Shown in pieces: positions 1-44,382 of a DNA stretch of 44,382 bases. Positions within the stretch are counted from its first letter, which is position 1. Every line of letters begins with the position of its first letter. The notes beneath the pieces were generated by a model, which was not told where the DNA came from, did not search any database, and worked only from the letters and a program-made list of their open reading frames with translations. This DNA comes from a virus: positions 1 through 44,382 of IMG/VR virus record IMGVR_UViG_3300008262_000190, one strand, 5' to 3'. Made by a program: the position numbers and the translations under genes.

Positions 1-262
1 CACCTCCGACCACACCTGCTCCACCTCCGCCCACACCTGCTCCACCTCCGCCCACGCCTGCTCCACCTCCGCCTCCTACGACGGTCCCGCCAACAACTGC
101 GCCCCCTGCTCCACCTCCGCCTCCACCTCCGCCTCCGCCTCCGCCTCCGCCTCCGCCTCCGCCTCCACCTCCGCCTCCTACGACGGCCCCGCCAACTACG
201 GTCCCGCCAACTACGGTCCCGCCAACTACGGCTCCGCCAACAACTGCGCCACCGGTTACTAC
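1..262 (+). repeat. In-frame CCTCCG/CCACCT-type tandem repeats
   Basis: The first 260 bases are degenerate 6-, 12- and 24-base tandem repeats (cctccgcctccacct, then ccgccaactacggtc). They stay in the frame of the partial CDS and encode polyproline and Pro-Thr repeats. Repeat number probably varies by slippage. Because the repeats run to the window edge, this is also a place where an assembly could break or collapse. Confidence 0.8.
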
Positions 263-611
263 GGCTAAACCAATTTCCACTACCGGTACGACCGGCACAA
301 CGGGCACAACTCCGTCAGGTTTAGCTGCACTTCCGCAAGCTCGTGAGGCACAATACAAAGACCTACTTGCAAATGTGCCGGAACCCGATCTGGAAACTCC
401 GTTCTATAAGGCATGGAAACGGCAGCAGGCAGAGAAGCAACGCGAATGGCAGCAGAGAAACCAAGGGGAGCAAGTTGAGCAACCTGCACCGCCCCCCGCC
501 CCAGAACAACGGAATGTGCCTGGACCCCGTGCAGTGGCTGAAGCCCCCGCATCACAACTAAGCTCCGCTGAACAAGCCCTCGCAGATCTGATGCGTCTCT
601 TGGGCAGGTAA
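3..611 (+). CDS. Proline/threonine-rich virion protein, C-terminal part
   Basis: This is an open frame entering from the left edge and ending at TAA 609-611. The first roughly 80 codons are almost entirely Pro, Thr and Ala (PPPPTPAPP-type repeats), followed by a short Gly/Thr stretch (TTGTTGTTG). A charged helical tail follows, containing EAQYKDLLANVPEPDLETPFYKAW at about codons 115-138 in part, then a Gln/Glu-rich segment. The start lies outside the window. The next gene begins 21 bases downstream with a clear ribosome site, so it belongs to the same late operon as the three genes after it. The repeat-rich linker and charged tail resemble virion or tail-associated proteins, but no family can be named. 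Function unknown. Confidence 0.7.
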   Translation, partial: PPTTPAPPPPTPAPPPPTPAPPPPPTTVPPTTAPPAPPPPPPPPPPPPPPPPPPPPPPPTTAPPTTVPPTTVPPTTAPPTTAPPVTTAKPISTTGTTGTTGTTPSGLAALPQAREAQYKDLLANVPEPDLETPFYKAWKRQQAEKQREWQQRNQGEQVEQPAPPPAPEQRNVPGPRAVAEAPASQLSSAEQALADLMRLLGR

Positions 612-632
612 CCCCAAAATTGAGGACAAGAA

Positions 633-2351
633 ATGTCTGACCCTAATGATACCGAAAGCGTTGCCGTCTGGGATGAAGACCTCGGCAAGTGGGTTGACCA
701 GCAATCAGGCACTGTGGGGGGTAACGAAGATACCGGCCTGCGGTCTCCAACATACTGGGACCAACTTACGTCGAACATGGATAATTTCTCATGGAACGAC
801 ATACGTAAACTTTTTACCGGTACTTCTCCTTTCGGCGCTGCTGGGCAGATCGCTGGATTGGCGGGGCTTGGCGGACTTCTAGGGGCGTTCAAAAGCAGCA
901 AGCCCCCCGGCTACCGTGGGGGTATCCCCTCGTTGACCGCCACTCGGTCCCAGATTGCGCAGCCTGTACCCGCTGCGGGTTCTCCCGCACGTAGGCCCGG
1001 TAGTGCTGGACGCCGGTATTTCACCGATGTCACCTATGCGCCGACTGTGGCTCCCACTTCTGGAACTACGGGGACTTCTGGAACTACGGGGACTTCTGGA
1101 ACTACGGGGACTTCTGGAACTACGGGGGCTCCTGGGGATACCGACGCCGAGTACAAACAATCATCAGGTGCCGCTCAAGGTGGGCTGATGGGGCTTGCCC
1201 GAGGTGGCAGGGCTCTACCTCCTCGATACTTGCGCGGGGAGACAGACGGTATGGCGGACAAGATCCCAAGCTCCATCGACGGCAAGCGTCCCGCCAAACT
1301 AAGTCATGGTGAGTTCGTCATCCCGGCTGATGTGGTCTCCCACCTTGGTAACGGTAATTCCGATGCAGGTGCCAAGATCCTCTACAAGATGATGGACCGG
1401 GTGCGGCAGGCGCGTACGGGAACCAAGAAGCAAGGTAGGCAGATCAACCCGGCCAAGTTCACTCCTGGGGGTATTGCTGGATTTGCCGAGGGCGGTGCGG
1501 TTGCATTTGATGCAGGTGGATTGGCTGGGGACACCAGCACAGAATCGAATCTGTCTGCATATATCGGACCCTATGTAGCGGACTACATGGGGAAAGGGCA
1601 AGCACTTGCCGCTACACCGTATCAAGCCTACACCGGCCCCCTGACGGCAGGTCCCTCGGCACTGCAGAGCAAGGTTTCCACTGGGCTGGAAGGTTTGTCG
1701 TTCCCCGGGCAGCTCGGGCAGACGTTCTCTTCTACCGATGCTTACCAACTTCCTACCATGACTTCTACGGGAGTCACTGGGCAACAAACTGGTCCAGGCG
1801 GCATCGCCTCCCAGTACATGAACCCATACCTGCAGGCGGTGCTGACTCCGCAGCTTGAGGAAATGCGCCGTCAAGGGGATATCTCTCGCACCAAGCTCGG
1901 CGCTAAGTTTGGTGGGGCTGGCGGTGCTGGGGCGTTCAGTGCTATGGGGGGTGGACGACAAGCAATTGAATCCTCCGAGCTTGAACGTAACCTTCTGCAA
2001 GAGCAGAACAAAGCAATCGGCACCGGGTATGCCAACGCCTACGACCGGGCGATGGGGCAGTTCAACACCGAGCAAGGCCAAGCCAAGACCCTTGCGGACA
2101 TGATGTCTGGTATGGGGAGAACACAGCGCGATATCGAATCCGAAGGTATCGCAGCGGATCGTGCTCAGTTTGAGGAGGAGCGTCTCTTCCCCTACAAGCA
2201 GTTGCAGTTCCAGCAAAGCCTCATTCAGGGCCTGCCCGTAAGTACGCAAACCACTTCTGAGGCTACGACGGGTCTGGGGCAACTATCTGGTACGTTGGGG
2301 GGCCTGATGGGGTTGGCCGATCAAATCAAGAAGTTGTTCCCGAACGGTTGA
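633..2351 (+). CDS. Glycine-rich virion-associated protein
   Basis: A 572-residue protein. The start at 633 has a GAGGACAAG ribosome site 3-4 bases upstream. It has a Trp- and Asp-containing N-terminus, a Gly-rich hydrophobic stretch near residue 70-90, an in-frame GTSGTT repeat near residues 143-165, and then a conserved block around residues 208-260 (DGMADKIPSSIDGKRPAKLS, followed by HGEFVIPADVV). I have seen that block in structural proteins of environmental phages. The C-terminal half is Gln/Gly-rich and helical (YMNPYLQAVL, then EEMRRQGDI), which suits an internal or DNA-ejection protein. It is followed directly by two more virion-type genes. No enzymatic motif is visible. The virion role is inferred from context and composition; the exact role is unknown. 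Confidence 0.6.
   Translation: MSDPNDTESVAVWDEDLGKWVDQQSGTVGGNEDTGLRSPTYWDQLTSNMDNFSWNDIRKLFTGTSPFGAAGQIAGLAGLGGLLGAFKSSKPPGYRGGIPSLTATRSQIAQPVPAAGSPARRPGSAGRRYFTDVTYAPTVAPTSGTTGTSGTTGTSGTTGTSGTTGAPGDTDAEYKQSSGAAQGGLMGLARGGRALPPRYLRGETDGMADKIPSSIDGKRPAKLSHGEFVIPADVVSHLGNGNSDAGAKILYKMMDRVRQARTGTKKQGRQINPAKFTPGGIAGFAEGGAVAFDAGGLAGDTSTESNLSAYIGPYVADYMGKGQALAATPYQAYTGPLTAGPSALQSKVSTGLEGLSFPGQLGQTFSSTDAYQLPTMTSTGVTGQQTGPGGIASQYMNPYLQAVLTPQLEEMRRQGDISRTKLGAKFGGAGGAGAFSAMGGGRQAIESSELERNLLQEQNKAIGTGYANAYDRAMGQFNTEQGQAKTLADMMSGMGRTQRDIESEGIAADRAQFEEERLFPYKQLQFQQSLIQGLPVSTQTTSEATTGLGQLSGTLGGLMGLADQIKKLFPNG
1056..1127 (+). repeat. Four 18-bp in-frame tandem repeats
   Basis: The unit acttctggaactacgggg is repeated four times with no or almost no change and encodes TSGTTG. 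It lies in the linker of the 572-residue virion protein. Near-perfect identity between copies suggests recent expansion by slippage. The same Thr-Gly flavour (TTGTTGTTG) occurs near 280-310 in the preceding gene. Confidence 0.9.
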
Positions 2352-2359
2352 GGTCACAT

Positions 2360-4039
2360 ATGAACGGCATCGAATCTGTCATCCAAGCTGGTCAGCCTCC
2401 CCGTGCGGCGTCCGCCAATGTGCCGAAGCCCCTGCAAGACTTGATGGGGTTGGTTAATTACCTGATGTCCCAAAAGCAGGGGGGCGGTTCGCCAACGCCT
2501 TCTGTGGCCGAGGGGATAGCAGCGGCAGCGGCGCAGAATATGGCCCCTGATATGGGGGCAGCAGATGAAGGTATGTCGGAGCCTGATCTTCAGGATGTCC
2601 GTGACACTGCCCTACCTGCGATGCGTCAAGAAGAGATGCAGGACCAGCAAGCCATGCAGCAGATGGCGCAGCAGATTCAGCAGCAAAACCGCCCTCAAGG
2701 TATCACCAGCTTGGAGCCGGATATCGTCCCCCTGCGTGCTGGCGGGATTTTGGGTTACGACGATGACGAACTCGGGTTCGCTCCGGGCGGTCTGACGCCT
2801 GAGTTTGCGGGAGCCGAAGGGGTTGCGTATTCTGAACCTCCCAGTAACGAGCCGCGTGTTGAAGCATACGGCCCTGGGGGGAAGAAGGGTATGTTCACCG
2901 CTGCCGAGCTTCGGCAGATGGGTTACCCAGAGGAGGAGATTAAGAGGCGTTTTGCTTCTCAAGCTCCAGCAGCGCCTTCGGCACCTGCCGCTGCGGCCCC
3001 GGCTCCGGCAGCGCCCATGAAGATTACTCGGGTGCCCAATGCCCCCGGCGCGGCCAAACCTACCACTCCCGCGATGCCCGCTGCTGAGCCGCCGGATGTA
3101 AACCCTTACGCAAAATACGTTGATGACGCGTTGAAGAGGCAGTTTGACCAACAGGCCCCCACGCAAACAGGGATCAACGCCGACATGGATGCGGCGCTCA
3201 AGGCTGCTGGTATTACCGGTCCCGCAGGGCAGAAGCTGGAGTCTGGCATCAAACAACTTCAGGAGATGTACAACAAGCAGGCGATGACGCATGAGGAGGA
3301 GAAGAAGGGTCGTGCTATGCGTGGGCTGCAGGAGTTTCTCCTTGCTGGGGCTCGGGGCGGAAAGGCTTGGCAGAACTTGGCAAACGCCGGGCGCGGTGGC
3401 CTCGCCTATGAAGATCGTATGAAGGCCCAAGACGCGGCGTTCAACAAGCTGCGAAATGAACAGCAGGCGATCATCATCAAGATGGAGTCCACTATAGAAG
3501 AAGCCCGCCGCGCCGAGGCTATGAACCGGTTCGACCTCTATCAAAAGAAGATGGACGAATACCAGCGCCTGCGTAAAGCGTTCGACAACAACCAGATGCA
3601 GTTGGCAGGGCAAGCGTTCCAAGTTGCTGAACAAGCAGCTACGCGTCGGGAAGCTACCACTGCTCGGAAAGAAATCGCCAACCAGCAAGCACAGTTGCGT
3701 GCGGCCCTCGCGGCGAACAAAGGTATCGGTGGGATCAAGCCTCCGTCGATGCGTGATGAGTTGGCCCTACGGCAGGATGTCAACTCCAAGTTCTTCACGG
3801 GGGCGGTCACCCCTGAGATGCGTGCTTACTTGAACCGCAGTGAAGACGGCAAGCGCGTGCTGAACGATATTGCCAACGGGCGCATCAAGTACGATCCTAG
3901 AACTGGCTGGGGCGCAGCAGAATCGGCTATTAACCGCGCTGCAGAGATGTACAAGCGCGACATCCTTGGTTCCACTGGGCGTGATTCTGGGATAACCTCC
4001 GTAGAGCAGGCAATGCGTGAGCTTGGAGGAGCCCAGTGA
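2360..4039 (+). CDS. Helical internal virion protein candidate
   Basis: About 559 residues from ATG 2360. I chose this start over an upstream TTG (2348) because GAGG at 2350-2353 sits six bases before it and overlaps the stop of the previous gene. The sequence is rich in Met, Gln and Ala. A long Ala-Pro linker lies near residues 215-250, and a long charged helical region near residues 310-470 (EEEKKGRAMRGLQEFL, then EARRAEAMNRFDLYQKKMDE) probably forms coiled coil. Its end overlaps the 2093-residue gene by GTGA, which implies translational coupling. In phages with a giant polyvalent ejected protein, neighbours of this kind are usually internal core proteins. No catalytic motif is seen. Function is inferred from position. 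Confidence 0.55.
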   Translation: MNGIESVIQAGQPPRAASANVPKPLQDLMGLVNYLMSQKQGGGSPTPSVAEGIAAAAAQNMAPDMGAADEGMSEPDLQDVRDTALPAMRQEEMQDQQAMQQMAQQIQQQNRPQGITSLEPDIVPLRAGGILGYDDDELGFAPGGLTPEFAGAEGVAYSEPPSNEPRVEAYGPGGKKGMFTAAELRQMGYPEEEIKRRFASQAPAAPSAPAAAAPAPAAPMKITRVPNAPGAAKPTTPAMPAAEPPDVNPYAKYVDDALKRQFDQQAPTQTGINADMDAALKAAGITGPAGQKLESGIKQLQEMYNKQAMTHEEEKKGRAMRGLQEFLLAGARGGKAWQNLANAGRGGLAYEDRMKAQDAAFNKLRNEQQAIIIKMESTIEEARRAEAMNRFDLYQKKMDEYQRLRKAFDNNQMQLAGQAFQVAEQAATRREATTARKEIANQQAQLRAALAANKGIGGIKPPSMRDELALRQDVNSKFFTGAVTPEMRAYLNRSEDGKRVLNDIANGRIKYDPRTGWGAAESAINRAAEMYKRDILGSTGRDSGITSVEQAMRELGGAQ

Positions 4040-7000
4040 AAGTAGTCCAGATACCCAACTATGGGCCTGTATCGTTTCCCGACTCCACACCGGATGAAGT
4101 AGTACAGGCTCAGGCACAGCGGCTTGCCGCTCTTGCAGAACAAAAGTTTGGGTATCGTCCGGACTACCGGGAACTGGGACTGGGGCAGCTTATCAAGGGC
4201 GGCTTTGGCCGCGCTGTGTCTGGCCTGGGTAGTACCGTCACCGACCTGATCCCCGCACTCGCGGGGTCTCTCGTTGGTAACGAGGCTTATGCTCGGGAAC
4301 AACTTGCGGAAGCTCAGGCCAAGCAACAAGAAGCCGAACTCAAGTACCCCACCGCGTTCAAGTCGTTTAGAGATATTCGCGGTGCGGGTGATCTGCCTGG
4401 ATACATAGCGGAGTCTCTTGGCGAACTGACTCCAGACATGATCGCCATGCTTACGGGTGCAGGTGCATCTGGAGCGATTGGTAAGCGTGTAGCGACCAGC
4501 GGGTTGGAACGTCTTGCTGCGGAGAAAGCCGCACAGACCGCCGCCACACGCGGGATGTCTGAAGACGCGGCGAAGATCTACGCCGAGAGACTCGCGGCAC
4601 GCGCTGCTGATCGTTATGGTGCAGAGGTTGCGGCTAGGGGGGCCTCACGCGGAACCAACATCGGTCTCGGCACCGCGTCGTTGGGGTTGAATGCCCCAAG
4701 CACATTTCAGGGCATCTTTGAGGAAACGGGTAACCTTGCTCCGGGTGTCGCAATTACTTTCGGTGCTGCGCAAGCTGCGTTGGATTCGATCATCCCTGCG
4801 CGTTTGTTGGGGCAGTTCTCCCCTGCCGCCCGTGCCAAGGTCGCCAATGAACTCATTCAGCAGTCCACGATTGTTCCTCAGTCGTTGAAGGTAAACATCG
4901 CCAAGGAATTGGCGAAGACTGGATTGGGCGAAGCCGCGACGGAAGGTGCGCAAGAACTTCTTGGTATCTTGGCCGAGCAGACTGCGGGTGCCACAGGAGA
5001 AGTATTCAGCCAGAAGAACATCGACCGTATCCTCAACGCCAGCATCAAGGGGGCGATTGGTGGCACTGCGTTCGGTGCTCCCGGTGCAGTTGCGCAAGCA
5101 CAGCGGCAGAAGTCTGAGGCTCAGCGAATCTTGGACGAGCGGGCTGCGGCGGAACAACCCCCCACGCCTGAAACCCCCGTTGCCCCTCCGGCACCTCCTG
5201 CCATTGAGCCGCCCGTTACTCCCGAAGCTCCCGTTACTCCCGAAGCTCCCGTTACTACTGAAGCTACTGCCCCCGTTACTACTGAAGCTACTGCCCCCGT
5301 TACTACTGAAGCTGCGGTTACTCCCGAACCTGCCCCCGCTGCGGAAGCCGCCCCTCCCGGTGCGCCCGAAATCCCTCCGATGGATGCGTGGCCTGTCCGT
5401 CTACTGGAAACCACACTGCAACATCAGTTGGCCAAGCCTCCAGAGCAACAAAAGTCGGATCTGATTCAGGCGGTCCAAGCCGAGCTTGATAAGCGTAAGG
5501 CTGCTGCCCCTCCGGAAGGACAACAAGATGCTGCTGGACAACCTACCCCTCCCGTTGTTGGAGAGGGCGTTTCAGTACCTGTGCAACCCGTTGGAGAAGC
5601 AACCCCCGCAGGAGTTGTCGCACCTGAACAACCTTCAGTGGTACGCCCTGCAGAACCTCCTCCAAGCCCTGCTATGGGAGAGGGAGTTGCACCCCCTGCA
5701 GTAGAAGCCGCCGCACCGCCGCCCCCTGTCACACCTCCTCCCCCACCGCCTGTTGCGCCCCCTGTTGCGCCGCCTGTCGCTCCCGCTGGCCCGGTAACCC
5801 AGGAATCCCTCCTTGAGGACCTGCGTCGGATCAATACGCGCAAGGGTGAGTTGATGACCGCCGATGGGCGGGAACCGTTCCGGCCACGACAAGGCAAGGC
5901 ACCTTCACCTGCACGTGCAGAGTACGAAGCGATTGAGGCCGAGCTTGAACAGAAGCTCAAGCAGTGGAAAGAAACTACTGGGTACGACTTCGACCCCTCG
6001 CTGCTGACCGCACCTACCCCTTCTACGCCTAAATTTACACCCCAACAAATGTTGGAGCGTGCAGAGGAAGCACAGCGCAAGGCCGATGAAGCTGCTGCAC
6101 CTCCCACTGAACCCGCGCCACCTATAGAAAAAGTTGCCCCACCTACGGAAAGCGATAAAAAATCTGCGCCAGCTATAGAAAAACCCGCGCCGCAGACTGA
6201 AAAGAAGGAAGCCAAACCTGCACCGGAAGACGCAGACCTGACGCCGGATGAGCGCAGGGCGCAGGAGAATGCACGCAAGACTTGGGCTGAACTGGACCGC
6301 AAGGGGTATCAACCTACGTCTGGTGAGAAGCTCCCGCCTCGGGACCGCAAGACCATTCTTGGTGTTGTAGCTACAACGCGCAAGCTCAGCGAGACCGCTG
6401 CCGCTGCCCGGGCGTACTTCTCCAAGTCATCGAACCTGATCGATGTCCTGTACGACATTGCGTTCGATGTGGTGAACCCGACCTCAAAGTACCGGCGTGC
6501 TGAAGGTGAAGGTTCGGTTGAGAAGGCGCGGTTCCAAGGCACGGGTGGTAAGGTTGCACAGCAAGCGCAGAAGTGGGTGCAGGAGAAGCTGTCTCCAGAC
6601 GCCAAGGCGCTGTACAACAAGTTTGTAGCGGAGCATCAGCGCTCCCTCAGAAATACCGAAGTTGGTATGGCTCGGCACGATGCCGAACAGGAACAAACCC
6701 GGGACTACGCGGAAGCTGCGGCAAAAGACACCATCGAAGCAGCACGAGAGATCGCTGCGTATGCCAAACCCAAGAAAGTGGCCCCGCCTGAAGTCTGGAG
6801 AGATCTTGGCTGGACACCGAAGAGTCTGGAAGAAGCTGGGCAGTTCGCAGTACCCCTGCACCCTGTGGTGCGCCATGCGCTGTACAACGGAGACCTGAAA
6901 CAGGCGTTGCGCCTACTCGCTGCGGAGTCCGAAGGACCTAGTGCTGAGCTGGCCAAGCTGTATCTGAGCATTCCGATGAACACCACCGTCCAGGCGGTGG

Positions 7001-10000
7001 ACAACTTGACTGATGCCACAGGTAAACGTGTAGCGGGGCTATACGACCCGCGCACCAACTCCATCTCGTTGGATTCCGTGTTCGGCATGAACAACCATGT
7101 GTTGTTCCATGAACTGGGGCATGCAATGACCTCACACGTCACTGCCAACCCGATGAACCCCTACACGAAACAACTTACCACGTTGTTCAACGATGTAAAG
7201 GACAGCCTCGACACCGCATACGGTGCCACAAGTCTGGATGAGTTCGTAGCGGAAACCTGGGCCAACGAGGAGTTCAAGGCGAAGCTGAACTCCATCAACC
7301 CCAAGGGCGCGGCAATCACGGTATGGGAGCGGTTCGTCAACATCGTCCGCAACATGTTCCGCAGCTTCATGGGTAAGCCCTCGGTATCTATCGAGACTGC
7401 GTATGACTCAGCCGACCGTGCGATCAAGGCTATCCTGTCTGCAGCCCCGGAGTACCGCGAAGCGGATCTGCTGTTTGCAGCGACGGTGAACCCGAAAGCG
7501 CCTATCGTCTCTCGCGCAATCGACTCGATGTTTGACTACCCCGCGCAAGTTGTCGGTGAAGATGCTGCCAACGCTGCCAGCAGATTCTTTGCCACGGCTG
7601 GGGACACTGCTCGGCGGATTGGTTTCTCGGTGATGCCTCTTGAGGTGTTCGTAGACGTAGCCAAGAAGTACCTACCTCAAGCACCGCGCATCAATGAGTT
7701 GGTGCGTGAACGCGCCGGGGATGAGAACGCTCGGAACCAGAAGATTGAAGGGGTGGTCCGCAAGGCTGAAGAGTGGGCTCGTCGTTCGGGTCCGACCGCA
7801 ACAGAACGGTTTGATACCGTGGTCTACGACAGCACCACGCTCAAGATCGACCCCACTCGGCCCCGCAAGTTCTACGAAGACAAGTACGCACTTGCCTCGG
7901 CAGTGGATCTACAGAATGCTCTCGATACCTGGGATCGTCTGAACAAGTTGTTGGACTCCACGCCCGGGGCACGTAACCTGTACATCAACATGCGTGATGC
8001 TTACGCAGAGTTGTACAACGAACTCCTTGGTGCAATCGACTCTCGTGTGGATTCATCTATAGATGACCCCGCTGCCCGTGTACGGTTGAAGGATGAACTG
8101 CATGCCAAGCTAGCGTCCAAGGGGGAAATCGACCCGTACTTCCCACTGACCCGTAACGGCAACTACTGGCTGTCGTACAACGCGAAGGATGCCAAGGGGC
8201 AGACCGAACTCTACGTGGAAGCGTTTGAATCGCCTCGGGAGCGTGACCGCGCGATTGCTGCAGTGAAAGCTGCAGGTGCCACCGACGTACAGAAGTTCTC
8301 CAACGTACGAGAACTGTCTTACAAGAACGCCCCGCCCGCGTCGTTTGTACGCGGTATTCTGGAGACGATGGAGAAGAGCCGCCCGAAGGGTTCGGTGGAG
8401 CAACAACGCTTTGACGAGGCTATGGAGTCCGTCTTGCGTATGTATCTGACTACGCTGCCGGAAACCGCGATTGCCCAGTCATTCCAACGTCGTAAGGAGA
8501 CCGAGGGCTTCAAGAAAGACTCCATCCGTGCGCTGCGTGAGAAGACGTTCTCGATGTCTCGGCAGTTGTCGAACATGAAGTACGCAGCCCGCATGTACGA
8601 AGTGCAGCAGGATATGCGCGAAGACGTGATCAAGATGGGCAAGGGCGCTGCCGAAGACAACCAGCTTGCCAAGGAATATCTTGACGAGATGGAGCGCCGG
8701 ATCAAGTTCGCTGTCAGCCCCACTGTCAGTCAGACGGCACAGCTTATCAACACGGTCGGCTTCAACTACTTGCTCGGCTTCAACGTCTCCTCGGCTTTGG
8801 TGAACTTGACGCAGGTTCCGATCATCGTCATGCCGATGTTGGGTGGCAAGTACGGCTACGGAGATGCTGGTAAAGCAATTACCCGTGCGTACAAGACGTT
8901 CATGTCCAGCGGGTTCGGTAGAGAAGTAGAAATTCTCGGGGCCAAGGGTGAGAAGGACAAGCGGCGTGCCGCTCCTTCCCTGGATAACTACGACTTCAGC
9001 GACCCTAATCTACCCAAAGAAGTCAAGCGGTACGAGGCTCTTGTGCGCGAAGCAAACAAGATGGGGCAGTTCAACCGCTCCATGATGTACGACACATTGG
9101 AGGTTGATGATCGTAAAAGCGCCCTGACTCGGATAAACGCATTCAGCGGGTTCATGTTCCACCATGCCGAGCGCCTGAACCGGGAAGTCTCCATGATGGC
9201 TGCGTATGACTTGGAGTTGCAGCGCCTCAACGGTAAAGATGCGACCGCAGAAGAGCGTGCGCTATCGGACGCGGACAAGGAAACACGTGCCGCCCATCAA
9301 GCGATCTACTTGGCAGAAATGACCAACGGCGGCTCCTCCGCAGCTACCGCACCGCCCATCGCGCAGAATGCCGTGGGTAAGGTCTTGTTCATGTTCAAGA
9401 AGTACGGCGTCTTGATGAACTACCTGTTGTTCAAGACTGCCAAGGAAGCCCTGCGGGGGGAGACTCCTGAAGTCCGTCGCGCTGCGTTCAAGCAACTCGC
9501 GGGCATCATGGCTACGTCTGGGTTGTTTGCTGGTCTGCAGGGTATGCCGTTGTTCGGTGTGGTCGCCATGCTGTACAACATGTTCAAGGAAGATGACGAC
9601 GAAGACTTCGGCGCTGTGGTGCGTGGGTTCACGGGCGAGTCCATGTACAAAGGACTGGTAAACGAGGTAACTGGTCTCAGCATTGCCGAGCGAGTTGGCC
9701 TGAGCAATCTGATCTTCCGCACCAGCCCGGTGTCGTCCGGCTCTGAAACGCTCGGTGAATGGGCTGCACAAACTTTCGGGGGTCCCGCCTACGGTATCGC
9801 TAGTCGCCTGCAACGTGGTTTACAGATGATCAACGACGGGGAGTATCAGCGCGGTATGGAGGCTATGGTGCCGGTGTTTGCGGCTAACCCCATGAAGGCG
9901 GTACGGTTTGCGACAGAAGGTGCGACCACCCTTCGCGGCGACCCCATCGTCGGAGACATTGGGCCTTGGAATGTGGCAGCACAGATCTTTGGCTTTGCCC

Positions 10001-10317
10001 CTGCAGAGTACAACAAGCAGCTTGAGATCAATTCGATGCTGAAGGGTATCGACAAGGCGGTGACAACCAACCGAACCAAGTACCTGCGGGAGATGTACAC
10101 CGCAAGTCGGATGGGGGATATTGACGGTGCGTTGGAGGCACGCGAGAAGCTGCAGGAGCTTTACGTCAAACACCCGGGACTCGGTGATATGGAGGCAACC
10201 ATCAAGCGGTCGCTGGCCCAGCACGAGCGGACCACCCAGACGATGTACCACGGCGTTGTGCTGAGTAAGTCCCTACGCGATGAACTGCTGCAGACCGCAG
10301 CCGAGCAAGAGGACTAA
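4036..10317 (+). CDS. Giant polyvalent internal virion protein with metallopeptidase motif
   Basis: A 2093-residue protein starting at GTG 4036 (GGAGGAG upstream; GTGA overlap with the previous stop). The N-terminus (KVVQIPNYGPVSFPDSTPDE) is followed by small-residue hydrophobic helices near residues 50-170. A Pro/Thr/Glu repeat linker covers about residues 370-600. A zincin motif HELGH is at residues 1025-1029, with DEFVAETW about 45 residues later as the likely third zinc ligand. The C-terminal third holds a hydrophobic segment near residue 1830 followed by an acidic run, and resembles the PLxRFG-type tail of phage polyvalent proteins (FMFKKYGVLMNYLLF, LIFRTSPVSSG). Such proteins are packaged and injected with the DNA; the protease could cleave host or virion proteins. 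The family match is from memory and the ejection role is inferred. It ends one base before the poly-A side of the early terminator. Confidence 0.65.
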   Translation: MKVVQIPNYGPVSFPDSTPDEVVQAQAQRLAALAEQKFGYRPDYRELGLGQLIKGGFGRAVSGLGSTVTDLIPALAGSLVGNEAYAREQLAEAQAKQQEAELKYPTAFKSFRDIRGAGDLPGYIAESLGELTPDMIAMLTGAGASGAIGKRVATSGLERLAAEKAAQTAATRGMSEDAAKIYAERLAARAADRYGAEVAARGASRGTNIGLGTASLGLNAPSTFQGIFEETGNLAPGVAITFGAAQAALDSIIPARLLGQFSPAARAKVANELIQQSTIVPQSLKVNIAKELAKTGLGEAATEGAQELLGILAEQTAGATGEVFSQKNIDRILNASIKGAIGGTAFGAPGAVAQAQRQKSEAQRILDERAAAEQPPTPETPVAPPAPPAIEPPVTPEAPVTPEAPVTTEATAPVTTEATAPVTTEAAVTPEPAPAAEAAPPGAPEIPPMDAWPVRLLETTLQHQLAKPPEQQKSDLIQAVQAELDKRKAAAPPEGQQDAAGQPTPPVVGEGVSVPVQPVGEATPAGVVAPEQPSVVRPAEPPPSPAMGEGVAPPAVEAAAPPPPVTPPPPPPVAPPVAPPVAPAGPVTQESLLEDLRRINTRKGELMTADGREPFRPRQGKAPSPARAEYEAIEAELEQKLKQWKETTGYDFDPSLLTAPTPSTPKFTPQQMLERAEEAQRKADEAAAPPTEPAPPIEKVAPPTESDKKSAPAIEKPAPQTEKKEAKPAPEDADLTPDERRAQENARKTWAELDRKGYQPTSGEKLPPRDRKTILGVVATTRKLSETAAAARAYFSKSSNLIDVLYDIAFDVVNPTSKYRRAEGEGSVEKARFQGTGGKVAQQAQKWVQEKLSPDAKALYNKFVAEHQRSLRNTEVGMARHDAEQEQTRDYAEAAAKDTIEAAREIAAYAKPKKVAPPEVWRDLGWTPKSLEEAGQFAVPLHPVVRHALYNGDLKQALRLLAAESEGPSAELAKLYLSIPMNTTVQAVDNLTDATGKRVAGLYDPRTNSISLDSVFGMNNHVLFHELGHAMTSHVTANPMNPYTKQLTTLFNDVKDSLDTAYGATSLDEFVAETWANEEFKAKLNSINPKGAAITVWERFVNIVRNMFRSFMGKPSVSIETAYDSADRAIKAILSAAPEYREADLLFAATVNPKAPIVSRAIDSMFDYPAQVVGEDAANAASRFFATAGDTARRIGFSVMPLEVFVDVAKKYLPQAPRINELVRERAGDENARNQKIEGVVRKAEEWARRSGPTATERFDTVVYDSTTLKIDPTRPRKFYEDKYALASAVDLQNALDTWDRLNKLLDSTPGARNLYINMRDAYAELYNELLGAIDSRVDSSIDDPAARVRLKDELHAKLASKGEIDPYFPLTRNGNYWLSYNAKDAKGQTELYVEAFESPRERDRAIAAVKAAGATDVQKFSNVRELSYKNAPPASFVRGILETMEKSRPKGSVEQQRFDEAMESVLRMYLTTLPETAIAQSFQRRKETEGFKKDSIRALREKTFSMSRQLSNMKYAARMYEVQQDMREDVIKMGKGAAEDNQLAKEYLDEMERRIKFAVSPTVSQTAQLINTVGFNYLLGFNVSSALVNLTQVPIIVMPMLGGKYGYGDAGKAITRAYKTFMSSGFGREVEILGAKGEKDKRRAAPSLDNYDFSDPNLPKEVKRYEALVREANKMGQFNRSMMYDTLEVDDRKSALTRINAFSGFMFHHAERLNREVSMMAAYDLELQRLNGKDATAEERALSDADKETRAAHQAIYLAEMTNGGSSAATAPPIAQNAVGKVLFMFKKYGVLMNYLLFKTAKEALRGETPEVRRAAFKQLAGIMATSGLFAGLQGMPLFGVVAMLYNMFKEDDDEDFGAVVRGFTGESMYKGLVNEVTGLSIAERVGLSNLIFRTSPVSSGSETLGEWAAQTFGGPAYGIASRLQRGLQMINDGEYQRGMEAMVPVFAANPMKAVRFATEGATTLRGDPIVGDIGPWNVAAQIFGFAPAEYNKQLEINSMLKGIDKAVTTNRTKYLREMYTASRMGDIDGALEAREKLQELYVKHPGLGDMEATIKRSLAQHERTTQTMYHGVVLSKSLRDELLQTAAEQED
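5215..5330 (+). repeat. In-frame Val-Thr-Pro-Glu-Ala repeats
   Basis: Tandem units of 18 bases (gttactcccgaagctccc) and then 24 bases (beginning gttactactgaagctactg) encode VTPEAP and VTTEATAP. They lie in the Pro-rich linker of the giant polyvalent protein. Three successive virion genes thus each carry an in-frame low-complexity repeat. Confidence 0.85.
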
Positions 10318-10343
10318 AAAAGACCCCGGCGCTAGGCCGGGGT
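10316..10343 (-). terminator. Rho-independent terminator ending the early operon
   Basis: Read on the minus strand, an 8-bp stem ACCCCGGC/GCCGGGGT with a 5-base loop is followed by C and six T. It lies just past the last minus-strand gene (stop at 10395). The T-run overlaps the stop codon region of the plus-strand giant gene. On the plus strand the hairpin has no T-run, so it should stop only the early transcript. A second small hairpin (GGTGGC/GCCACC) lies at 10365-10381. Confidence 0.85.
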
Positions 10344-10394
10344 ACAAGGAGAACGAGACAACAGGTGGCATTGCGCCACCGGGACGGCATGGTA

Positions 10395-10604
10395 TCACAT
10401 GACCCGCCAAAACCGTACCCCTAGCTTGCCGTTCTCGATGCGCTCCACGTGATGTACCTTTATGCCGTTGGTACGGGCTACTGACCTCATCTGCCGAACG
10501 AGGCGCGTGACGTTGACAGCCGGTATAAACATGGAAGCTCCGACGACAAACTTCTTCCATTCAATGGACATCGGCACGCCGTCGGGGTTTATCTCGTACT
10601 TCAC
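10395..10604 (-). CDS. Small basic protein of unknown function
   Basis: 69 residues from GTG 10604. The start overlaps the primase stop as GTGA, so it is translationally coupled to the primase-helicase. It is the last gene before the early terminator. It is Arg/Lys/Val-rich with a predicted strand-helix-strand pattern: the central part (VNVTRLVRQMRSVARTNGIK) looks like an amphipathic helix with a basic face, and the end reads RIENGKLGVRFWRVM. This could be a nucleic-acid-binding or accessory protein for the primase, but no family is recognised. Confidence 0.7.
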   Translation of the reverse strand: MKYEINPDGVPMSIEWKKFVVGASMFIPAVNVTRLVRQMRSVARTNGIKVHHVERIENGKLGVRFWRVM

Positions 10605-13447
10605 GCCTGTCTAGAGTGCAAGGTTGCCAACTCTTCTTCGCGTTCTTCAGACATAAAGCCTGAGCAATCCAGCATCAGCGCGTCAATCGGAGGCAGGTTC
10701 ATGCGGGTGCCTTTACCCATACGAATCTTCTTGATGACGCCTCGGGTAGATCCAGTCTTCAGGTTTGATACCAAATCGTGGTAGGAAAGCTGCAGCTTGT
10801 TGCACCACTCCCGCAACGGCTTCGGCATCAGATACAGCCGCTTCACGTCGTACTCATACCGGGCGACAAGCTGGAACCGTGGTGTGCTGTCTGGCACGAT
10901 GAACACATCTGATGCCTCCGTATTCCGGGCGTCGTCGGTGCTCTTGATGCGCAGGATGTTGTTGTAGTTCTCCGCAAGGAACGAGGTCAGGATGCTTTCG
11001 GCGTCGTCATTCGACGCAATGTACCCAGCCTTGTTCGCGTCCAACAACGCGATAACCCACTTGAACAGCGCGGTCAGATCGTAGTTGATCAGCTTGAGCT
11101 GTTTGGCGACCAGCAGTCCGGCCAATGCCGAAGCTGCCTGCACAGACCAGAACCGGTGGGGCTGCACCAACCCCGCTGCTTTGTCTATGCGCCCCTGAAC
11201 CGAGAAGAACAGATCACGAACTTCGTCCCTCTTCCGAATGCAGTATTGCATGTAGGGTACACATGCAACCCCGTAGTTACCCATCAGATCCCGGTTGAAC
11301 TCGTCCGTGATCGCCTTGTCGCCAAAGTTATACGCCACCGCGTGGTGCTCCAGCACCCGTACCGACTCGGCCTTGGGCATGGCTTTGTACATGGTGACGC
11401 GGGAGATCAGGCTTGTATTGCCGGTGCTAGTGGCGTTCATCTTCCAGGGGTCACCCCGGTAGCGCTCCACGTTCCCGCCAATGCCGAGCCGGTTGCGCTG
11501 CTTGCCCCCAGTCAGTTGGTACAGGAAGTCACTTGCGTCCTTGGGGCTGACGTTCGTCAACTCATCAATGCTCAGGAAGATGTTCTTGTACACCTCCGCA
11601 CGATTCATCTTGGAGTTGAACGTGTCCCGCTCCTGACACATCATGTCTTCCGGGTCGCCCCAGATCGAGTTGCCCACACGCATAGCGGTGGTCTTACCGA
11701 TGCCCGGGTCCTTACTGTGCATGTGGAACAGGGCCGAGCCGTCCGCTGAGAACGCCACCAGCGGGGAGCCGAAGCTCAGCCCAATCACGTACTGGTGCAT
11801 CTCCATGCCGGGGCGGTTGTAGAACTCAGCCATCTTGATCCACTCTTCCAGCGTCCCCTTGGACTGCAGCGCGGGGAACATCCGCACCGTGGAACTCGAC
11901 GGTGGGTTCGGCTCAATACGGTCGGCGTGAATCTCTCGCGTGCCGACAACGAATGCCCCCATGTTGTCATCGACCCAGCCAAACTGTCGGCGTGCGATGT
12001 CAGCCCCGGCTTCAGCTTGGAGCTTGTTGACCCATGCAGTTGTGTACGACATAAGTTCGTCCATCCTGATTACGGCAACACCATTCATTGCCATGTGCTT
12101 ACGGAATTCATCTTTGGACAACACCGAGGCCAGAGGAATGGTGAACTCTCGTACCCCGTCTTTTGGGAGGTGCAGTCGGATGACGATTGACTCGCCCAGT
12201 TCTGGGTCGGTCAATCTACGGATCACATACAAATCGTTGTGATATATGGGGATTTCAACCGGGTCCCCTTGCCTGTCCTTGGTGCGCTTGTAGACCCCAC
12301 CATTCACACCGCGAAAGAACGGAGCCGGGTACTTGGGGATCACGTAAGTCTGCTTGCCCGCTGCGGGCATGCTCTCGGGGGTGTCTTCAACTACGTTGTC
12401 TTCTTCTGCTGCCTCCAGCACTTCACGGCCCAGTACGATTGGGCTCTTGATCTTGTTCCTATTGGGGCAGTCCCCACACAGTGAACCTGGGTTCAGGTTT
12501 TCAAACGTCTCACAGGTATACGGCCCCTTGATCTGCGCCAGCTTGTGGTTCGTTTCTTCTACGGTGTAGTTCGGGTGCCTACCGGAAATCTCGTACGCAG
12601 CTTCTTCTGCATCCACACAAAACTTGGCAATCGACAACCCGCCGCGCCACATAGGCTCCGGCATGGTCTCTTGTTCGTCAATGATGAACTTCAGTTGTGC
12701 GCAACCGCGCCCAGCCTCCGTCTTCATCATGATGGTCTTAAAGACGTTGCGGTAGTTTCCGAGGATCGACGCAGAGATGTCGTCGTCAGAAGCCGCTGTG
12801 GATAACTGAGGGCGTTTGGATACGGCCCCCACAATATCTTTGAACGTGTCGAAACTTACGGAAGGTGCAATGTCCCCGAGCAAGCTAACCGTTCTTGGGG
12901 GGTTGTCCTTGAAGTTCAGTGTGCCGGGGAGCCGTAGCACCCGAGCAATGTCAGACGTGACCGCAGGGTCTGCCTTCAACCCGTGGGTTACGCACAGTGC
13001 TTTGAGCCCTTCGGCAACGGGTAACCACTCCTCAGGTGTGACTGCCTCTTCCAAGATCCAGTACACATGCACACCGCGACCGGAGTTCACCAGCGTTGGT
13101 CGAGGGAGTCTGGTACTACGGCAAAATTGCTTTAGTGCAACGATGCCATCTGTCTGTCCGCCCGGATACCCCTCCTGCTCGGTCTTGTGTGGCCCGCAAT
13201 CAATATCCAGAAAGAAGGATTTCAAACCCTTCGCGTTGTCTGCCCTCCGTGATTGGTCGGTGGTATATGTAGCCAACCCAAAGTAGGCATCAAAGCCTTC
13301 GTTCATCAGGTTCGCTGCTGTTGCTGATGCAGCTTCTACGGTGGAGTACAGCTTCTGGATGATGCGCTTCTTTTCAGGGTTCGCGCCAAACACACAGATG
13401 TACCCATCTCCCCCAAGGACTGCGGATAGAAATTCGTTTGTCTGCAT
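10601..13447 (-). CDS. Primase-helicase (AEP-type primase plus SF3/DUF927-like ATPase)
   Basis: 948 residues. The N-terminal half has archaeo-eukaryotic primase features: a metal-binding DID at residues 81-83, the nucleotide-binding SGRGVHVYW around residues 122-130, and RVLRLPGTLNFK around 169-180. A Cys-containing segment (CETFENLNPGSLCGDCPN) separates it from the C-terminal ATPase, which has a Walker A HSKDPGIGKTT with its Lys near residue 585 and a Walker B-like FLSIDELTN. The arrangement matches phage primase-polymerase/helicase fusions, which lay primers and unwind DNA at the fork. A GC-rich hairpin lies between it and the upstream SSB-like gene, and its ribosome site is weak. The fold assignment rests on motifs; the exact helicase subfamily is uncertain. 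Confidence 0.85.
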   Translation of the reverse strand: MQTNEFLSAVLGGDGYICVFGANPEKKRIIQKLYSTVEAASATAANLMNEGFDAYFGLATYTTDQSRRADNAKGLKSFFLDIDCGPHKTEQEGYPGGQTDGIVALKQFCRSTRLPRPTLVNSGRGVHVYWILEEAVTPEEWLPVAEGLKALCVTHGLKADPAVTSDIARVLRLPGTLNFKDNPPRTVSLLGDIAPSVSFDTFKDIVGAVSKRPQLSTAASDDDISASILGNYRNVFKTIMMKTEAGRGCAQLKFIIDEQETMPEPMWRGGLSIAKFCVDAEEAAYEISGRHPNYTVEETNHKLAQIKGPYTCETFENLNPGSLCGDCPNRNKIKSPIVLGREVLEAAEEDNVVEDTPESMPAAGKQTYVIPKYPAPFFRGVNGGVYKRTKDRQGDPVEIPIYHNDLYVIRRLTDPELGESIVIRLHLPKDGVREFTIPLASVLSKDEFRKHMAMNGVAVIRMDELMSYTTAWVNKLQAEAGADIARRQFGWVDDNMGAFVVGTREIHADRIEPNPPSSSTVRMFPALQSKGTLEEWIKMAEFYNRPGMEMHQYVIGLSFGSPLVAFSADGSALFHMHSKDPGIGKTTAMRVGNSIWGDPEDMMCQERDTFNSKMNRAEVYKNIFLSIDELTNVSPKDASDFLYQLTGGKQRNRLGIGGNVERYRGDPWKMNATSTGNTSLISRVTMYKAMPKAESVRVLEHHAVAYNFGDKAITDEFNRDLMGNYGVACVPYMQYCIRKRDEVRDLFFSVQGRIDKAAGLVQPHRFWSVQAASALAGLLVAKQLKLINYDLTALFKWVIALLDANKAGYIASNDDAESILTSFLAENYNNILRIKSTDDARNTEASDVFIVPDSTPRFQLVARYEYDVKRLYLMPKPLREWCNKLQLSYHDLVSNLKTGSTRGVIKKIRMGKGTRMNLPPIDALMLDCSGFMSEEREEELATLHSRQA

Positions 13448-13486
13448 ATCCGAGAATGGCTGGGGTTATAGATCGAGTAGCTGAGA

Positions 13487-13507
13487 GGGGGTGGGGTCAC
13501 CACCCCC
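13487..13507 (-). other. GC-rich hairpin between SSB-like gene and primase gene
   Basis: GGGGGTGG and CCACCCCC form an 8-bp stem with a 5-base loop, eight bases after the SSB-like stop codon. No T-run follows on the minus strand, so it is not a classical terminator. It could protect the upstream mRNA end or act as a partial attenuator that lowers primase expression relative to the ssDNA-binding protein. Confidence 0.5.
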
Positions 13508-13515
13508 CGTGCTAT

Positions 13516-14424
13516 TTACTCGTCGTCCCAACCATCCACAAGGCTTTCCAGACTGGTAGCACTTGCAGTGGGCTTCTTGGCTTCCACCTTCTTGGGGGGA
13601 GGTGCTTCTTCCTCTTCTTCAACAACCGGGGTCGGCTTAGCAACCGACTTAGCAACCGACTTAGCTGCTAAGGTGGTCGGCTTTTCAAACAGCGGTTCCT
13701 TCGGCTTCGGCGGTGCCACGGTCAGCTTGATGGCTTCTTCCGCTTCCTTGGAGTTCTTCATCTCCTGCACGATTTCGAGTTCTTCCTCGGTGATCGGGCG
13801 TACGGGCTTGAAGATCAGCTTGGGCGTGGGGCTTGCGGTATCGAACCGCATCTCGGTGATGACCCCGGCGATAGGGGTGCCGTGAGCCCTCAGATGGCGG
13901 GCGTATGCCTGCAGAGGCAGCTTACCTTTCTCACCGTCACCGAACACTGAGGTCGGTGGCAGTACCACCTGATACACCTCGCGCTTCTCAACTTCACCCT
14001 CCAGCATTACAGCGATCCGCTGCTGATACCGGCAAGCGCGGGTCTCACCTTGGCCTGAACCCTTTACGTTCTGGGGGCAGTCCATGCACTTGGAGGCTTG
14101 GCGTTGGTCTTCGGGAACTTCCGGCGCTGGGGTCTGAGAGTTGGTAGACCAGCAAACGGGGGAGCTTGCCTGCCCCTCGACGTAGGTGCCTTCAAAGTAC
14201 GTGCGATGTACGCTCGGTGCGGCCTTGATGATGATCACACCCATAGACCGTTCTTCAGAAGTGCGGTATTCCTTGGAGCCAATCATCTCGCGGAACACGC
14301 CACCCTTGATAGAGACGCGGCGTTGCCCCATCTCTCCACCCGCCAGGGCGTTCGTGGTGTCATCTTCCAGTTGACGCAGGTAGGCCGGGACGCCGCCCTT
14401 AAACAGTGCAATCTCGTTACTCAT
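13516..14424 (-). CDS. Putative ssDNA-binding protein with zinc site and acidic tail
   Basis: 302 residues with a strong AAGGAG ribosome site. The N-terminal 200 residues have alternating beta strands suited to an OB fold, and four cysteines (C91, C113, C116, C131) that could bind zinc. The C-terminal 100 residues are a disordered Lys/Pro/Glu linker with the repeat KSVAKSVAK, an acidic run EEEEEAP, and a final acidic aromatic-containing end (LVDGWDDE). An acidic tail on a DNA-binding domain is typical of SSB, T7 gp2.5 and T4 gp32. It lies between the HTH gene and the primase, in a replication operon that otherwise lacks an SSB. The assignment is inference from architecture and context. Confidence 0.6.
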   Translation of the reverse strand: MSNEIALFKGGVPAYLRQLEDDTTNALAGGEMGQRRVSIKGGVFREMIGSKEYRTSEERSMGVIIIKAAPSVHRTYFEGTYVEGQASSPVCWSTNSQTPAPEVPEDQRQASKCMDCPQNVKGSGQGETRACRYQQRIAVMLEGEVEKREVYQVVLPPTSVFGDGEKGKLPLQAYARHLRAHGTPIAGVITEMRFDTASPTPKLIFKPVRPITEEELEIVQEMKNSKEAEEAIKLTVAPPKPKEPLFEKPTTLAAKSVAKSVAKPTPVVEEEEEAPPPKKVEAKKPTASATSLESLVDGWDDE

Positions 14425-14436
14425 GGTTTGTTCTCC

Positions 14437-14673
14437 TTAAAGATCTTGGTCGGGGTTTGAGTCAGCCGCTTGGGTCAGCATTGCGGACTTGGCTGCGTTG
14501 TGTGCCCGCAAAGCGTTTTCTACCTCTGGCAGTTGGAACCGGTAGGTCTTTCCGATCTTGAGGTATGCGGTTTCAGGCACGGCCCCAGTACGCACCCATG
14601 ACCGCACGGTTGAGACCGAGACTTGGAAGTAGTCAGCGACCTTATCAATTGCAACGTATTTGTCTTCGGCCAT
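14437..14673 (-). CDS. Excisionase-type helix-turn-helix DNA-binding protein
   Basis: 78 residues with a MerR/excisionase-like winged helix: KYVAIDKVADYFQVSVSTVR forms the helix-turn-helix at about residues 5-24, followed by the wing KIGKTYRFQLPEVENALRAH. This is the HTH_17 pattern used by small phage DNA-binding proteins. The start overlaps the previous stop by one base (TAATG). With no integrase in view, an excision role is unlikely; a transcription or replication accessory role fits better. Family confidence is high, function unknown. Confidence 0.8.
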   Translation of the reverse strand: MAEDKYVAIDKVADYFQVSVSTVRSWVRTGAVPETAYLKIGKTYRFQLPEVENALRAHNAAKSAMLTQAADSNPDQDL

Positions 14674-15104
14674 TAAGCCCTCCTGACAGTTATGGTGAAT
14701 TCGCTATCCACGTTCAGCCCGGGTGGTAGCAATTCCGGGTGCTGCTCCAAGAAGGATTCCATGTTCCCTTGGTGCAGGCGCTTCTCAAAAAGCTCGGGCA
14801 CTTCGTGTTCAAGCACGAACCTACCCATAGCTTCCCAATCGTTTGTCCAGTAGCGCTTCTTCACGCCACGGTAGAACATGCCTACCCCAGCGATCTTGGC
14901 GCTATCGATGTTGTTGTCTTTGCAGTACCCGAGCAGCGCCAGCTTGATCGTCTTGAGACCTTCTTCCAGCTTGGCGACCTCTTCCTCGTGTTCTTTGACC
15001 AGCTTCTCCTTGGCGGTGCGCATCTTGAGGAATGCACGTACCAACCGGTCTACTGAAATTTGGGGGGAGGCTTCGCTCTCGGTCGTTGCAACCGTGTCGT
15101 CCAT
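14673..15104 (-). CDS. Gp157-like / host-nuclease-inhibitor-like protein
   Basis: 143 residues with AGGAGAACGAC before the ATG. A long charged coiled-coil N-terminal half (KMRTAKEKLVKEHEEEVAKL and on to about residue 65) precedes a compact C-terminal domain (DSAKIAGVGMFYRGVKKRYW, then a region ending in FTITVRRA). This coiled-coil-then-beta arrangement resembles phage Gp157 and Gam-type proteins, which in some phages inhibit host nucleases or confer resistance. It sits between the SNF2-type helicase and the HTH gene. The family call is from architecture only. Confidence 0.55.
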   Translation of the reverse strand: MDDTVATTESEASPQISVDRLVRAFLKMRTAKEKLVKEHEEEVAKLEEGLKTIKLALLGYCKDNNIDSAKIAGVGMFYRGVKKRYWTNDWEAMGRFVLEHEVPELFEKRLHQGNMESFLEQHPELLPPGLNVDSEFTITVRRA

Positions 15105-15151
15105 GTCGTTCTCCTGTTGTCGGGGTTTGAATTCTAGTACGTTCTTGTGGG

Positions 15152-16690
15152 CTATGCTAGTAGCCTCTTATAGAGGTCAACTATTTGTGTGTGGACATCT
15201 CCTTTAGTGTCTAGCATTTGATACACGTGGCGTTCCGCGTTCGATCCTTGGAGCCGTACCACCGTTGTGGGGTGGCGCTGCCCTGCCCGGTGTACCCGTG
15301 CGTTTGCCTGTGAGTAGGTCTCCAAGGAGCTAGTAGGCCCCCACCATACAACCGTATCGGCTGCGGTCAACGTGACACCGTGCGATGCAGCTTGCGGTTG
15401 AATGACAAGGATACGCGGATCTGGCGTTTCTTGGAAGCGTTTGAAGATTTCAGTGCGTCTATTGGCTGGCACATCTCCATTGATGATTTCTACTGTGTAC
15501 CCGTCCTTGGTAAGCTGGCTTGCCACAAGTTCGATGGAGTTGCGGAACGGGACGAACACCAAAACTTTCTTGGCTGCTTCTTCGATGACTTCCAGCAGTA
15601 CGTTGTATCGGTTCTTGATGTCGAAGGTGACCGTATCACCTGTGTCTGCGTAGACCGCACCACAAGACAGTTGCAGTAGCTTACTCAGGTTGACGGCTGC
15701 ATTGACGGAAGTGATCTCCTCCCCCGCAGCTTCGACAATCATCTTGTTCTTGAGCACCTTGTAATACTGCTCCTGCTGTTTGGTCAGCGCTATGTGGCGG
15801 TCCACGTAGGTCATCTCGGGGAGGTCAAGGCACTCGGCTTTGGTGAACCTGATGGCTGGCTGCAGGGCGTTGAACACCGTCTGCGTGGCGGTCGGCTTGG
15901 GTATCCAGCGGAACTGGGTCGCCTTGAACATCACCATGTCGCGGAAGGAGGAGAAGAACTTCGGCACAGCTAACGGATTGACCAACTTAGCTAAACCGTA
16001 GGCATCCATAGGGGACTGCGCTGCGGGAGTTCCTGTCAGCATCCACAACCACGTATCAGGACGCAGCAGTTTGTTGAGCGTTTTCCATCTTTTGGTCTGC
16101 ACATTCTTGTATGCGTTGGCTTCGTCAACCACCACGAGGTCGAACCCGCCCGCTGCAACGTCCTCGGCAATGATCTCCAGACCATCAAAGTTGACGATGA
16201 CGAACTCTGTCTGGCTTGCGATAACTTCCTTGCGCTTGGTTGCTGACCCGTAAGCCACATCCACCGACCTGTGCATTGCGAACTTGAACAGGTCCGCACG
16301 CCATGCCGAGTCCATAATAGACAGGGGGCACACCACCAGCACGCGCCGGATTCGGCCCTTCTTCATCAGGTAGTCTGCTGCCCAGATGACGCTGCCAGTC
16401 TTGCCGGTGCCCTGCTCGTTGAGGCAGAACGCCCGCTTGTTCAATGTCAGGAACGCTGCGGTTGTCTTCTGGTGTTCAAAGGGGGCGTGCAGCCCAGGCC
16501 AGTCGTACTCTTTGAGGATGGGGGACGGCACGTTCTTGATCTTCAGGTTCTTCAGCACCTGTGCCTCGTCCAGACCCCAATGCACCGCCACCTTGTTAGC
16601 GCCGACCACCTTGCTCTTTGGGATGACTGACGTAACTTTGGTAGGGTCACGCAGTGTCAAGAGCAGCGCTTTGTTGTCAATGATTTGCAT
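15152..16690 (-). CDS. SNF2-family DNA helicase/translocase
   Basis: 512 residues. It has an upstream Gln motif (FEHQKTTAAF, Q74), Walker A NEQGTGKTGS near residues 91-100, the DEAN box at 189-192, motif III LTGTPAAQSP, and C-terminal helicase motifs INGDVPANRR and QANARVHRAGQ. This order is that of compact phage and bacterial SNF2 ATPases, which translocate on double-stranded DNA and remodel protein-DNA or fork structures. The start ATG has AAGG six bases upstream. A promoter (TTGACG-17-TACATT) lies about 180 bases upstream, so this gene and those after it can be transcribed separately from the DNA polymerase genes. Confidence 0.9.
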   Translation of the reverse strand: MQIIDNKALLLTLRDPTKVTSVIPKSKVVGANKVAVHWGLDEAQVLKNLKIKNVPSPILKEYDWPGLHAPFEHQKTTAAFLTLNKRAFCLNEQGTGKTGSVIWAADYLMKKGRIRRVLVVCPLSIMDSAWRADLFKFAMHRSVDVAYGSATKRKEVIASQTEFVIVNFDGLEIIAEDVAAGGFDLVVVDEANAYKNVQTKRWKTLNKLLRPDTWLWMLTGTPAAQSPMDAYGLAKLVNPLAVPKFFSSFRDMVMFKATQFRWIPKPTATQTVFNALQPAIRFTKAECLDLPEMTYVDRHIALTKQQEQYYKVLKNKMIVEAAGEEITSVNAAVNLSKLLQLSCGAVYADTGDTVTFDIKNRYNVLLEVIEEAAKKVLVFVPFRNSIELVASQLTKDGYTVEIINGDVPANRRTEIFKRFQETPDPRILVIQPQAASHGVTLTAADTVVWWGPTSSLETYSQANARVHRAGQRHPTTVVRLQGSNAERHVYQMLDTKGDVHTQIVDLYKRLLA

Positions 16691-16867
16691 CTCGTACCTT
16701 GTTGGAATGGCAGAACAGGCAGAACAGGGTTAGCTGTTCCGCCGTCTGCTTATCGGTTCCCGAGAGGAGAAAGGATTCTCGTGCCGACTGGTGTAGTTAT
16801 CGGTCCCTCGGAAGACCGCTGCCCCCCACCCACACCTTACAGGGGATCTGCCACCGCAGACAAATCC

Positions 16868-16896
16868 AATGTAGCGCTACCGCGCTGGCACGTCAA
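16868..16896 (-). promoter_or_regulatory. Sigma70-like promoter ahead of the SNF2 helicase gene
   Basis: On the minus strand TTGACG (16891-16896) and TACATT (16868-16873) are separated by exactly 17 bases. It overlaps the last codons of the HNH-like gene and is followed by a leader of about 170 bases without a gene before the helicase start at 16690. The spacing and the TAC start of the -10 box match the two stronger promoters at 30.7 and 32.5 kb. Confidence 0.6.
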
Positions 16897-17150
16897 GTGG
16901 CTTTTTCGCCTTTTTTGTGCAGATTCCTGCTGCGGTTTGCCTTCGGAGACTCCAGCTTGTAGCCGTCAGCGTTAGTCCCACCGCGTGCCAACGCTTTCAC
17001 GTGAGAAACATCTTTACCTTTGCGGTTGACACCCTTCTTATCCATCGCCCTCCGGGCACGCTGCCGCTCCATGCGGTCTTCGTGTTCGCCGCGCTGCTGC
17101 TGCATGTCGTACTCGTGTTTGTACGGGCGGGGGGACTTGGTGTAGGGCAT
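16893..17150 (-). CDS. Small HNH-like phage protein
   Basis: 85 very basic residues. After a Gln/Glu/Arg-rich helix, the core KGKDVSHVKALARGGTNADG followed by ESPKANRSRN matches small phage HNH-like proteins, in which a D/S-H dyad, a central Asn-containing loop and a final NRS form the nuclease fold. Here the usual first-strand Asp before His is Ser (VSH), so activity may be altered. It starts one base after the stop of the Cas4/RecB-like nuclease gene. Such proteins may nick DNA for packaging or recombination; the role here is unknown. Confidence 0.65.
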   Translation of the reverse strand: MPYTKSPRPYKHEYDMQQQRGEHEDRMERQRARRAMDKKGVNRKGKDVSHVKALARGGTNADGYKLESPKANRSRNLHKKGEKAT

Positions 17151-17151
17151 G

Positions 17152-17823
17152 TCAGTTCTTTCCGTTGTGCGGGCAGCTCGTCACCACGCAGTGCTTTCGG
17201 CAAAGACCGGAAGGCTTGGGGTTCCACACGTCGTGGCTCACGGCAAATTTTAGTTTGTCGTGCTTGTCTGTCCACTTCTTCCAGAGCGTATCTTGCTGGG
17301 TGGATTCGCACTTGCTCTTCACGAATGCGTTGCACACCACGAACAGCAGGCCGGAGCGCACCTTCTTGATCTCGGGGAAGTGCTTGAACACGCACAGGGA
17401 CATCAACTCCAACTGATCCGGGTCCGCGTACTTGGAAGACTTGCCAGTCTTGTAGTCAACGATCCTTGCCTCTCCTGACTCCCGATCCAGAATCAGCAGG
17501 TCAGCAATCCCACGGAACCAAACATTGGGTGCGTTGAACGCACAGGGCTGCAGGTCTTCCGTAATCCCCATCTCGTATTCGCACAGCTTCTCCCCCTTGA
17601 TGTGCTTCAGGTTGTCCAAAGCACCTTTGACAAAGGTGAAGTACGGGGGGAGTGGGCGGTCTTCCTTGATGTAGAACTCCGCAGCTTCGTGGAACCGCGT
17701 GCCGTACATCATTGCTTCTGACTCAGGCTCCTTGAAGTCCTTGACCACCCGCAGGTGGTAATACTTTCGAGGGCACTGTTCAAAAAGTTTCAGGCTGCTG
17801 TATGACCAGCGGCTCGTGCTCAT
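17152..17823 (-). CDS. Cas4/RecB-like PD-(D/E)XK nuclease with predicted Fe-S cluster
   Basis: 223 residues. The nuclease core is visible as GTRFHEAAEFY (residues 41-51), FRGIADLLIL with D108, and IVDYKTGK with D123 and K125. One cysteine near the N-terminus (C17 in FEQCPRKYY) and three at the end (C208, C212, C217) give the four ligands of the 4Fe-4S nuclease type found in Cas4, AddB and phage RecB-like exonucleases. It would degrade or resect DNA during recombination or host DNA breakdown. It overlaps the preceding 63-residue gene by ATGA and lies next to the DNA polymerase. Confident as a nuclease family; the polarity is unknown. Confidence 0.88.
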   Translation of the reverse strand: MSTSRWSYSSLKLFEQCPRKYYHLRVVKDFKEPESEAMMYGTRFHEAAEFYIKEDRPLPPYFTFVKGALDNLKHIKGEKLCEYEMGITEDLQPCAFNAPNVWFRGIADLLILDRESGEARIVDYKTGKSSKYADPDQLELMSLCVFKHFPEIKKVRSGLLFVVCNAFVKSKCESTQQDTLWKKWTDKHDKLKFAVSHDVWNPKPSGLCRKHCVVTSCPHNGKN

Positions 17824-18011
17824 CGCGGCATTTCCTTGTTTTGCATGATCGCAAGGGTAGCCTGAAGCACTCGTACCTCTACACCCATCCGCAGGGCGGT
17901 CTCTTCCGCAGCCGGGAGATCATCCTCCAGGCATTCGTTATACAGTTGTTTGGCCATGCGCTCGATGTTCATCAGAGGCATAGCGTAGTCCACGATCTCA
18001 GCAGTCGCCAT
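17820..18011 (-). CDS. Small helical protein of unknown function
   Basis: 63 residues, mostly predicted helix and rich in Ala, Glu and Met. It starts inside the end of the polymerase gene (14-base overlap) with GGAAAAAGTT before the ATG, and its stop overlaps the next start as ATGA. The tight coupling on both sides supports a real gene. No family is recognised. Its position between polymerase and nuclease suggests a small partner of one of them. Confidence 0.7.
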   Translation of the reverse strand: MATAEIVDYAMPLMNIERMAKQLYNECLEDDLPAAEETALRMGVEVRVLQATLAIMQNKEMPR

Positions 18012-19863
18012 AACTTTTTCCTACTCCGCTTTCACAGTTAACAGGCAGTCCTCCTGCCCACTTCGGCACCCACCGCATACATTCTTCAACATACGCCCGA
18101 GCTTCATTTACTTCTTCGTCTCTGCAGATGCACGCGATAGCGTCATGCACTGTCAGCACAACTTTGTACTTCATGGCAATGCGCAGCATCTGTTCCCCGA
18201 TGATGCAGCGGGCAATGGCTTGGCAGACGTTCTCGATGACCTTCCCGCCGTAAATGCGGGTGCGCCCCTTACGGGTCTTGTAGGTGAACTCGATCCCCTT
18301 CTCACCCTCCTGCGCCTTCAGGTCATCGTACCGCAGCATCAGCTTGCTAGGCAACAGGATTGCTTTCTCCACGGGCACTATTGACAGCACACCGGAGCGC
18401 CCCAGCATGGCCGGCTCGTCCCGCAGCATCGCGACCAGCATGAGCTGCGCCTGTCGCCACAAACCGGTGATCGCCGGGTTTGACTTCCGGTATACCTCCA
18501 CGATTCGGCGGGCTTCGTCCAGATCCACGTTCGCCTCTGAGCCCCTTAACTGGGCGTGAAACTTCACCGCGCCCATACCGTACCCGGCACCAAGGATCGT
18601 TGTCTTACCTACAAACCGTTCAGGGTCTGTGATCTCGGTGGTTGGCTTACCGTAAATTTGTGATGCCATCAGCTTGTACGGGTCGTGCTTAAACTGTTTC
18701 TTGGGTACGCCCGCCAGGATCTCCTCGTTGTTCTTTCTGAACACCTCCAGCAGATCCTCCTGCCCTGCAAGCCACGCCAGCACCCGTGCCTCAATCTGTG
18801 AGGAGTCGGAGTCAATGATGCTGTACCCTTCGGGCGCGAGGATGGCGCTCTTCAGCTTCCCCGCGTTCTCTCCTCGGCTCGGCAGGTTCTGCAGGTTGAT
18901 CTTGTCGTCCCCGCCGAACCGCCCCGTGTGCGCTGCGTAATACTTGATCGGCACCGGCAGTGCGCCCCGCTCGGCTATGTCAATGAACCGTTGGGTGCGA
19001 GTCTCTTCCAGCGTTGACTTCATTCCAAGACGTGCCGATACCAACCCTTGCACGCGCCAGTCCGGATGATGGAGCAATGCGATGAAGTCTTCGTCGTTCT
19101 TGGCAAACGCATGCGTTTCTTTACCTGTGGTCAGACTCGTCTTCCTCGGCGGCGTTACACCAAGATTGGCCAACACCTCTGCGAACTTTGGGTTGCTCAT
19201 CAGATCCGATGCTTCCACACCACTGTCGGCCAGCAACTTGGACTTCTGTTCCTGAATACTCTGCAGGTGCTCTTGCAAAAGATCCTTGTCCAGCCGCAGC
19301 GTAGGTTCAATGAACATACGAAGCGTTGTATCTATGAGCTTCAGTTCTTTCTTGGGGAACAGGGGTAAGAACTTCTTGAACAGCAGGTACGTAAGCTCCA
19401 CGTCGGTGACGCAGTAGTCCCCGTACCGAGCCAGCCGCTCCTTGGAGAAGTCCTCGCGGCGCATACCCGCTACGGTCAGCACCTCCACGCCCTTGGTGCC
19501 GAGCCCCTCGCGCTGCGCTAGCGCTGCCAGGGAGTTACTGACTTCCACACCGTGCAGAGCCCGCCCCATGCACAGAGTATCAAGCCATAGGTTAGGCAGA
19601 ATGCCAAACCGCCAAGCCAGAATGGCCCCATCAAACATAGCGTTATGAGCCAACGCCATAGAGTTTTCCCAGTCAAACTGGAGTAACCAATCTTTGATCT
19701 GCTGTTCAGTCCCACTTGCCCACTCCACTACGCCGTTGTTGACCTTGAGCCCCACGCCGATAACCTCAAACCGTTTATCGCGTATGTACTCTTCAGTTGT
19801 AAGTTTCGTGAGGCTGAACTCCCTGTCGTAGTACGTTTCAAAGTCAAGAGTTATCAGGTCCAT
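17998..19863 (-). CDS. Family A DNA polymerase with 3'-5' exonuclease
   Basis: 621 residues from ATG 19863. I chose this start because GGAG lies at the right distance and the product then begins MDLITLDFETYYD, the exonuclease motif I; the longer open frame adds 27 residues overlapping the upstream gene. Exonuclease motifs are DFET near residue 7 and the later RYGDYCVTDVELTY. Polymerase motif A is DSDSSQIEARVLAW near residue 350, motif B is RFVGKTTILGAGYGMG, and motif C is VLTVHDAIACI near residue 572. It is the replicative polymerase of the phage. It overlaps the glycosyltransferase gene by 20 bases. Confidence 0.95.
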   Translation of the reverse strand: MDLITLDFETYYDREFSLTKLTTEEYIRDKRFEVIGVGLKVNNGVVEWASGTEQQIKDWLLQFDWENSMALAHNAMFDGAILAWRFGILPNLWLDTLCMGRALHGVEVSNSLAALAQREGLGTKGVEVLTVAGMRREDFSKERLARYGDYCVTDVELTYLLFKKFLPLFPKKELKLIDTTLRMFIEPTLRLDKDLLQEHLQSIQEQKSKLLADSGVEASDLMSNPKFAEVLANLGVTPPRKTSLTTGKETHAFAKNDEDFIALLHHPDWRVQGLVSARLGMKSTLEETRTQRFIDIAERGALPVPIKYYAAHTGRFGGDDKINLQNLPSRGENAGKLKSAILAPEGYSIIDSDSSQIEARVLAWLAGQEDLLEVFRKNNEEILAGVPKKQFKHDPYKLMASQIYGKPTTEITDPERFVGKTTILGAGYGMGAVKFHAQLRGSEANVDLDEARRIVEVYRKSNPAITGLWRQAQLMLVAMLRDEPAMLGRSGVLSIVPVEKAILLPSKLMLRYDDLKAQEGEKGIEFTYKTRKGRTRIYGGKVIENVCQAIARCIIGEQMLRIAMKYKVVLTVHDAIACICRDEEVNEARAYVEECMRWVPKWAGGLPVNCESGVGKSYGDC

Positions 19864-21208
19864 GTTGTTCGTTCTCCGAGTTCTCAGGTTGTTTCTTTTC
19901 CCCGAAGCCATCGCGCACGCGCATGTTCGGGTAGTCGATGCCAAACTTGTCAGCGTAATCAGCTAGGGTACGTGCAGTGCCGAGCCCGTAAGCCCCAAGG
20001 TTTGCCCCGCCCACCAGCAAACTTTTCAGCCGCTTGTTTGACTGCTCATCGTATGTCCACCAGCGCTTAGCCCGCTGTTTGTCATCCCCCTCGTTCCAAT
20101 GCGGCGCACGGACGGAGCACTTCGTATCATTGAACAGGTGGAAGACAGGTTGTCCTGCAACGAAGAACAGATCCCACCCGTGGGTGAAAGCACGTACCGT
20201 GAAGTTGTGCTCCTCACCGTAGAAGTACAGGGCCGGGTCAATCAACACTTGCCTGAACAGGTCTGCAGGAGCGAACACGCAGCCTGCAGATATACGGCTA
20301 CCCTCCAGATCATCGGCGTGTGCGCATATCGCACCCGCATAGTTGATAGCCACGGCGCTCATCGGCCCATCTTGGGCGGGCTTCTGCCCTACGGTTGCTG
20401 AGCCCCAGCGATCCAGCTTCACCTTGTTGTTCTCATAGGTGAACCCATACGGCATCATGGACAGGTAAGGCTTGCTTGACTTGGACCTCAAGCGTTCTAT
20501 TGTTTGTATAAACCATGTATCCCATCCGGGATCGAACCGCGAATGTGAATCGACCTGTAGCGCGTAGTCCTCGTCGTACAAAAGCGTGAACCCCACCGCT
20601 CGTGCCCAACAAGGGCCACGGCTGAACTTGTAGTCCACAAACAGATACTCGATCTGCGCAGGTGCGGCCAACGCCAGCTTATCTTCTCGGGCAGGGTACA
20701 CGGTCTGATCAACTACGGCAAACCGCAGTCGTTCAGGGTGCTCGGCCTTGGCTACTGCATCTTCGACCGTCGCCCACAGTTCATGGTCATCACGGTACGA
20801 AGCGATGTTCACGAAGATGGTGGGCAGCGGTGCGGCTTCGGCGCTTGTACTTGTATATACATAAACACCGATGTCGTCCTCCACGTACATCTCTTGCGGT
20901 GCGGGCAGCGCGGCGACGAGTTCACTGCTTCGTTTTACACGCAGAACCACCGTGCTGCAGCACTCGGACATCCGGTGCATCAGAAACAGGGCGTCGGACA
21001 CACTGAAACGCTCAAGCACCCGACCAATCAACCCAACGTCGTACTTGCTCTGAGGCTTCCACGCAGCTAGATCGTCCGCCATAGTCCACTCGACATCGTG
21101 TGCAACGCAGTGGCGCAATGGTGACCAATCAGGGTCGGCGTCCTTGATTTCGAGCACGGACTTCGGCTTGCGTGCTACAAGAAGTTTTCTTATGACCTCA
21201 AGCGGCAC
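19844..21208 (-). CDS. GT60-like (GlcNAc) glycosyltransferase with N-terminal MTase-like domain
   Basis: 454 residues starting at GTG 21208, with GGAGGAG upstream. Residues 1-120 resemble a degenerate class I methyltransferase fold (DVGLIGRVLERFSVSDALF) without a clear glycine-rich SAM loop. From about residue 128 the pattern TIFVNIASYRDDHELWATVE followed by HPERLRFAVVDQ, and DEDYALQVDSHSRFDPGWD near residue 215-230, matches the GlcNAc-transferase family related to Skp1 GlcNAc transferase, with DSH as the metal site. It would move a sugar from a nucleotide sugar to an acceptor. Its position overlapping the DNA polymerase makes DNA base glycosylation possible, but virion or surface-glycan modification cannot be excluded. 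Family fairly sure, target unknown. Confidence 0.78.
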   Translation of the reverse strand: MPLEVIRKLLVARKPKSVLEIKDADPDWSPLRHCVAHDVEWTMADDLAAWKPQSKYDVGLIGRVLERFSVSDALFLMHRMSECCSTVVLRVKRSSELVAALPAPQEMYVEDDIGVYVYTSTSAEAAPLPTIFVNIASYRDDHELWATVEDAVAKAEHPERLRFAVVDQTVYPAREDKLALAAPAQIEYLFVDYKFSRGPCWARAVGFTLLYDEDYALQVDSHSRFDPGWDTWFIQTIERLRSKSSKPYLSMMPYGFTYENNKVKLDRWGSATVGQKPAQDGPMSAVAINYAGAICAHADDLEGSRISAGCVFAPADLFRQVLIDPALYFYGEEHNFTVRAFTHGWDLFFVAGQPVFHLFNDTKCSVRAPHWNEGDDKQRAKRWWTYDEQSNKRLKSLLVGGANLGAYGLGTARTLADYADKFGIDYPNMRVRDGFGEKKQPENSENEQHGPDNS

Positions 21209-21413
21209 GGGACTCCTCCACCTCGATGAGCTTTTGGATGTAATGCGCAGCCTTCTTCAGATCTTGCACTCCGTTTTTATGTCTCCAACGGCTGAGATAT
21301 TTGACTGCGTTGCCGTCAAGATACCCGAGCTGCCAGTCTAGGATCACGTCCCAGGTTTCATACTGGAACTGTTTGTAGTGGGTTCCCCCCACCTGTGTCT
21401 CATTTGCACTCAT
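21198..21413 (-). CDS. DUF3310 protein
   Basis: 71 residues. VGGTHYKQFQYETWDVILDW, NAVKYLSRWRHK and LKKAAHYIQKLIE match DUF3310, a small phage family sometimes annotated as nucleotide kinase-like and often found near replication genes. It starts one base after the stop of the zinc-ribbon gene, and its end overlaps the glycosyltransferase start by 11 bases. The biochemical role is not established. Confidence 0.88.
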   Translation of the reverse strand: MSANETQVGGTHYKQFQYETWDVILDWQLGYLDGNAVKYLSRWRHKNGVQDLKKAAHYIQKLIEVEESRAA

Positions 21414-21414
21414 A

Positions 21415-21648
21415 TTAGGGCTTCTCCCATACTTTCAGCTTCAGCATAACGCGTTGTTTTTCTTCCTCGATTTTTTGTAACGCTTCCGTCTTGGCGGTAG
21501 CTGTAGAGGAAGGGCCAGGGGTTATGCGTTCCTCTGTCCAGAACTTGTGCAGGTTCCCGCACTGGTAACGACGGCGGCGCGAGCCATCGGCCCTCACTCG
21601 CGTGTCTATCACCTCCGTCCACACTCCGCACTCGGGACACTTAAACAT
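21415..21648 (-). CDS. Small zinc-ribbon protein
   Basis: 77 residues. A zinc ribbon is formed by C4, C7, C30 and H34 (FKCPECGVWTEV, then YQCGNLHKFWTEE), followed by a charged helix. This resembles the nucleic-acid-binding ribbon of NrdR and Ogr-type regulators and recurs in phage genomes. The start is unusual: AAGGAGG lies directly against the ATG, and a competing GTG frame (21640) is better spaced. The conserved Cys pattern decides for this frame. It probably binds DNA or RNA polymerase; that is inference. Confidence 0.75.
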   Translation of the reverse strand: MFKCPECGVWTEVIDTRVRADGSRRRRYQCGNLHKFWTEERITPGPSSTATAKTEALQKIEEEKQRVMLKLKVWEKP

Positions 21649-21829
21649 CCTCCTTCATCTCCGTAAATGACGGGCACTTCTCATCTTCCATGATCCACGG
21701 CCCCATGTGCCACTGATGGGTTGCCTCCGGGTGAACCGGAGAGTTCTTGAGATTACGTTTACATGCGTTGCAGTATTCAAAGCATGGGTTACCCGCACAG
21801 CGGGCGAAGTCTTGAGCTTCGTATCTCAT
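21641..21829 (-). CDS. Cys-rich small protein
   Basis: 62 residues with C11, C16, C20 and C23 (ARCAGNPCFEYCNACKRNL), a likely zinc-binding knuckle, followed by His/Trp-rich and acidic segments. AAGGAGTAACAC precedes the ATG, and the start overlaps the preceding stop (ATGA). Three genes in this stretch (21415, 21641, 22491) encode different Cys clusters. Function unknown. Confidence 0.7.
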   Translation of the reverse strand: MRYEAQDFARCAGNPCFEYCNACKRNLKNSPVHPEATHQWHMGPWIMEDEKCPSFTEMKEDV

Positions 21830-22143
21830 GTGTTACTCCTTGCGCGGATGGCGGCGGCGCAGTCAAGTGCGATCCCTGCATACGCCATGCCGACTTCCTC
21901 GTCGGCTCTGGCTTCACACACCTTCGCGCAGGCTTCTCGTTCTTCCAGAACTGCCGCATCCAATATCGTCCGTGAAGCGGCGATGTTTGCGTCACGGAAT
22001 ATTGACTCGTAAACAAGGGCGGCGAAGCGTTTCACCAACTGCGTAACATCGCCGGGTCCGTATGCGTCTGGGGTGTAAACGCCACCATCCTCTACAGCGA
22101 AACCCGCTTCCCGCGCCATGCGGATGATGTCATCTTTGCTCAT
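21826..22143 (-). CDS. Conserved phage protein, helical
   Basis: 105 residues. DDIIRMAREAGF at the start, VTQLVKRFAALVYESI in the middle and a Cys-containing helix EEREACAKVCEARADEE near the end resemble a widespread small phage family of unknown function, known to me from beta- and gamma-proteobacterial phages. A clear AAAGGAGAAGAA site precedes the ATG, with ATGA overlaps on both sides. Role unknown. Confidence 0.75.
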   Translation of the reverse strand: MSKDDIIRMAREAGFAVEDGGVYTPDAYGPGDVTQLVKRFAALVYESIFRDANIAASRTILDAAVLEEREACAKVCEARADEEVGMAYAGIALDCAAAIRARSNT

Positions 22144-22316
22144 TTCTTCTCCTTTGCACGTAGTTCAAGCAACTCCTCCAACATCTTCTCCATGTCGTCT
22201 GCTGCCTTGAGCAGTAGCGGAGTGATGACACCTTCAGGTGGTGGGGCACTGCGTCCAAACACGCGAAGCGCTGCGATGTCGAACCGGGCTGTGTGCTCGG
22301 CAATTTGTTTACTCAT
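22140..22316 (-). CDS. Small helical protein
   Basis: 58 residues from ATG 22316. I prefer this start to an upstream one at 22391 because GGAGGAAGA lies directly before it and it then overlaps the previous gene by only 8 bases. The longer version would add a false signal-like segment read from the neighbour. The product is SKQIAEHTARFDIAALRVFG followed by a charged coiled helix (DDMEKMLEELLELRAKEKK). No family recognised. Confidence 0.7.
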   Translation of the reverse strand: MSKQIAEHTARFDIAALRVFGRSAPPPEGVITPLLLKAADDMEKMLEELLELRAKEKK

Positions 22317-22494
22317 TCTTCCTCCAGTCATCAGCACAAGCGCAGCCACGCTCAAGACAGCCTTGATCCATATGCGGGATGTGAAATTCAATGGCTGTAT
22401 AGATCTTCTCCCGCAGCAGCGTTGGTGCTCCGTGGTACAGGACGCAGATGTCCATCAACCGCTCAACGAGAGGTTTGGCTTGTTCGTATTTCAT
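22309..22494 (-). CDS. Small protein of unknown function
   Basis: 61 residues: a helical N-terminal part (YEQAKPLVERLMDICVLYHG) and a Cys-rich end (DQGCLERGCACADDW). The start overlaps the preceding stop as ATGA, and the end overlaps the next gene by 8 bases. The coupling supports expression. No homologue recognised. Confidence 0.65.
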   Translation of the reverse strand: MKYEQAKPLVERLMDICVLYHGAPTLLREKIYTAIEFHIPHMDQGCLERGCACADDWRKNE

Positions 22495-22616
22495 TGCTTA
22501 CTCTTTTGTGTACAGGCAGCGCAGCGCCACAACCCACGGGGCTTACTACTGCCAGTGTGTTCAGGTAGATCCTTGTTGCATGCGAAGCAACGGCGGAGGA
22601 ATTGTTTAGGGTTCAT
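22491..22616 (-). CDS. 41-residue zinc-ribbon micro-protein
   Basis: A short gene with two CXXC pairs: C10/C13 (RRCFACNKDL) and C32/C35 (WRCAACTQK), 18 residues apart, the geometry of a treble-clef or ribbon zinc site. It overlaps the upstream gene by ATGA at 22613-22616 and the downstream gene by ATGA at 22491-22494. Without it there would be a gap in an otherwise unbroken chain of coupled genes, which supports it strongly. Probably a nucleic-acid- or protein-binding ribbon; role unknown. Confidence 0.75.
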   Translation of the reverse strand: MNPKQFLRRCFACNKDLPEHTGSSKPRGLWRCAACTQKSKQ

Positions 22617-23026
22617 GTGATCCCATGCGTCCGCTCGACGGCGCGGGCAAACTCAACCATTTCGGCGTCACTGCTCGGTTCGCTGTACATGCCGTAAATC
22701 TCCTCCTCCGTCAGCGGCTTGCGCTGGGGTGAGGTGGTGTAGAGAGGGACATCGTCTTGACTAGACTTGTGTCGCCAGACAGTTCCGCCGACAGCCATCC
22801 ATGCATACGGCTCCTGCACCGGCTCTGCCAGCGCGGCCTCAATCTCTTGGTTCACATCGGTGAAGCGTTGCAGGGCATCCTCTGTCAGCGCGGCGCGGAG
22901 GGTGTCGGTAGCTTCGATCAGCAAGCGGAGCATTTCTTGCCTGCTGCTCATGCTGTTGACTTCGCAAAGTCTGGCGCTGCATATCAGCGCAATCGCCTGC
23001 TGGGCGGCGGTTCTCAGGGGTGTCAT
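22613..23026 (-). CDS. Conserved phage protein with C-terminal FARAVERTHGI-type motif
   Basis: 137 residues from ATG 23026, chosen over 23083 because it overlaps the previous stop as ATGA and has GGGAG eight bases upstream. Features are a Leu-rich helix (EMLRLLIEATDTLRAALTED), the segment EPYAWMAVGGTVWRHKSSQ and the ending EEEIYGMYSEP, then FARAVERTHGIT. I know this ending (PLTEEEI with FARAIERAHGI) from many small proteins in proteobacterial phages. The function of that family is unknown. Confidence 0.72.
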   Translation of the reverse strand: MTPLRTAAQQAIALICSARLCEVNSMSSRQEMLRLLIEATDTLRAALTEDALQRFTDVNQEIEAALAEPVQEPYAWMAVGGTVWRHKSSQDDVPLYTTSPQRKPLTEEEIYGMYSEPSSDAEMVEFARAVERTHGIT

Positions 23027-23229
23027 TTCAAGCACTCCCAATGTCTTCCGTTCCATACGGCGCGGCCCTTGACTTCCACACACGCGAAGTGGAAGTCAAC
23101 TTCTTTCTGGCTCAGTCGCACTTCTCGCGGCGGCATGACTGCGCTTAATCCAACCACGATGCCCACCACACAACACGCCAGCACAAGAATCCACCAAATC
23201 GTAATCACGGCTTCGCGTAGTGTGGTCAT
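23023..23229 (-). CDS. Single-pass membrane protein
   Basis: 68 residues from ATG 23229, chosen because it overlaps the stop of the 31-residue gene as ATGA; the longer open frame to 23379 only reads through neighbours. Residues 8-28 form one hydrophobic helix (AVITIWWILVLACCVVGIVV). A soluble charged part follows and ends VWNGRHWECLK. It is probably an inner-membrane protein with a cytoplasmic or periplasmic tail. Such small phage membrane proteins can be holins or spanin-like, but lysis genes normally cluster with an endolysin and none is near. Role unknown. Confidence 0.65.
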   Translation of the reverse strand: MTTLREAVITIWWILVLACCVVGIVVGLSAVMPPREVRLSQKEVDFHFACVEVKGRAVWNGRHWECLK

Positions 23230-23321
23230 ACCCACCCCATCAGTTTGAAAGCAACCTCGGTCGGCACCAAGGCATAGACATACGCCCGGTACACCGGGCA
23301 CCAGTAGTGAATTCGGGTCAT
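23226..23321 (-). CDS. 31-residue micro-protein
   Basis: A small aromatic-rich peptide (TRIHYWCPVYRAYVYALVPT, then EVAFKLMGWV). It has a good site (AAGGGAGAACAC) before the ATG and ATGA overlaps with both neighbours (23318-23321 and 23226-23229). The arrangement leaves no gap in the operon, which is the main support. No family recognised. Confidence 0.6.
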   Translation of the reverse strand: MTRIHYWCPVYRAYVYALVPTEVAFKLMGWV

Positions 23322-23611
23322 GTGTTCTCCCTTGCTGCCTTGATGGCGGAGTCGATCTCGCGTTTCCAGTACGCCCCATCCGCAGTTGCGTCCAGTACGT
23401 CCCAACCGCGAATGCTGCCTAGCAGCGACAGCAGCGCATCACGCTGTTGTTCAAGCACAAACATGCGTTCGTTCCACCATTCCTGTCGTTTGCCAAACGC
23501 TTCGTTTGCTTCGTGCAATTGGCGCAGTTCGGCGGCGGCTTGCGATGCTGTGTTTCCGCCAAGGTATTTGAGCAGCGCATCAGCCAACCGCAGGGCGGTA
23601 GGTTGTGTCAT
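23318..23611 (-). CDS. Coiled-coil small protein
   Basis: 97 residues, mainly helical: ALRLADALLKYLGGNTASQA, then AAAELRQLHEANEAFGKRQE and RMFVLEQQRDALLSLLGSI, ending WKREIDSAIKAARENT. GGGGGTGAA precedes the ATG; ATGA overlaps both sides. The pattern of short N-terminal domain and coiled coil is common in small phage proteins of unknown role. Function unknown. Confidence 0.7.
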   Translation of the reverse strand: MTQPTALRLADALLKYLGGNTASQAAAELRQLHEANEAFGKRQEWWNERMFVLEQQRDALLSLLGSIRGWDVLDATADGAYWKREIDSAIKAARENT

Positions 23612-23865
23612 TTCACCCCCTTCAACGCAGAGATCGCAGCATCCGCGTGGTCACACGCGGGGCAGGCATACTCGCCGTATTTGTCCCGCATCATCTTCAG
23701 TGCCTCCAATGCTTGGTGATTTAGCATCTCCAGTTCCTTGATGTACGCAATGGAGTTACGCACAACAGCAGCCTGACCGATTGCTGTATCCAGCAACTCC
23801 CGCAGTGCCCTGCTGGGGGCGAAACCGTAGGTGTTGCACAGTGCTTGGAATTGGGAGTCAGTCAT
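23608..23865 (-). CDS. Small protein with C-terminal CPAC motif
   Basis: 85 residues from ATG 23865 (MTDSQFQALCNTYG), preferred to 23889 because GAGGAGTT lies at the right distance and the overlap with the upstream gene is then 8 bases. It is helical, with a late YACPACDHADAAISALKG segment whose two Cys and His could bind metal. No family recognised; the role is unknown. Confidence 0.68.
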   Translation of the reverse strand: MTDSQFQALCNTYGFAPSRALRELLDTAIGQAAVVRNSIAYIKELEMLNHQALEALKMMRDKYGEYACPACDHADAAISALKGVK

Positions 23866-24022
23866 CGTCCAACTCCTCTTGTTCTGCAATCAGTTGCATC
23901 TTTGCCAGTTCCAAACAGCCCACAGCAGTGGCGACAAGCATCGTGTCGCTGTACCGATAGATCGTCTGGAGTAACTCCTCAACAAGCCCGTGGGTAACGG
24001 AGTCGTGGTACTTGTTAGTCAT
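23858..24022 (-). CDS. 54-residue acidic-tailed protein
   Basis: A short helical protein (KYHDSVTHGLVEELLQTIYR, then DTMLVATAVGCLELAKMQLI) ending in the acidic run EQEELDDD. It has GGAGCGGAGCAA before the ATG, an ATGA overlap with the upstream gene and an 8-base overlap with the downstream one. It fills an otherwise empty 150 bases of the operon. Function unknown. Confidence 0.7.
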   Translation of the reverse strand: MTNKYHDSVTHGLVEELLQTIYRYSDTMLVATAVGCLELAKMQLIAEQEELDDD

Positions 24023-24252
24023 TTGCTCCGCTCCTTCAGCATTGCGTCTGCCACATCGTAGGCCACACTCGCAATCGATTCAGCCTCTGTGCCCGCTGGC
24101 ATTTGTGCAAGTGCAGTTGCGTTCGCCCAGAGCCCCTGAACCACCTTGGCGGCGAAGTAATCTCGAATACTCATGCCTGTATAGATCTGCCGACTGCGCG
24201 TGGCCGTATCGTCAAAGACGAACGGGAACGCCGGTCCTCCGGTATCAATCAT
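24019..24252 (-). CDS. Conserved phage protein (GGPAFP / MSIRDYFAAK family)
   Basis: 77 residues. TGGPAFPFVFDD and GMSIRDYFAAKVVQGL are hallmarks of a very common small phage and prophage family of unknown function; the end is helical (SVAYDVADAMLKERSK). ATGA overlaps on both sides. I am confident of the family, but no biochemical role is known to me. Confidence 0.82.
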   Translation of the reverse strand: MIDTGGPAFPFVFDDTATRSRQIYTGMSIRDYFAAKVVQGLWANATALAQMPAGTEAESIASVAYDVADAMLKERSK

Positions 24253-24428
24253 TGCTTCACCTCCATCAGCATCATGATGCGCTTGACCGCCTCGTAGACT
24301 TCGATCCAGTCGTTCCAGCCGGTGACCTGTTTGATGTTTATCTGTACTACGTTCTCGTCTACCAACAACACTCTGGCTACCACGCCCATGTCGTTTACCA
24401 CTTGTGCTTCAGTTACTTCAACTTTCAT
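24249..24428 (-). CDS. 59-residue small protein
   Basis: The sequence reads KVEVTEAQVVNDMGVVARVL, then VQINIKQVTGWNDWIEVYEA and RIMMLMEVKQ: a beta-rich start and an amphipathic C-terminal helix. GGAGAACGAAG precedes the ATG. The start lies 11 bases inside the previous gene, and the stop overlaps the next start as ATGA. No family recognised. Confidence 0.7.
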   Translation of the reverse strand: MKVEVTEAQVVNDMGVVARVLLVDENVVQINIKQVTGWNDWIEVYEAVKRIMMLMEVKQ

Positions 24429-24672
24429 CTTCGTTCTCCTTGATTAGTCCGCGCCATTCGCGGTATAGGGTCATCGTCGGGCCGTACTTCTCGGCCATAG
24501 CCATAGCATCTTCAGGTGCGTACGTACCGACATACCACTGCTTGCCATCCCAGTAGGAGTAAACAATCAAGGGATCTGCATTGTGGTGGTCGAACAGCTT
24601 GCGCTCGTACACACCTTCGCGTACTGGGTATTCCAGCGCACCGAACCACGGGGTTCGCGGAAGGTCGTTCAT
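24418..24672 (-). CDS. Small Trp/Tyr-rich protein
   Basis: 84 residues with an aromatic-rich beta pattern (PWFGALEYPVREGVYER, then DPLIVYSYWDGKQWYVGTYA) and a helical acidic end (REWRGLIKENEDES). This looks like a small beta-sheet fold with surface Trp. ATGA overlap with the membrane-protein gene upstream. I associate the WDG-Y-WYVG arrangement with small phage accessory proteins, but cannot name a family. Confidence 0.7.
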   Translation of the reverse strand: MNDLPRTPWFGALEYPVREGVYERKLFDHHNADPLIVYSYWDGKQWYVGTYAPEDAMAMAEKYGPTMTLYREWRGLIKENEDES

Positions 24673-24845
24673 GCGTAGTACCCCGCAAGCAAGGCAACCA
24701 CTGCAATCACAACAATCACGACCACAGCCAGCAGCACCACACTGCCGACTGCTTCGGGCAGGTCTTCCACGCCAATTTCCGTGGCAGCTTCCGCTGCCTC
24801 CGGGTGCCGACCTTGTTGGTCTAAACCTTTTGGCAGCTTGCTCAT
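24669..24845 (-). CDS. Tail-anchored small membrane protein
   Basis: 58 residues from ATG 24845, chosen for GGAGGGTGCA just upstream and the ATGA overlap with the preceding gene. The first 34 residues are soluble and charged; the last 25 are a single continuous hydrophobic helix (SVVLLAVVVIVVIAVVALLA) ending GYYA. One C-terminal transmembrane segment suits a tail-anchored or pinholin-like protein. Lysis function is only a possibility because no endolysin or Rz gene is adjacent. Confidence 0.68.
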   Translation of the reverse strand: MSKLPKGLDQQGRHPEAAEAATEIGVEDLPEAVGSVVLLAVVVIVVIAVVALLAGYYA

Positions 24846-25015
24846 TGCACCCTCCCTACCTTGCGTGCCAACAGCCACCGATCACCGAGGCGTATCACGC
24901 TGCGTACCCAGGCTTTGCGGTTGTGTTTGTTGGTCTCTGCAGGGACCAGCGGAGAGTTCCACAGTTCGTGGGCGTGGCGCATGAGCGCCTTAGGGTGTAG
25001 CGTGGGTGTGCTCAT
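24842..25015 (-). CDS. 57-residue basic protein
   Basis: Arg/His/Leu-rich (TLHPKALMRHAHELWNSPLV, then RKAWVRSVIRLGDRWLLARK). The start at 25015 overlaps the previous stop as ATGA, and the stop overlaps the next start as ATGA. High positive charge suggests binding to nucleic acid, but no motif decides this. No family recognised. Confidence 0.68.
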   Translation of the reverse strand: MSTPTLHPKALMRHAHELWNSPLVPAETNKHNRKAWVRSVIRLGDRWLLARKVGRVQ

Positions 25016-25224
25016 TTACGCACCGCCTTCCGCTTGGATTCCTCCTGCCGAAGCGTGATCTCGTTGATGGTCTTTGCCATTAACTCGGCACGAGCCTGAT
25101 CGCGGGTGCGGATACCCCCCGGCAGAATCCACGTCTCGTAAGACGGTTCGTAGACGATACGTCCCTTGCCGATCATGATGTCCTTGGGGTGGTCGAATCG
25201 GAAAAACTCTCTCTTATCTCGCAT
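25012..25224 (-). CDS. Small basic protein, first gene of the coupled chain
   Basis: 70 residues with AAGGAGAACGAG before the ATG. It is rich in Arg and Lys: DKREFFRFDHPKDIMIGKGR, then TWILPGGIRTRDQARAELMA and a basic C-terminal helix ending ESKRKAVRK. It heads the run of ATGA-overlapping small genes. Function unknown. Confidence 0.7.
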   Translation of the reverse strand: MRDKREFFRFDHPKDIMIGKGRIVYEPSYETWILPGGIRTRDQARAELMAKTINEITLRQEESKRKAVRK

Positions 25225-25242
25225 CTCGTTCTCCTTGTATGT

Positions 25243-25605
25243 TTACTGGGGGAAAAACACGGCCTTGACCCGCTGCCAGAACGTAGGTTTAGGTGCTTCA
25301 GCAGCCACCGTCACGGTGTCGTAAGGGATCTTCGCCCCCTCGATCTTGACTGGGGCAGGCGCAAAGGGCTTCCCAACGACGCGCGACTTTGAAGCCAGTT
25401 CTTTCTCTTTGCGCCGCTTCTCCGTGTGGCGCACCACGTACACCTGCTGCACGCTAACGCCGGTCTTGGCCGCGATCTGTTTCGGCGTGAACCCTGCGTT
25501 GCTCAACTCACGGACGCGTTGAGCGTTGGACTTCGCGGGGCGACCGCGCCTCTTCTTCACGGGCGGCTGCGCTGCGCCGAGTTCGATCTTGGTTTCCGTT
25601 GTCAT
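25243..25605 (-). CDS. AT-hook plus helix-turn-helix DNA-binding protein
   Basis: 120 residues. An AT-hook-like KKRRGRPAK lies at residues 18-25, followed by a helix-turn-helix (RVRELSNAGFTPKQIAAKTG, residues 30-49, then VSVQQVYVVRH). A basic linker and an aromatic helical end (FWQRVKAVFFPQ) complete it. The combination suggests a sequence- or AT-specific DNA binder, such as a transcription regulator of the small-gene operon directly downstream. A close ribosome site (AGGAGTAGTTC) precedes it. Motif calls are good; function is inference. Confidence 0.72.
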   Translation of the reverse strand: MTTETKIELGAAQPPVKKRRGRPAKSNAQRVRELSNAGFTPKQIAAKTGVSVQQVYVVRHTEKRRKEKELASKSRVVGKPFAPAPVKIEGAKIPYDTVTVAAEAPKPTFWQRVKAVFFPQ

Positions 25606-25614
25606 GAACTACTC

Positions 25615-25908
25615 CTATAAAAGAGATACGAGGTCTTGCTTCAGTGTGCCCACGCCATCCTCGTTAATGACAAGGGCTATCCCGCCAGAAGTGGTTATCT
25701 GGCTAAGATTCTTTTCCTGCAGTGCGGTTGTCCTGCCCTTACCTGCCTTGCATTCGATTCCGATGAACCGACCACGTAGGCAGGCAAGGAAGTCGGGTGC
25801 GCCTGAGTTGCCATATCCGCCTGTGACGGGCATGACGTAGTACGCACCTAACTCATCAAGGACTTTCCGAACGAGGAGCTTTACTTTCCTCTCGGGTGTG
25901 AGTGCCAA
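25615..25908 (-). CDS. VRR-NUC nuclease
   Basis: 97 residues. The PD-(D/E)XK core shows E6, then GAPDFLACLRGRFIGIECKA with D39, E52 and K54, and Q64 in the following helix. This is the minimal VRR-NUC fold found in phages, where it acts as a Holliday-junction or flap nuclease. AAGGAGAAACG before ATG 25908 fixes the start, although 53 bases lie within the previous gene. It would resolve recombination intermediates or trim branched DNA before packaging. Confidence 0.88.
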   Translation of the reverse strand: MALTPERKVKLLVRKVLDELGAYYVMPVTGGYGNSGAPDFLACLRGRFIGIECKAGKGRTTALQEKNLSQITTSGGIALVINEDGVGTLKQDLVSLL

Positions 25909-26176
25909 TCGTTTCTCCTTGGGAACACCGAATCCAATAAACGTACATTGAAATACGTCTACCGATCCCTGGTAACTCTGCGTTTACCTTATCTGGGTCA
26001 AGCGTCATCAGAACAGCCAGCTTACGCTGCATCCACTCTGGAAGACACTCGGCACCATCATAGTTAACTACTGACACCTGCGCAAGCGGAGAATACGTGA
26101 CCACGATGTGAGGTGGTGTGAGATCCACTCGGCAGATGTCGTCTAGGTTTACACAAGATGCGATAGGCTCAAACAT
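25856..26176 (-). CDS. Small protein resembling the C-terminus of its upstream neighbour
   Basis: 106 residues starting 8 bases inside the previous gene and running 53 bases into the VRR-NUC gene. Residues around PEWMQRKLAVLMTLDPDKVN and MYVYWIRCS can be aligned by eye with the C-terminal EDLQSKLATLSMMPENTY and DTLYWVEQD of the 305-residue upstream protein, suggesting that the two share a domain. The long downstream overlap is unusual for this genome. Probably a partner in the MoxR/VWA module; function unknown. Confidence 0.6.
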   Translation of the reverse strand: MFEPIASCVNLDDICRVDLTPPHIVVTYSPLAQVSVVNYDGAECLPEWMQRKLAVLMTLDPDKVNAELPGIGRRISMYVYWIRCSQGETIGTHTREESKAPRSESP

Positions 26177-27086
26177 CCTGCTCGACCCAGTACAACGTGT
26201 CTGATACCTTCATACCGAGATCTGTTGTGTAGGTGTTCTCCGGCATCATTGACAACGTAGCGAGCTTGGACTGCAGATCTTCTGACAGGTCAGACATCTT
26301 TACCAGCGACTGCGGGCGGTTGTCCGGATGCACGTTCTTGACGTAGTACTTCCCGATCAGGTCGGTCTTGAAGTTGATGATCTCGGCCATGAGGTTGTCG
26401 TCGCCCTGCCCCATAGTGCGCACCCGCACAAACAGCGCACCGACCTTGCGCACCATCGCGGTCTTGGAAGTAAGCTCGGCTTCCTTGTATTCTCGTGCAG
26501 CTTTCTGGAACTCCGGTGTGACAAAAGTCACGTTCTGGGTCAGCAGGTTCTGGAACTCTACAGAAAATACACTCGCGCTACGGCAGGCGGACAACAGGTC
26601 ACCGCTCTGTGTGATCTTGTTATTCTTAGTCTCCCGGATGCCGGAGTGGAACGTATCGTAGGACTCACTTGCGATCTCCACGCATGACATCGGCGTGAGG
26701 TATTTCAGTGCGCTCTTCACTGCACGCTTCAGGTCCTCCGTCTGCACCATGTGGTGCTGACTGCGCCAGTCCGCCACCTTGCCGTTCTTGATGTTGCGGC
26801 TGCTCACCATGTACACCGTGTTGGTGTCACGTATGGCGTAGTCACCGTAGCCGACCCGACCCAGCGCGTACTCGTGGTTGTCCATGTACACGTACACCTC
26901 GCGGATATAGGGTATGACCCGATCCACGGCAAACCGTAGCCACGGCGCTGCTCTACGCAGTTCGTTCACGAACTCCGCCAAGTTCGGATGCACGTCGTTG
27001 GCGTGCGGCCCCATGCAATCCCAACCCTTGGCATCGCACACCGTGAACTCCCTGATAGCGGACACTGGAGTATTTGTGTAACCCAT
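26169..27086 (-). CDS. Unknown protein of the MoxR/VWA module
   Basis: 305 residues with GGAGAAAGATC before the ATG. There is no hydrophobic segment and no recognisable catalytic motif. The N-terminal part (FTVCDAKGWDCMGPHANDVH, then VIPYIREVYVYMDNHEYALG) looks beta-rich; the central part is helical and basic. It follows the VWA gene directly and shares its leader type (TTATCAAC then GAGAAAGATCATG) with the MoxR ATPase gene and the 301-residue gene. Co-location suggests a substrate, adaptor or regulator of the ATPase. It is not a VWA or AAA+ protein by sequence. Confidence 0.7.
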   Translation of the reverse strand: MGYTNTPVSAIREFTVCDAKGWDCMGPHANDVHPNLAEFVNELRRAAPWLRFAVDRVIPYIREVYVYMDNHEYALGRVGYGDYAIRDTNTVYMVSSRNIKNGKVADWRSQHHMVQTEDLKRAVKSALKYLTPMSCVEIASESYDTFHSGIRETKNNKITQSGDLLSACRSASVFSVEFQNLLTQNVTFVTPEFQKAAREYKEAELTSKTAMVRKVGALFVRVRTMGQGDDNLMAEIINFKTDLIGKYYVKNVHPDNRPQSLVKMSDLSEDLQSKLATLSMMPENTYTTDLGMKVSDTLYWVEQDV

Positions 27087-27125
27087 GATCTTTCTCCTAA
27101 GTTGTTGACAGTTGATAACTCTCGT

Positions 27126-28481
27126 TCACCGATCCCACTCGACGTGAATGGTCTTTCCCGTGGTCGCCTCGGCGCTGGCGTTGCCGACCACACACCACAA
27201 CACAGGGCACGGCCAGTTGTCGCCCCAGTTGTTGCCTACGTAACCGTCAGTGAGCATGACGCACACCTGCGGCTTCATGTTGTTTGCGTTCAGATACATC
27301 GGCACGCAGTCGGGGCTGGTGCCACCGCCGCCTTCTGGCTTGGTTGTTTTGGTGAGCGTGTCCAGTTGGTCTTGCGTGTACCGCTCGTCCTTACACACCT
27401 GCGTGTCCCAGTACAGCAGACGCACTGCCTCGGGCCGAACCGTCTCACAGATACCCGCGATCTCGCCCAGGAACTGCGCGATCTCCTGCCCACCGATGGA
27501 GCCTGACGTGTCCACGCCGATTACGATTTCGCCAATAACTTCGGATACACCGGACGGCATGTAGATACCTGCGGCCAGATACCTGCGGTTGGGCCTGCGC
27601 CACGTGCTGAAGTCGTTACCCGTACACACCGAGTGCAGGTACTCCCGCAGCGCGTCTTGCCACCGCACCTTGGACTTGAGCAAGTCCTCCATCTCGCGCA
27701 TACCCCCGCTACCCACCTTCCCGGCAAGCAGCGCACCCTGACGCACAGCCTCGTCCATCTTGCGTCCGATCTCGGCCTTCTGCTCGTCGCTCAGCTCGGC
27801 AGCGCCCTCCCAGTCGTGGTCGTCAAAGCCTTGTGGTGCTTTGTTCTTGGGTGGTGTACCACCCGAAGAATTTTCGGACACATCATTTTTGTCAGACTTA
27901 CCGTCACAACCGTCACAACCGTCACCATCCCCCTGCCCCTCGCCTTGGCCCTGATCTTGCGGTTGTTGCGGTTGCTGTTGTTGGTCCTGCTCCTGCTTGA
28001 GGATACGGAAGATCTTGGCTGCGTCCATCCCGGCGAACCGCTTGTCTGCACAGCCCCCGCATGACGGCATGGCCATGAAATTACGCAATGTCGCGTTAAG
28101 GTTCGATATTTCTTCGGCTGCGTCCAGCAGGAACAAGTTGATCACGTGGTCGCAGGCTTGGTTGGCCAGCGACGGGTCCTCCTCATACAGGTGCTCCCAC
28201 GTAGTCAGGTGCTTGAACATGCAGTGATACGTTTCGTGCAGGATGAGGAAGCGAAGCTCCGCATCGTTGAGTGACTCCACGAACTTCTCCGCGTACACGC
28301 ACTCGATACCGTTAGTACACGCAGTCCCGGTCTTGGCTTTTGGGTCGTCCGCGTTCTGTATGCGGTGCCCCACCAACAGCAGCACACCAGACAGTGCAGT
28401 GAAGCGTTCCACTGCGAGGATATCCACCAGCGCCTTGCTCAGGCGCTGATGCGCGGTGAGTTTTTTACCGATCATCAGCAT
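27126..28481 (-). CDS. DUF2201-type metallopeptidase-like / VWA domain protein
   Basis: 451 residues. The N-terminal domain has HETYH at residues 82-86 (LILHETYHCMFKH), as in DUF2201 putative metallopeptidases. A Gln/Gly/Asp-rich linker spans about residues 165-215, with cysteines. The C-terminal VWA-like domain has the MIDAS signature DTSGS at residues 324-328, and later TSPDCVPMYL and LTDGYVGNNW. Such proteins pair with MoxR-family AAA+ ATPases, which remodel or activate a target using the VWA protein as adaptor. The MoxR gene lies 45 bases upstream on the same strand. The pairing is established for the families; the target here is unknown. Confidence 0.88.
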   Translation of the reverse strand: MLMIGKKLTAHQRLSKALVDILAVERFTALSGVLLLVGHRIQNADDPKAKTGTACTNGIECVYAEKFVESLNDAELRFLILHETYHCMFKHLTTWEHLYEEDPSLANQACDHVINLFLLDAAEEISNLNATLRNFMAMPSCGGCADKRFAGMDAAKIFRILKQEQDQQQQPQQPQDQGQGEGQGDGDGCDGCDGKSDKNDVSENSSGGTPPKNKAPQGFDDHDWEGAAELSDEQKAEIGRKMDEAVRQGALLAGKVGSGGMREMEDLLKSKVRWQDALREYLHSVCTGNDFSTWRRPNRRYLAAGIYMPSGVSEVIGEIVIGVDTSGSIGGQEIAQFLGEIAGICETVRPEAVRLLYWDTQVCKDERYTQDQLDTLTKTTKPEGGGGTSPDCVPMYLNANNMKPQVCVMLTDGYVGNNWGDNWPCPVLWCVVGNASAEATTGKTIHVEWDR

Positions 28482-28526
28482 TTTGTGTTTCTCCGATTCA
28501 TTACTTGTTGATACGTATACCCTCGT

Positions 28527-29657
28527 TTACATTTTATCCGCGGCAAACATGTAGTTGTTCTTCAGGCACCAGTCCATGTATGCCTTGCTCGTCGTGACCT
28601 CGATGAGTCGCTTGTTAGCCTGCCCGTTCTTGGACTTAGCCACTGCGTTACGCACGGCGTTGGCGAACAAACCCTGAGCTTCTTTAGGCAGACGCTCCAT
28701 GTACTTCACCCACGACTCGGTCCAGTTACGCTCGATGGTCTGCAGCGTGCGGTGCACCACCATACAGATAGCGGTCTCGTTTGTAGGCACCTTGGCTGTG
28801 TCGGGCGTGTCCTTGATCTCCTGCAGCTTGGGCATCTGATCACCGATCTTCACGTACGTAGCCAAGCTACGTGCCGACGCCACACCGATAGTGCCCATGA
28901 GTGCTGCGGTCAACTCGTGATCGGACAGGAACTCCCGCTGCTTGAGCCAATGTGAAGCCAGTTCTGCTGTGCGTGGCGTGAAGAAACTTACCCGTCCCGG
29001 CGCTGCAGGGTGGAAGATGTGCTCGTTCTCGTCGGGCTTGCTCACCTGCTCGAAACTCTGGAACAACTGCGGGTTCTCCATGACCCAAGCAATCATGATC
29101 GGGTCGATACCTGCGTCGATAGCGAAGTCCTCCACCCACTCGACGTTAGTGGGCTTGCGCGTGCGGATCACAGTAATACGGTTGCGTGCATGTGCAGGCA
29201 GCAGATCACCGACCCCCTCGGCCCCGAGGTTGGTCGTCAGGAACACGATGGAATCTTTATGCAGGCCCGTACGCTCAAGGATGATCTTGAGCATGGCGTT
29301 TTTCACAGCGGGGTTGGCCTTGCCGAACTCGTCGACCATCAGGATCACAGGCCCGGGGATGTGCAGACCCAACTCCTCGTGCGGCACAAACTGAGCGCAC
29401 ATGGCTTCACCATCGGTGGCCTCCTTGATCCGGGGCAGCATGATGTCACCGAGATCTTTAGTGGTGCAGTCGAAGTACACGGGGCGGTGCGTAGGCAGCA
29501 TCTTTGCCAGAGTCTTCAGCACGGACGACTTGCCCGTACCCATGTGACCCTGTAGCAGCACGGTGTTCTTGGAGCCGCACAGGCGGATCATGTTCGTCGC
29601 TTGCGCAATCGACACGTCATACAGGGCAGCGGTGGCGTTGAAGTTGGAATTACTCAT
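28527..29657 (-). CDS. MoxR/CobS-like AAA+ ATPase
   Basis: 376 residues. Walker A is GHMGTGKS (residues 37-44), Walker B VILMVDE (104-110), sensor 1 IVFLTTN (N143), and the arginine-finger region LLPAHARNR follows near residues 152-160. A helical lid and a C-terminal extension complete it. This is the MoxR/CobS clade, which works with VWA proteins as a hexameric chaperone or metal-insertion machine. It is followed by the DUF2201/VWA gene and preceded by a 301-residue unknown. Its leader carries TTATCAACC and GAGAAAGACCATG. A phage-specific remodelling role, for instance on a host enzyme or on the phage capsid, is open. Confidence 0.9.
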   Translation of the reverse strand: MSNSNFNATAALYDVSIAQATNMIRLCGSKNTVLLQGHMGTGKSSVLKTLAKMLPTHRPVYFDCTTKDLGDIMLPRIKEATDGEAMCAQFVPHEELGLHIPGPVILMVDEFGKANPAVKNAMLKIILERTGLHKDSIVFLTTNLGAEGVGDLLPAHARNRITVIRTRKPTNVEWVEDFAIDAGIDPIMIAWVMENPQLFQSFEQVSKPDENEHIFHPAAPGRVSFFTPRTAELASHWLKQREFLSDHELTAALMGTIGVASARSLATYVKIGDQMPKLQEIKDTPDTAKVPTNETAICMVVHRTLQTIERNWTESWVKYMERLPKEAQGLFANAVRNAVAKSKNGQANKRLIEVTTSKAYMDWCLKNNYMFAADKM

Positions 29658-29707
29658 GGTCTTTCTCTCAGGTTGTTACAGGTTGATAAACAAACACACA
29701 AACACAC

Positions 29708-30613
29708 TCACCAAGACATGTTGGACAGGATGCTGTCCACGGTACGCTTGGTCTCCTGCCGGAAGCTGTCGTCTTCACGCAGTCCGTCAGCCGTCACGCC
29801 CATCAGGGCGCTATCCAGTTGCATGTGCAACTGAGTCAGTCGGGAATCTCCAGTGATGTTGAAGTCCTTCAACATACCCAAACTCTCACGCACGTTGTCA
29901 ACCAACGTGTCGCGGAAAATCTTTCTCGTCCCCTTGTCTGCGTTCTCGGGGTAGTCCAGGCGCTCGGACATGTGCTTGAGTGCGTCGTACACGCGCTCCC
30001 ATACGTCCTTCATCATGCCGTTGATACGGTCTGTGTACACACGCGCATACTCATCTCGGAGGTACGCCTCGGCCTCGTCCTGAACTTGTGAATACATGTT
30101 GGCTTCAGGCACAGGTGGGTAGGTGAAGAAGAAACGGAACTTGTCCTGCAGAGATGCAGGGGTGGGGTACTCGTCGGGGTTGTACAGGGCACCCAGCTTG
30201 GCCTGCACGTTGGTACGTGCATAGTCGTATACCGCAAGGAAGTTAGTCACGAGACGGTCGAACTCGGTCTGCATCCCCGTGATCTCGCGGTGGAAGTCAG
30301 GGAACTTGGACATGGGAAAGCTACGCTGACCCAGGTCACCCCACGGTGAGGTAGATGAGTAAACGAAGTTACGTGCGTTGGCTGCGAACTTACGCACAGC
30401 CTCCAGCTCTTCGCAGTCACCAAGCAGCTTCTTGGTGGTATTGAGCAGCGTCTTGTCTGCGTTGGACGCGATGGCTGCGTCACGCGTGGCGTTCTTGTCT
30501 TGCTTGCGTCCGGACCACACGGAGATGGACAGCTCCACCAGACGGATTGCCGTGGTGAGTTTAGGCACGTTGACAGGTGCCGGGGTCGGGGCGTGGATGG
30601 ATTCGAAGTTCAT
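29708..30613 (-). CDS. Unknown helical protein, first gene of the MoxR/VWA transcript
   Basis: 301 residues from ATG 30613, which has GAGAAAGATC before it. An upstream in-frame ATG at 30724 would lie beyond the promoter -10 box and start point, so it cannot be used from that promoter. The protein is mostly helical: RLVELSISVWSGRKQDKNAT near the N-terminus, FPDFHREITGMQTEFDRLVT in the middle and a C-terminal ADGLREDDSFRQETKRTVDS. No motif is recognised. It is transcribed from the perfect-spaced promoter at 30672-30700 and precedes the ATPase, so it is probably the core partner or target-specific component of the module. Confidence 0.75.
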   Translation of the reverse strand: MNFESIHAPTPAPVNVPKLTTAIRLVELSISVWSGRKQDKNATRDAAIASNADKTLLNTTKKLLGDCEELEAVRKFAANARNFVYSSTSPWGDLGQRSFPMSKFPDFHREITGMQTEFDRLVTNFLAVYDYARTNVQAKLGALYNPDEYPTPASLQDKFRFFFTYPPVPEANMYSQVQDEAEAYLRDEYARVYTDRINGMMKDVWERVYDALKHMSERLDYPENADKGTRKIFRDTLVDNVRESLGMLKDFNITGDSRLTQLHMQLDSALMGVTADGLREDDSFRQETKRTVDSILSNMSW

Positions 30614-30640
30614 GATCTTTCTCGCTTTCGGGGTTGATGC

Positions 30641-30661
30641 GGTGGGAGCCGATCTCCCACC
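30641..30661 (-). promoter_or_regulatory. 5' hairpin of the MoxR/VWA transcript
   Basis: A perfect 8-bp stem GGTGGGAG/CTCCCACC with a 5-base loop starts a few bases after the predicted transcription start. A hairpin at the extreme 5' end usually protects mRNA from 5' processing. The second promoter of the module has the same hairpin in the same place (32435-32455). Confidence 0.7.
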
Positions 30662-30671
30662 GTCAAATGAC

Positions 30672-30700
30672 ATTGTAACACTACATGACACAAGTGTCAA
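30672..30700 (-). promoter_or_regulatory. Strong sigma70 promoter of the MoxR/VWA genes
   Basis: On the minus strand TTGACA (30695-30700) and TACAAT (30672-30677) are exactly 17 bases apart, a near-consensus sigma70 promoter. The first gene begins about 50 bases after the predicted start point. It is almost a copy of the promoter at 32467-32495. Use of host polymerase at early times is the simplest reading. Confidence 0.88.
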
Positions 30701-30710
30701 GTATTTGATA

Positions 30711-30791
30711 CTAGATAACACCAAACACCATCAAAGCGATGGCAACGATTGCGACGACGCCGAGCGCGAAGTCTTGAGGTTCAATGTCCAT
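30711..30791 (-). CDS. 26-residue membrane micro-protein (candidate)
   Basis: The short frame MDIEPQDFALGVVAIVAIAL followed by MVFGVI encodes an acidic tip and a single hydrophobic helix, exactly like a minimal transmembrane peptide. AAAGAACAG lies a few bases before the ATG. It overlaps the C-terminal codons of the zinc-ribbon gene in another frame, so one of the two may be shorter than drawn. The hydrophobic periodicity is unlikely by chance but unproven. Function unknown. Confidence 0.45.
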   Translation of the reverse strand: MDIEPQDFALGVVAIVAIALMVFGVI

Positions 30792-30931
30792 GAGCTGTTC
30801 TTTCTGCAGTTGATACACACGGTGAACCCGGCCTTACGGGCGGATGGGGAGAAGATGTTCTTGCACAGGTCACACCACGGACGCAGCTTAGGTCGTGCGG
30901 CTTCTTGCGCTCTCGCATGTGCATGCTTCAT
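30731..30931 (-). CDS. Zinc-ribbon protein with basic N-terminus
   Basis: 66 residues from ATG 30931, which overlaps the previous stop as ATGA. Two CXXC pairs (C20/C23 in PWCDLCKNIF and C39/C42 in TVCINCRKN) form a zinc ribbon. The N-terminal helix is Ala/Arg-rich and the C-terminal tail Ser-rich; the tail overlaps the 26-residue membrane frame and may not be conserved. Probably binds nucleic acid; role unknown. Confidence 0.65.
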   Translation of the reverse strand: MKHAHARAQEAARPKLRPWCDLCKNIFSPSARKAGFTVCINCRKNSSWTLNLKTSRSASSQSLPSL

Positions 30932-31392
30932 ACGCACTCCTCCTGCATCTCCTCCACCATCATGTCGAACAGCGCCTCGTACTCGTGCAGGAAGATCATC
31001 TTCACCGCACCTGCAAGCGAATCGGCCTCGCCCAGTTCATGCGCAGCCATCTCGTCCGCGTCGGGTTCATGCACCATGTACAGGAACTTCTCCCTGCGTG
31101 TGGTCTTGGTTGCGGTCTCGGTGATCGTCGTTGTGATGGACTTGGTAATGGTGTAGTCCCCGAGCACCAGCACGTCATCCTCCTCGTAGATGAACTCGTT
31201 GAGCGAGTCCACGTACCGGGCTTCGCCCGAGTTGGTGATATGCACCCTGGATGCGGCACGTTTGAAAAACCTCAGCTCCGGGTTGTTGGGCAGCAGAGAG
31301 ATGAAGCGCTGGACCCACGTGATGTCTTGTTGGGTGAACGGTTTCCACGTCACGCGGAAGGTGAACGGGTTGGTCTTGGCTTTTGAAGTCAC
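30928..31392 (-). CDS. Unknown beta-rich protein
   Basis: 154 residues from GTG 31392. I chose it over ATG 31464 because AAGGAGAAAGCAA precedes it and the GTGA overlap with the upstream stop is the rule in this operon. The middle shows a long Thr-rich strand pair (LGDYTITKSITTTITETATK) after a segment FIYEEDDVLVLGDY; the end is an acidic helix (FLHEYEALFDMMVEEMQEEC). No family recognised. It is transcribed from the 32467 promoter. Confidence 0.72.
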   Translation of the reverse strand: MTSKAKTNPFTFRVTWKPFTQQDITWVQRFISLLPNNPELRFFKRAASRVHITNSGEARYVDSLNEFIYEEDDVLVLGDYTITKSITTTITETATKTTRREKFLYMVHEPDADEMAAHELGEADSLAGAVKMIFLHEYEALFDMMVEEMQEECV

Positions 31393-31718
31393 TTGCTTTC
31401 TCCTTGGTTTGCCTTGCGGCGTTGTTTCGTGCTCATGCACGGGGCTCCGATAGTGATGTACCAACGGTACTCACCGATTCGACGGTGATTCAGCATCAAC
31501 CGTGGGTTGTGGATCATCCAGTTCTTGAAGTCCTTGACGATCTTGGACTCCAACGCACCGTTGGATGTTTCTCTGTGGTCGATGGCCGGGGGCTCCAGCA
31601 CCAACCACCCTTGCTTGTTGAGTGTGTCGAACAGCGCGTCGAAGTCCGGCACCATCTTGGTAGGTATGGAACAGGCGCGTGCGCCCCACGCCTCCTTCTT
31701 GATGTCCGACAGTCGCAT
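31389..31718 (-). CDS. Unknown small protein
   Basis: 109 residues: RLSDIKKEAWGARACSIPTK and a helix FDALFDTLNKQGW, then a basic aromatic end (RLMLNHRRIGEYRWYITIG). GAGGAGTG lies 11 bases before the ATG. Its end overlaps the next gene by GTGA. No family recognised. Confidence 0.7.
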   Translation of the reverse strand: MRLSDIKKEAWGARACSIPTKMVPDFDALFDTLNKQGWLVLEPPAIDHRETSNGALESKIVKDFKNWMIHNPRLMLNHRRIGEYRWYITIGAPCMSTKQRRKANQGESK

Positions 31719-31721
31719 GGT

Positions 31722-32105
31722 TTAGGCACTCCTCATGTGCTGGTCAATGATCCGTGCGGCCTCGCGCAGGGCATCGGGCGGGTTGAGCCACCAATCTTCT
31801 TCCCCAGGGTGCTGTTCGACCTCGCTCAACGTGGCATAGATCTCGGACAGGGCAACGCGCAGTGCCTCGTGCAGGGGCATCTGTTCAGGCTCAGGGTCTT
31901 GCTCCCCGGTGAATTCGGCTTCGACAATGCTTGCTGCCACTTGGATGCGACCGGCCTGCATCTCCTCACAGACGCACAGGAACGAGCCGTCCGTGAACCG
32001 CAGGGTGATGCCTTCGTCGAAGTCATCCACGTACTCCACCGCCTCGACGGTTTTACCGATGAGGGACTGGAACATCCAGTTACTGGGGTGCATCTTCTCG
32101 TCCAT
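31722..32105 (-). CDS. Unknown acidic protein
   Basis: 127 residues. The N-terminal region (FQSLIGKTVEAVEYVDDFDE, then ITLRFTDGSFLCVCEEM) has the look of a small beta-sheet domain, followed by an acidic helical tail ending ALREAARIIDQHMRSA. GGAGAAACTGAT precedes the ATG. It lies between two genes transcribed from the 32467 promoter. Function unknown. Confidence 0.72.
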   Translation of the reverse strand: MDEKMHPSNWMFQSLIGKTVEAVEYVDDFDEGITLRFTDGSFLCVCEEMQAGRIQVAASIVEAEFTGEQDPEPEQMPLHEALRVALSEIYATLSEVEQHPGEEDWWLNPPDALREAARIIDQHMRSA

Positions 32106-32106
32106 A

Positions 32107-32406
32107 TCAGTTTCTCCGCATCTGTGCAGCGTCGATGGCTGCTTGTTGGTTGAAGACGGGGACCGCGTTGGATTTGTGGAGCGTGGCTATGCCCAGGCAG
32201 GCGGCACCTGTGTACTTGTTTGGCGTGGGCTTGAGGGCCAGCGGGGCACCGGTCTGGGATGGGTTGAGGGATGCGGGCACGGGGGCGTGCCGCACGTGGG
32301 GTTTGGGGTTGAGCAGGGGGCTCGGGGAGTTGACGGGGCGGAATCCGGCACTCCTGTATTTACCCGCGAAGCGGGTCGGGTTGGGCGGTGTGCGGTTGGT
32401 GTTCAC
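32107..32406 (-). CDS. Pro/Asn-rich small protein with conserved C-terminal segment
   Basis: 99 residues from GTG 32406. An upstream GTG at 32454 lies inside the 5' hairpin and is less likely; GAGAGAAAGG lies 9 bases before 32406. A basic Pro/Asn-rich N-terminus is followed by NKYTGAACLGIATLHKSNAV and PVFNQQAAIDAAQMRRN. I recall this ending (GIATMHKSN-VPVF with MRR at the end) from many environmental phage proteins. It is the first gene after the duplicated promoter. Function unknown. Confidence 0.6.
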   Translation of the reverse strand: MNTNRTPPNPTRFAGKYRSAGFRPVNSPSPLLNPKPHVRHAPVPASLNPSQTGAPLALKPTPNKYTGAACLGIATLHKSNAVPVFNQQAAIDAAQMRRN

Positions 32407-32434
32407 CGGGTGTAGCCTTTCTCTCGGTTGCAGC

Positions 32435-32455
32435 GGGGAGAGCCAATCTCTCACC
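32435..32455 (-). promoter_or_regulatory. 5' hairpin of the second transcript
   Basis: GGGGAGAG/CTCTCACC forms an 8-bp stem with one mismatch and a 5-base loop, placed like the hairpin at 30641-30661 relative to its promoter. The conserved position with changed bases on both sides of the stem supports selection for the structure rather than the sequence. Confidence 0.65.
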
Positions 32456-32466
32456 GTCTAAATAAC

Positions 32467-32495
32467 ATTGTATCACAACAAGCGGGGAGTGTCAA
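32467..32495 (-). promoter_or_regulatory. Strong sigma70 promoter, paired with the 30.7 kb promoter
   Basis: TTGACA (32490-32495) and TACAAT (32467-32472) on the minus strand, 17 bases apart. The -35 and -10 boxes and the bases after the -10 match the 30672-30700 promoter, while the spacer differs. It drives the four to five genes 32107 to 30731 and probably reads on into the second promoter. Confidence 0.88.
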
Positions 32496-32646
32496 ATTTT
32501 AGCGGTGTGTGGTGAGGTGTGTGATGTGGATGAGAAGGGTGGAAAGAAGTGGAGGAACGTGATATGTACTGGAGTGTTGTGAAGTGTAGAACTGCAAGTC
32601 CTTGAAAAGCCTCACTTTTCAACTGTCTGAACCGGGTCGGGTAGTT

Positions 32647-32988
32647 AATGTTCGGAAATGGCCTCCGAACACAATCCGAACACTGCACCCCTAATGTTCG
32701 GAATCGGGCAGGCCATTTTTCCCCCTTAGTACCCCCTGACCTACCGAACATTCGAACATTATAAGATTTAATAAGATTTACTAAGATTTACTATATAAGA
32801 TACACCACTAGGTGGTGGTAGATGGGACTGCTTACAACGCGTTGACACTTCTAGATAATGTTCTGTGACCATCCGAACATTCCGAACATTGCAAGAACAT
32901 TAGGCACCGAAAACAGGTGATGGTCGCCAGATTGGCTACAGAACAATCCGAACATTCCAAACTACTACATTAGAACAACCCGAACATT
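32647..32988. repeat. Ten TCCGAACATT-type iterons in both orientations
   Basis: Exact or near copies lie at 32647-32656 (reverse), 32664-32673, 32675-32684, 32693-32702 (reverse), 32743-32752, 32751-32760, 32872-32881, 32881-32890, 32947-32956 and 32979-32988. Five are exact (32647, 32693, 32872, 32881, 32947); the rest differ at one or two end positions. Two pairs overlap by one or two bases. The core CGAACA is invariant. Such clusters are binding sites for an initiator or regulator. Confidence 0.85.
32757..32801. repeat. AT-rich 10-bp repeats beside the iterons
   Basis: ATAAGATTTA occurs twice and CTAAGATTTA once, in a perfect 10-base register at 32761-32790, then CTATATAAGA. This is one helical turn per unit and the most AT-rich stretch of the intergenic region. 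It resembles a duplex-unwinding element of an origin. Confidence 0.75.
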
Positions 32989-33048
32989 TGGTCGTAGCTA
33001 CGTTACGAACAATACGTTTTAGGGGCCGATTGGGCCGCTCGCCGCTCG

Positions 33049-33180
33049 CCGCTGCTCGGAGAACTGGTTTCGGGGTGTTGGGGGTGCTGAAATGGGTGTA
33101 GCGTTGTTACGGGCAATGTGGTCCGCACCGCTGCGCGGGGCTGGTTGTGCCCCTCCCCGCTGCTCGGAGAACTGGTTTCG
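33049..33180. repeat. 24-bp direct repeat pair
   Basis: The identical 24 bases, beginning ccgctgctcggagaactggt, lie at 33049-33072 and 33157-33180, 108 bases apart start to start. They lie outside any supported gene and beyond the iterons. They could be a second set of protein sites or the trace of a small duplication. Confidence 0.8.
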
Positions 33181-33252
33181 CTCCCCAACAATGATGCTGG
33201 GGTGATGTGGTGTGACGTGTGGGATGCGGGGTGTTTTGGGTGTGTAGGGGCG

Positions 33253-33277
33253 AAAAAAAGCCCCGCCGAAGCGGGGC
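33253..33277 (-). terminator. Rho-independent terminator after the 243-residue gene
   Basis: On the minus strand GCCCCGC, loop TTCG, GCGGGGC and seven T, an ideal intrinsic terminator. It lies 18 bases after the stop codon of the gene at 33295-34026. It isolates that gene from the origin region and from the early promoters downstream. Confidence 0.93.
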
Positions 33278-33294
33278 TTGAAGGGGTCAGGGTA

Positions 33295-34026
33295 TCAGCC
33301 GACTGCCAATTTCTTGGCGGTCTTGGCGCGGTCAACTGCAGCGCTGATTGCGTCGAACTCATCGCGCCATTCAAACTTGGGGTCTTCCTTGGTCAGGTCG
33401 ATCCCTTGCAAGAAGAGCAGCACGGGGCCAAGCAGCGTAAGGTAACGCTCTTCAAGGGTTGACTTAGGTTGTTTACCCTTGGCCGGTGCGGTCTCCAGCC
33501 GACGAAGCTGCTCGATCAGGTCCGCCATGTAGGCGCGGATTCGCCCGGCGCGGATCTTCACAAAGTCCTTGCGCTCTTCGCTCATCATCTTCCAGTGGAT
33601 CGACTTGCGATCCTCAGAGGCGCGGAGGTCTTCGACTGCGGAGATTCTGTGCTCTTGCCCGTCGCGCATGTAGACCGCAGCGATGGTGTTGCCAAAACGC
33701 GTAACAGTCACGACGTCCTGAACCTCTTGCCGGGTTTCTTCGGCCATATCCTTGCCGGTCAGCATCGCAGCGCGGATACCCTTGCCGTGGAGAATGTCAG
33801 CCAGAATTGCCCACGTCGTGGCGGCAGCATCCGTGGCTTTCATCGCCATCGGCAGAACCTGAAGAACCTCAGGATCTTTGGCAAGGTTGAACTTGCCGCC
33901 GATGAAACCCTCCGTCGCTGGGATCCAGTTCGCGTCGTCCTCCGTCGGGGCGACGGATTGAGCGTTTACCAGAACCTCAGCGGCGCTGGCGATGGCACCC
34001 TTAGGTGCGTTGATACGTGAAGCCAT
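33295..34026 (-). CDS. Unknown 243-residue protein next to the candidate origin
   Basis: The ATG 34026 has AAAGGATC upstream. The protein is largely helical: TDAAATTWAILADILHGKGI, a short beta part (DVVTVTRFGNTIAAVYMRDG), a basic helical part with KDFVKIRAGRIRAYMADLIE, and a C-terminal helix ending AKTAKKLAVG. It is a single-gene transcript: its own leader on one side and an ideal terminator on the other, directly beside the repeat cluster. This is the usual position for a replication initiator or repressor-like early protein, but no DNA-binding motif is recognised. Function unknown. Confidence 0.75.
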   Translation of the reverse strand: MASRINAPKGAIASAAEVLVNAQSVAPTEDDANWIPATEGFIGGKFNLAKDPEVLQVLPMAMKATDAAATTWAILADILHGKGIRAAMLTGKDMAEETRQEVQDVVTVTRFGNTIAAVYMRDGQEHRISAVEDLRASEDRKSIHWKMMSEERKDFVKIRAGRIRAYMADLIEQLRRLETAPAKGKQPKSTLEERYLTLLGPVLLFLQGIDLTKEDPKFEWRDEFDAISAAVDRAKTAKKLAVG

Positions 34027-34433
34027 GATTTGATCCTTTCAATCAAATCGACCATGTGATGCGCACCATTCACCCGAATGATGCTGCACTTGGCGTCGTG
34101 GTCAGCGATGCCATGGGTTGAACTGTAACGGGTTGATACGTTTAGGCAAGGGATGGCAGGGATTGATCGTAACAGGCTACGGGCAATTGACCCACCGGGG
34201 TGGCACCCCCCAAAATGACGTTTGGTTCCATCGCGCCTCTAGGTGCTACTATTCCGCGCCCGCGATGCCCAATTTTTACGTTTGGCTTTGTAGGTACCCA
34301 CCCCCGTCTATATAGAAACACCCCCCGTCTATATAGAAACACCCCCCGGTAGGAGTCCCAACCTCCTTGTGTTTTGCAATTTTTGTGGTATGTTCCGCAT
34401 CACGCTTGGTTCCATACCAAGTTGCGAACATCT
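34027..34433. promoter_or_regulatory. Divergent control region between early and late genes
   Basis: About 400 bases without a supported gene between the minus-strand early gene (start 34026) and the plus-strand terminase gene (start 34434). It contains GTTGATA at 34132-34138 like that in the module leaders, two ACGTTTGG copies (near 34218 and 34278), and a 21-base tandem repeat at 34301-34341. A weak candidate late promoter, TTGTGT (34367-34372) with an extended -10 TGGTATGTT (34386-34394), spaced 16, lies about 40 bases before the terminase gene. A minus-strand candidate is TTGCCT-16-TACAGT near 34120-34147. Both are tentative. Confidence 0.5.
34301..34342. repeat. Two tandem 21-bp copies with TATATAG core
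   Basis: The unit begins cccccgtctatatagaaaca and is repeated at 34301 and 34322 with no change. It lies just upstream of the late genes. It may be a regulator site; it could also be the trace of slippage in a C-rich tract. Confidence 0.8.
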
Positions 34434-35096
34434 ATGCCTAGTGCTCCTGAGCTAGTTATTACTCCAGACCTCGGGGTTATCGTTCCCCCTGAGGATATGC
34501 CCCACGCGACGTTGCGTGAACGGGCTGCTGCTGCATGTAAGACCATCCATGTGCTTCTGGAGAATGGTTTGGACCCCGAAACCCTGGTGCATGACCCCCA
34601 AGACGACGTAGTTGTCGAAAAGCTACTGACTTCGTACGCCAAGGACGAGGAGGCCACCAACAAATCCATGACTCCGGCGAAGTTTTCGGCCATGCGCCCC
34701 GCTGCAATCCTGCAGTTGGAGGATGCGTTGCAGGAGTTCAGCCATGTGGTGGTGCGTAATGCGGTCCAGATTCGGACGTTTGTTACTAACAAGCTGCTCC
34801 AAGAGGCGTCAAACCCTGATCCCAGGGTGCGTATTCGTGCTTTAGAGCTTCTGGGCAAGATTTCTGACGTTGGTTTGTTCACGGAACGCTCGGAAGTGAC
34901 GGTTACCCACCGGTCTACGGATGATTTGAAGCAATCGTTGCGTGAAAAGCTCCAGGCGTTGCGGTCCAAGGCCCTGAAAAACGATGTGGAAGACGCAAAT
35001 GTCATCAATTCCACCCAATTTGCCCCTGTAGATGACGTTCCGCTGGTTGTAGACCTCGATGCGGAGCTTGGGATGGCTCCGGAGGAGCTGAATTGA
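34434..35096 (+). CDS. Putative terminase small subunit
   Basis: 220 residues from ATG 34434 (an earlier in-frame ATG at 34374 would precede the candidate promoter's -10 box). The protein is helical and acidic: HATLRERAAAACKTIHVLLE near the N-terminus, and PDPRVRIRALELLGKISDVG followed by LFTERSEVTVTHRSTDDLKQ towards the end. It directly precedes the large terminase and overlaps it as TTGA, the usual place for the DNA-recognition subunit of the packaging motor. No clear HTH motif. The call rests mainly on context. Confidence 0.6.
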   Translation: MPSAPELVITPDLGVIVPPEDMPHATLRERAAAACKTIHVLLENGLDPETLVHDPQDDVVVEKLLTSYAKDEEATNKSMTPAKFSAMRPAAILQLEDALQEFSHVVVRNAVQIRTFVTNKLLQEASNPDPRVRIRALELLGKISDVGLFTERSEVTVTHRSTDDLKQSLREKLQALRSKALKNDVEDANVINSTQFAPVDDVPLVVDLDAELGMAPEELN

Positions 35097-36640
35097 CCGT
35101 TGCAGACACGTTCGATGACCTGACAGACGACGATATCGATCTGTTGGTTGCCAACATCGAGCAGTTTGACTCTTCGGAGCAGGAGGAGATCCTGCAGATT
35201 GCAGAAGCCTTGTCAGGCAGGCGTCAGGCCCAGCGTTGTCGGGACGATCTGATCGAGTTCTGCAAGCACATCCAGCCGGATTACAAGGTTGGTAAGCACC
35301 ACCGGATCTTGGCGGACATGCTGATGGCGATTGCCGAGGGTAAGAAGGATCGGGTGTGCGTGAACATCCCGCCTCGGCATGGCAAAAGCCAGCTTGTGTC
35401 GATTTATTTCCCAGCGTGGTTCATCGGCAAGTACCCTACCAAGAAGGTGCTGATGGTCTCGCACACGTCAGATCTGGCCGTGGACTTCGGGCGCAAGGTG
35501 CGTAACATCATCGATACCGATGCTTATAAGCAGGTGTTTCCTACGGTGTTCCTTGCGCAAGACAGCAAGTCTGCGGGTCGGTGGAATACGAACGTCGGGG
35601 GTGAATACTACGCCTGCGGCGTAGGCTCTGCGTTGGCTGGACGGGGTGCCGACCTGCTGCTGGTTGACGACCCACATAACGAACAGGACATCATCAACGG
35701 TAACTTTGAGGTGTTCGACAAGGCGTATGAGTGGTTTACGTACGGTGCCCGTACTCGCCTCATGCCGGGTGGGCGCGTTGCCATCATCCAGACCCGCTGG
35801 CATTTGAGTGACCTGACGGGTCGGGTGACCAAGGATATGGGGCAGAACCCCGATGCGGACCAGTATGAGGTCGTGGAGTTCCCGGCGTTGTTTGACCGTA
35901 CGGATGGCACACAGAGTGCGTTGTGGCCCGAGTTCTATGACGTCCCCGCGCTGCTGCGGACCAAGGCGTCCATGCCGTTGTTCCAGTGGAATGCACAGTT
36001 CCAGCAGAACCCCACCGCCGAAGAGGCGTCGGTCATCAAGCGGGAGTGGTGGAACACTTGGGAGGGGGAGGACCCGCCCAGGTGCGAATACATCATCATG
36101 TCCTTGGACGCGGCAGCGGAATCCCACAACCGTGCTGACTTCACGGCGCTTACTACCTGGGGTGTGTGGTTCAACGAGGAAGAAGATTGCCACAACATCA
36201 TCCTACTCAACAGTATCAAGAAACGGTTGGAGTTCCCGGAGCTGAAGACGCTTGCGCTTGATGAGTACAAGCATTGGGAGCCAGATTCGTTCATCGTTGA
36301 AAAGAAGTCCAGCGGTACGGCGCTGTATCAGGAGATGCGGCGCATGGGGTTGCCCGTGCAGGAATACACCCCGCACAGAGGTTCCGGGGATAAACTTGCC
36401 CGACTCAACTCCGTAGCCGATATCGTCAAGTCCAAACTGTGCTGGGTGCCACAGACCCGGTGGGCAGAAGAGGTTGTGGAGGAGATTGCCGGGTTCCCGT
36501 TCATGTCGAACGACGACTTGGTGGACTCCACGGTGATGGCGCTGATGCGGTTTCGCCAAGGTGGGTTTGTACGCTTGCCTACGGACGAGCGGGAAGAACA
36601 ACGGTACTTCAAGAGCAGCCGGCGTACTGCTTACTACTAA
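35093..36640 (+). CDS. terL: Terminase large subunit
   Basis: 515 residues. The start is TTG 35093 (GGAGGAG six bases upstream, overlapping the previous stop). ATPase motifs are PPRHGKSQ (residues 93-100) and Walker B LLLVDD (188-193). The C-terminal nuclease domain has SLDAAAESHNRAD near D338, then FIVEKKSSG, and a late NDDLVDSTVMALMRF. It pumps DNA into the prohead and cuts concatemers. The HGKS-type Walker A with RH before GKS is seen in many phage large terminases. Clear assignment. Confidence 0.96.
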   Translation: MTVADTFDDLTDDDIDLLVANIEQFDSSEQEEILQIAEALSGRRQAQRCRDDLIEFCKHIQPDYKVGKHHRILADMLMAIAEGKKDRVCVNIPPRHGKSQLVSIYFPAWFIGKYPTKKVLMVSHTSDLAVDFGRKVRNIIDTDAYKQVFPTVFLAQDSKSAGRWNTNVGGEYYACGVGSALAGRGADLLLVDDPHNEQDIINGNFEVFDKAYEWFTYGARTRLMPGGRVAIIQTRWHLSDLTGRVTKDMGQNPDADQYEVVEFPALFDRTDGTQSALWPEFYDVPALLRTKASMPLFQWNAQFQQNPTAEEASVIKREWWNTWEGEDPPRCEYIIMSLDAAAESHNRADFTALTTWGVWFNEEEDCHNIILLNSIKKRLEFPELKTLALDEYKHWEPDSFIVEKKSSGTALYQEMRRMGLPVQEYTPHRGSGDKLARLNSVADIVKSKLCWVPQTRWAEEVVEEIAGFPFMSNDDLVDSTVMALMRFRQGGFVRLPTDEREEQRYFKSSRRTAYY

Positions 36641-36649
36641 GGACAGATC

Positions 36650-39121
36650 ATGGCTACAAACATCGACAGCGCACTCTCCCCGATGGACCCTATGCTCATG
36701 ACGGACGAGCCCGCCATCGAGATTGAAATCGAGGACCCGGAAGCCGTAAACATCGGAATTGATGGGGTCGAGATTGAATTGACGCCGGAAACCCCTACGG
36801 CGGAAGATTTTGACGCAAACCTCGCGGAGTTCATGGACGAGGGGGAGATGCAGTCCCTGGCGTCCGAGATCATTGCCTTGGTGGATGCGGACATCAACTC
36901 GCGCAAGGACTGGGCCGAAGCCTATGTCAAGGGGTTGGAAGTTCTGGGCATGAAGTATGAGGAGCGTACCGAGCCGTGGAACGGTGCATGTGGTGCGTAT
37001 TCCCCGCTGCTGACTGAGGCTGCAGTCAGATTCCAGTCTGAGTTGATCACGGAGACATTCCCGGCTCAAGGACCGGTTAAGACGCAGATCATCGGGGAGG
37101 AGACCCAGGAGAAGAAGGAAGCTGCGATACGCGTGCAGGACGACATGAACTTCCGCCTCACAGAAGAGATGGTGGAGTACCGGTCGGAGCACGAGCGGAT
37201 GCTGTTCAACCTGGGCCTGTCGGGGTCCGCGTTCAAGAAGATCTACTTCGACCCCAGCCTTGAGCGTCCTGCTGCTCCGTTCATTCCCGCAGAGGACATG
37301 GTCATCCCGTACGGGGCGTCAAACATCTACAGCGCCGAGCGTGTAACCCACGTGATGCGCAAGACCGAGAACGAGATCAAGAAGCTGCAGGTAGAAGGGT
37401 TTTACCGTGATGTAGAGCTTGGGGAGCCTGTGCGGATCTTCACGGATGTGGAGAAGAAGAAGGCCGAGGAGCAGGGCTACAGCCTGACCGACGACGACCG
37501 GTATCAGATCCTTGAGGTGCATATTGACTGGAATATGCCCGGGGATGAGGACGAAGACGGTATCGCGCTCCCTTACGTTGTTACCATCGACCGGGGTACA
37601 TCGACGGTTCTGGCTATCCGCCGTAACTGGGACGAGTCGGATTCTCGCAAGCTCAAGCGCCAGCACTTCTCTCAGTACACCTACGTGCCTGGGTTCGGCC
37701 CATATGGTATCGGCCTGATCAATCTGGTTGGTGGCTACGCACGTGCGGGTACGTCGATTCTGCGCCAGTTGGTTGACGCAGGCACCCTGAGCAACCTGCC
37801 CGGTGGCTTGAAGAGCCGGGGGTTGCGAATCAAGGGCGACGACACGCCCATCGCCCCGGGCGAGTTCAGGGATGTGGACATCCCCAGCGGGACGGTCAAA
37901 GACAACATCATGGCCCTGCCGTACAAGGAGCCGAGTCAGGTTCTGGCGGCGTTGCTGCAGCAGCTTACCGACGATGGGCGGCGTCTGGCGGCTATTGCTG
38001 ACCTGAAGATCAGTGACATGTCTGCCCAGGCCCCAGTGGGTACGACGCTGGCTATCCTTGAGCGGCAACTCAAGATCATGGGTGCGGTACAGGCCCGGGT
38101 GCATGACAGCCTGAAGATGGAGTTCAAGCTCCTGAAGAAGGTTATCCGTGACTTCCTGCCACCGGACTATTCCTACACCCCAGAAGGCGGCGACCGGTCG
38201 GTCAAGCAGTCTGACTATGACCAAGTGGAGATCATCCCGGTCAGCGATCCCAACGCGGCCACGATGGCGCAGCGGATCATGCAGTACCAAGCTGCACTGC
38301 AACTCGCACAAGGGGCTCCGCAGATCTACGACATGCCCCAGCTTCATCGACAAATGCTGGAGGTTTTGGGGATCAAGAACGCGGCCAAGCTCGTGCCTAT
38401 CGAAGACGATCAGACACCAAAAGATCCTATCTCCGAGAACATGGCGTTCTTGACGGGGAAGCCGACCAAGGCGTTCATCTACCAAGACCACGAAGCCCAT
38501 ATTGCGACACACATGGCCCTGATGAAGGACCCCATGATCATGCAGATGCTTGGGCAGAGTCCGATGGCGCAGCAGATGATGGGAGCGATCATGGCCCACA
38601 TTTCGCAGCACTTGGCGTTCAGCTACAGGGCTCAGGTGGAAGAGCAGTTGGGCGTGCCGTTGACCGCACCCGATGCTGACTTGGATGAGAACACGGAAGT
38701 CCAGTTGAGCCGTCTCGTGGCGCAAGCCTCGCAGCAGTTGCTGCAGAGCAACATGCAGAAGGCCCAGGCACAGCAAGCGCAGCAGATGGCCCAGAACCCT
38801 GAAGTACAGATGAAGCAGGCCGAGCTGCAGTTGAAGGCCGAGGAGTTGCGGCGCAAGGAGGCTGACAGCCAGCGTGACTTCCAGATCGCTCAGGGCAAGT
38901 TGCAGATTGAGCAGGCTCGGTTGGCACTTGATGCCCAGAGAAAGCAGGGGGAGGACCCCCGCCTGAAGGCGGCTATGGCGCAGCAGGACATGCAACACAA
39001 AGAGCAGCTTCACCAGCAGAAGGTCAGGCAACAGACCCAAACAAGTCAGATGCGCATGCAGCAGCAAGCGCAGCAGGCTGCACAACGCGCTGCGCAGCCC
39101 AAGCCCCAACCCAAACAGTAA
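36650..39121 (+). CDS. Portal protein
   Basis: 823 residues with AAGGACAGATC before the ATG. An acidic N-terminus (EIEIEDPEAVNIGIDGVEIE) precedes the portal core (WNGACGAYSPLLTEAAVRFQ, then the HERMLFNLGLSGSAFKKIYF region and YVPGFGPYGIGLINLVGGYA). The last 150 residues are a long Gln/Ala/Lys-rich coiled coil ending in repeated Gln and Pro, probably the barrel or C-terminal crown. The order terminase-portal-scaffold-capsid supports it. The portal forms the dodecameric DNA channel at one head vertex. Confidence 0.88.
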   Translation: MATNIDSALSPMDPMLMTDEPAIEIEIEDPEAVNIGIDGVEIELTPETPTAEDFDANLAEFMDEGEMQSLASEIIALVDADINSRKDWAEAYVKGLEVLGMKYEERTEPWNGACGAYSPLLTEAAVRFQSELITETFPAQGPVKTQIIGEETQEKKEAAIRVQDDMNFRLTEEMVEYRSEHERMLFNLGLSGSAFKKIYFDPSLERPAAPFIPAEDMVIPYGASNIYSAERVTHVMRKTENEIKKLQVEGFYRDVELGEPVRIFTDVEKKKAEEQGYSLTDDDRYQILEVHIDWNMPGDEDEDGIALPYVVTIDRGTSTVLAIRRNWDESDSRKLKRQHFSQYTYVPGFGPYGIGLINLVGGYARAGTSILRQLVDAGTLSNLPGGLKSRGLRIKGDDTPIAPGEFRDVDIPSGTVKDNIMALPYKEPSQVLAALLQQLTDDGRRLAAIADLKISDMSAQAPVGTTLAILERQLKIMGAVQARVHDSLKMEFKLLKKVIRDFLPPDYSYTPEGGDRSVKQSDYDQVEIIPVSDPNAATMAQRIMQYQAALQLAQGAPQIYDMPQLHRQMLEVLGIKNAAKLVPIEDDQTPKDPISENMAFLTGKPTKAFIYQDHEAHIATHMALMKDPMIMQMLGQSPMAQQMMGAIMAHISQHLAFSYRAQVEEQLGVPLTAPDADLDENTEVQLSRLVAQASQQLLQSNMQKAQAQQAQQMAQNPEVQMKQAELQLKAEELRRKEADSQRDFQIAQGKLQIEQARLALDAQRKQGEDPRLKAAMAQQDMQHKEQLHQQKVRQQTQTSQMRMQQQAQQAAQRAAQPKPQPKQ

Positions 39122-39130
39122 GGACGAGTC

Positions 39131-39400
39131 ATGGCTACCACTGCGTTTTCCGTGGTATTGAAAGAAATCGAAGAACGGCGCGATGCACTCGCGCAGGTTC
39201 TCATCTCGGGTGCGTCAAAAGATTTCCCCGAGTACAAGTCAATGTGTGGAGAAATCCGGGGTCTTTCTCTAGCGCATTCCTTTATCACCGACCTCGTGCG
39301 AACTATGGAGCCCACCTGCTCTGCATGCTGCCAAAGGCCAACGACGAGTACGAAAGCGGGCTTGTCAAAGCCGGTCAGACGATGCACTTTGAAGAGGTGA
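39131..39400 (+). CDS. Small conserved head-module protein with abnormal 3' end
   Basis: The start (GGACGAGTC, then ATG) and the first 60 residues are normal: FSVVLKEIEERRDALAQVLI, then YKSMCGEIRGLSLAHSFITD and LVRTMEP. I recall proteins of this family as about 65-75 residues, ending soon after the TDLV-MED segment. Here the frame continues to 39400 through bases that encode the next gene (TCSACCQRPTTSTKAGLS), so the last 28 residues are probably not native. See the junction finding. Function unknown; it always lies beside the GroES-like gene in the phages I know. Confidence 0.6.
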   Translation: MATTAFSVVLKEIEERRDALAQVLISGASKDFPEYKSMCGEIRGLSLAHSFITDLVRTMEPTCSACCQRPTTSTKAGLSKPVRRCTLKR

Positions 39401-39615
39401 TGAGCCCCGTACTGTTCGTGGCCAAGATGGGGCCTGACGCATTCAAAGACCCTTTGCGTTTCCCCAGCGGGCCATCCTGCAAGGTGGGTGACTTCATCCT
39501 CGTGCGCCCAAACACGGGTACACGCCTGAAGATTCACGGCACCGAATGGCGCATCATCAACGACGACAGCGTTGAAGCCGTTGTGCAAGACCCTCGCGGG
39601 ATTCAACGGGTATAA
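39325..39615 (+). CDS. GroES-like co-chaperonin/head-assembly protein, shortened 5' end
   Basis: From ATG 39325 about 96 residues: LPKANDEYESGLVKAGQTMH, then VMSPVLFVAKMGPDAFKDPL, CKVGDFILVRPNTGTRLKIH and INDDSVEAVVQDPRGIQRV. This is the phage co-chaperonin-like family with the GroES beta-barrel pattern, usual next to portal and capsid genes, where it may assist capsid folding with host GroEL. The open frame extends upstream to 39244, but that part reads the previous gene out of frame. No good ribosome site precedes 39325. The true start is uncertain; it may depend on a frameshift, or a short segment may be missing. Confidence 0.65.
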   Translation: MLPKANDEYESGLVKAGQTMHFEEVMSPVLFVAKMGPDAFKDPLRFPSGPSCKVGDFILVRPNTGTRLKIHGTEWRIINDDSVEAVVQDPRGIQRV

Positions 39616-39625
39616 GGAGTAACTC

Positions 39626-40519
39626 ATGGCTGAATTCAAGTTCCCCGACGAGATTGAAAAAGAAACCGCCGAGACCAGGGTCGAATACGAGGTCGAAGGC
39701 GAAGGCGACACCGAGATTGAGGTCGTAGACGATACCCCCGAGGTAGACCGGGGCCGTACTCCGATGAAGGACCCCCCTGCGGAAGTCACGGACGAGGAGT
39801 TGTCGCAATACAGTGACAGCGTCAAGAAGCGCATCCAGCACTTCTCCAAGGGATACCACGACGAGCGTCGAGCCAAGGAAACCGCACTGCGGGAGCGTGA
39901 AGAAGCCCTCCGCGCTGCAGTAGCGCTGGCTGAAGAGAATAAGCGGCTCAAGGCTACGGAGCGCAAGAAAACCGTCGATGCTGAGCTGGCAGACGCCAAA
40001 CGCAAGCTCCAGCAAGCGTATGAGACGGGGGATTCTGGACTTCTGATTGCAGCGCAGGATGCGCTTGCCGCAGCAAAAATTGAAGAAGACAAACTGAAAA
40101 GCGGGGAAGGTTCTTTACAGCGCGAAGAAAGTGCGGTACAAACCCCTCCGGCAACTCAGTCGCCGCCCCAAGTTGATCAAAAAGCCCGTGCGTGGCAGCA
40201 AGCCAATCCGTGGTTTGGAGAAAATGAGGAAATGACGGCGGTTGCGTTGGCAGTACACAAGCAACTTGTGAGTTCGGGGGTAGACACGAACAGTGATGGG
40301 TATTACGACGCGATCAACACCCGCATTCGTAATCGTTTTCCAGAAGCGTTTTCCTCTGGAAAGACCCGGAAGTCTGTCGTATCCCCAGCCACGCGTAGCA
40401 CAGCGCCCAAAAAGATCGTGCTGACGCAATCACAAGTGAGTATCGCCAAGCGGCTCGGACTGACCAATGAACAGTACGCCCGTGCGGTTGCGGAAGAAAT
40501 GAGGAAACAAAATGGCTGA
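39626..40519 (+). CDS. Scaffolding protein
   Basis: 297 residues preceded by AAGGAGTAACTC. An acidic N-terminus (KFPDEIEKETAETRVEYEVE, ending PAEVTDEELSQYS) leads into a long central coiled coil (residues 70-170; REREEALRAAVALAEENKRL) and then WQQANPWFGENEEMTAVALA and a basic C-terminus with a helix-turn-helix-like SVIAKRLG-type end (QVSIAKRLGLTNEQYARAVA). This acidic coiled-coil architecture immediately before the capsid genes is that of podophage-type scaffolds, which template prohead assembly and leave. The overlap with the next gene is 8 bases. Confidence 0.82.
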   Translation: MAEFKFPDEIEKETAETRVEYEVEGEGDTEIEVVDDTPEVDRGRTPMKDPPAEVTDEELSQYSDSVKKRIQHFSKGYHDERRAKETALREREEALRAAVALAEENKRLKATERKKTVDAELADAKRKLQQAYETGDSGLLIAAQDALAAAKIEEDKLKSGEGSLQREESAVQTPPATQSPPQVDQKARAWQQANPWFGENEEMTAVALAVHKQLVSSGVDTNSDGYYDAINTRIRNRFPEAFSSGKTRKSVVSPATRSTAPKKIVLTQSQVSIAKRLGLTNEQYARAVAEEMRKQNG

Positions 40520-40961
40520 GAATAGAATTTCACGTGAATTGGACACCCGCGCAAAGGCTGAACGGCCTAAGCAGTGGATGCCTCCCCAACTCCTGCCCGA
40601 TCCGAACCCGGAAGAAGGGTATGCTTTCCGTTGGATTCGCATCAGCACCCTCGGGAACAACGACCCGATGAACGTCTCCTCAAAACTCCGCGAGGGCTGG
40701 GAGCCCGTAAAAGCAAGCGAACATCCTGAGATTCAACTGGGTGGAGGCGGTTCAGGTCGCTTCCCCGACAGTATTGAAGTCGGTGGTCTGCTGCTTTGCA
40801 AAACCCCAAAGGAGTTCACTGAACAGCGTAATGCCTACTACCAGCGTCAAGCTGAAGGGCAGATGCAGTCGGTGGACAACAACTTCATGCGCGAGAGTGA
40901 TGCTCGTATGCCGCTGTTCAAGGAACGGCGCAGCGAAGTGTCTTTCGGACGCGGTTCCTAA
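40512..40961 (+). CDS. Head-module structural protein
   Basis: 149 residues: WMPPQLLPDPNPEEGYAFRW, then RISTLGNNDPMNVSSKLREG and WEPVKASEHPEIQLGG, ending RRSEVSFGRGS. Proteins with this PNPEEGY-F-WIR start lie between scaffold and capsid in many environmental podophages. The mixed strand-loop pattern suggests a capsid-associated or head-stabilising protein. It overlaps the scaffold end. Virion role inferred from position. Confidence 0.68.
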   Translation: MAENRISRELDTRAKAERPKQWMPPQLLPDPNPEEGYAFRWIRISTLGNNDPMNVSSKLREGWEPVKASEHPEIQLGGGGSGRFPDSIEVGGLLLCKTPKEFTEQRNAYYQRQAEGQMQSVDNNFMRESDARMPLFKERRSEVSFGRGS

Positions 40962-40976
40962 TCTAAGGAGTCTTAA

Positions 40977-41786
40977 ATGGCTTATCCGACGATTGAAGCT
41001 CCCTACGGGTTCAAACCCGTAAATCTAATCGGGGGGCAAGTTTTCTCGGGGTCCACCCGGAATTACCCCATCGCCTACAACTACAACACGAACATCTTCT
41101 ACGGGGATTTCGTGCAGTTGACCAGTGGGTATGTGACCCTCCTGGCAAACACCATTGCTGGTAATGCGGCAGTTGGCGTTTTCCTGGGCTGCTACTACAC
41201 CAACCCGTCCACCAAGCAGCGCCTGTTCTCGCAGTTCTACCCTGCGAACACCCTGGCTGGCGACATCACCGCAATCATCTGCGACGACCCGGACACGGTC
41301 TTCAAAGCTGCTGTTGTGACCGCTGCCGGTACGGCGACGATTGCCTCTGCCTCGTCTATCCTTGTGGGTCAGAACATGGCTGGTAACACCAGCACGGGTT
41401 CCGCCTCTACGGGTAACTCGGCGGGTGGTGTTGTGACTGCCACTACCTCCACGGGCAACTTCCGCGTTTTGGGTCTGGTGCCTGATACGCAGATCGTTAC
41501 TGGTGCCACTGTCGTTGCTGGCGGTACTGGTACATCGGTGACTGTGTCTGGTCTGACGGTTGGTCAGGTTATCCCCACCGGGACGGATCTTTTCAACGTG
41601 GTCAATGGTCAGCTTCAGTTCAGTGGCGCAACGGTCAACGGCGCAGTCACTGTGGCGTCCGCGACCAGTCAGGCGCTTACTGTGACCACTATCGGCACGA
41701 CTCTTGCCGGTACGGTCGCCCTGGTGCAATCGCAGGAAGTGTTCGTCAAGATCACCTTCGGCGCTCATCGCTACTACGTTGCTTAA
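40977..41786 (+). CDS. Capsid decoration-like structural protein
   Basis: 269 residues; AAGGAGTCTTAA precedes the ATG. The N-terminus (IEAPYGFKPVNLIGGQVFSG) is followed by a long Thr/Ser/Gly/Val beta-rich region with many TVTV-type strands (residues 115-250). This composition and position directly before the major capsid gene resemble head decoration or cement proteins. No Cys-based or enzymatic motif. Virion role inferred. Confidence 0.7.
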   Translation: MAYPTIEAPYGFKPVNLIGGQVFSGSTRNYPIAYNYNTNIFYGDFVQLTSGYVTLLANTIAGNAAVGVFLGCYYTNPSTKQRLFSQFYPANTLAGDITAIICDDPDTVFKAAVVTAAGTATIASASSILVGQNMAGNTSTGSASTGNSAGGVVTATTSTGNFRVLGLVPDTQIVTGATVVAGGTGTSVTVSGLTVGQVIPTGTDLFNVVNGQLQFSGATVNGAVTVASATSQALTVTTIGTTLAGTVALVQSQEVFVKITFGAHRYYVA

Positions 41787-41799
41787 GGAGTAACTCAAA

Positions 41800-42708
41800 A
41801 TGGCAATTTCACGTGCCCAACTACTGAAGGAACTCCTGCCCGGCCTGAACGCTCTGTTCGGCATGGAGTACAAGCGCTACGGCGAAGAGCACAAGGAGAT
41901 CTACGAGACCGAGTCCTCAGAGCGCTCGTTCGAAGAGGAAACTAAGCTCGCCGGTTTCTCCGCAGCCCCGGTGAAGAACGAAGGTTCGGCCATCCAGTAC
42001 GACAACGCACAGGAAGCCTGGACCGCTCGTTACAACCACGAGACCATCGCTATGGGCTTCTCCATCACCGAAGAGGCGATGGAAGACAACCTGTACGACA
42101 GTCTGTCCGCTCGGTACACCAAGTCACTGGCTCGCGCCATGTCTTACACCAAGCAGGTCAAGGCTGCAGCAGTCCTGAACAACGGTTTTTCCAGCTCCGT
42201 GGTCTACGGTGATGGCGTCTCCCTGTTCTCGACGGCTCACCCGATTGTCTCTGGTGGCACCAACAGCAACCGTCCCGCGACGGCTGCAGACCTGAACGAA
42301 ACGTCCCTCGAAGCGGCTGTGATCCAGATCGCTGGTTGGACGGACGAAAAAGGCCTGCTGATTGCTGCCAAGCCCCGCAAGCTGATCGTGCCTCCTGCTC
42401 TGCAGTTCGTTGCTACCCGTCTGTTGGAAACCAGCCTGCGCGTTGGCACCACCGACAACGACATCAACGCCCTGAAGAACAACGGCTCGATCCCGGAAGG
42501 CTACACCATCAACCACTTCTTGACCGATACGAACGCGTGGTTCCTCCGCACCGATGTTCCTAACGGCATGAAGCACTTTGTGCGTGTGCCCCTGGCAACT
42601 TCGATGGATTCGGACTTCGACACCGGGAACAACCGCTACAAGGCCCGTGAACGATATTCGTTCGGCGTTTCGGACCCCCTGGGCGTGTTCGGTAGCCCTG
42701 GCGCTTAA
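41800..42708 (+). CDS. Major capsid protein (HK97-fold, gpT-like)
   Basis: 302 residues with AAGGAGTAACTCAAA before the ATG. The N-terminal region (LLKELLPGLNALFGMEYKRY) is followed by the E-loop and P-domain pattern AGFSAAPVKNEGSAIQYD, the helix SLARAMSYTKQVKAAAVLNN, the FSTAHPIVSG motif and a late LRTDVPNGMKHFVRVPLATS. FSTAHP and the MKHF end are typical of Mu gpT-like and podophage major capsid proteins. It is the last gene before a strong terminator, as expected for a highly expressed late gene. Confidence 0.92.
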   Translation: MAISRAQLLKELLPGLNALFGMEYKRYGEEHKEIYETESSERSFEEETKLAGFSAAPVKNEGSAIQYDNAQEAWTARYNHETIAMGFSITEEAMEDNLYDSLSARYTKSLARAMSYTKQVKAAAVLNNGFSSSVVYGDGVSLFSTAHPIVSGGTNSNRPATAADLNETSLEAAVIQIAGWTDEKGLLIAAKPRKLIVPPALQFVATRLLETSLRVGTTDNDINALKNNGSIPEGYTINHFLTDTNAWFLRTDVPNGMKHFVRVPLATSMDSDFDTGNNRYKARERYSFGVSDPLGVFGSPGA

Positions 42709-42725
42709 GGGTTTACCCTTAGCAG

Positions 42726-42752
42726 AGGCCCCTTCGGGGGCCTTTTTCTTTT
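42726..42752 (+). terminator. Rho-independent terminator after the major capsid gene
   Basis: AGGCCCC, loop TTCG, GGGGCCT, then TTTTCTTTT. It lies 17 bases after the capsid stop codon and would stop or thin late transcription before the homing endonuclease gene. A second hairpin (TTGCGC/GCGCAA) follows at 42751-42770. Confidence 0.93.
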
Positions 42753-42811
42753 GCGCTTCGCTACGCGCAAACCGGCCCGGTACTACCTAAACCAAGCCAC
42801 CAAATCACTTG

Positions 42812-42840
42812 TTGACAGGCTTTTTGGCATCGGTTAGAAT
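42812..42840 (+). promoter_or_regulatory. Sigma70 promoter of the homing endonuclease gene
   Basis: TTGACA (42812-42817) and TAGAAT (42835-42840) are exactly 17 bases apart, just after the capsid terminator. Transcription would begin near 42847, which rules out the GTG at 42841 as start codon and supports ATG 42868. The selfish gene thus carries its own constitutive promoter. Confidence 0.85.
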
Positions 42841-42867
42841 GTGATCCATGTTCACCGAGGAGCCGAG

Positions 42868-44298
42868 ATGCGCAACATGACTGCCCGAGCCGAAGCGGTA
42901 GCCAAGGGCGAAAAGCATTACTTCACCGGGACACCGTGTAAACAAGGGCACCTTGCCCCCCGTGCCACAAAAACGGGCACCTGTACGGAGTGCACAAAGG
43001 CCGCACAGCAGGCGTGGTTAGCGGCGCGTCCTGAAAAGGGGCTGCAGTACGCCGCTGCATACCGAGAGAGAAACAGGGAACAGGTCCGAGAGAAAGACCG
43101 ACTTGCTCAAGCGCAACGCCGTGCAGATATGCCTGAAGCGCATAAACAGTACCGCCTGGAGCACTATCGCAAAAAAGTCGCTGCAGAAGGGCGTGAGGTA
43201 CGCGCCGCTAATCGCTTGCCGGTTACTGAGCTTGTTGTGCGTTTACAAGAGGTACATGCAGGGAAATTGCAGTACGTAAGCGGGTATCAGTCGATGACCG
43301 ATAACGCGGTCTTCTTGTGTACTATCCACAATAAAGAAACGCTTGCGCATCCACACAACGTGCTTCGCGGGGCCATACCGTGCCCTGCGTGTAACCACAT
43401 GCGTTCGGACAATGAGAATCGTATTGCTGCGTTTCTTTCGCGGTTTTCTACTGTTCAACAACGTAACCGCGAACTGCTTCGCCCGCGTGAGTTGGATGCG
43501 TTCCTTCCAGAGGTGCGACTTGCTATTGAATACTGCGGGGACTATTGGCACAGCCATGGGGATCAGGAATCTGAACGCAAAAACAAGAATCGCCACTACG
43601 ACAAGTACACGGCGTGTAAAGCTCTTGGCATCCGCCTTCTAACAGTCTACGAATCTGAATGGCTAACCCGAGAACACGCGCTCAAACGCCTGATGCGTAA
43701 TGCCGTGGGTAAGGGGAGGGGCAAGCTCATGGCCCGCAAGTGTGCGTTGAAGAAGACGGAGCTTTCCGAGGCACGAGCGTTTTACGAACGGTATCACCCC
43801 CAAGGCGGAGACGGGAGCGGGGAGCACTATGGTCTGTACTGGGGCGATAAGCTGGTCGCGTGTATGCGGTTTACGTTTGGTGCCAATGACAGAGGGGACG
43901 CAAGGACGAGGGTTTGGACACTGACCCGCTACGCTACGCGTGTAACAGTTGCAGGCGGTGCTTCGCGTCTGTTCAAGGCGTTCATCGATGAACAGCAGCC
44001 GACAGAGGTCAAATCTTTCTCAGACAACCGCTACTTTGACGGGGGTATGTACGCGCAACTGGGCTTTGCGCTTGAGGAAGAAACGGGGCCTGATTACCAA
44101 GTGTGGAGCCCCAAAATTGGCCTTCGCCCCAAGGCGCACTACCAACGCCGCAACATCCCCAAACGACTGCTGGAGCATGGGATGACCGAAAACTTTGACC
44201 CTGAGACAGACGCGCGATCTGAATCCGAGATGACATTCTTGATGGGGTGCCGGAGGCTGTATGACTGTGGCAAGAAGAGGTGGGTCTGGAGGGCTTGA
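42868..44298 (+). CDS. Free-standing Vsr-like (EDxHD) homing endonuclease
   Basis: 476 residues. ATG 42868 with GAGGAG seven bases upstream is preferred to the GTG at 42841, which would lie before the transcription start. An N-terminal zinc-finger-like segment (CKQGHLAPRATKTGTCTEC) and a long basic helix precede a second Cys/His region (CTIHNKETLAHP, then CPACNH). The nuclease core is RELDAFLPEVRLAIEYCGDY with E208 and D210, then WHSHG. The C-terminal DNA-binding or repeat domain is KLMARKCALKKTEL to VAGGASRLFKAFI and DNRYFDGGMYAQLGF. This is the phage EDxHD/Vsr-like homing nuclease class (I-Bth0305I type). It inserts itself by cutting an allele lacking it. Confidence 0.85.
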   Translation: MRNMTARAEAVAKGEKHYFTGTPCKQGHLAPRATKTGTCTECTKAAQQAWLAARPEKGLQYAAAYRERNREQVREKDRLAQAQRRADMPEAHKQYRLEHYRKKVAAEGREVRAANRLPVTELVVRLQEVHAGKLQYVSGYQSMTDNAVFLCTIHNKETLAHPHNVLRGAIPCPACNHMRSDNENRIAAFLSRFSTVQQRNRELLRPRELDAFLPEVRLAIEYCGDYWHSHGDQESERKNKNRHYDKYTACKALGIRLLTVYESEWLTREHALKRLMRNAVGKGRGKLMARKCALKKTELSEARAFYERYHPQGGDGSGEHYGLYWGDKLVACMRFTFGANDRGDARTRVWTLTRYATRVTVAGGASRLFKAFIDEQQPTEVKSFSDNRYFDGGMYAQLGFALEEETGPDYQVWSPKIGLRPKAHYQRRNIPKRLLEHGMTENFDPETDARSESEMTFLMGCRRLYDCGKKRWVWRA

Positions 44299-44323
44299 CT
44301 CCCCCACCCCGCTATGCTACCCT
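44295..44323 (+). promoter_or_regulatory. Weak promoter candidate at the end of the window
   Basis: TTGACT (44295-44300) and TACCCT (44318-44323) are 17 bases apart, with TGC just before the -10 box (extended -10). It overlaps the stop codon of the homing endonuclease and could restart late transcription for genes beyond the window. The -10 box is poor, so this is tentative. The rest of the window (44324-44382) holds no complete gene. Confidence 0.3.
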
Positions 44324-44382
44324 GCTACAAACCTAGACCTTCACGCTTGCCGACCGACTAGGCGGACTTCTCCTCAGAGACG

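Follow-up and report, generated by a model that had tools for sequence, protein, structure and literature searches.

The cellular MoxR-VWA pairs RavA-ViaA, CbbQO and NorQD share with the phage locus described here the general logic of a MoxR ATPase acting with a VWA/MIDAS protein, but unlike it they lack a DUF2201 peptidase-like domain. Counterparts are also found in phages. The gp24 and gp25 proteins of N4, together with their Schitoviridae equivalents, are an ATPase and a DUF2201 protein homologous to those of our locus; the pair belongs to the core genes of N4-like phages, with its role given as unknown, and in N4 itself these are middle genes (PMC4193335). The same two domain architectures make up the MoxR and vWA-metallopeptidase pair described in jumbo phages (Iyer et al. 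2021, PMC7824862). Among plasmids, ORF100-103 of pCAR1 run in the order ATPase, DUF3150 protein, VWA protein some 10 kb from SSB and RecT, and the set is given as conserved in R478, Rts1, SXT and R391 (PMC2642839); it differs from our locus in that its VWA protein is NorD-like without DUF2201 domains and its ATPase is of the CbbQ type.

The window analyzed here, 44,382 bases long, covers an entire IMG/VR virus record, in which neither a terminal repeat nor a tRNA was found; several relatives reach 57-68 kb, and part of the genome may therefore be missing from it. Genes of structural type, that for terminase among them, point rightward, and those for a DNA polymerase A, a PD-(D/E)XK nuclease, an SNF2 helicase and a DUF927 protein point leftward. 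Five minus-strand ORFs (p301, a MoxR-like ATPase, a DUF2201-VWA protein, p305 and p106; hereafter the module) lie on the leftward side at the end nearest the promoter, with the nuclease, polymerase, helicase and DUF927 genes downstream of them and the strongest leftward terminator-like site below the module at 10343-10323. This layout suggests one long leftward unit that would be expressed early by host RNA polymerase. A sequence-only reading of the window had placed the five ORFs on one transcript behind a near-consensus promoter, and this description holds: the ORFs are real and conserved at the minus-strand positions given below, and the ATPase and metallopeptidase/VWA pair sits in one promoter-headed unit. 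The arrangement is far beyond chance, since relatives of the ATPase are encoded in 262 viral stretches and their neighbors keep order and strand. A sixth ORF, p97, is a further member of the block beyond the five first pointed out.

The promoter of the module (30672..30700, minus strand) is of the extended -10 sigma70 type, TTGACA-N17-TACAAT, with an 11/12 match to consensus and TG before the -10. The record has only one other near-consensus extended -10 promoter, its twin at 32495-32467. The module promoter is retained in aligned relatives, and the pattern stands upstream of p301 in 27 of 61 loci against 0.2 expected, with no occurrence upstream of MoxR, VWA or p305 across that 61-locus set. 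Where the transcript is predicted to start lies a hairpin (30641..30661, minus strand) with an 8-pair consensus stem, three pairs of which have changed on both sides, and thus covary, in 6 sequences; this leader is also present behind the twin promoter at 32495.

The 376-aa ATPase (28527..29657, minus strand) matches AAA_5 (4.8e-6) and the ATPase family phrog_1297 (3.4e-40), and its Walker A GxxGxGK, Walker B DE, sensor-1 N143 and Arg-finger-like R160 are invariant. Only the general AAA_5 and AAA models exceed their Pfam cut-offs; the dedicated bpMoxR model reaches 15 bits, below its cut-off of 27, and as such we call the protein MoxR-like only. Its 451-aa partner (27126..28481, minus strand) carries two Pfam domains above cut-off, DUF2201_N (metallopeptidase-like; 1.1e-24, 88.0 bits against 23.2) and DUF2201 (VWA-like; 2e-19, 70.3 bits against 26.4), and we rejected the PHROG label of 'HNH endonuclease' for it. 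An HExxH motif, HETYH, spans residues 82-86 (28224..28238, minus strand) and a MIDAS DxSxS spans residues 324-328 (27498..27512, minus strand). H82, E83, H86 and D111, together with the MIDAS residues D324, S326, S328, T388 and D412, show no variation across 48 clade members, in which the two middle letters of HExxH vary; in 13 distant homologues D111 and the MIDAS set are again invariant and HExxH is kept in 12. A Variovorax plasmid copy has lost the HExxH glutamate, and peptidase activity would therefore not be needed everywhere. Proteolysis of a host target, which the sequence-only reading had suggested from HETYH beside a VWA domain, would be possible; the loss of VWA and HETYH conservation in homologues that was to refute that reading was not observed.

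For p301 (29708..30613, minus strand), the ATG at 30613, which gives 301 aa, fits best as the start, because the longer TTG ORF begins at 30724, upstream of the promoter. The window's own copy scores 21.1 bits against Pfam DUF3150, under the 24.9 cut-off; the family is matched by 45 of 59 p301 homologues (best 2.8e-7), and hhalign aligns p301 over nearly its full length with the DUF3150 neighbors of the plasmid and MinM2 pairs discussed below (99.8-99.9%, against 0.7% for an unrelated control protein). All hhalign figures given here are single pairwise comparisons and not a database search. By this family-level homology, p301 is a diverged DUF3150 protein. An AF2 model of p301 built on 59 sequences found no match in a fold search of the PDB at E ≤ 0.001, and tblastn of the window p301 against cultured phages returned nothing; when a more central homologue served as the query, MinM2 and two Planktothrix phages were recovered.

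Two other proteins of the module, p305 (26169..27086, minus strand; 46 homologues aligned) and p106 (25856..26176, minus strand), fall in no described family by our searches and share a domain, p106 being a paralogue of the p305 C-terminal domain (hhalign 98.1%, E 8e-14) whose ORF has 8 bases in common with the end of p305. Of the three proteins that had been called unrecognized, these two keep that description and p301 loses it. The AF2 model of p305, built on 46 sequences, has a pLDDT of 86 and a pTM of 0.57; a fold search of the PDB gave no match at E ≤ 0.001, so that p305 is a confidently predicted protein without a PDB counterpart, and its matches in BFVD are uncultured phage proteins only. 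Searches of family collections with p305 members returned only weak, scattered matches, which we put down to chance, and tblastn of the window p305 against cultured phages found nothing. The protein diverges much faster than its neighbors, with a median pairwise identity of 0.25 against 0.73 for MoxR and 0.62 for VWA. We regard p305 and p106 as clade-specific accessories, plausibly adaptors or substrates. The adjoining p97 (25615..25908, minus strand) is a small Hjc-like nuclease, with a match to the endonuclease family phrog_93 (1.3e-12) and a weak one to PF01870 Hjc.

In 80 viral loci found with the ATPase, the VWA gene adjoins it in all 80 and p301 is present in 78; where the contig is long enough, p305, p106 and p97 come next with order and strand kept, a few being weak or missing. 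Loci found with p301 carry MoxR and its adjoining VWA gene in 52/52 cases with 3 kb downstream; among those extending 6.5 kb downstream, all 39 have p305 and p106, and 38 of the 39 have p97. When terminase and DNA polymerase served as queries independent of the module, and loci with at least 7 kb upstream were counted, 14/14 and 16/16 respectively carried it, with absent pieces mostly at or beyond contig ends. As terminase identity to that of the window is 64-89% in most of these phages, the linkage reflects core-genome inheritance: the module is core to a widespread clade of uncultured aquatic phages, and co-occurrence there is largely vertical. The block had been supposed from its size to matter to infection; its core status argues that it matters to the clade. 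In the co-occurrence check that had been proposed, the unknowns are conserved with MoxR/VWA in the clade, but vertical linkage says little about whether p305 and p106 bind the pair and cannot alone show their partnership. Spacing is more telling, since the median gaps in p301-MoxR-VWA are tight (61 and 39 bases), while that between VWA and p305 is often opened by about 1 kb (median 1039 bases) with p305 and p106 remaining together; two sub-blocks, p301-MoxR-VWA and p305-p106, are therefore indicated. A nucleotide search with the region found nothing in cultured phages, and none of the six proteins is encoded by HTVC027P or 023Pt_psg01, both covered in full, or within the first 50 kb of HTVC023P and of DSL-LC04, these four being relatives by terminase.

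Outside the clade, the MoxR-DUF3150-DUF2201 triad recurs on proteobacterial plasmids and in the cyanophage MinM2. Cupriavidus pRK1-1, Rhodovastum RHOApb, Burkholderia pBVIE02 and Variovorax plasmids encode the three homologous proteins adjacently, in the order MoxR-DUF3150-VWA where the window runs DUF3150-MoxR-VWA, and no p305, p106 or p97 was detected near them. These plasmid triads also adjoin non-DNA genes, and any link to DNA metabolism is accordingly loose. In MinM2 the three genes lie on one strand with small ORFs between them, and the Planktothrix phages Pag-Yong1 and Pra-JY27 have a DUF3150 homologue, as MinM2 does. The 300- and 346-aa neighbors of the MinM2 triad, MM2_63 and MM2_64, were tested as p305 homologues and rejected. 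Neither DUF3150 nor p305, p106 or p97 was detected near gp24/gp25 of N4 and their Schitoviridae homologues; in the jumbo and other cyanophage loci that we read, MoxR and DUF2201 are present but no DUF3150 could be detected in the vicinity; and p305, p106 and p97 turned up in no N4-like, jumbo, cyanophage or plasmid locus examined. As such, the idea that the three unknowns form one cargo or adaptor set is not supported: p301 is the DUF3150 protein of the plasmid triads, and p305 and p106 did not turn up at the other MoxR/DUF2201 loci examined. Profile comparison by sequence did not find solved MoxR or VWA structures.

Our favored reading, to which we give an even chance, is that the module encodes an early ATP-driven remodeling and peptidase machine whose target is a complex of the host or of replication. 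Its three parts would be a MoxR-like AAA+ ring, the DUF3150 subunit p301 and the DUF2201 metallopeptidase-VWA protein. On the model of MoxR-VWA pairs already studied, the MIDAS of the VWA domain would dock cargo onto the ring, which would remodel it, and the HExxH domain would probably cut it; the target would most likely be a complex of the host, or one of replication or recombination, that is encountered early in infection, and p97 would be a nuclease of the same unit. We infer the complex, the remodeling, the peptidase activity and the early timing. Several results point this way: plasmids and MinM2 carry the triad independently of the clade, with its genes ordered differently; the related ATPase-DUF3150-VWA set of pCAR1 is near SSB and RecT; p301-MoxR-VWA are spaced tightly while VWA-p305 is often opened; the HExxH, D111, MIDAS and ATPase motifs are conserved; one of only two strong host-type promoters heads the module and leads into replication genes; the module is core in the clade; and the N4 gp24/gp25 genes are middle genes. 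Weighing against it are the vertical nature of the in-clade linkage, the Variovorax copy without the HExxH glutamate, the N4-like and jumbo pairs without a detectable DUF3150, and the looseness of the DNA link. A fuller version, less likely than not, is that the three-subunit machine, in plasmids and phages alike, is a protease acting early in DNA metabolism or in remodeling of the host, to which this clade added p305 and p106 as substrate selectors built on their shared, undescribed C-terminal domain. N4-like phages have the MoxR-like/DUF2201 pair among their core genes, and it occurs also in jumbo phages, cyanophages and plasmids, and DUF3150 as a recurrent third subunit, together with the position in a replication unit, would offer a concrete complex and an early-function hypothesis for the cultured relatives MinM2 and N4.

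For the jumbo pair, Iyer et al. (2021) proposed a chaperone of virion assembly that processes structural proteins as well; that the module here has such a role instead seems to us somewhat unlikely. Virion assembly and peptide processing are the published idea for a homologous pair (PMC7824862), the pair does lie among structural genes in Escherichia phage 121Q and cyanophage S-TIM61, and virion proteins of an N4-like roseophage map near the gp24/gp25 homologues (PMC4193335). However, the module, unlike the 121Q pair, is in a leftward replication unit on the strand opposite to the structural genes, and it is because the module heads this unit that we favor the early machine; moreover, the same triad is present on plasmids, which make no virion, and middle timing in N4 (PMC4193335) also argues against assembly.

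Host takeover or counter-defense, in which a protease or unfoldase would be directed to host targets by the fast-evolving p305 and p106, is unlikely. The strong host-type promoter, the conserved peptidase motif and the low identity of p305 beside MoxR and VWA are consistent with it, but relaxed constraint also fits the divergence of p305, and the module is fixed in every sampled member, which is unusual for an arms-race gene. PADLOC returned weak matches only, with no significant defense or counter-defense family, and with the vWA-MoxR ternary conflict systems (VMAP) in mind, no VMAP, beta-propeller or effector domain was found among the neighbors scanned. Very unlikely is an ATP-driven chaperone only, MoxR-VWA with or without DUF3150, in which the HExxH domain would have no peptidase activity and would serve as a structural element or a metal site; studied MoxR-VWA pairs do work without such a peptidase (PMC7159879) and one plasmid copy is missing the glutamate, but H82, E83, H86 and D111 do not vary within the clade, and nearly every distant homologue retains them. 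A metal chelatase module is highly improbable: CobS/CobT are likewise an AAA+ plus VWA pair, but this likeness is analogy only, as the partner matches DUF2201 and not a CobT family, no CobN-like match was found among the large ORFs scanned (in a record that may be incomplete), and the 2093-aa ORF matches LPD39 only.

Whether the three genes of the triad had moved together was addressed with trees of MoxR, VWA and DUF3150. Their deep branches are too long or too weak to place the window clade. The phage clade forms one group in the trees, and MinM2 adjoins the Rhodovastum plasmid in the MoxR tree and, more weakly, in that of DUF3150.

Two near-identical leaders, each comprising a leftward promoter and a 5'-hairpin, lie at 32420-32495 and 30632-30700 and are predicted to drive, between them, the module and the leftward unit that immediately precedes it. 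Upstream of the leftward promoters, CCGAACATT recurs in seven exact copies within 32647-32988, against a chance expectation of 0.26 over the window as a whole; the copies occupy both strands, and all of them fall within a single gene-poor stretch, an arrangement that is iteron- or operator-like. A 32-base direct repeat (33041-33180; 94% identity, copies 108 bases apart) is also present, just downstream of a strong leftward terminator-like site at 33279-33258.

The DUF2201 protein of the module (27126-28481) matches the PHROG family phrog_1314 at 2.1e-89. This family carries the label HNH endonuclease, which looks like a misannotation, and one that would propagate into phage annotations. The 75-kb Acinetobacter baumannii record pRBH2-3 is filed as a plasmid. 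It carries the MoxR/DUF2201 pair together with a gene for RNA polymerase, arranged in an N4-like layout, and may represent a phage or phage-plasmid. In a Candidatus Manganitrophus plasmid, DUF3150 (the family of p301) is found beside an AAA ATPase, DUF1257 and DUF2997, with no VWA gene annotated nearby, a setting that differs from the other DUF3150 contexts.

Within the related phage genomes, the DNA polymerase matches of several (G013, G014, G015, G009, G019 and G010) contain at least one in-frame stop codon, and those of G011 and G009 are fragmented; the candidate causes are inserts, errors in sequencing and readthrough of stops. In the window, the start of the polymerase ORF is overlapped by a GlcNAc-type glycosyltransferase gene (19844-21208; PF11397, 1.1e-42) that sits amid the replication genes. 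A 2093-aa ORF with the large-polyvalent-protein domain LPD39 (4036-10317) adjoins the structural genes.
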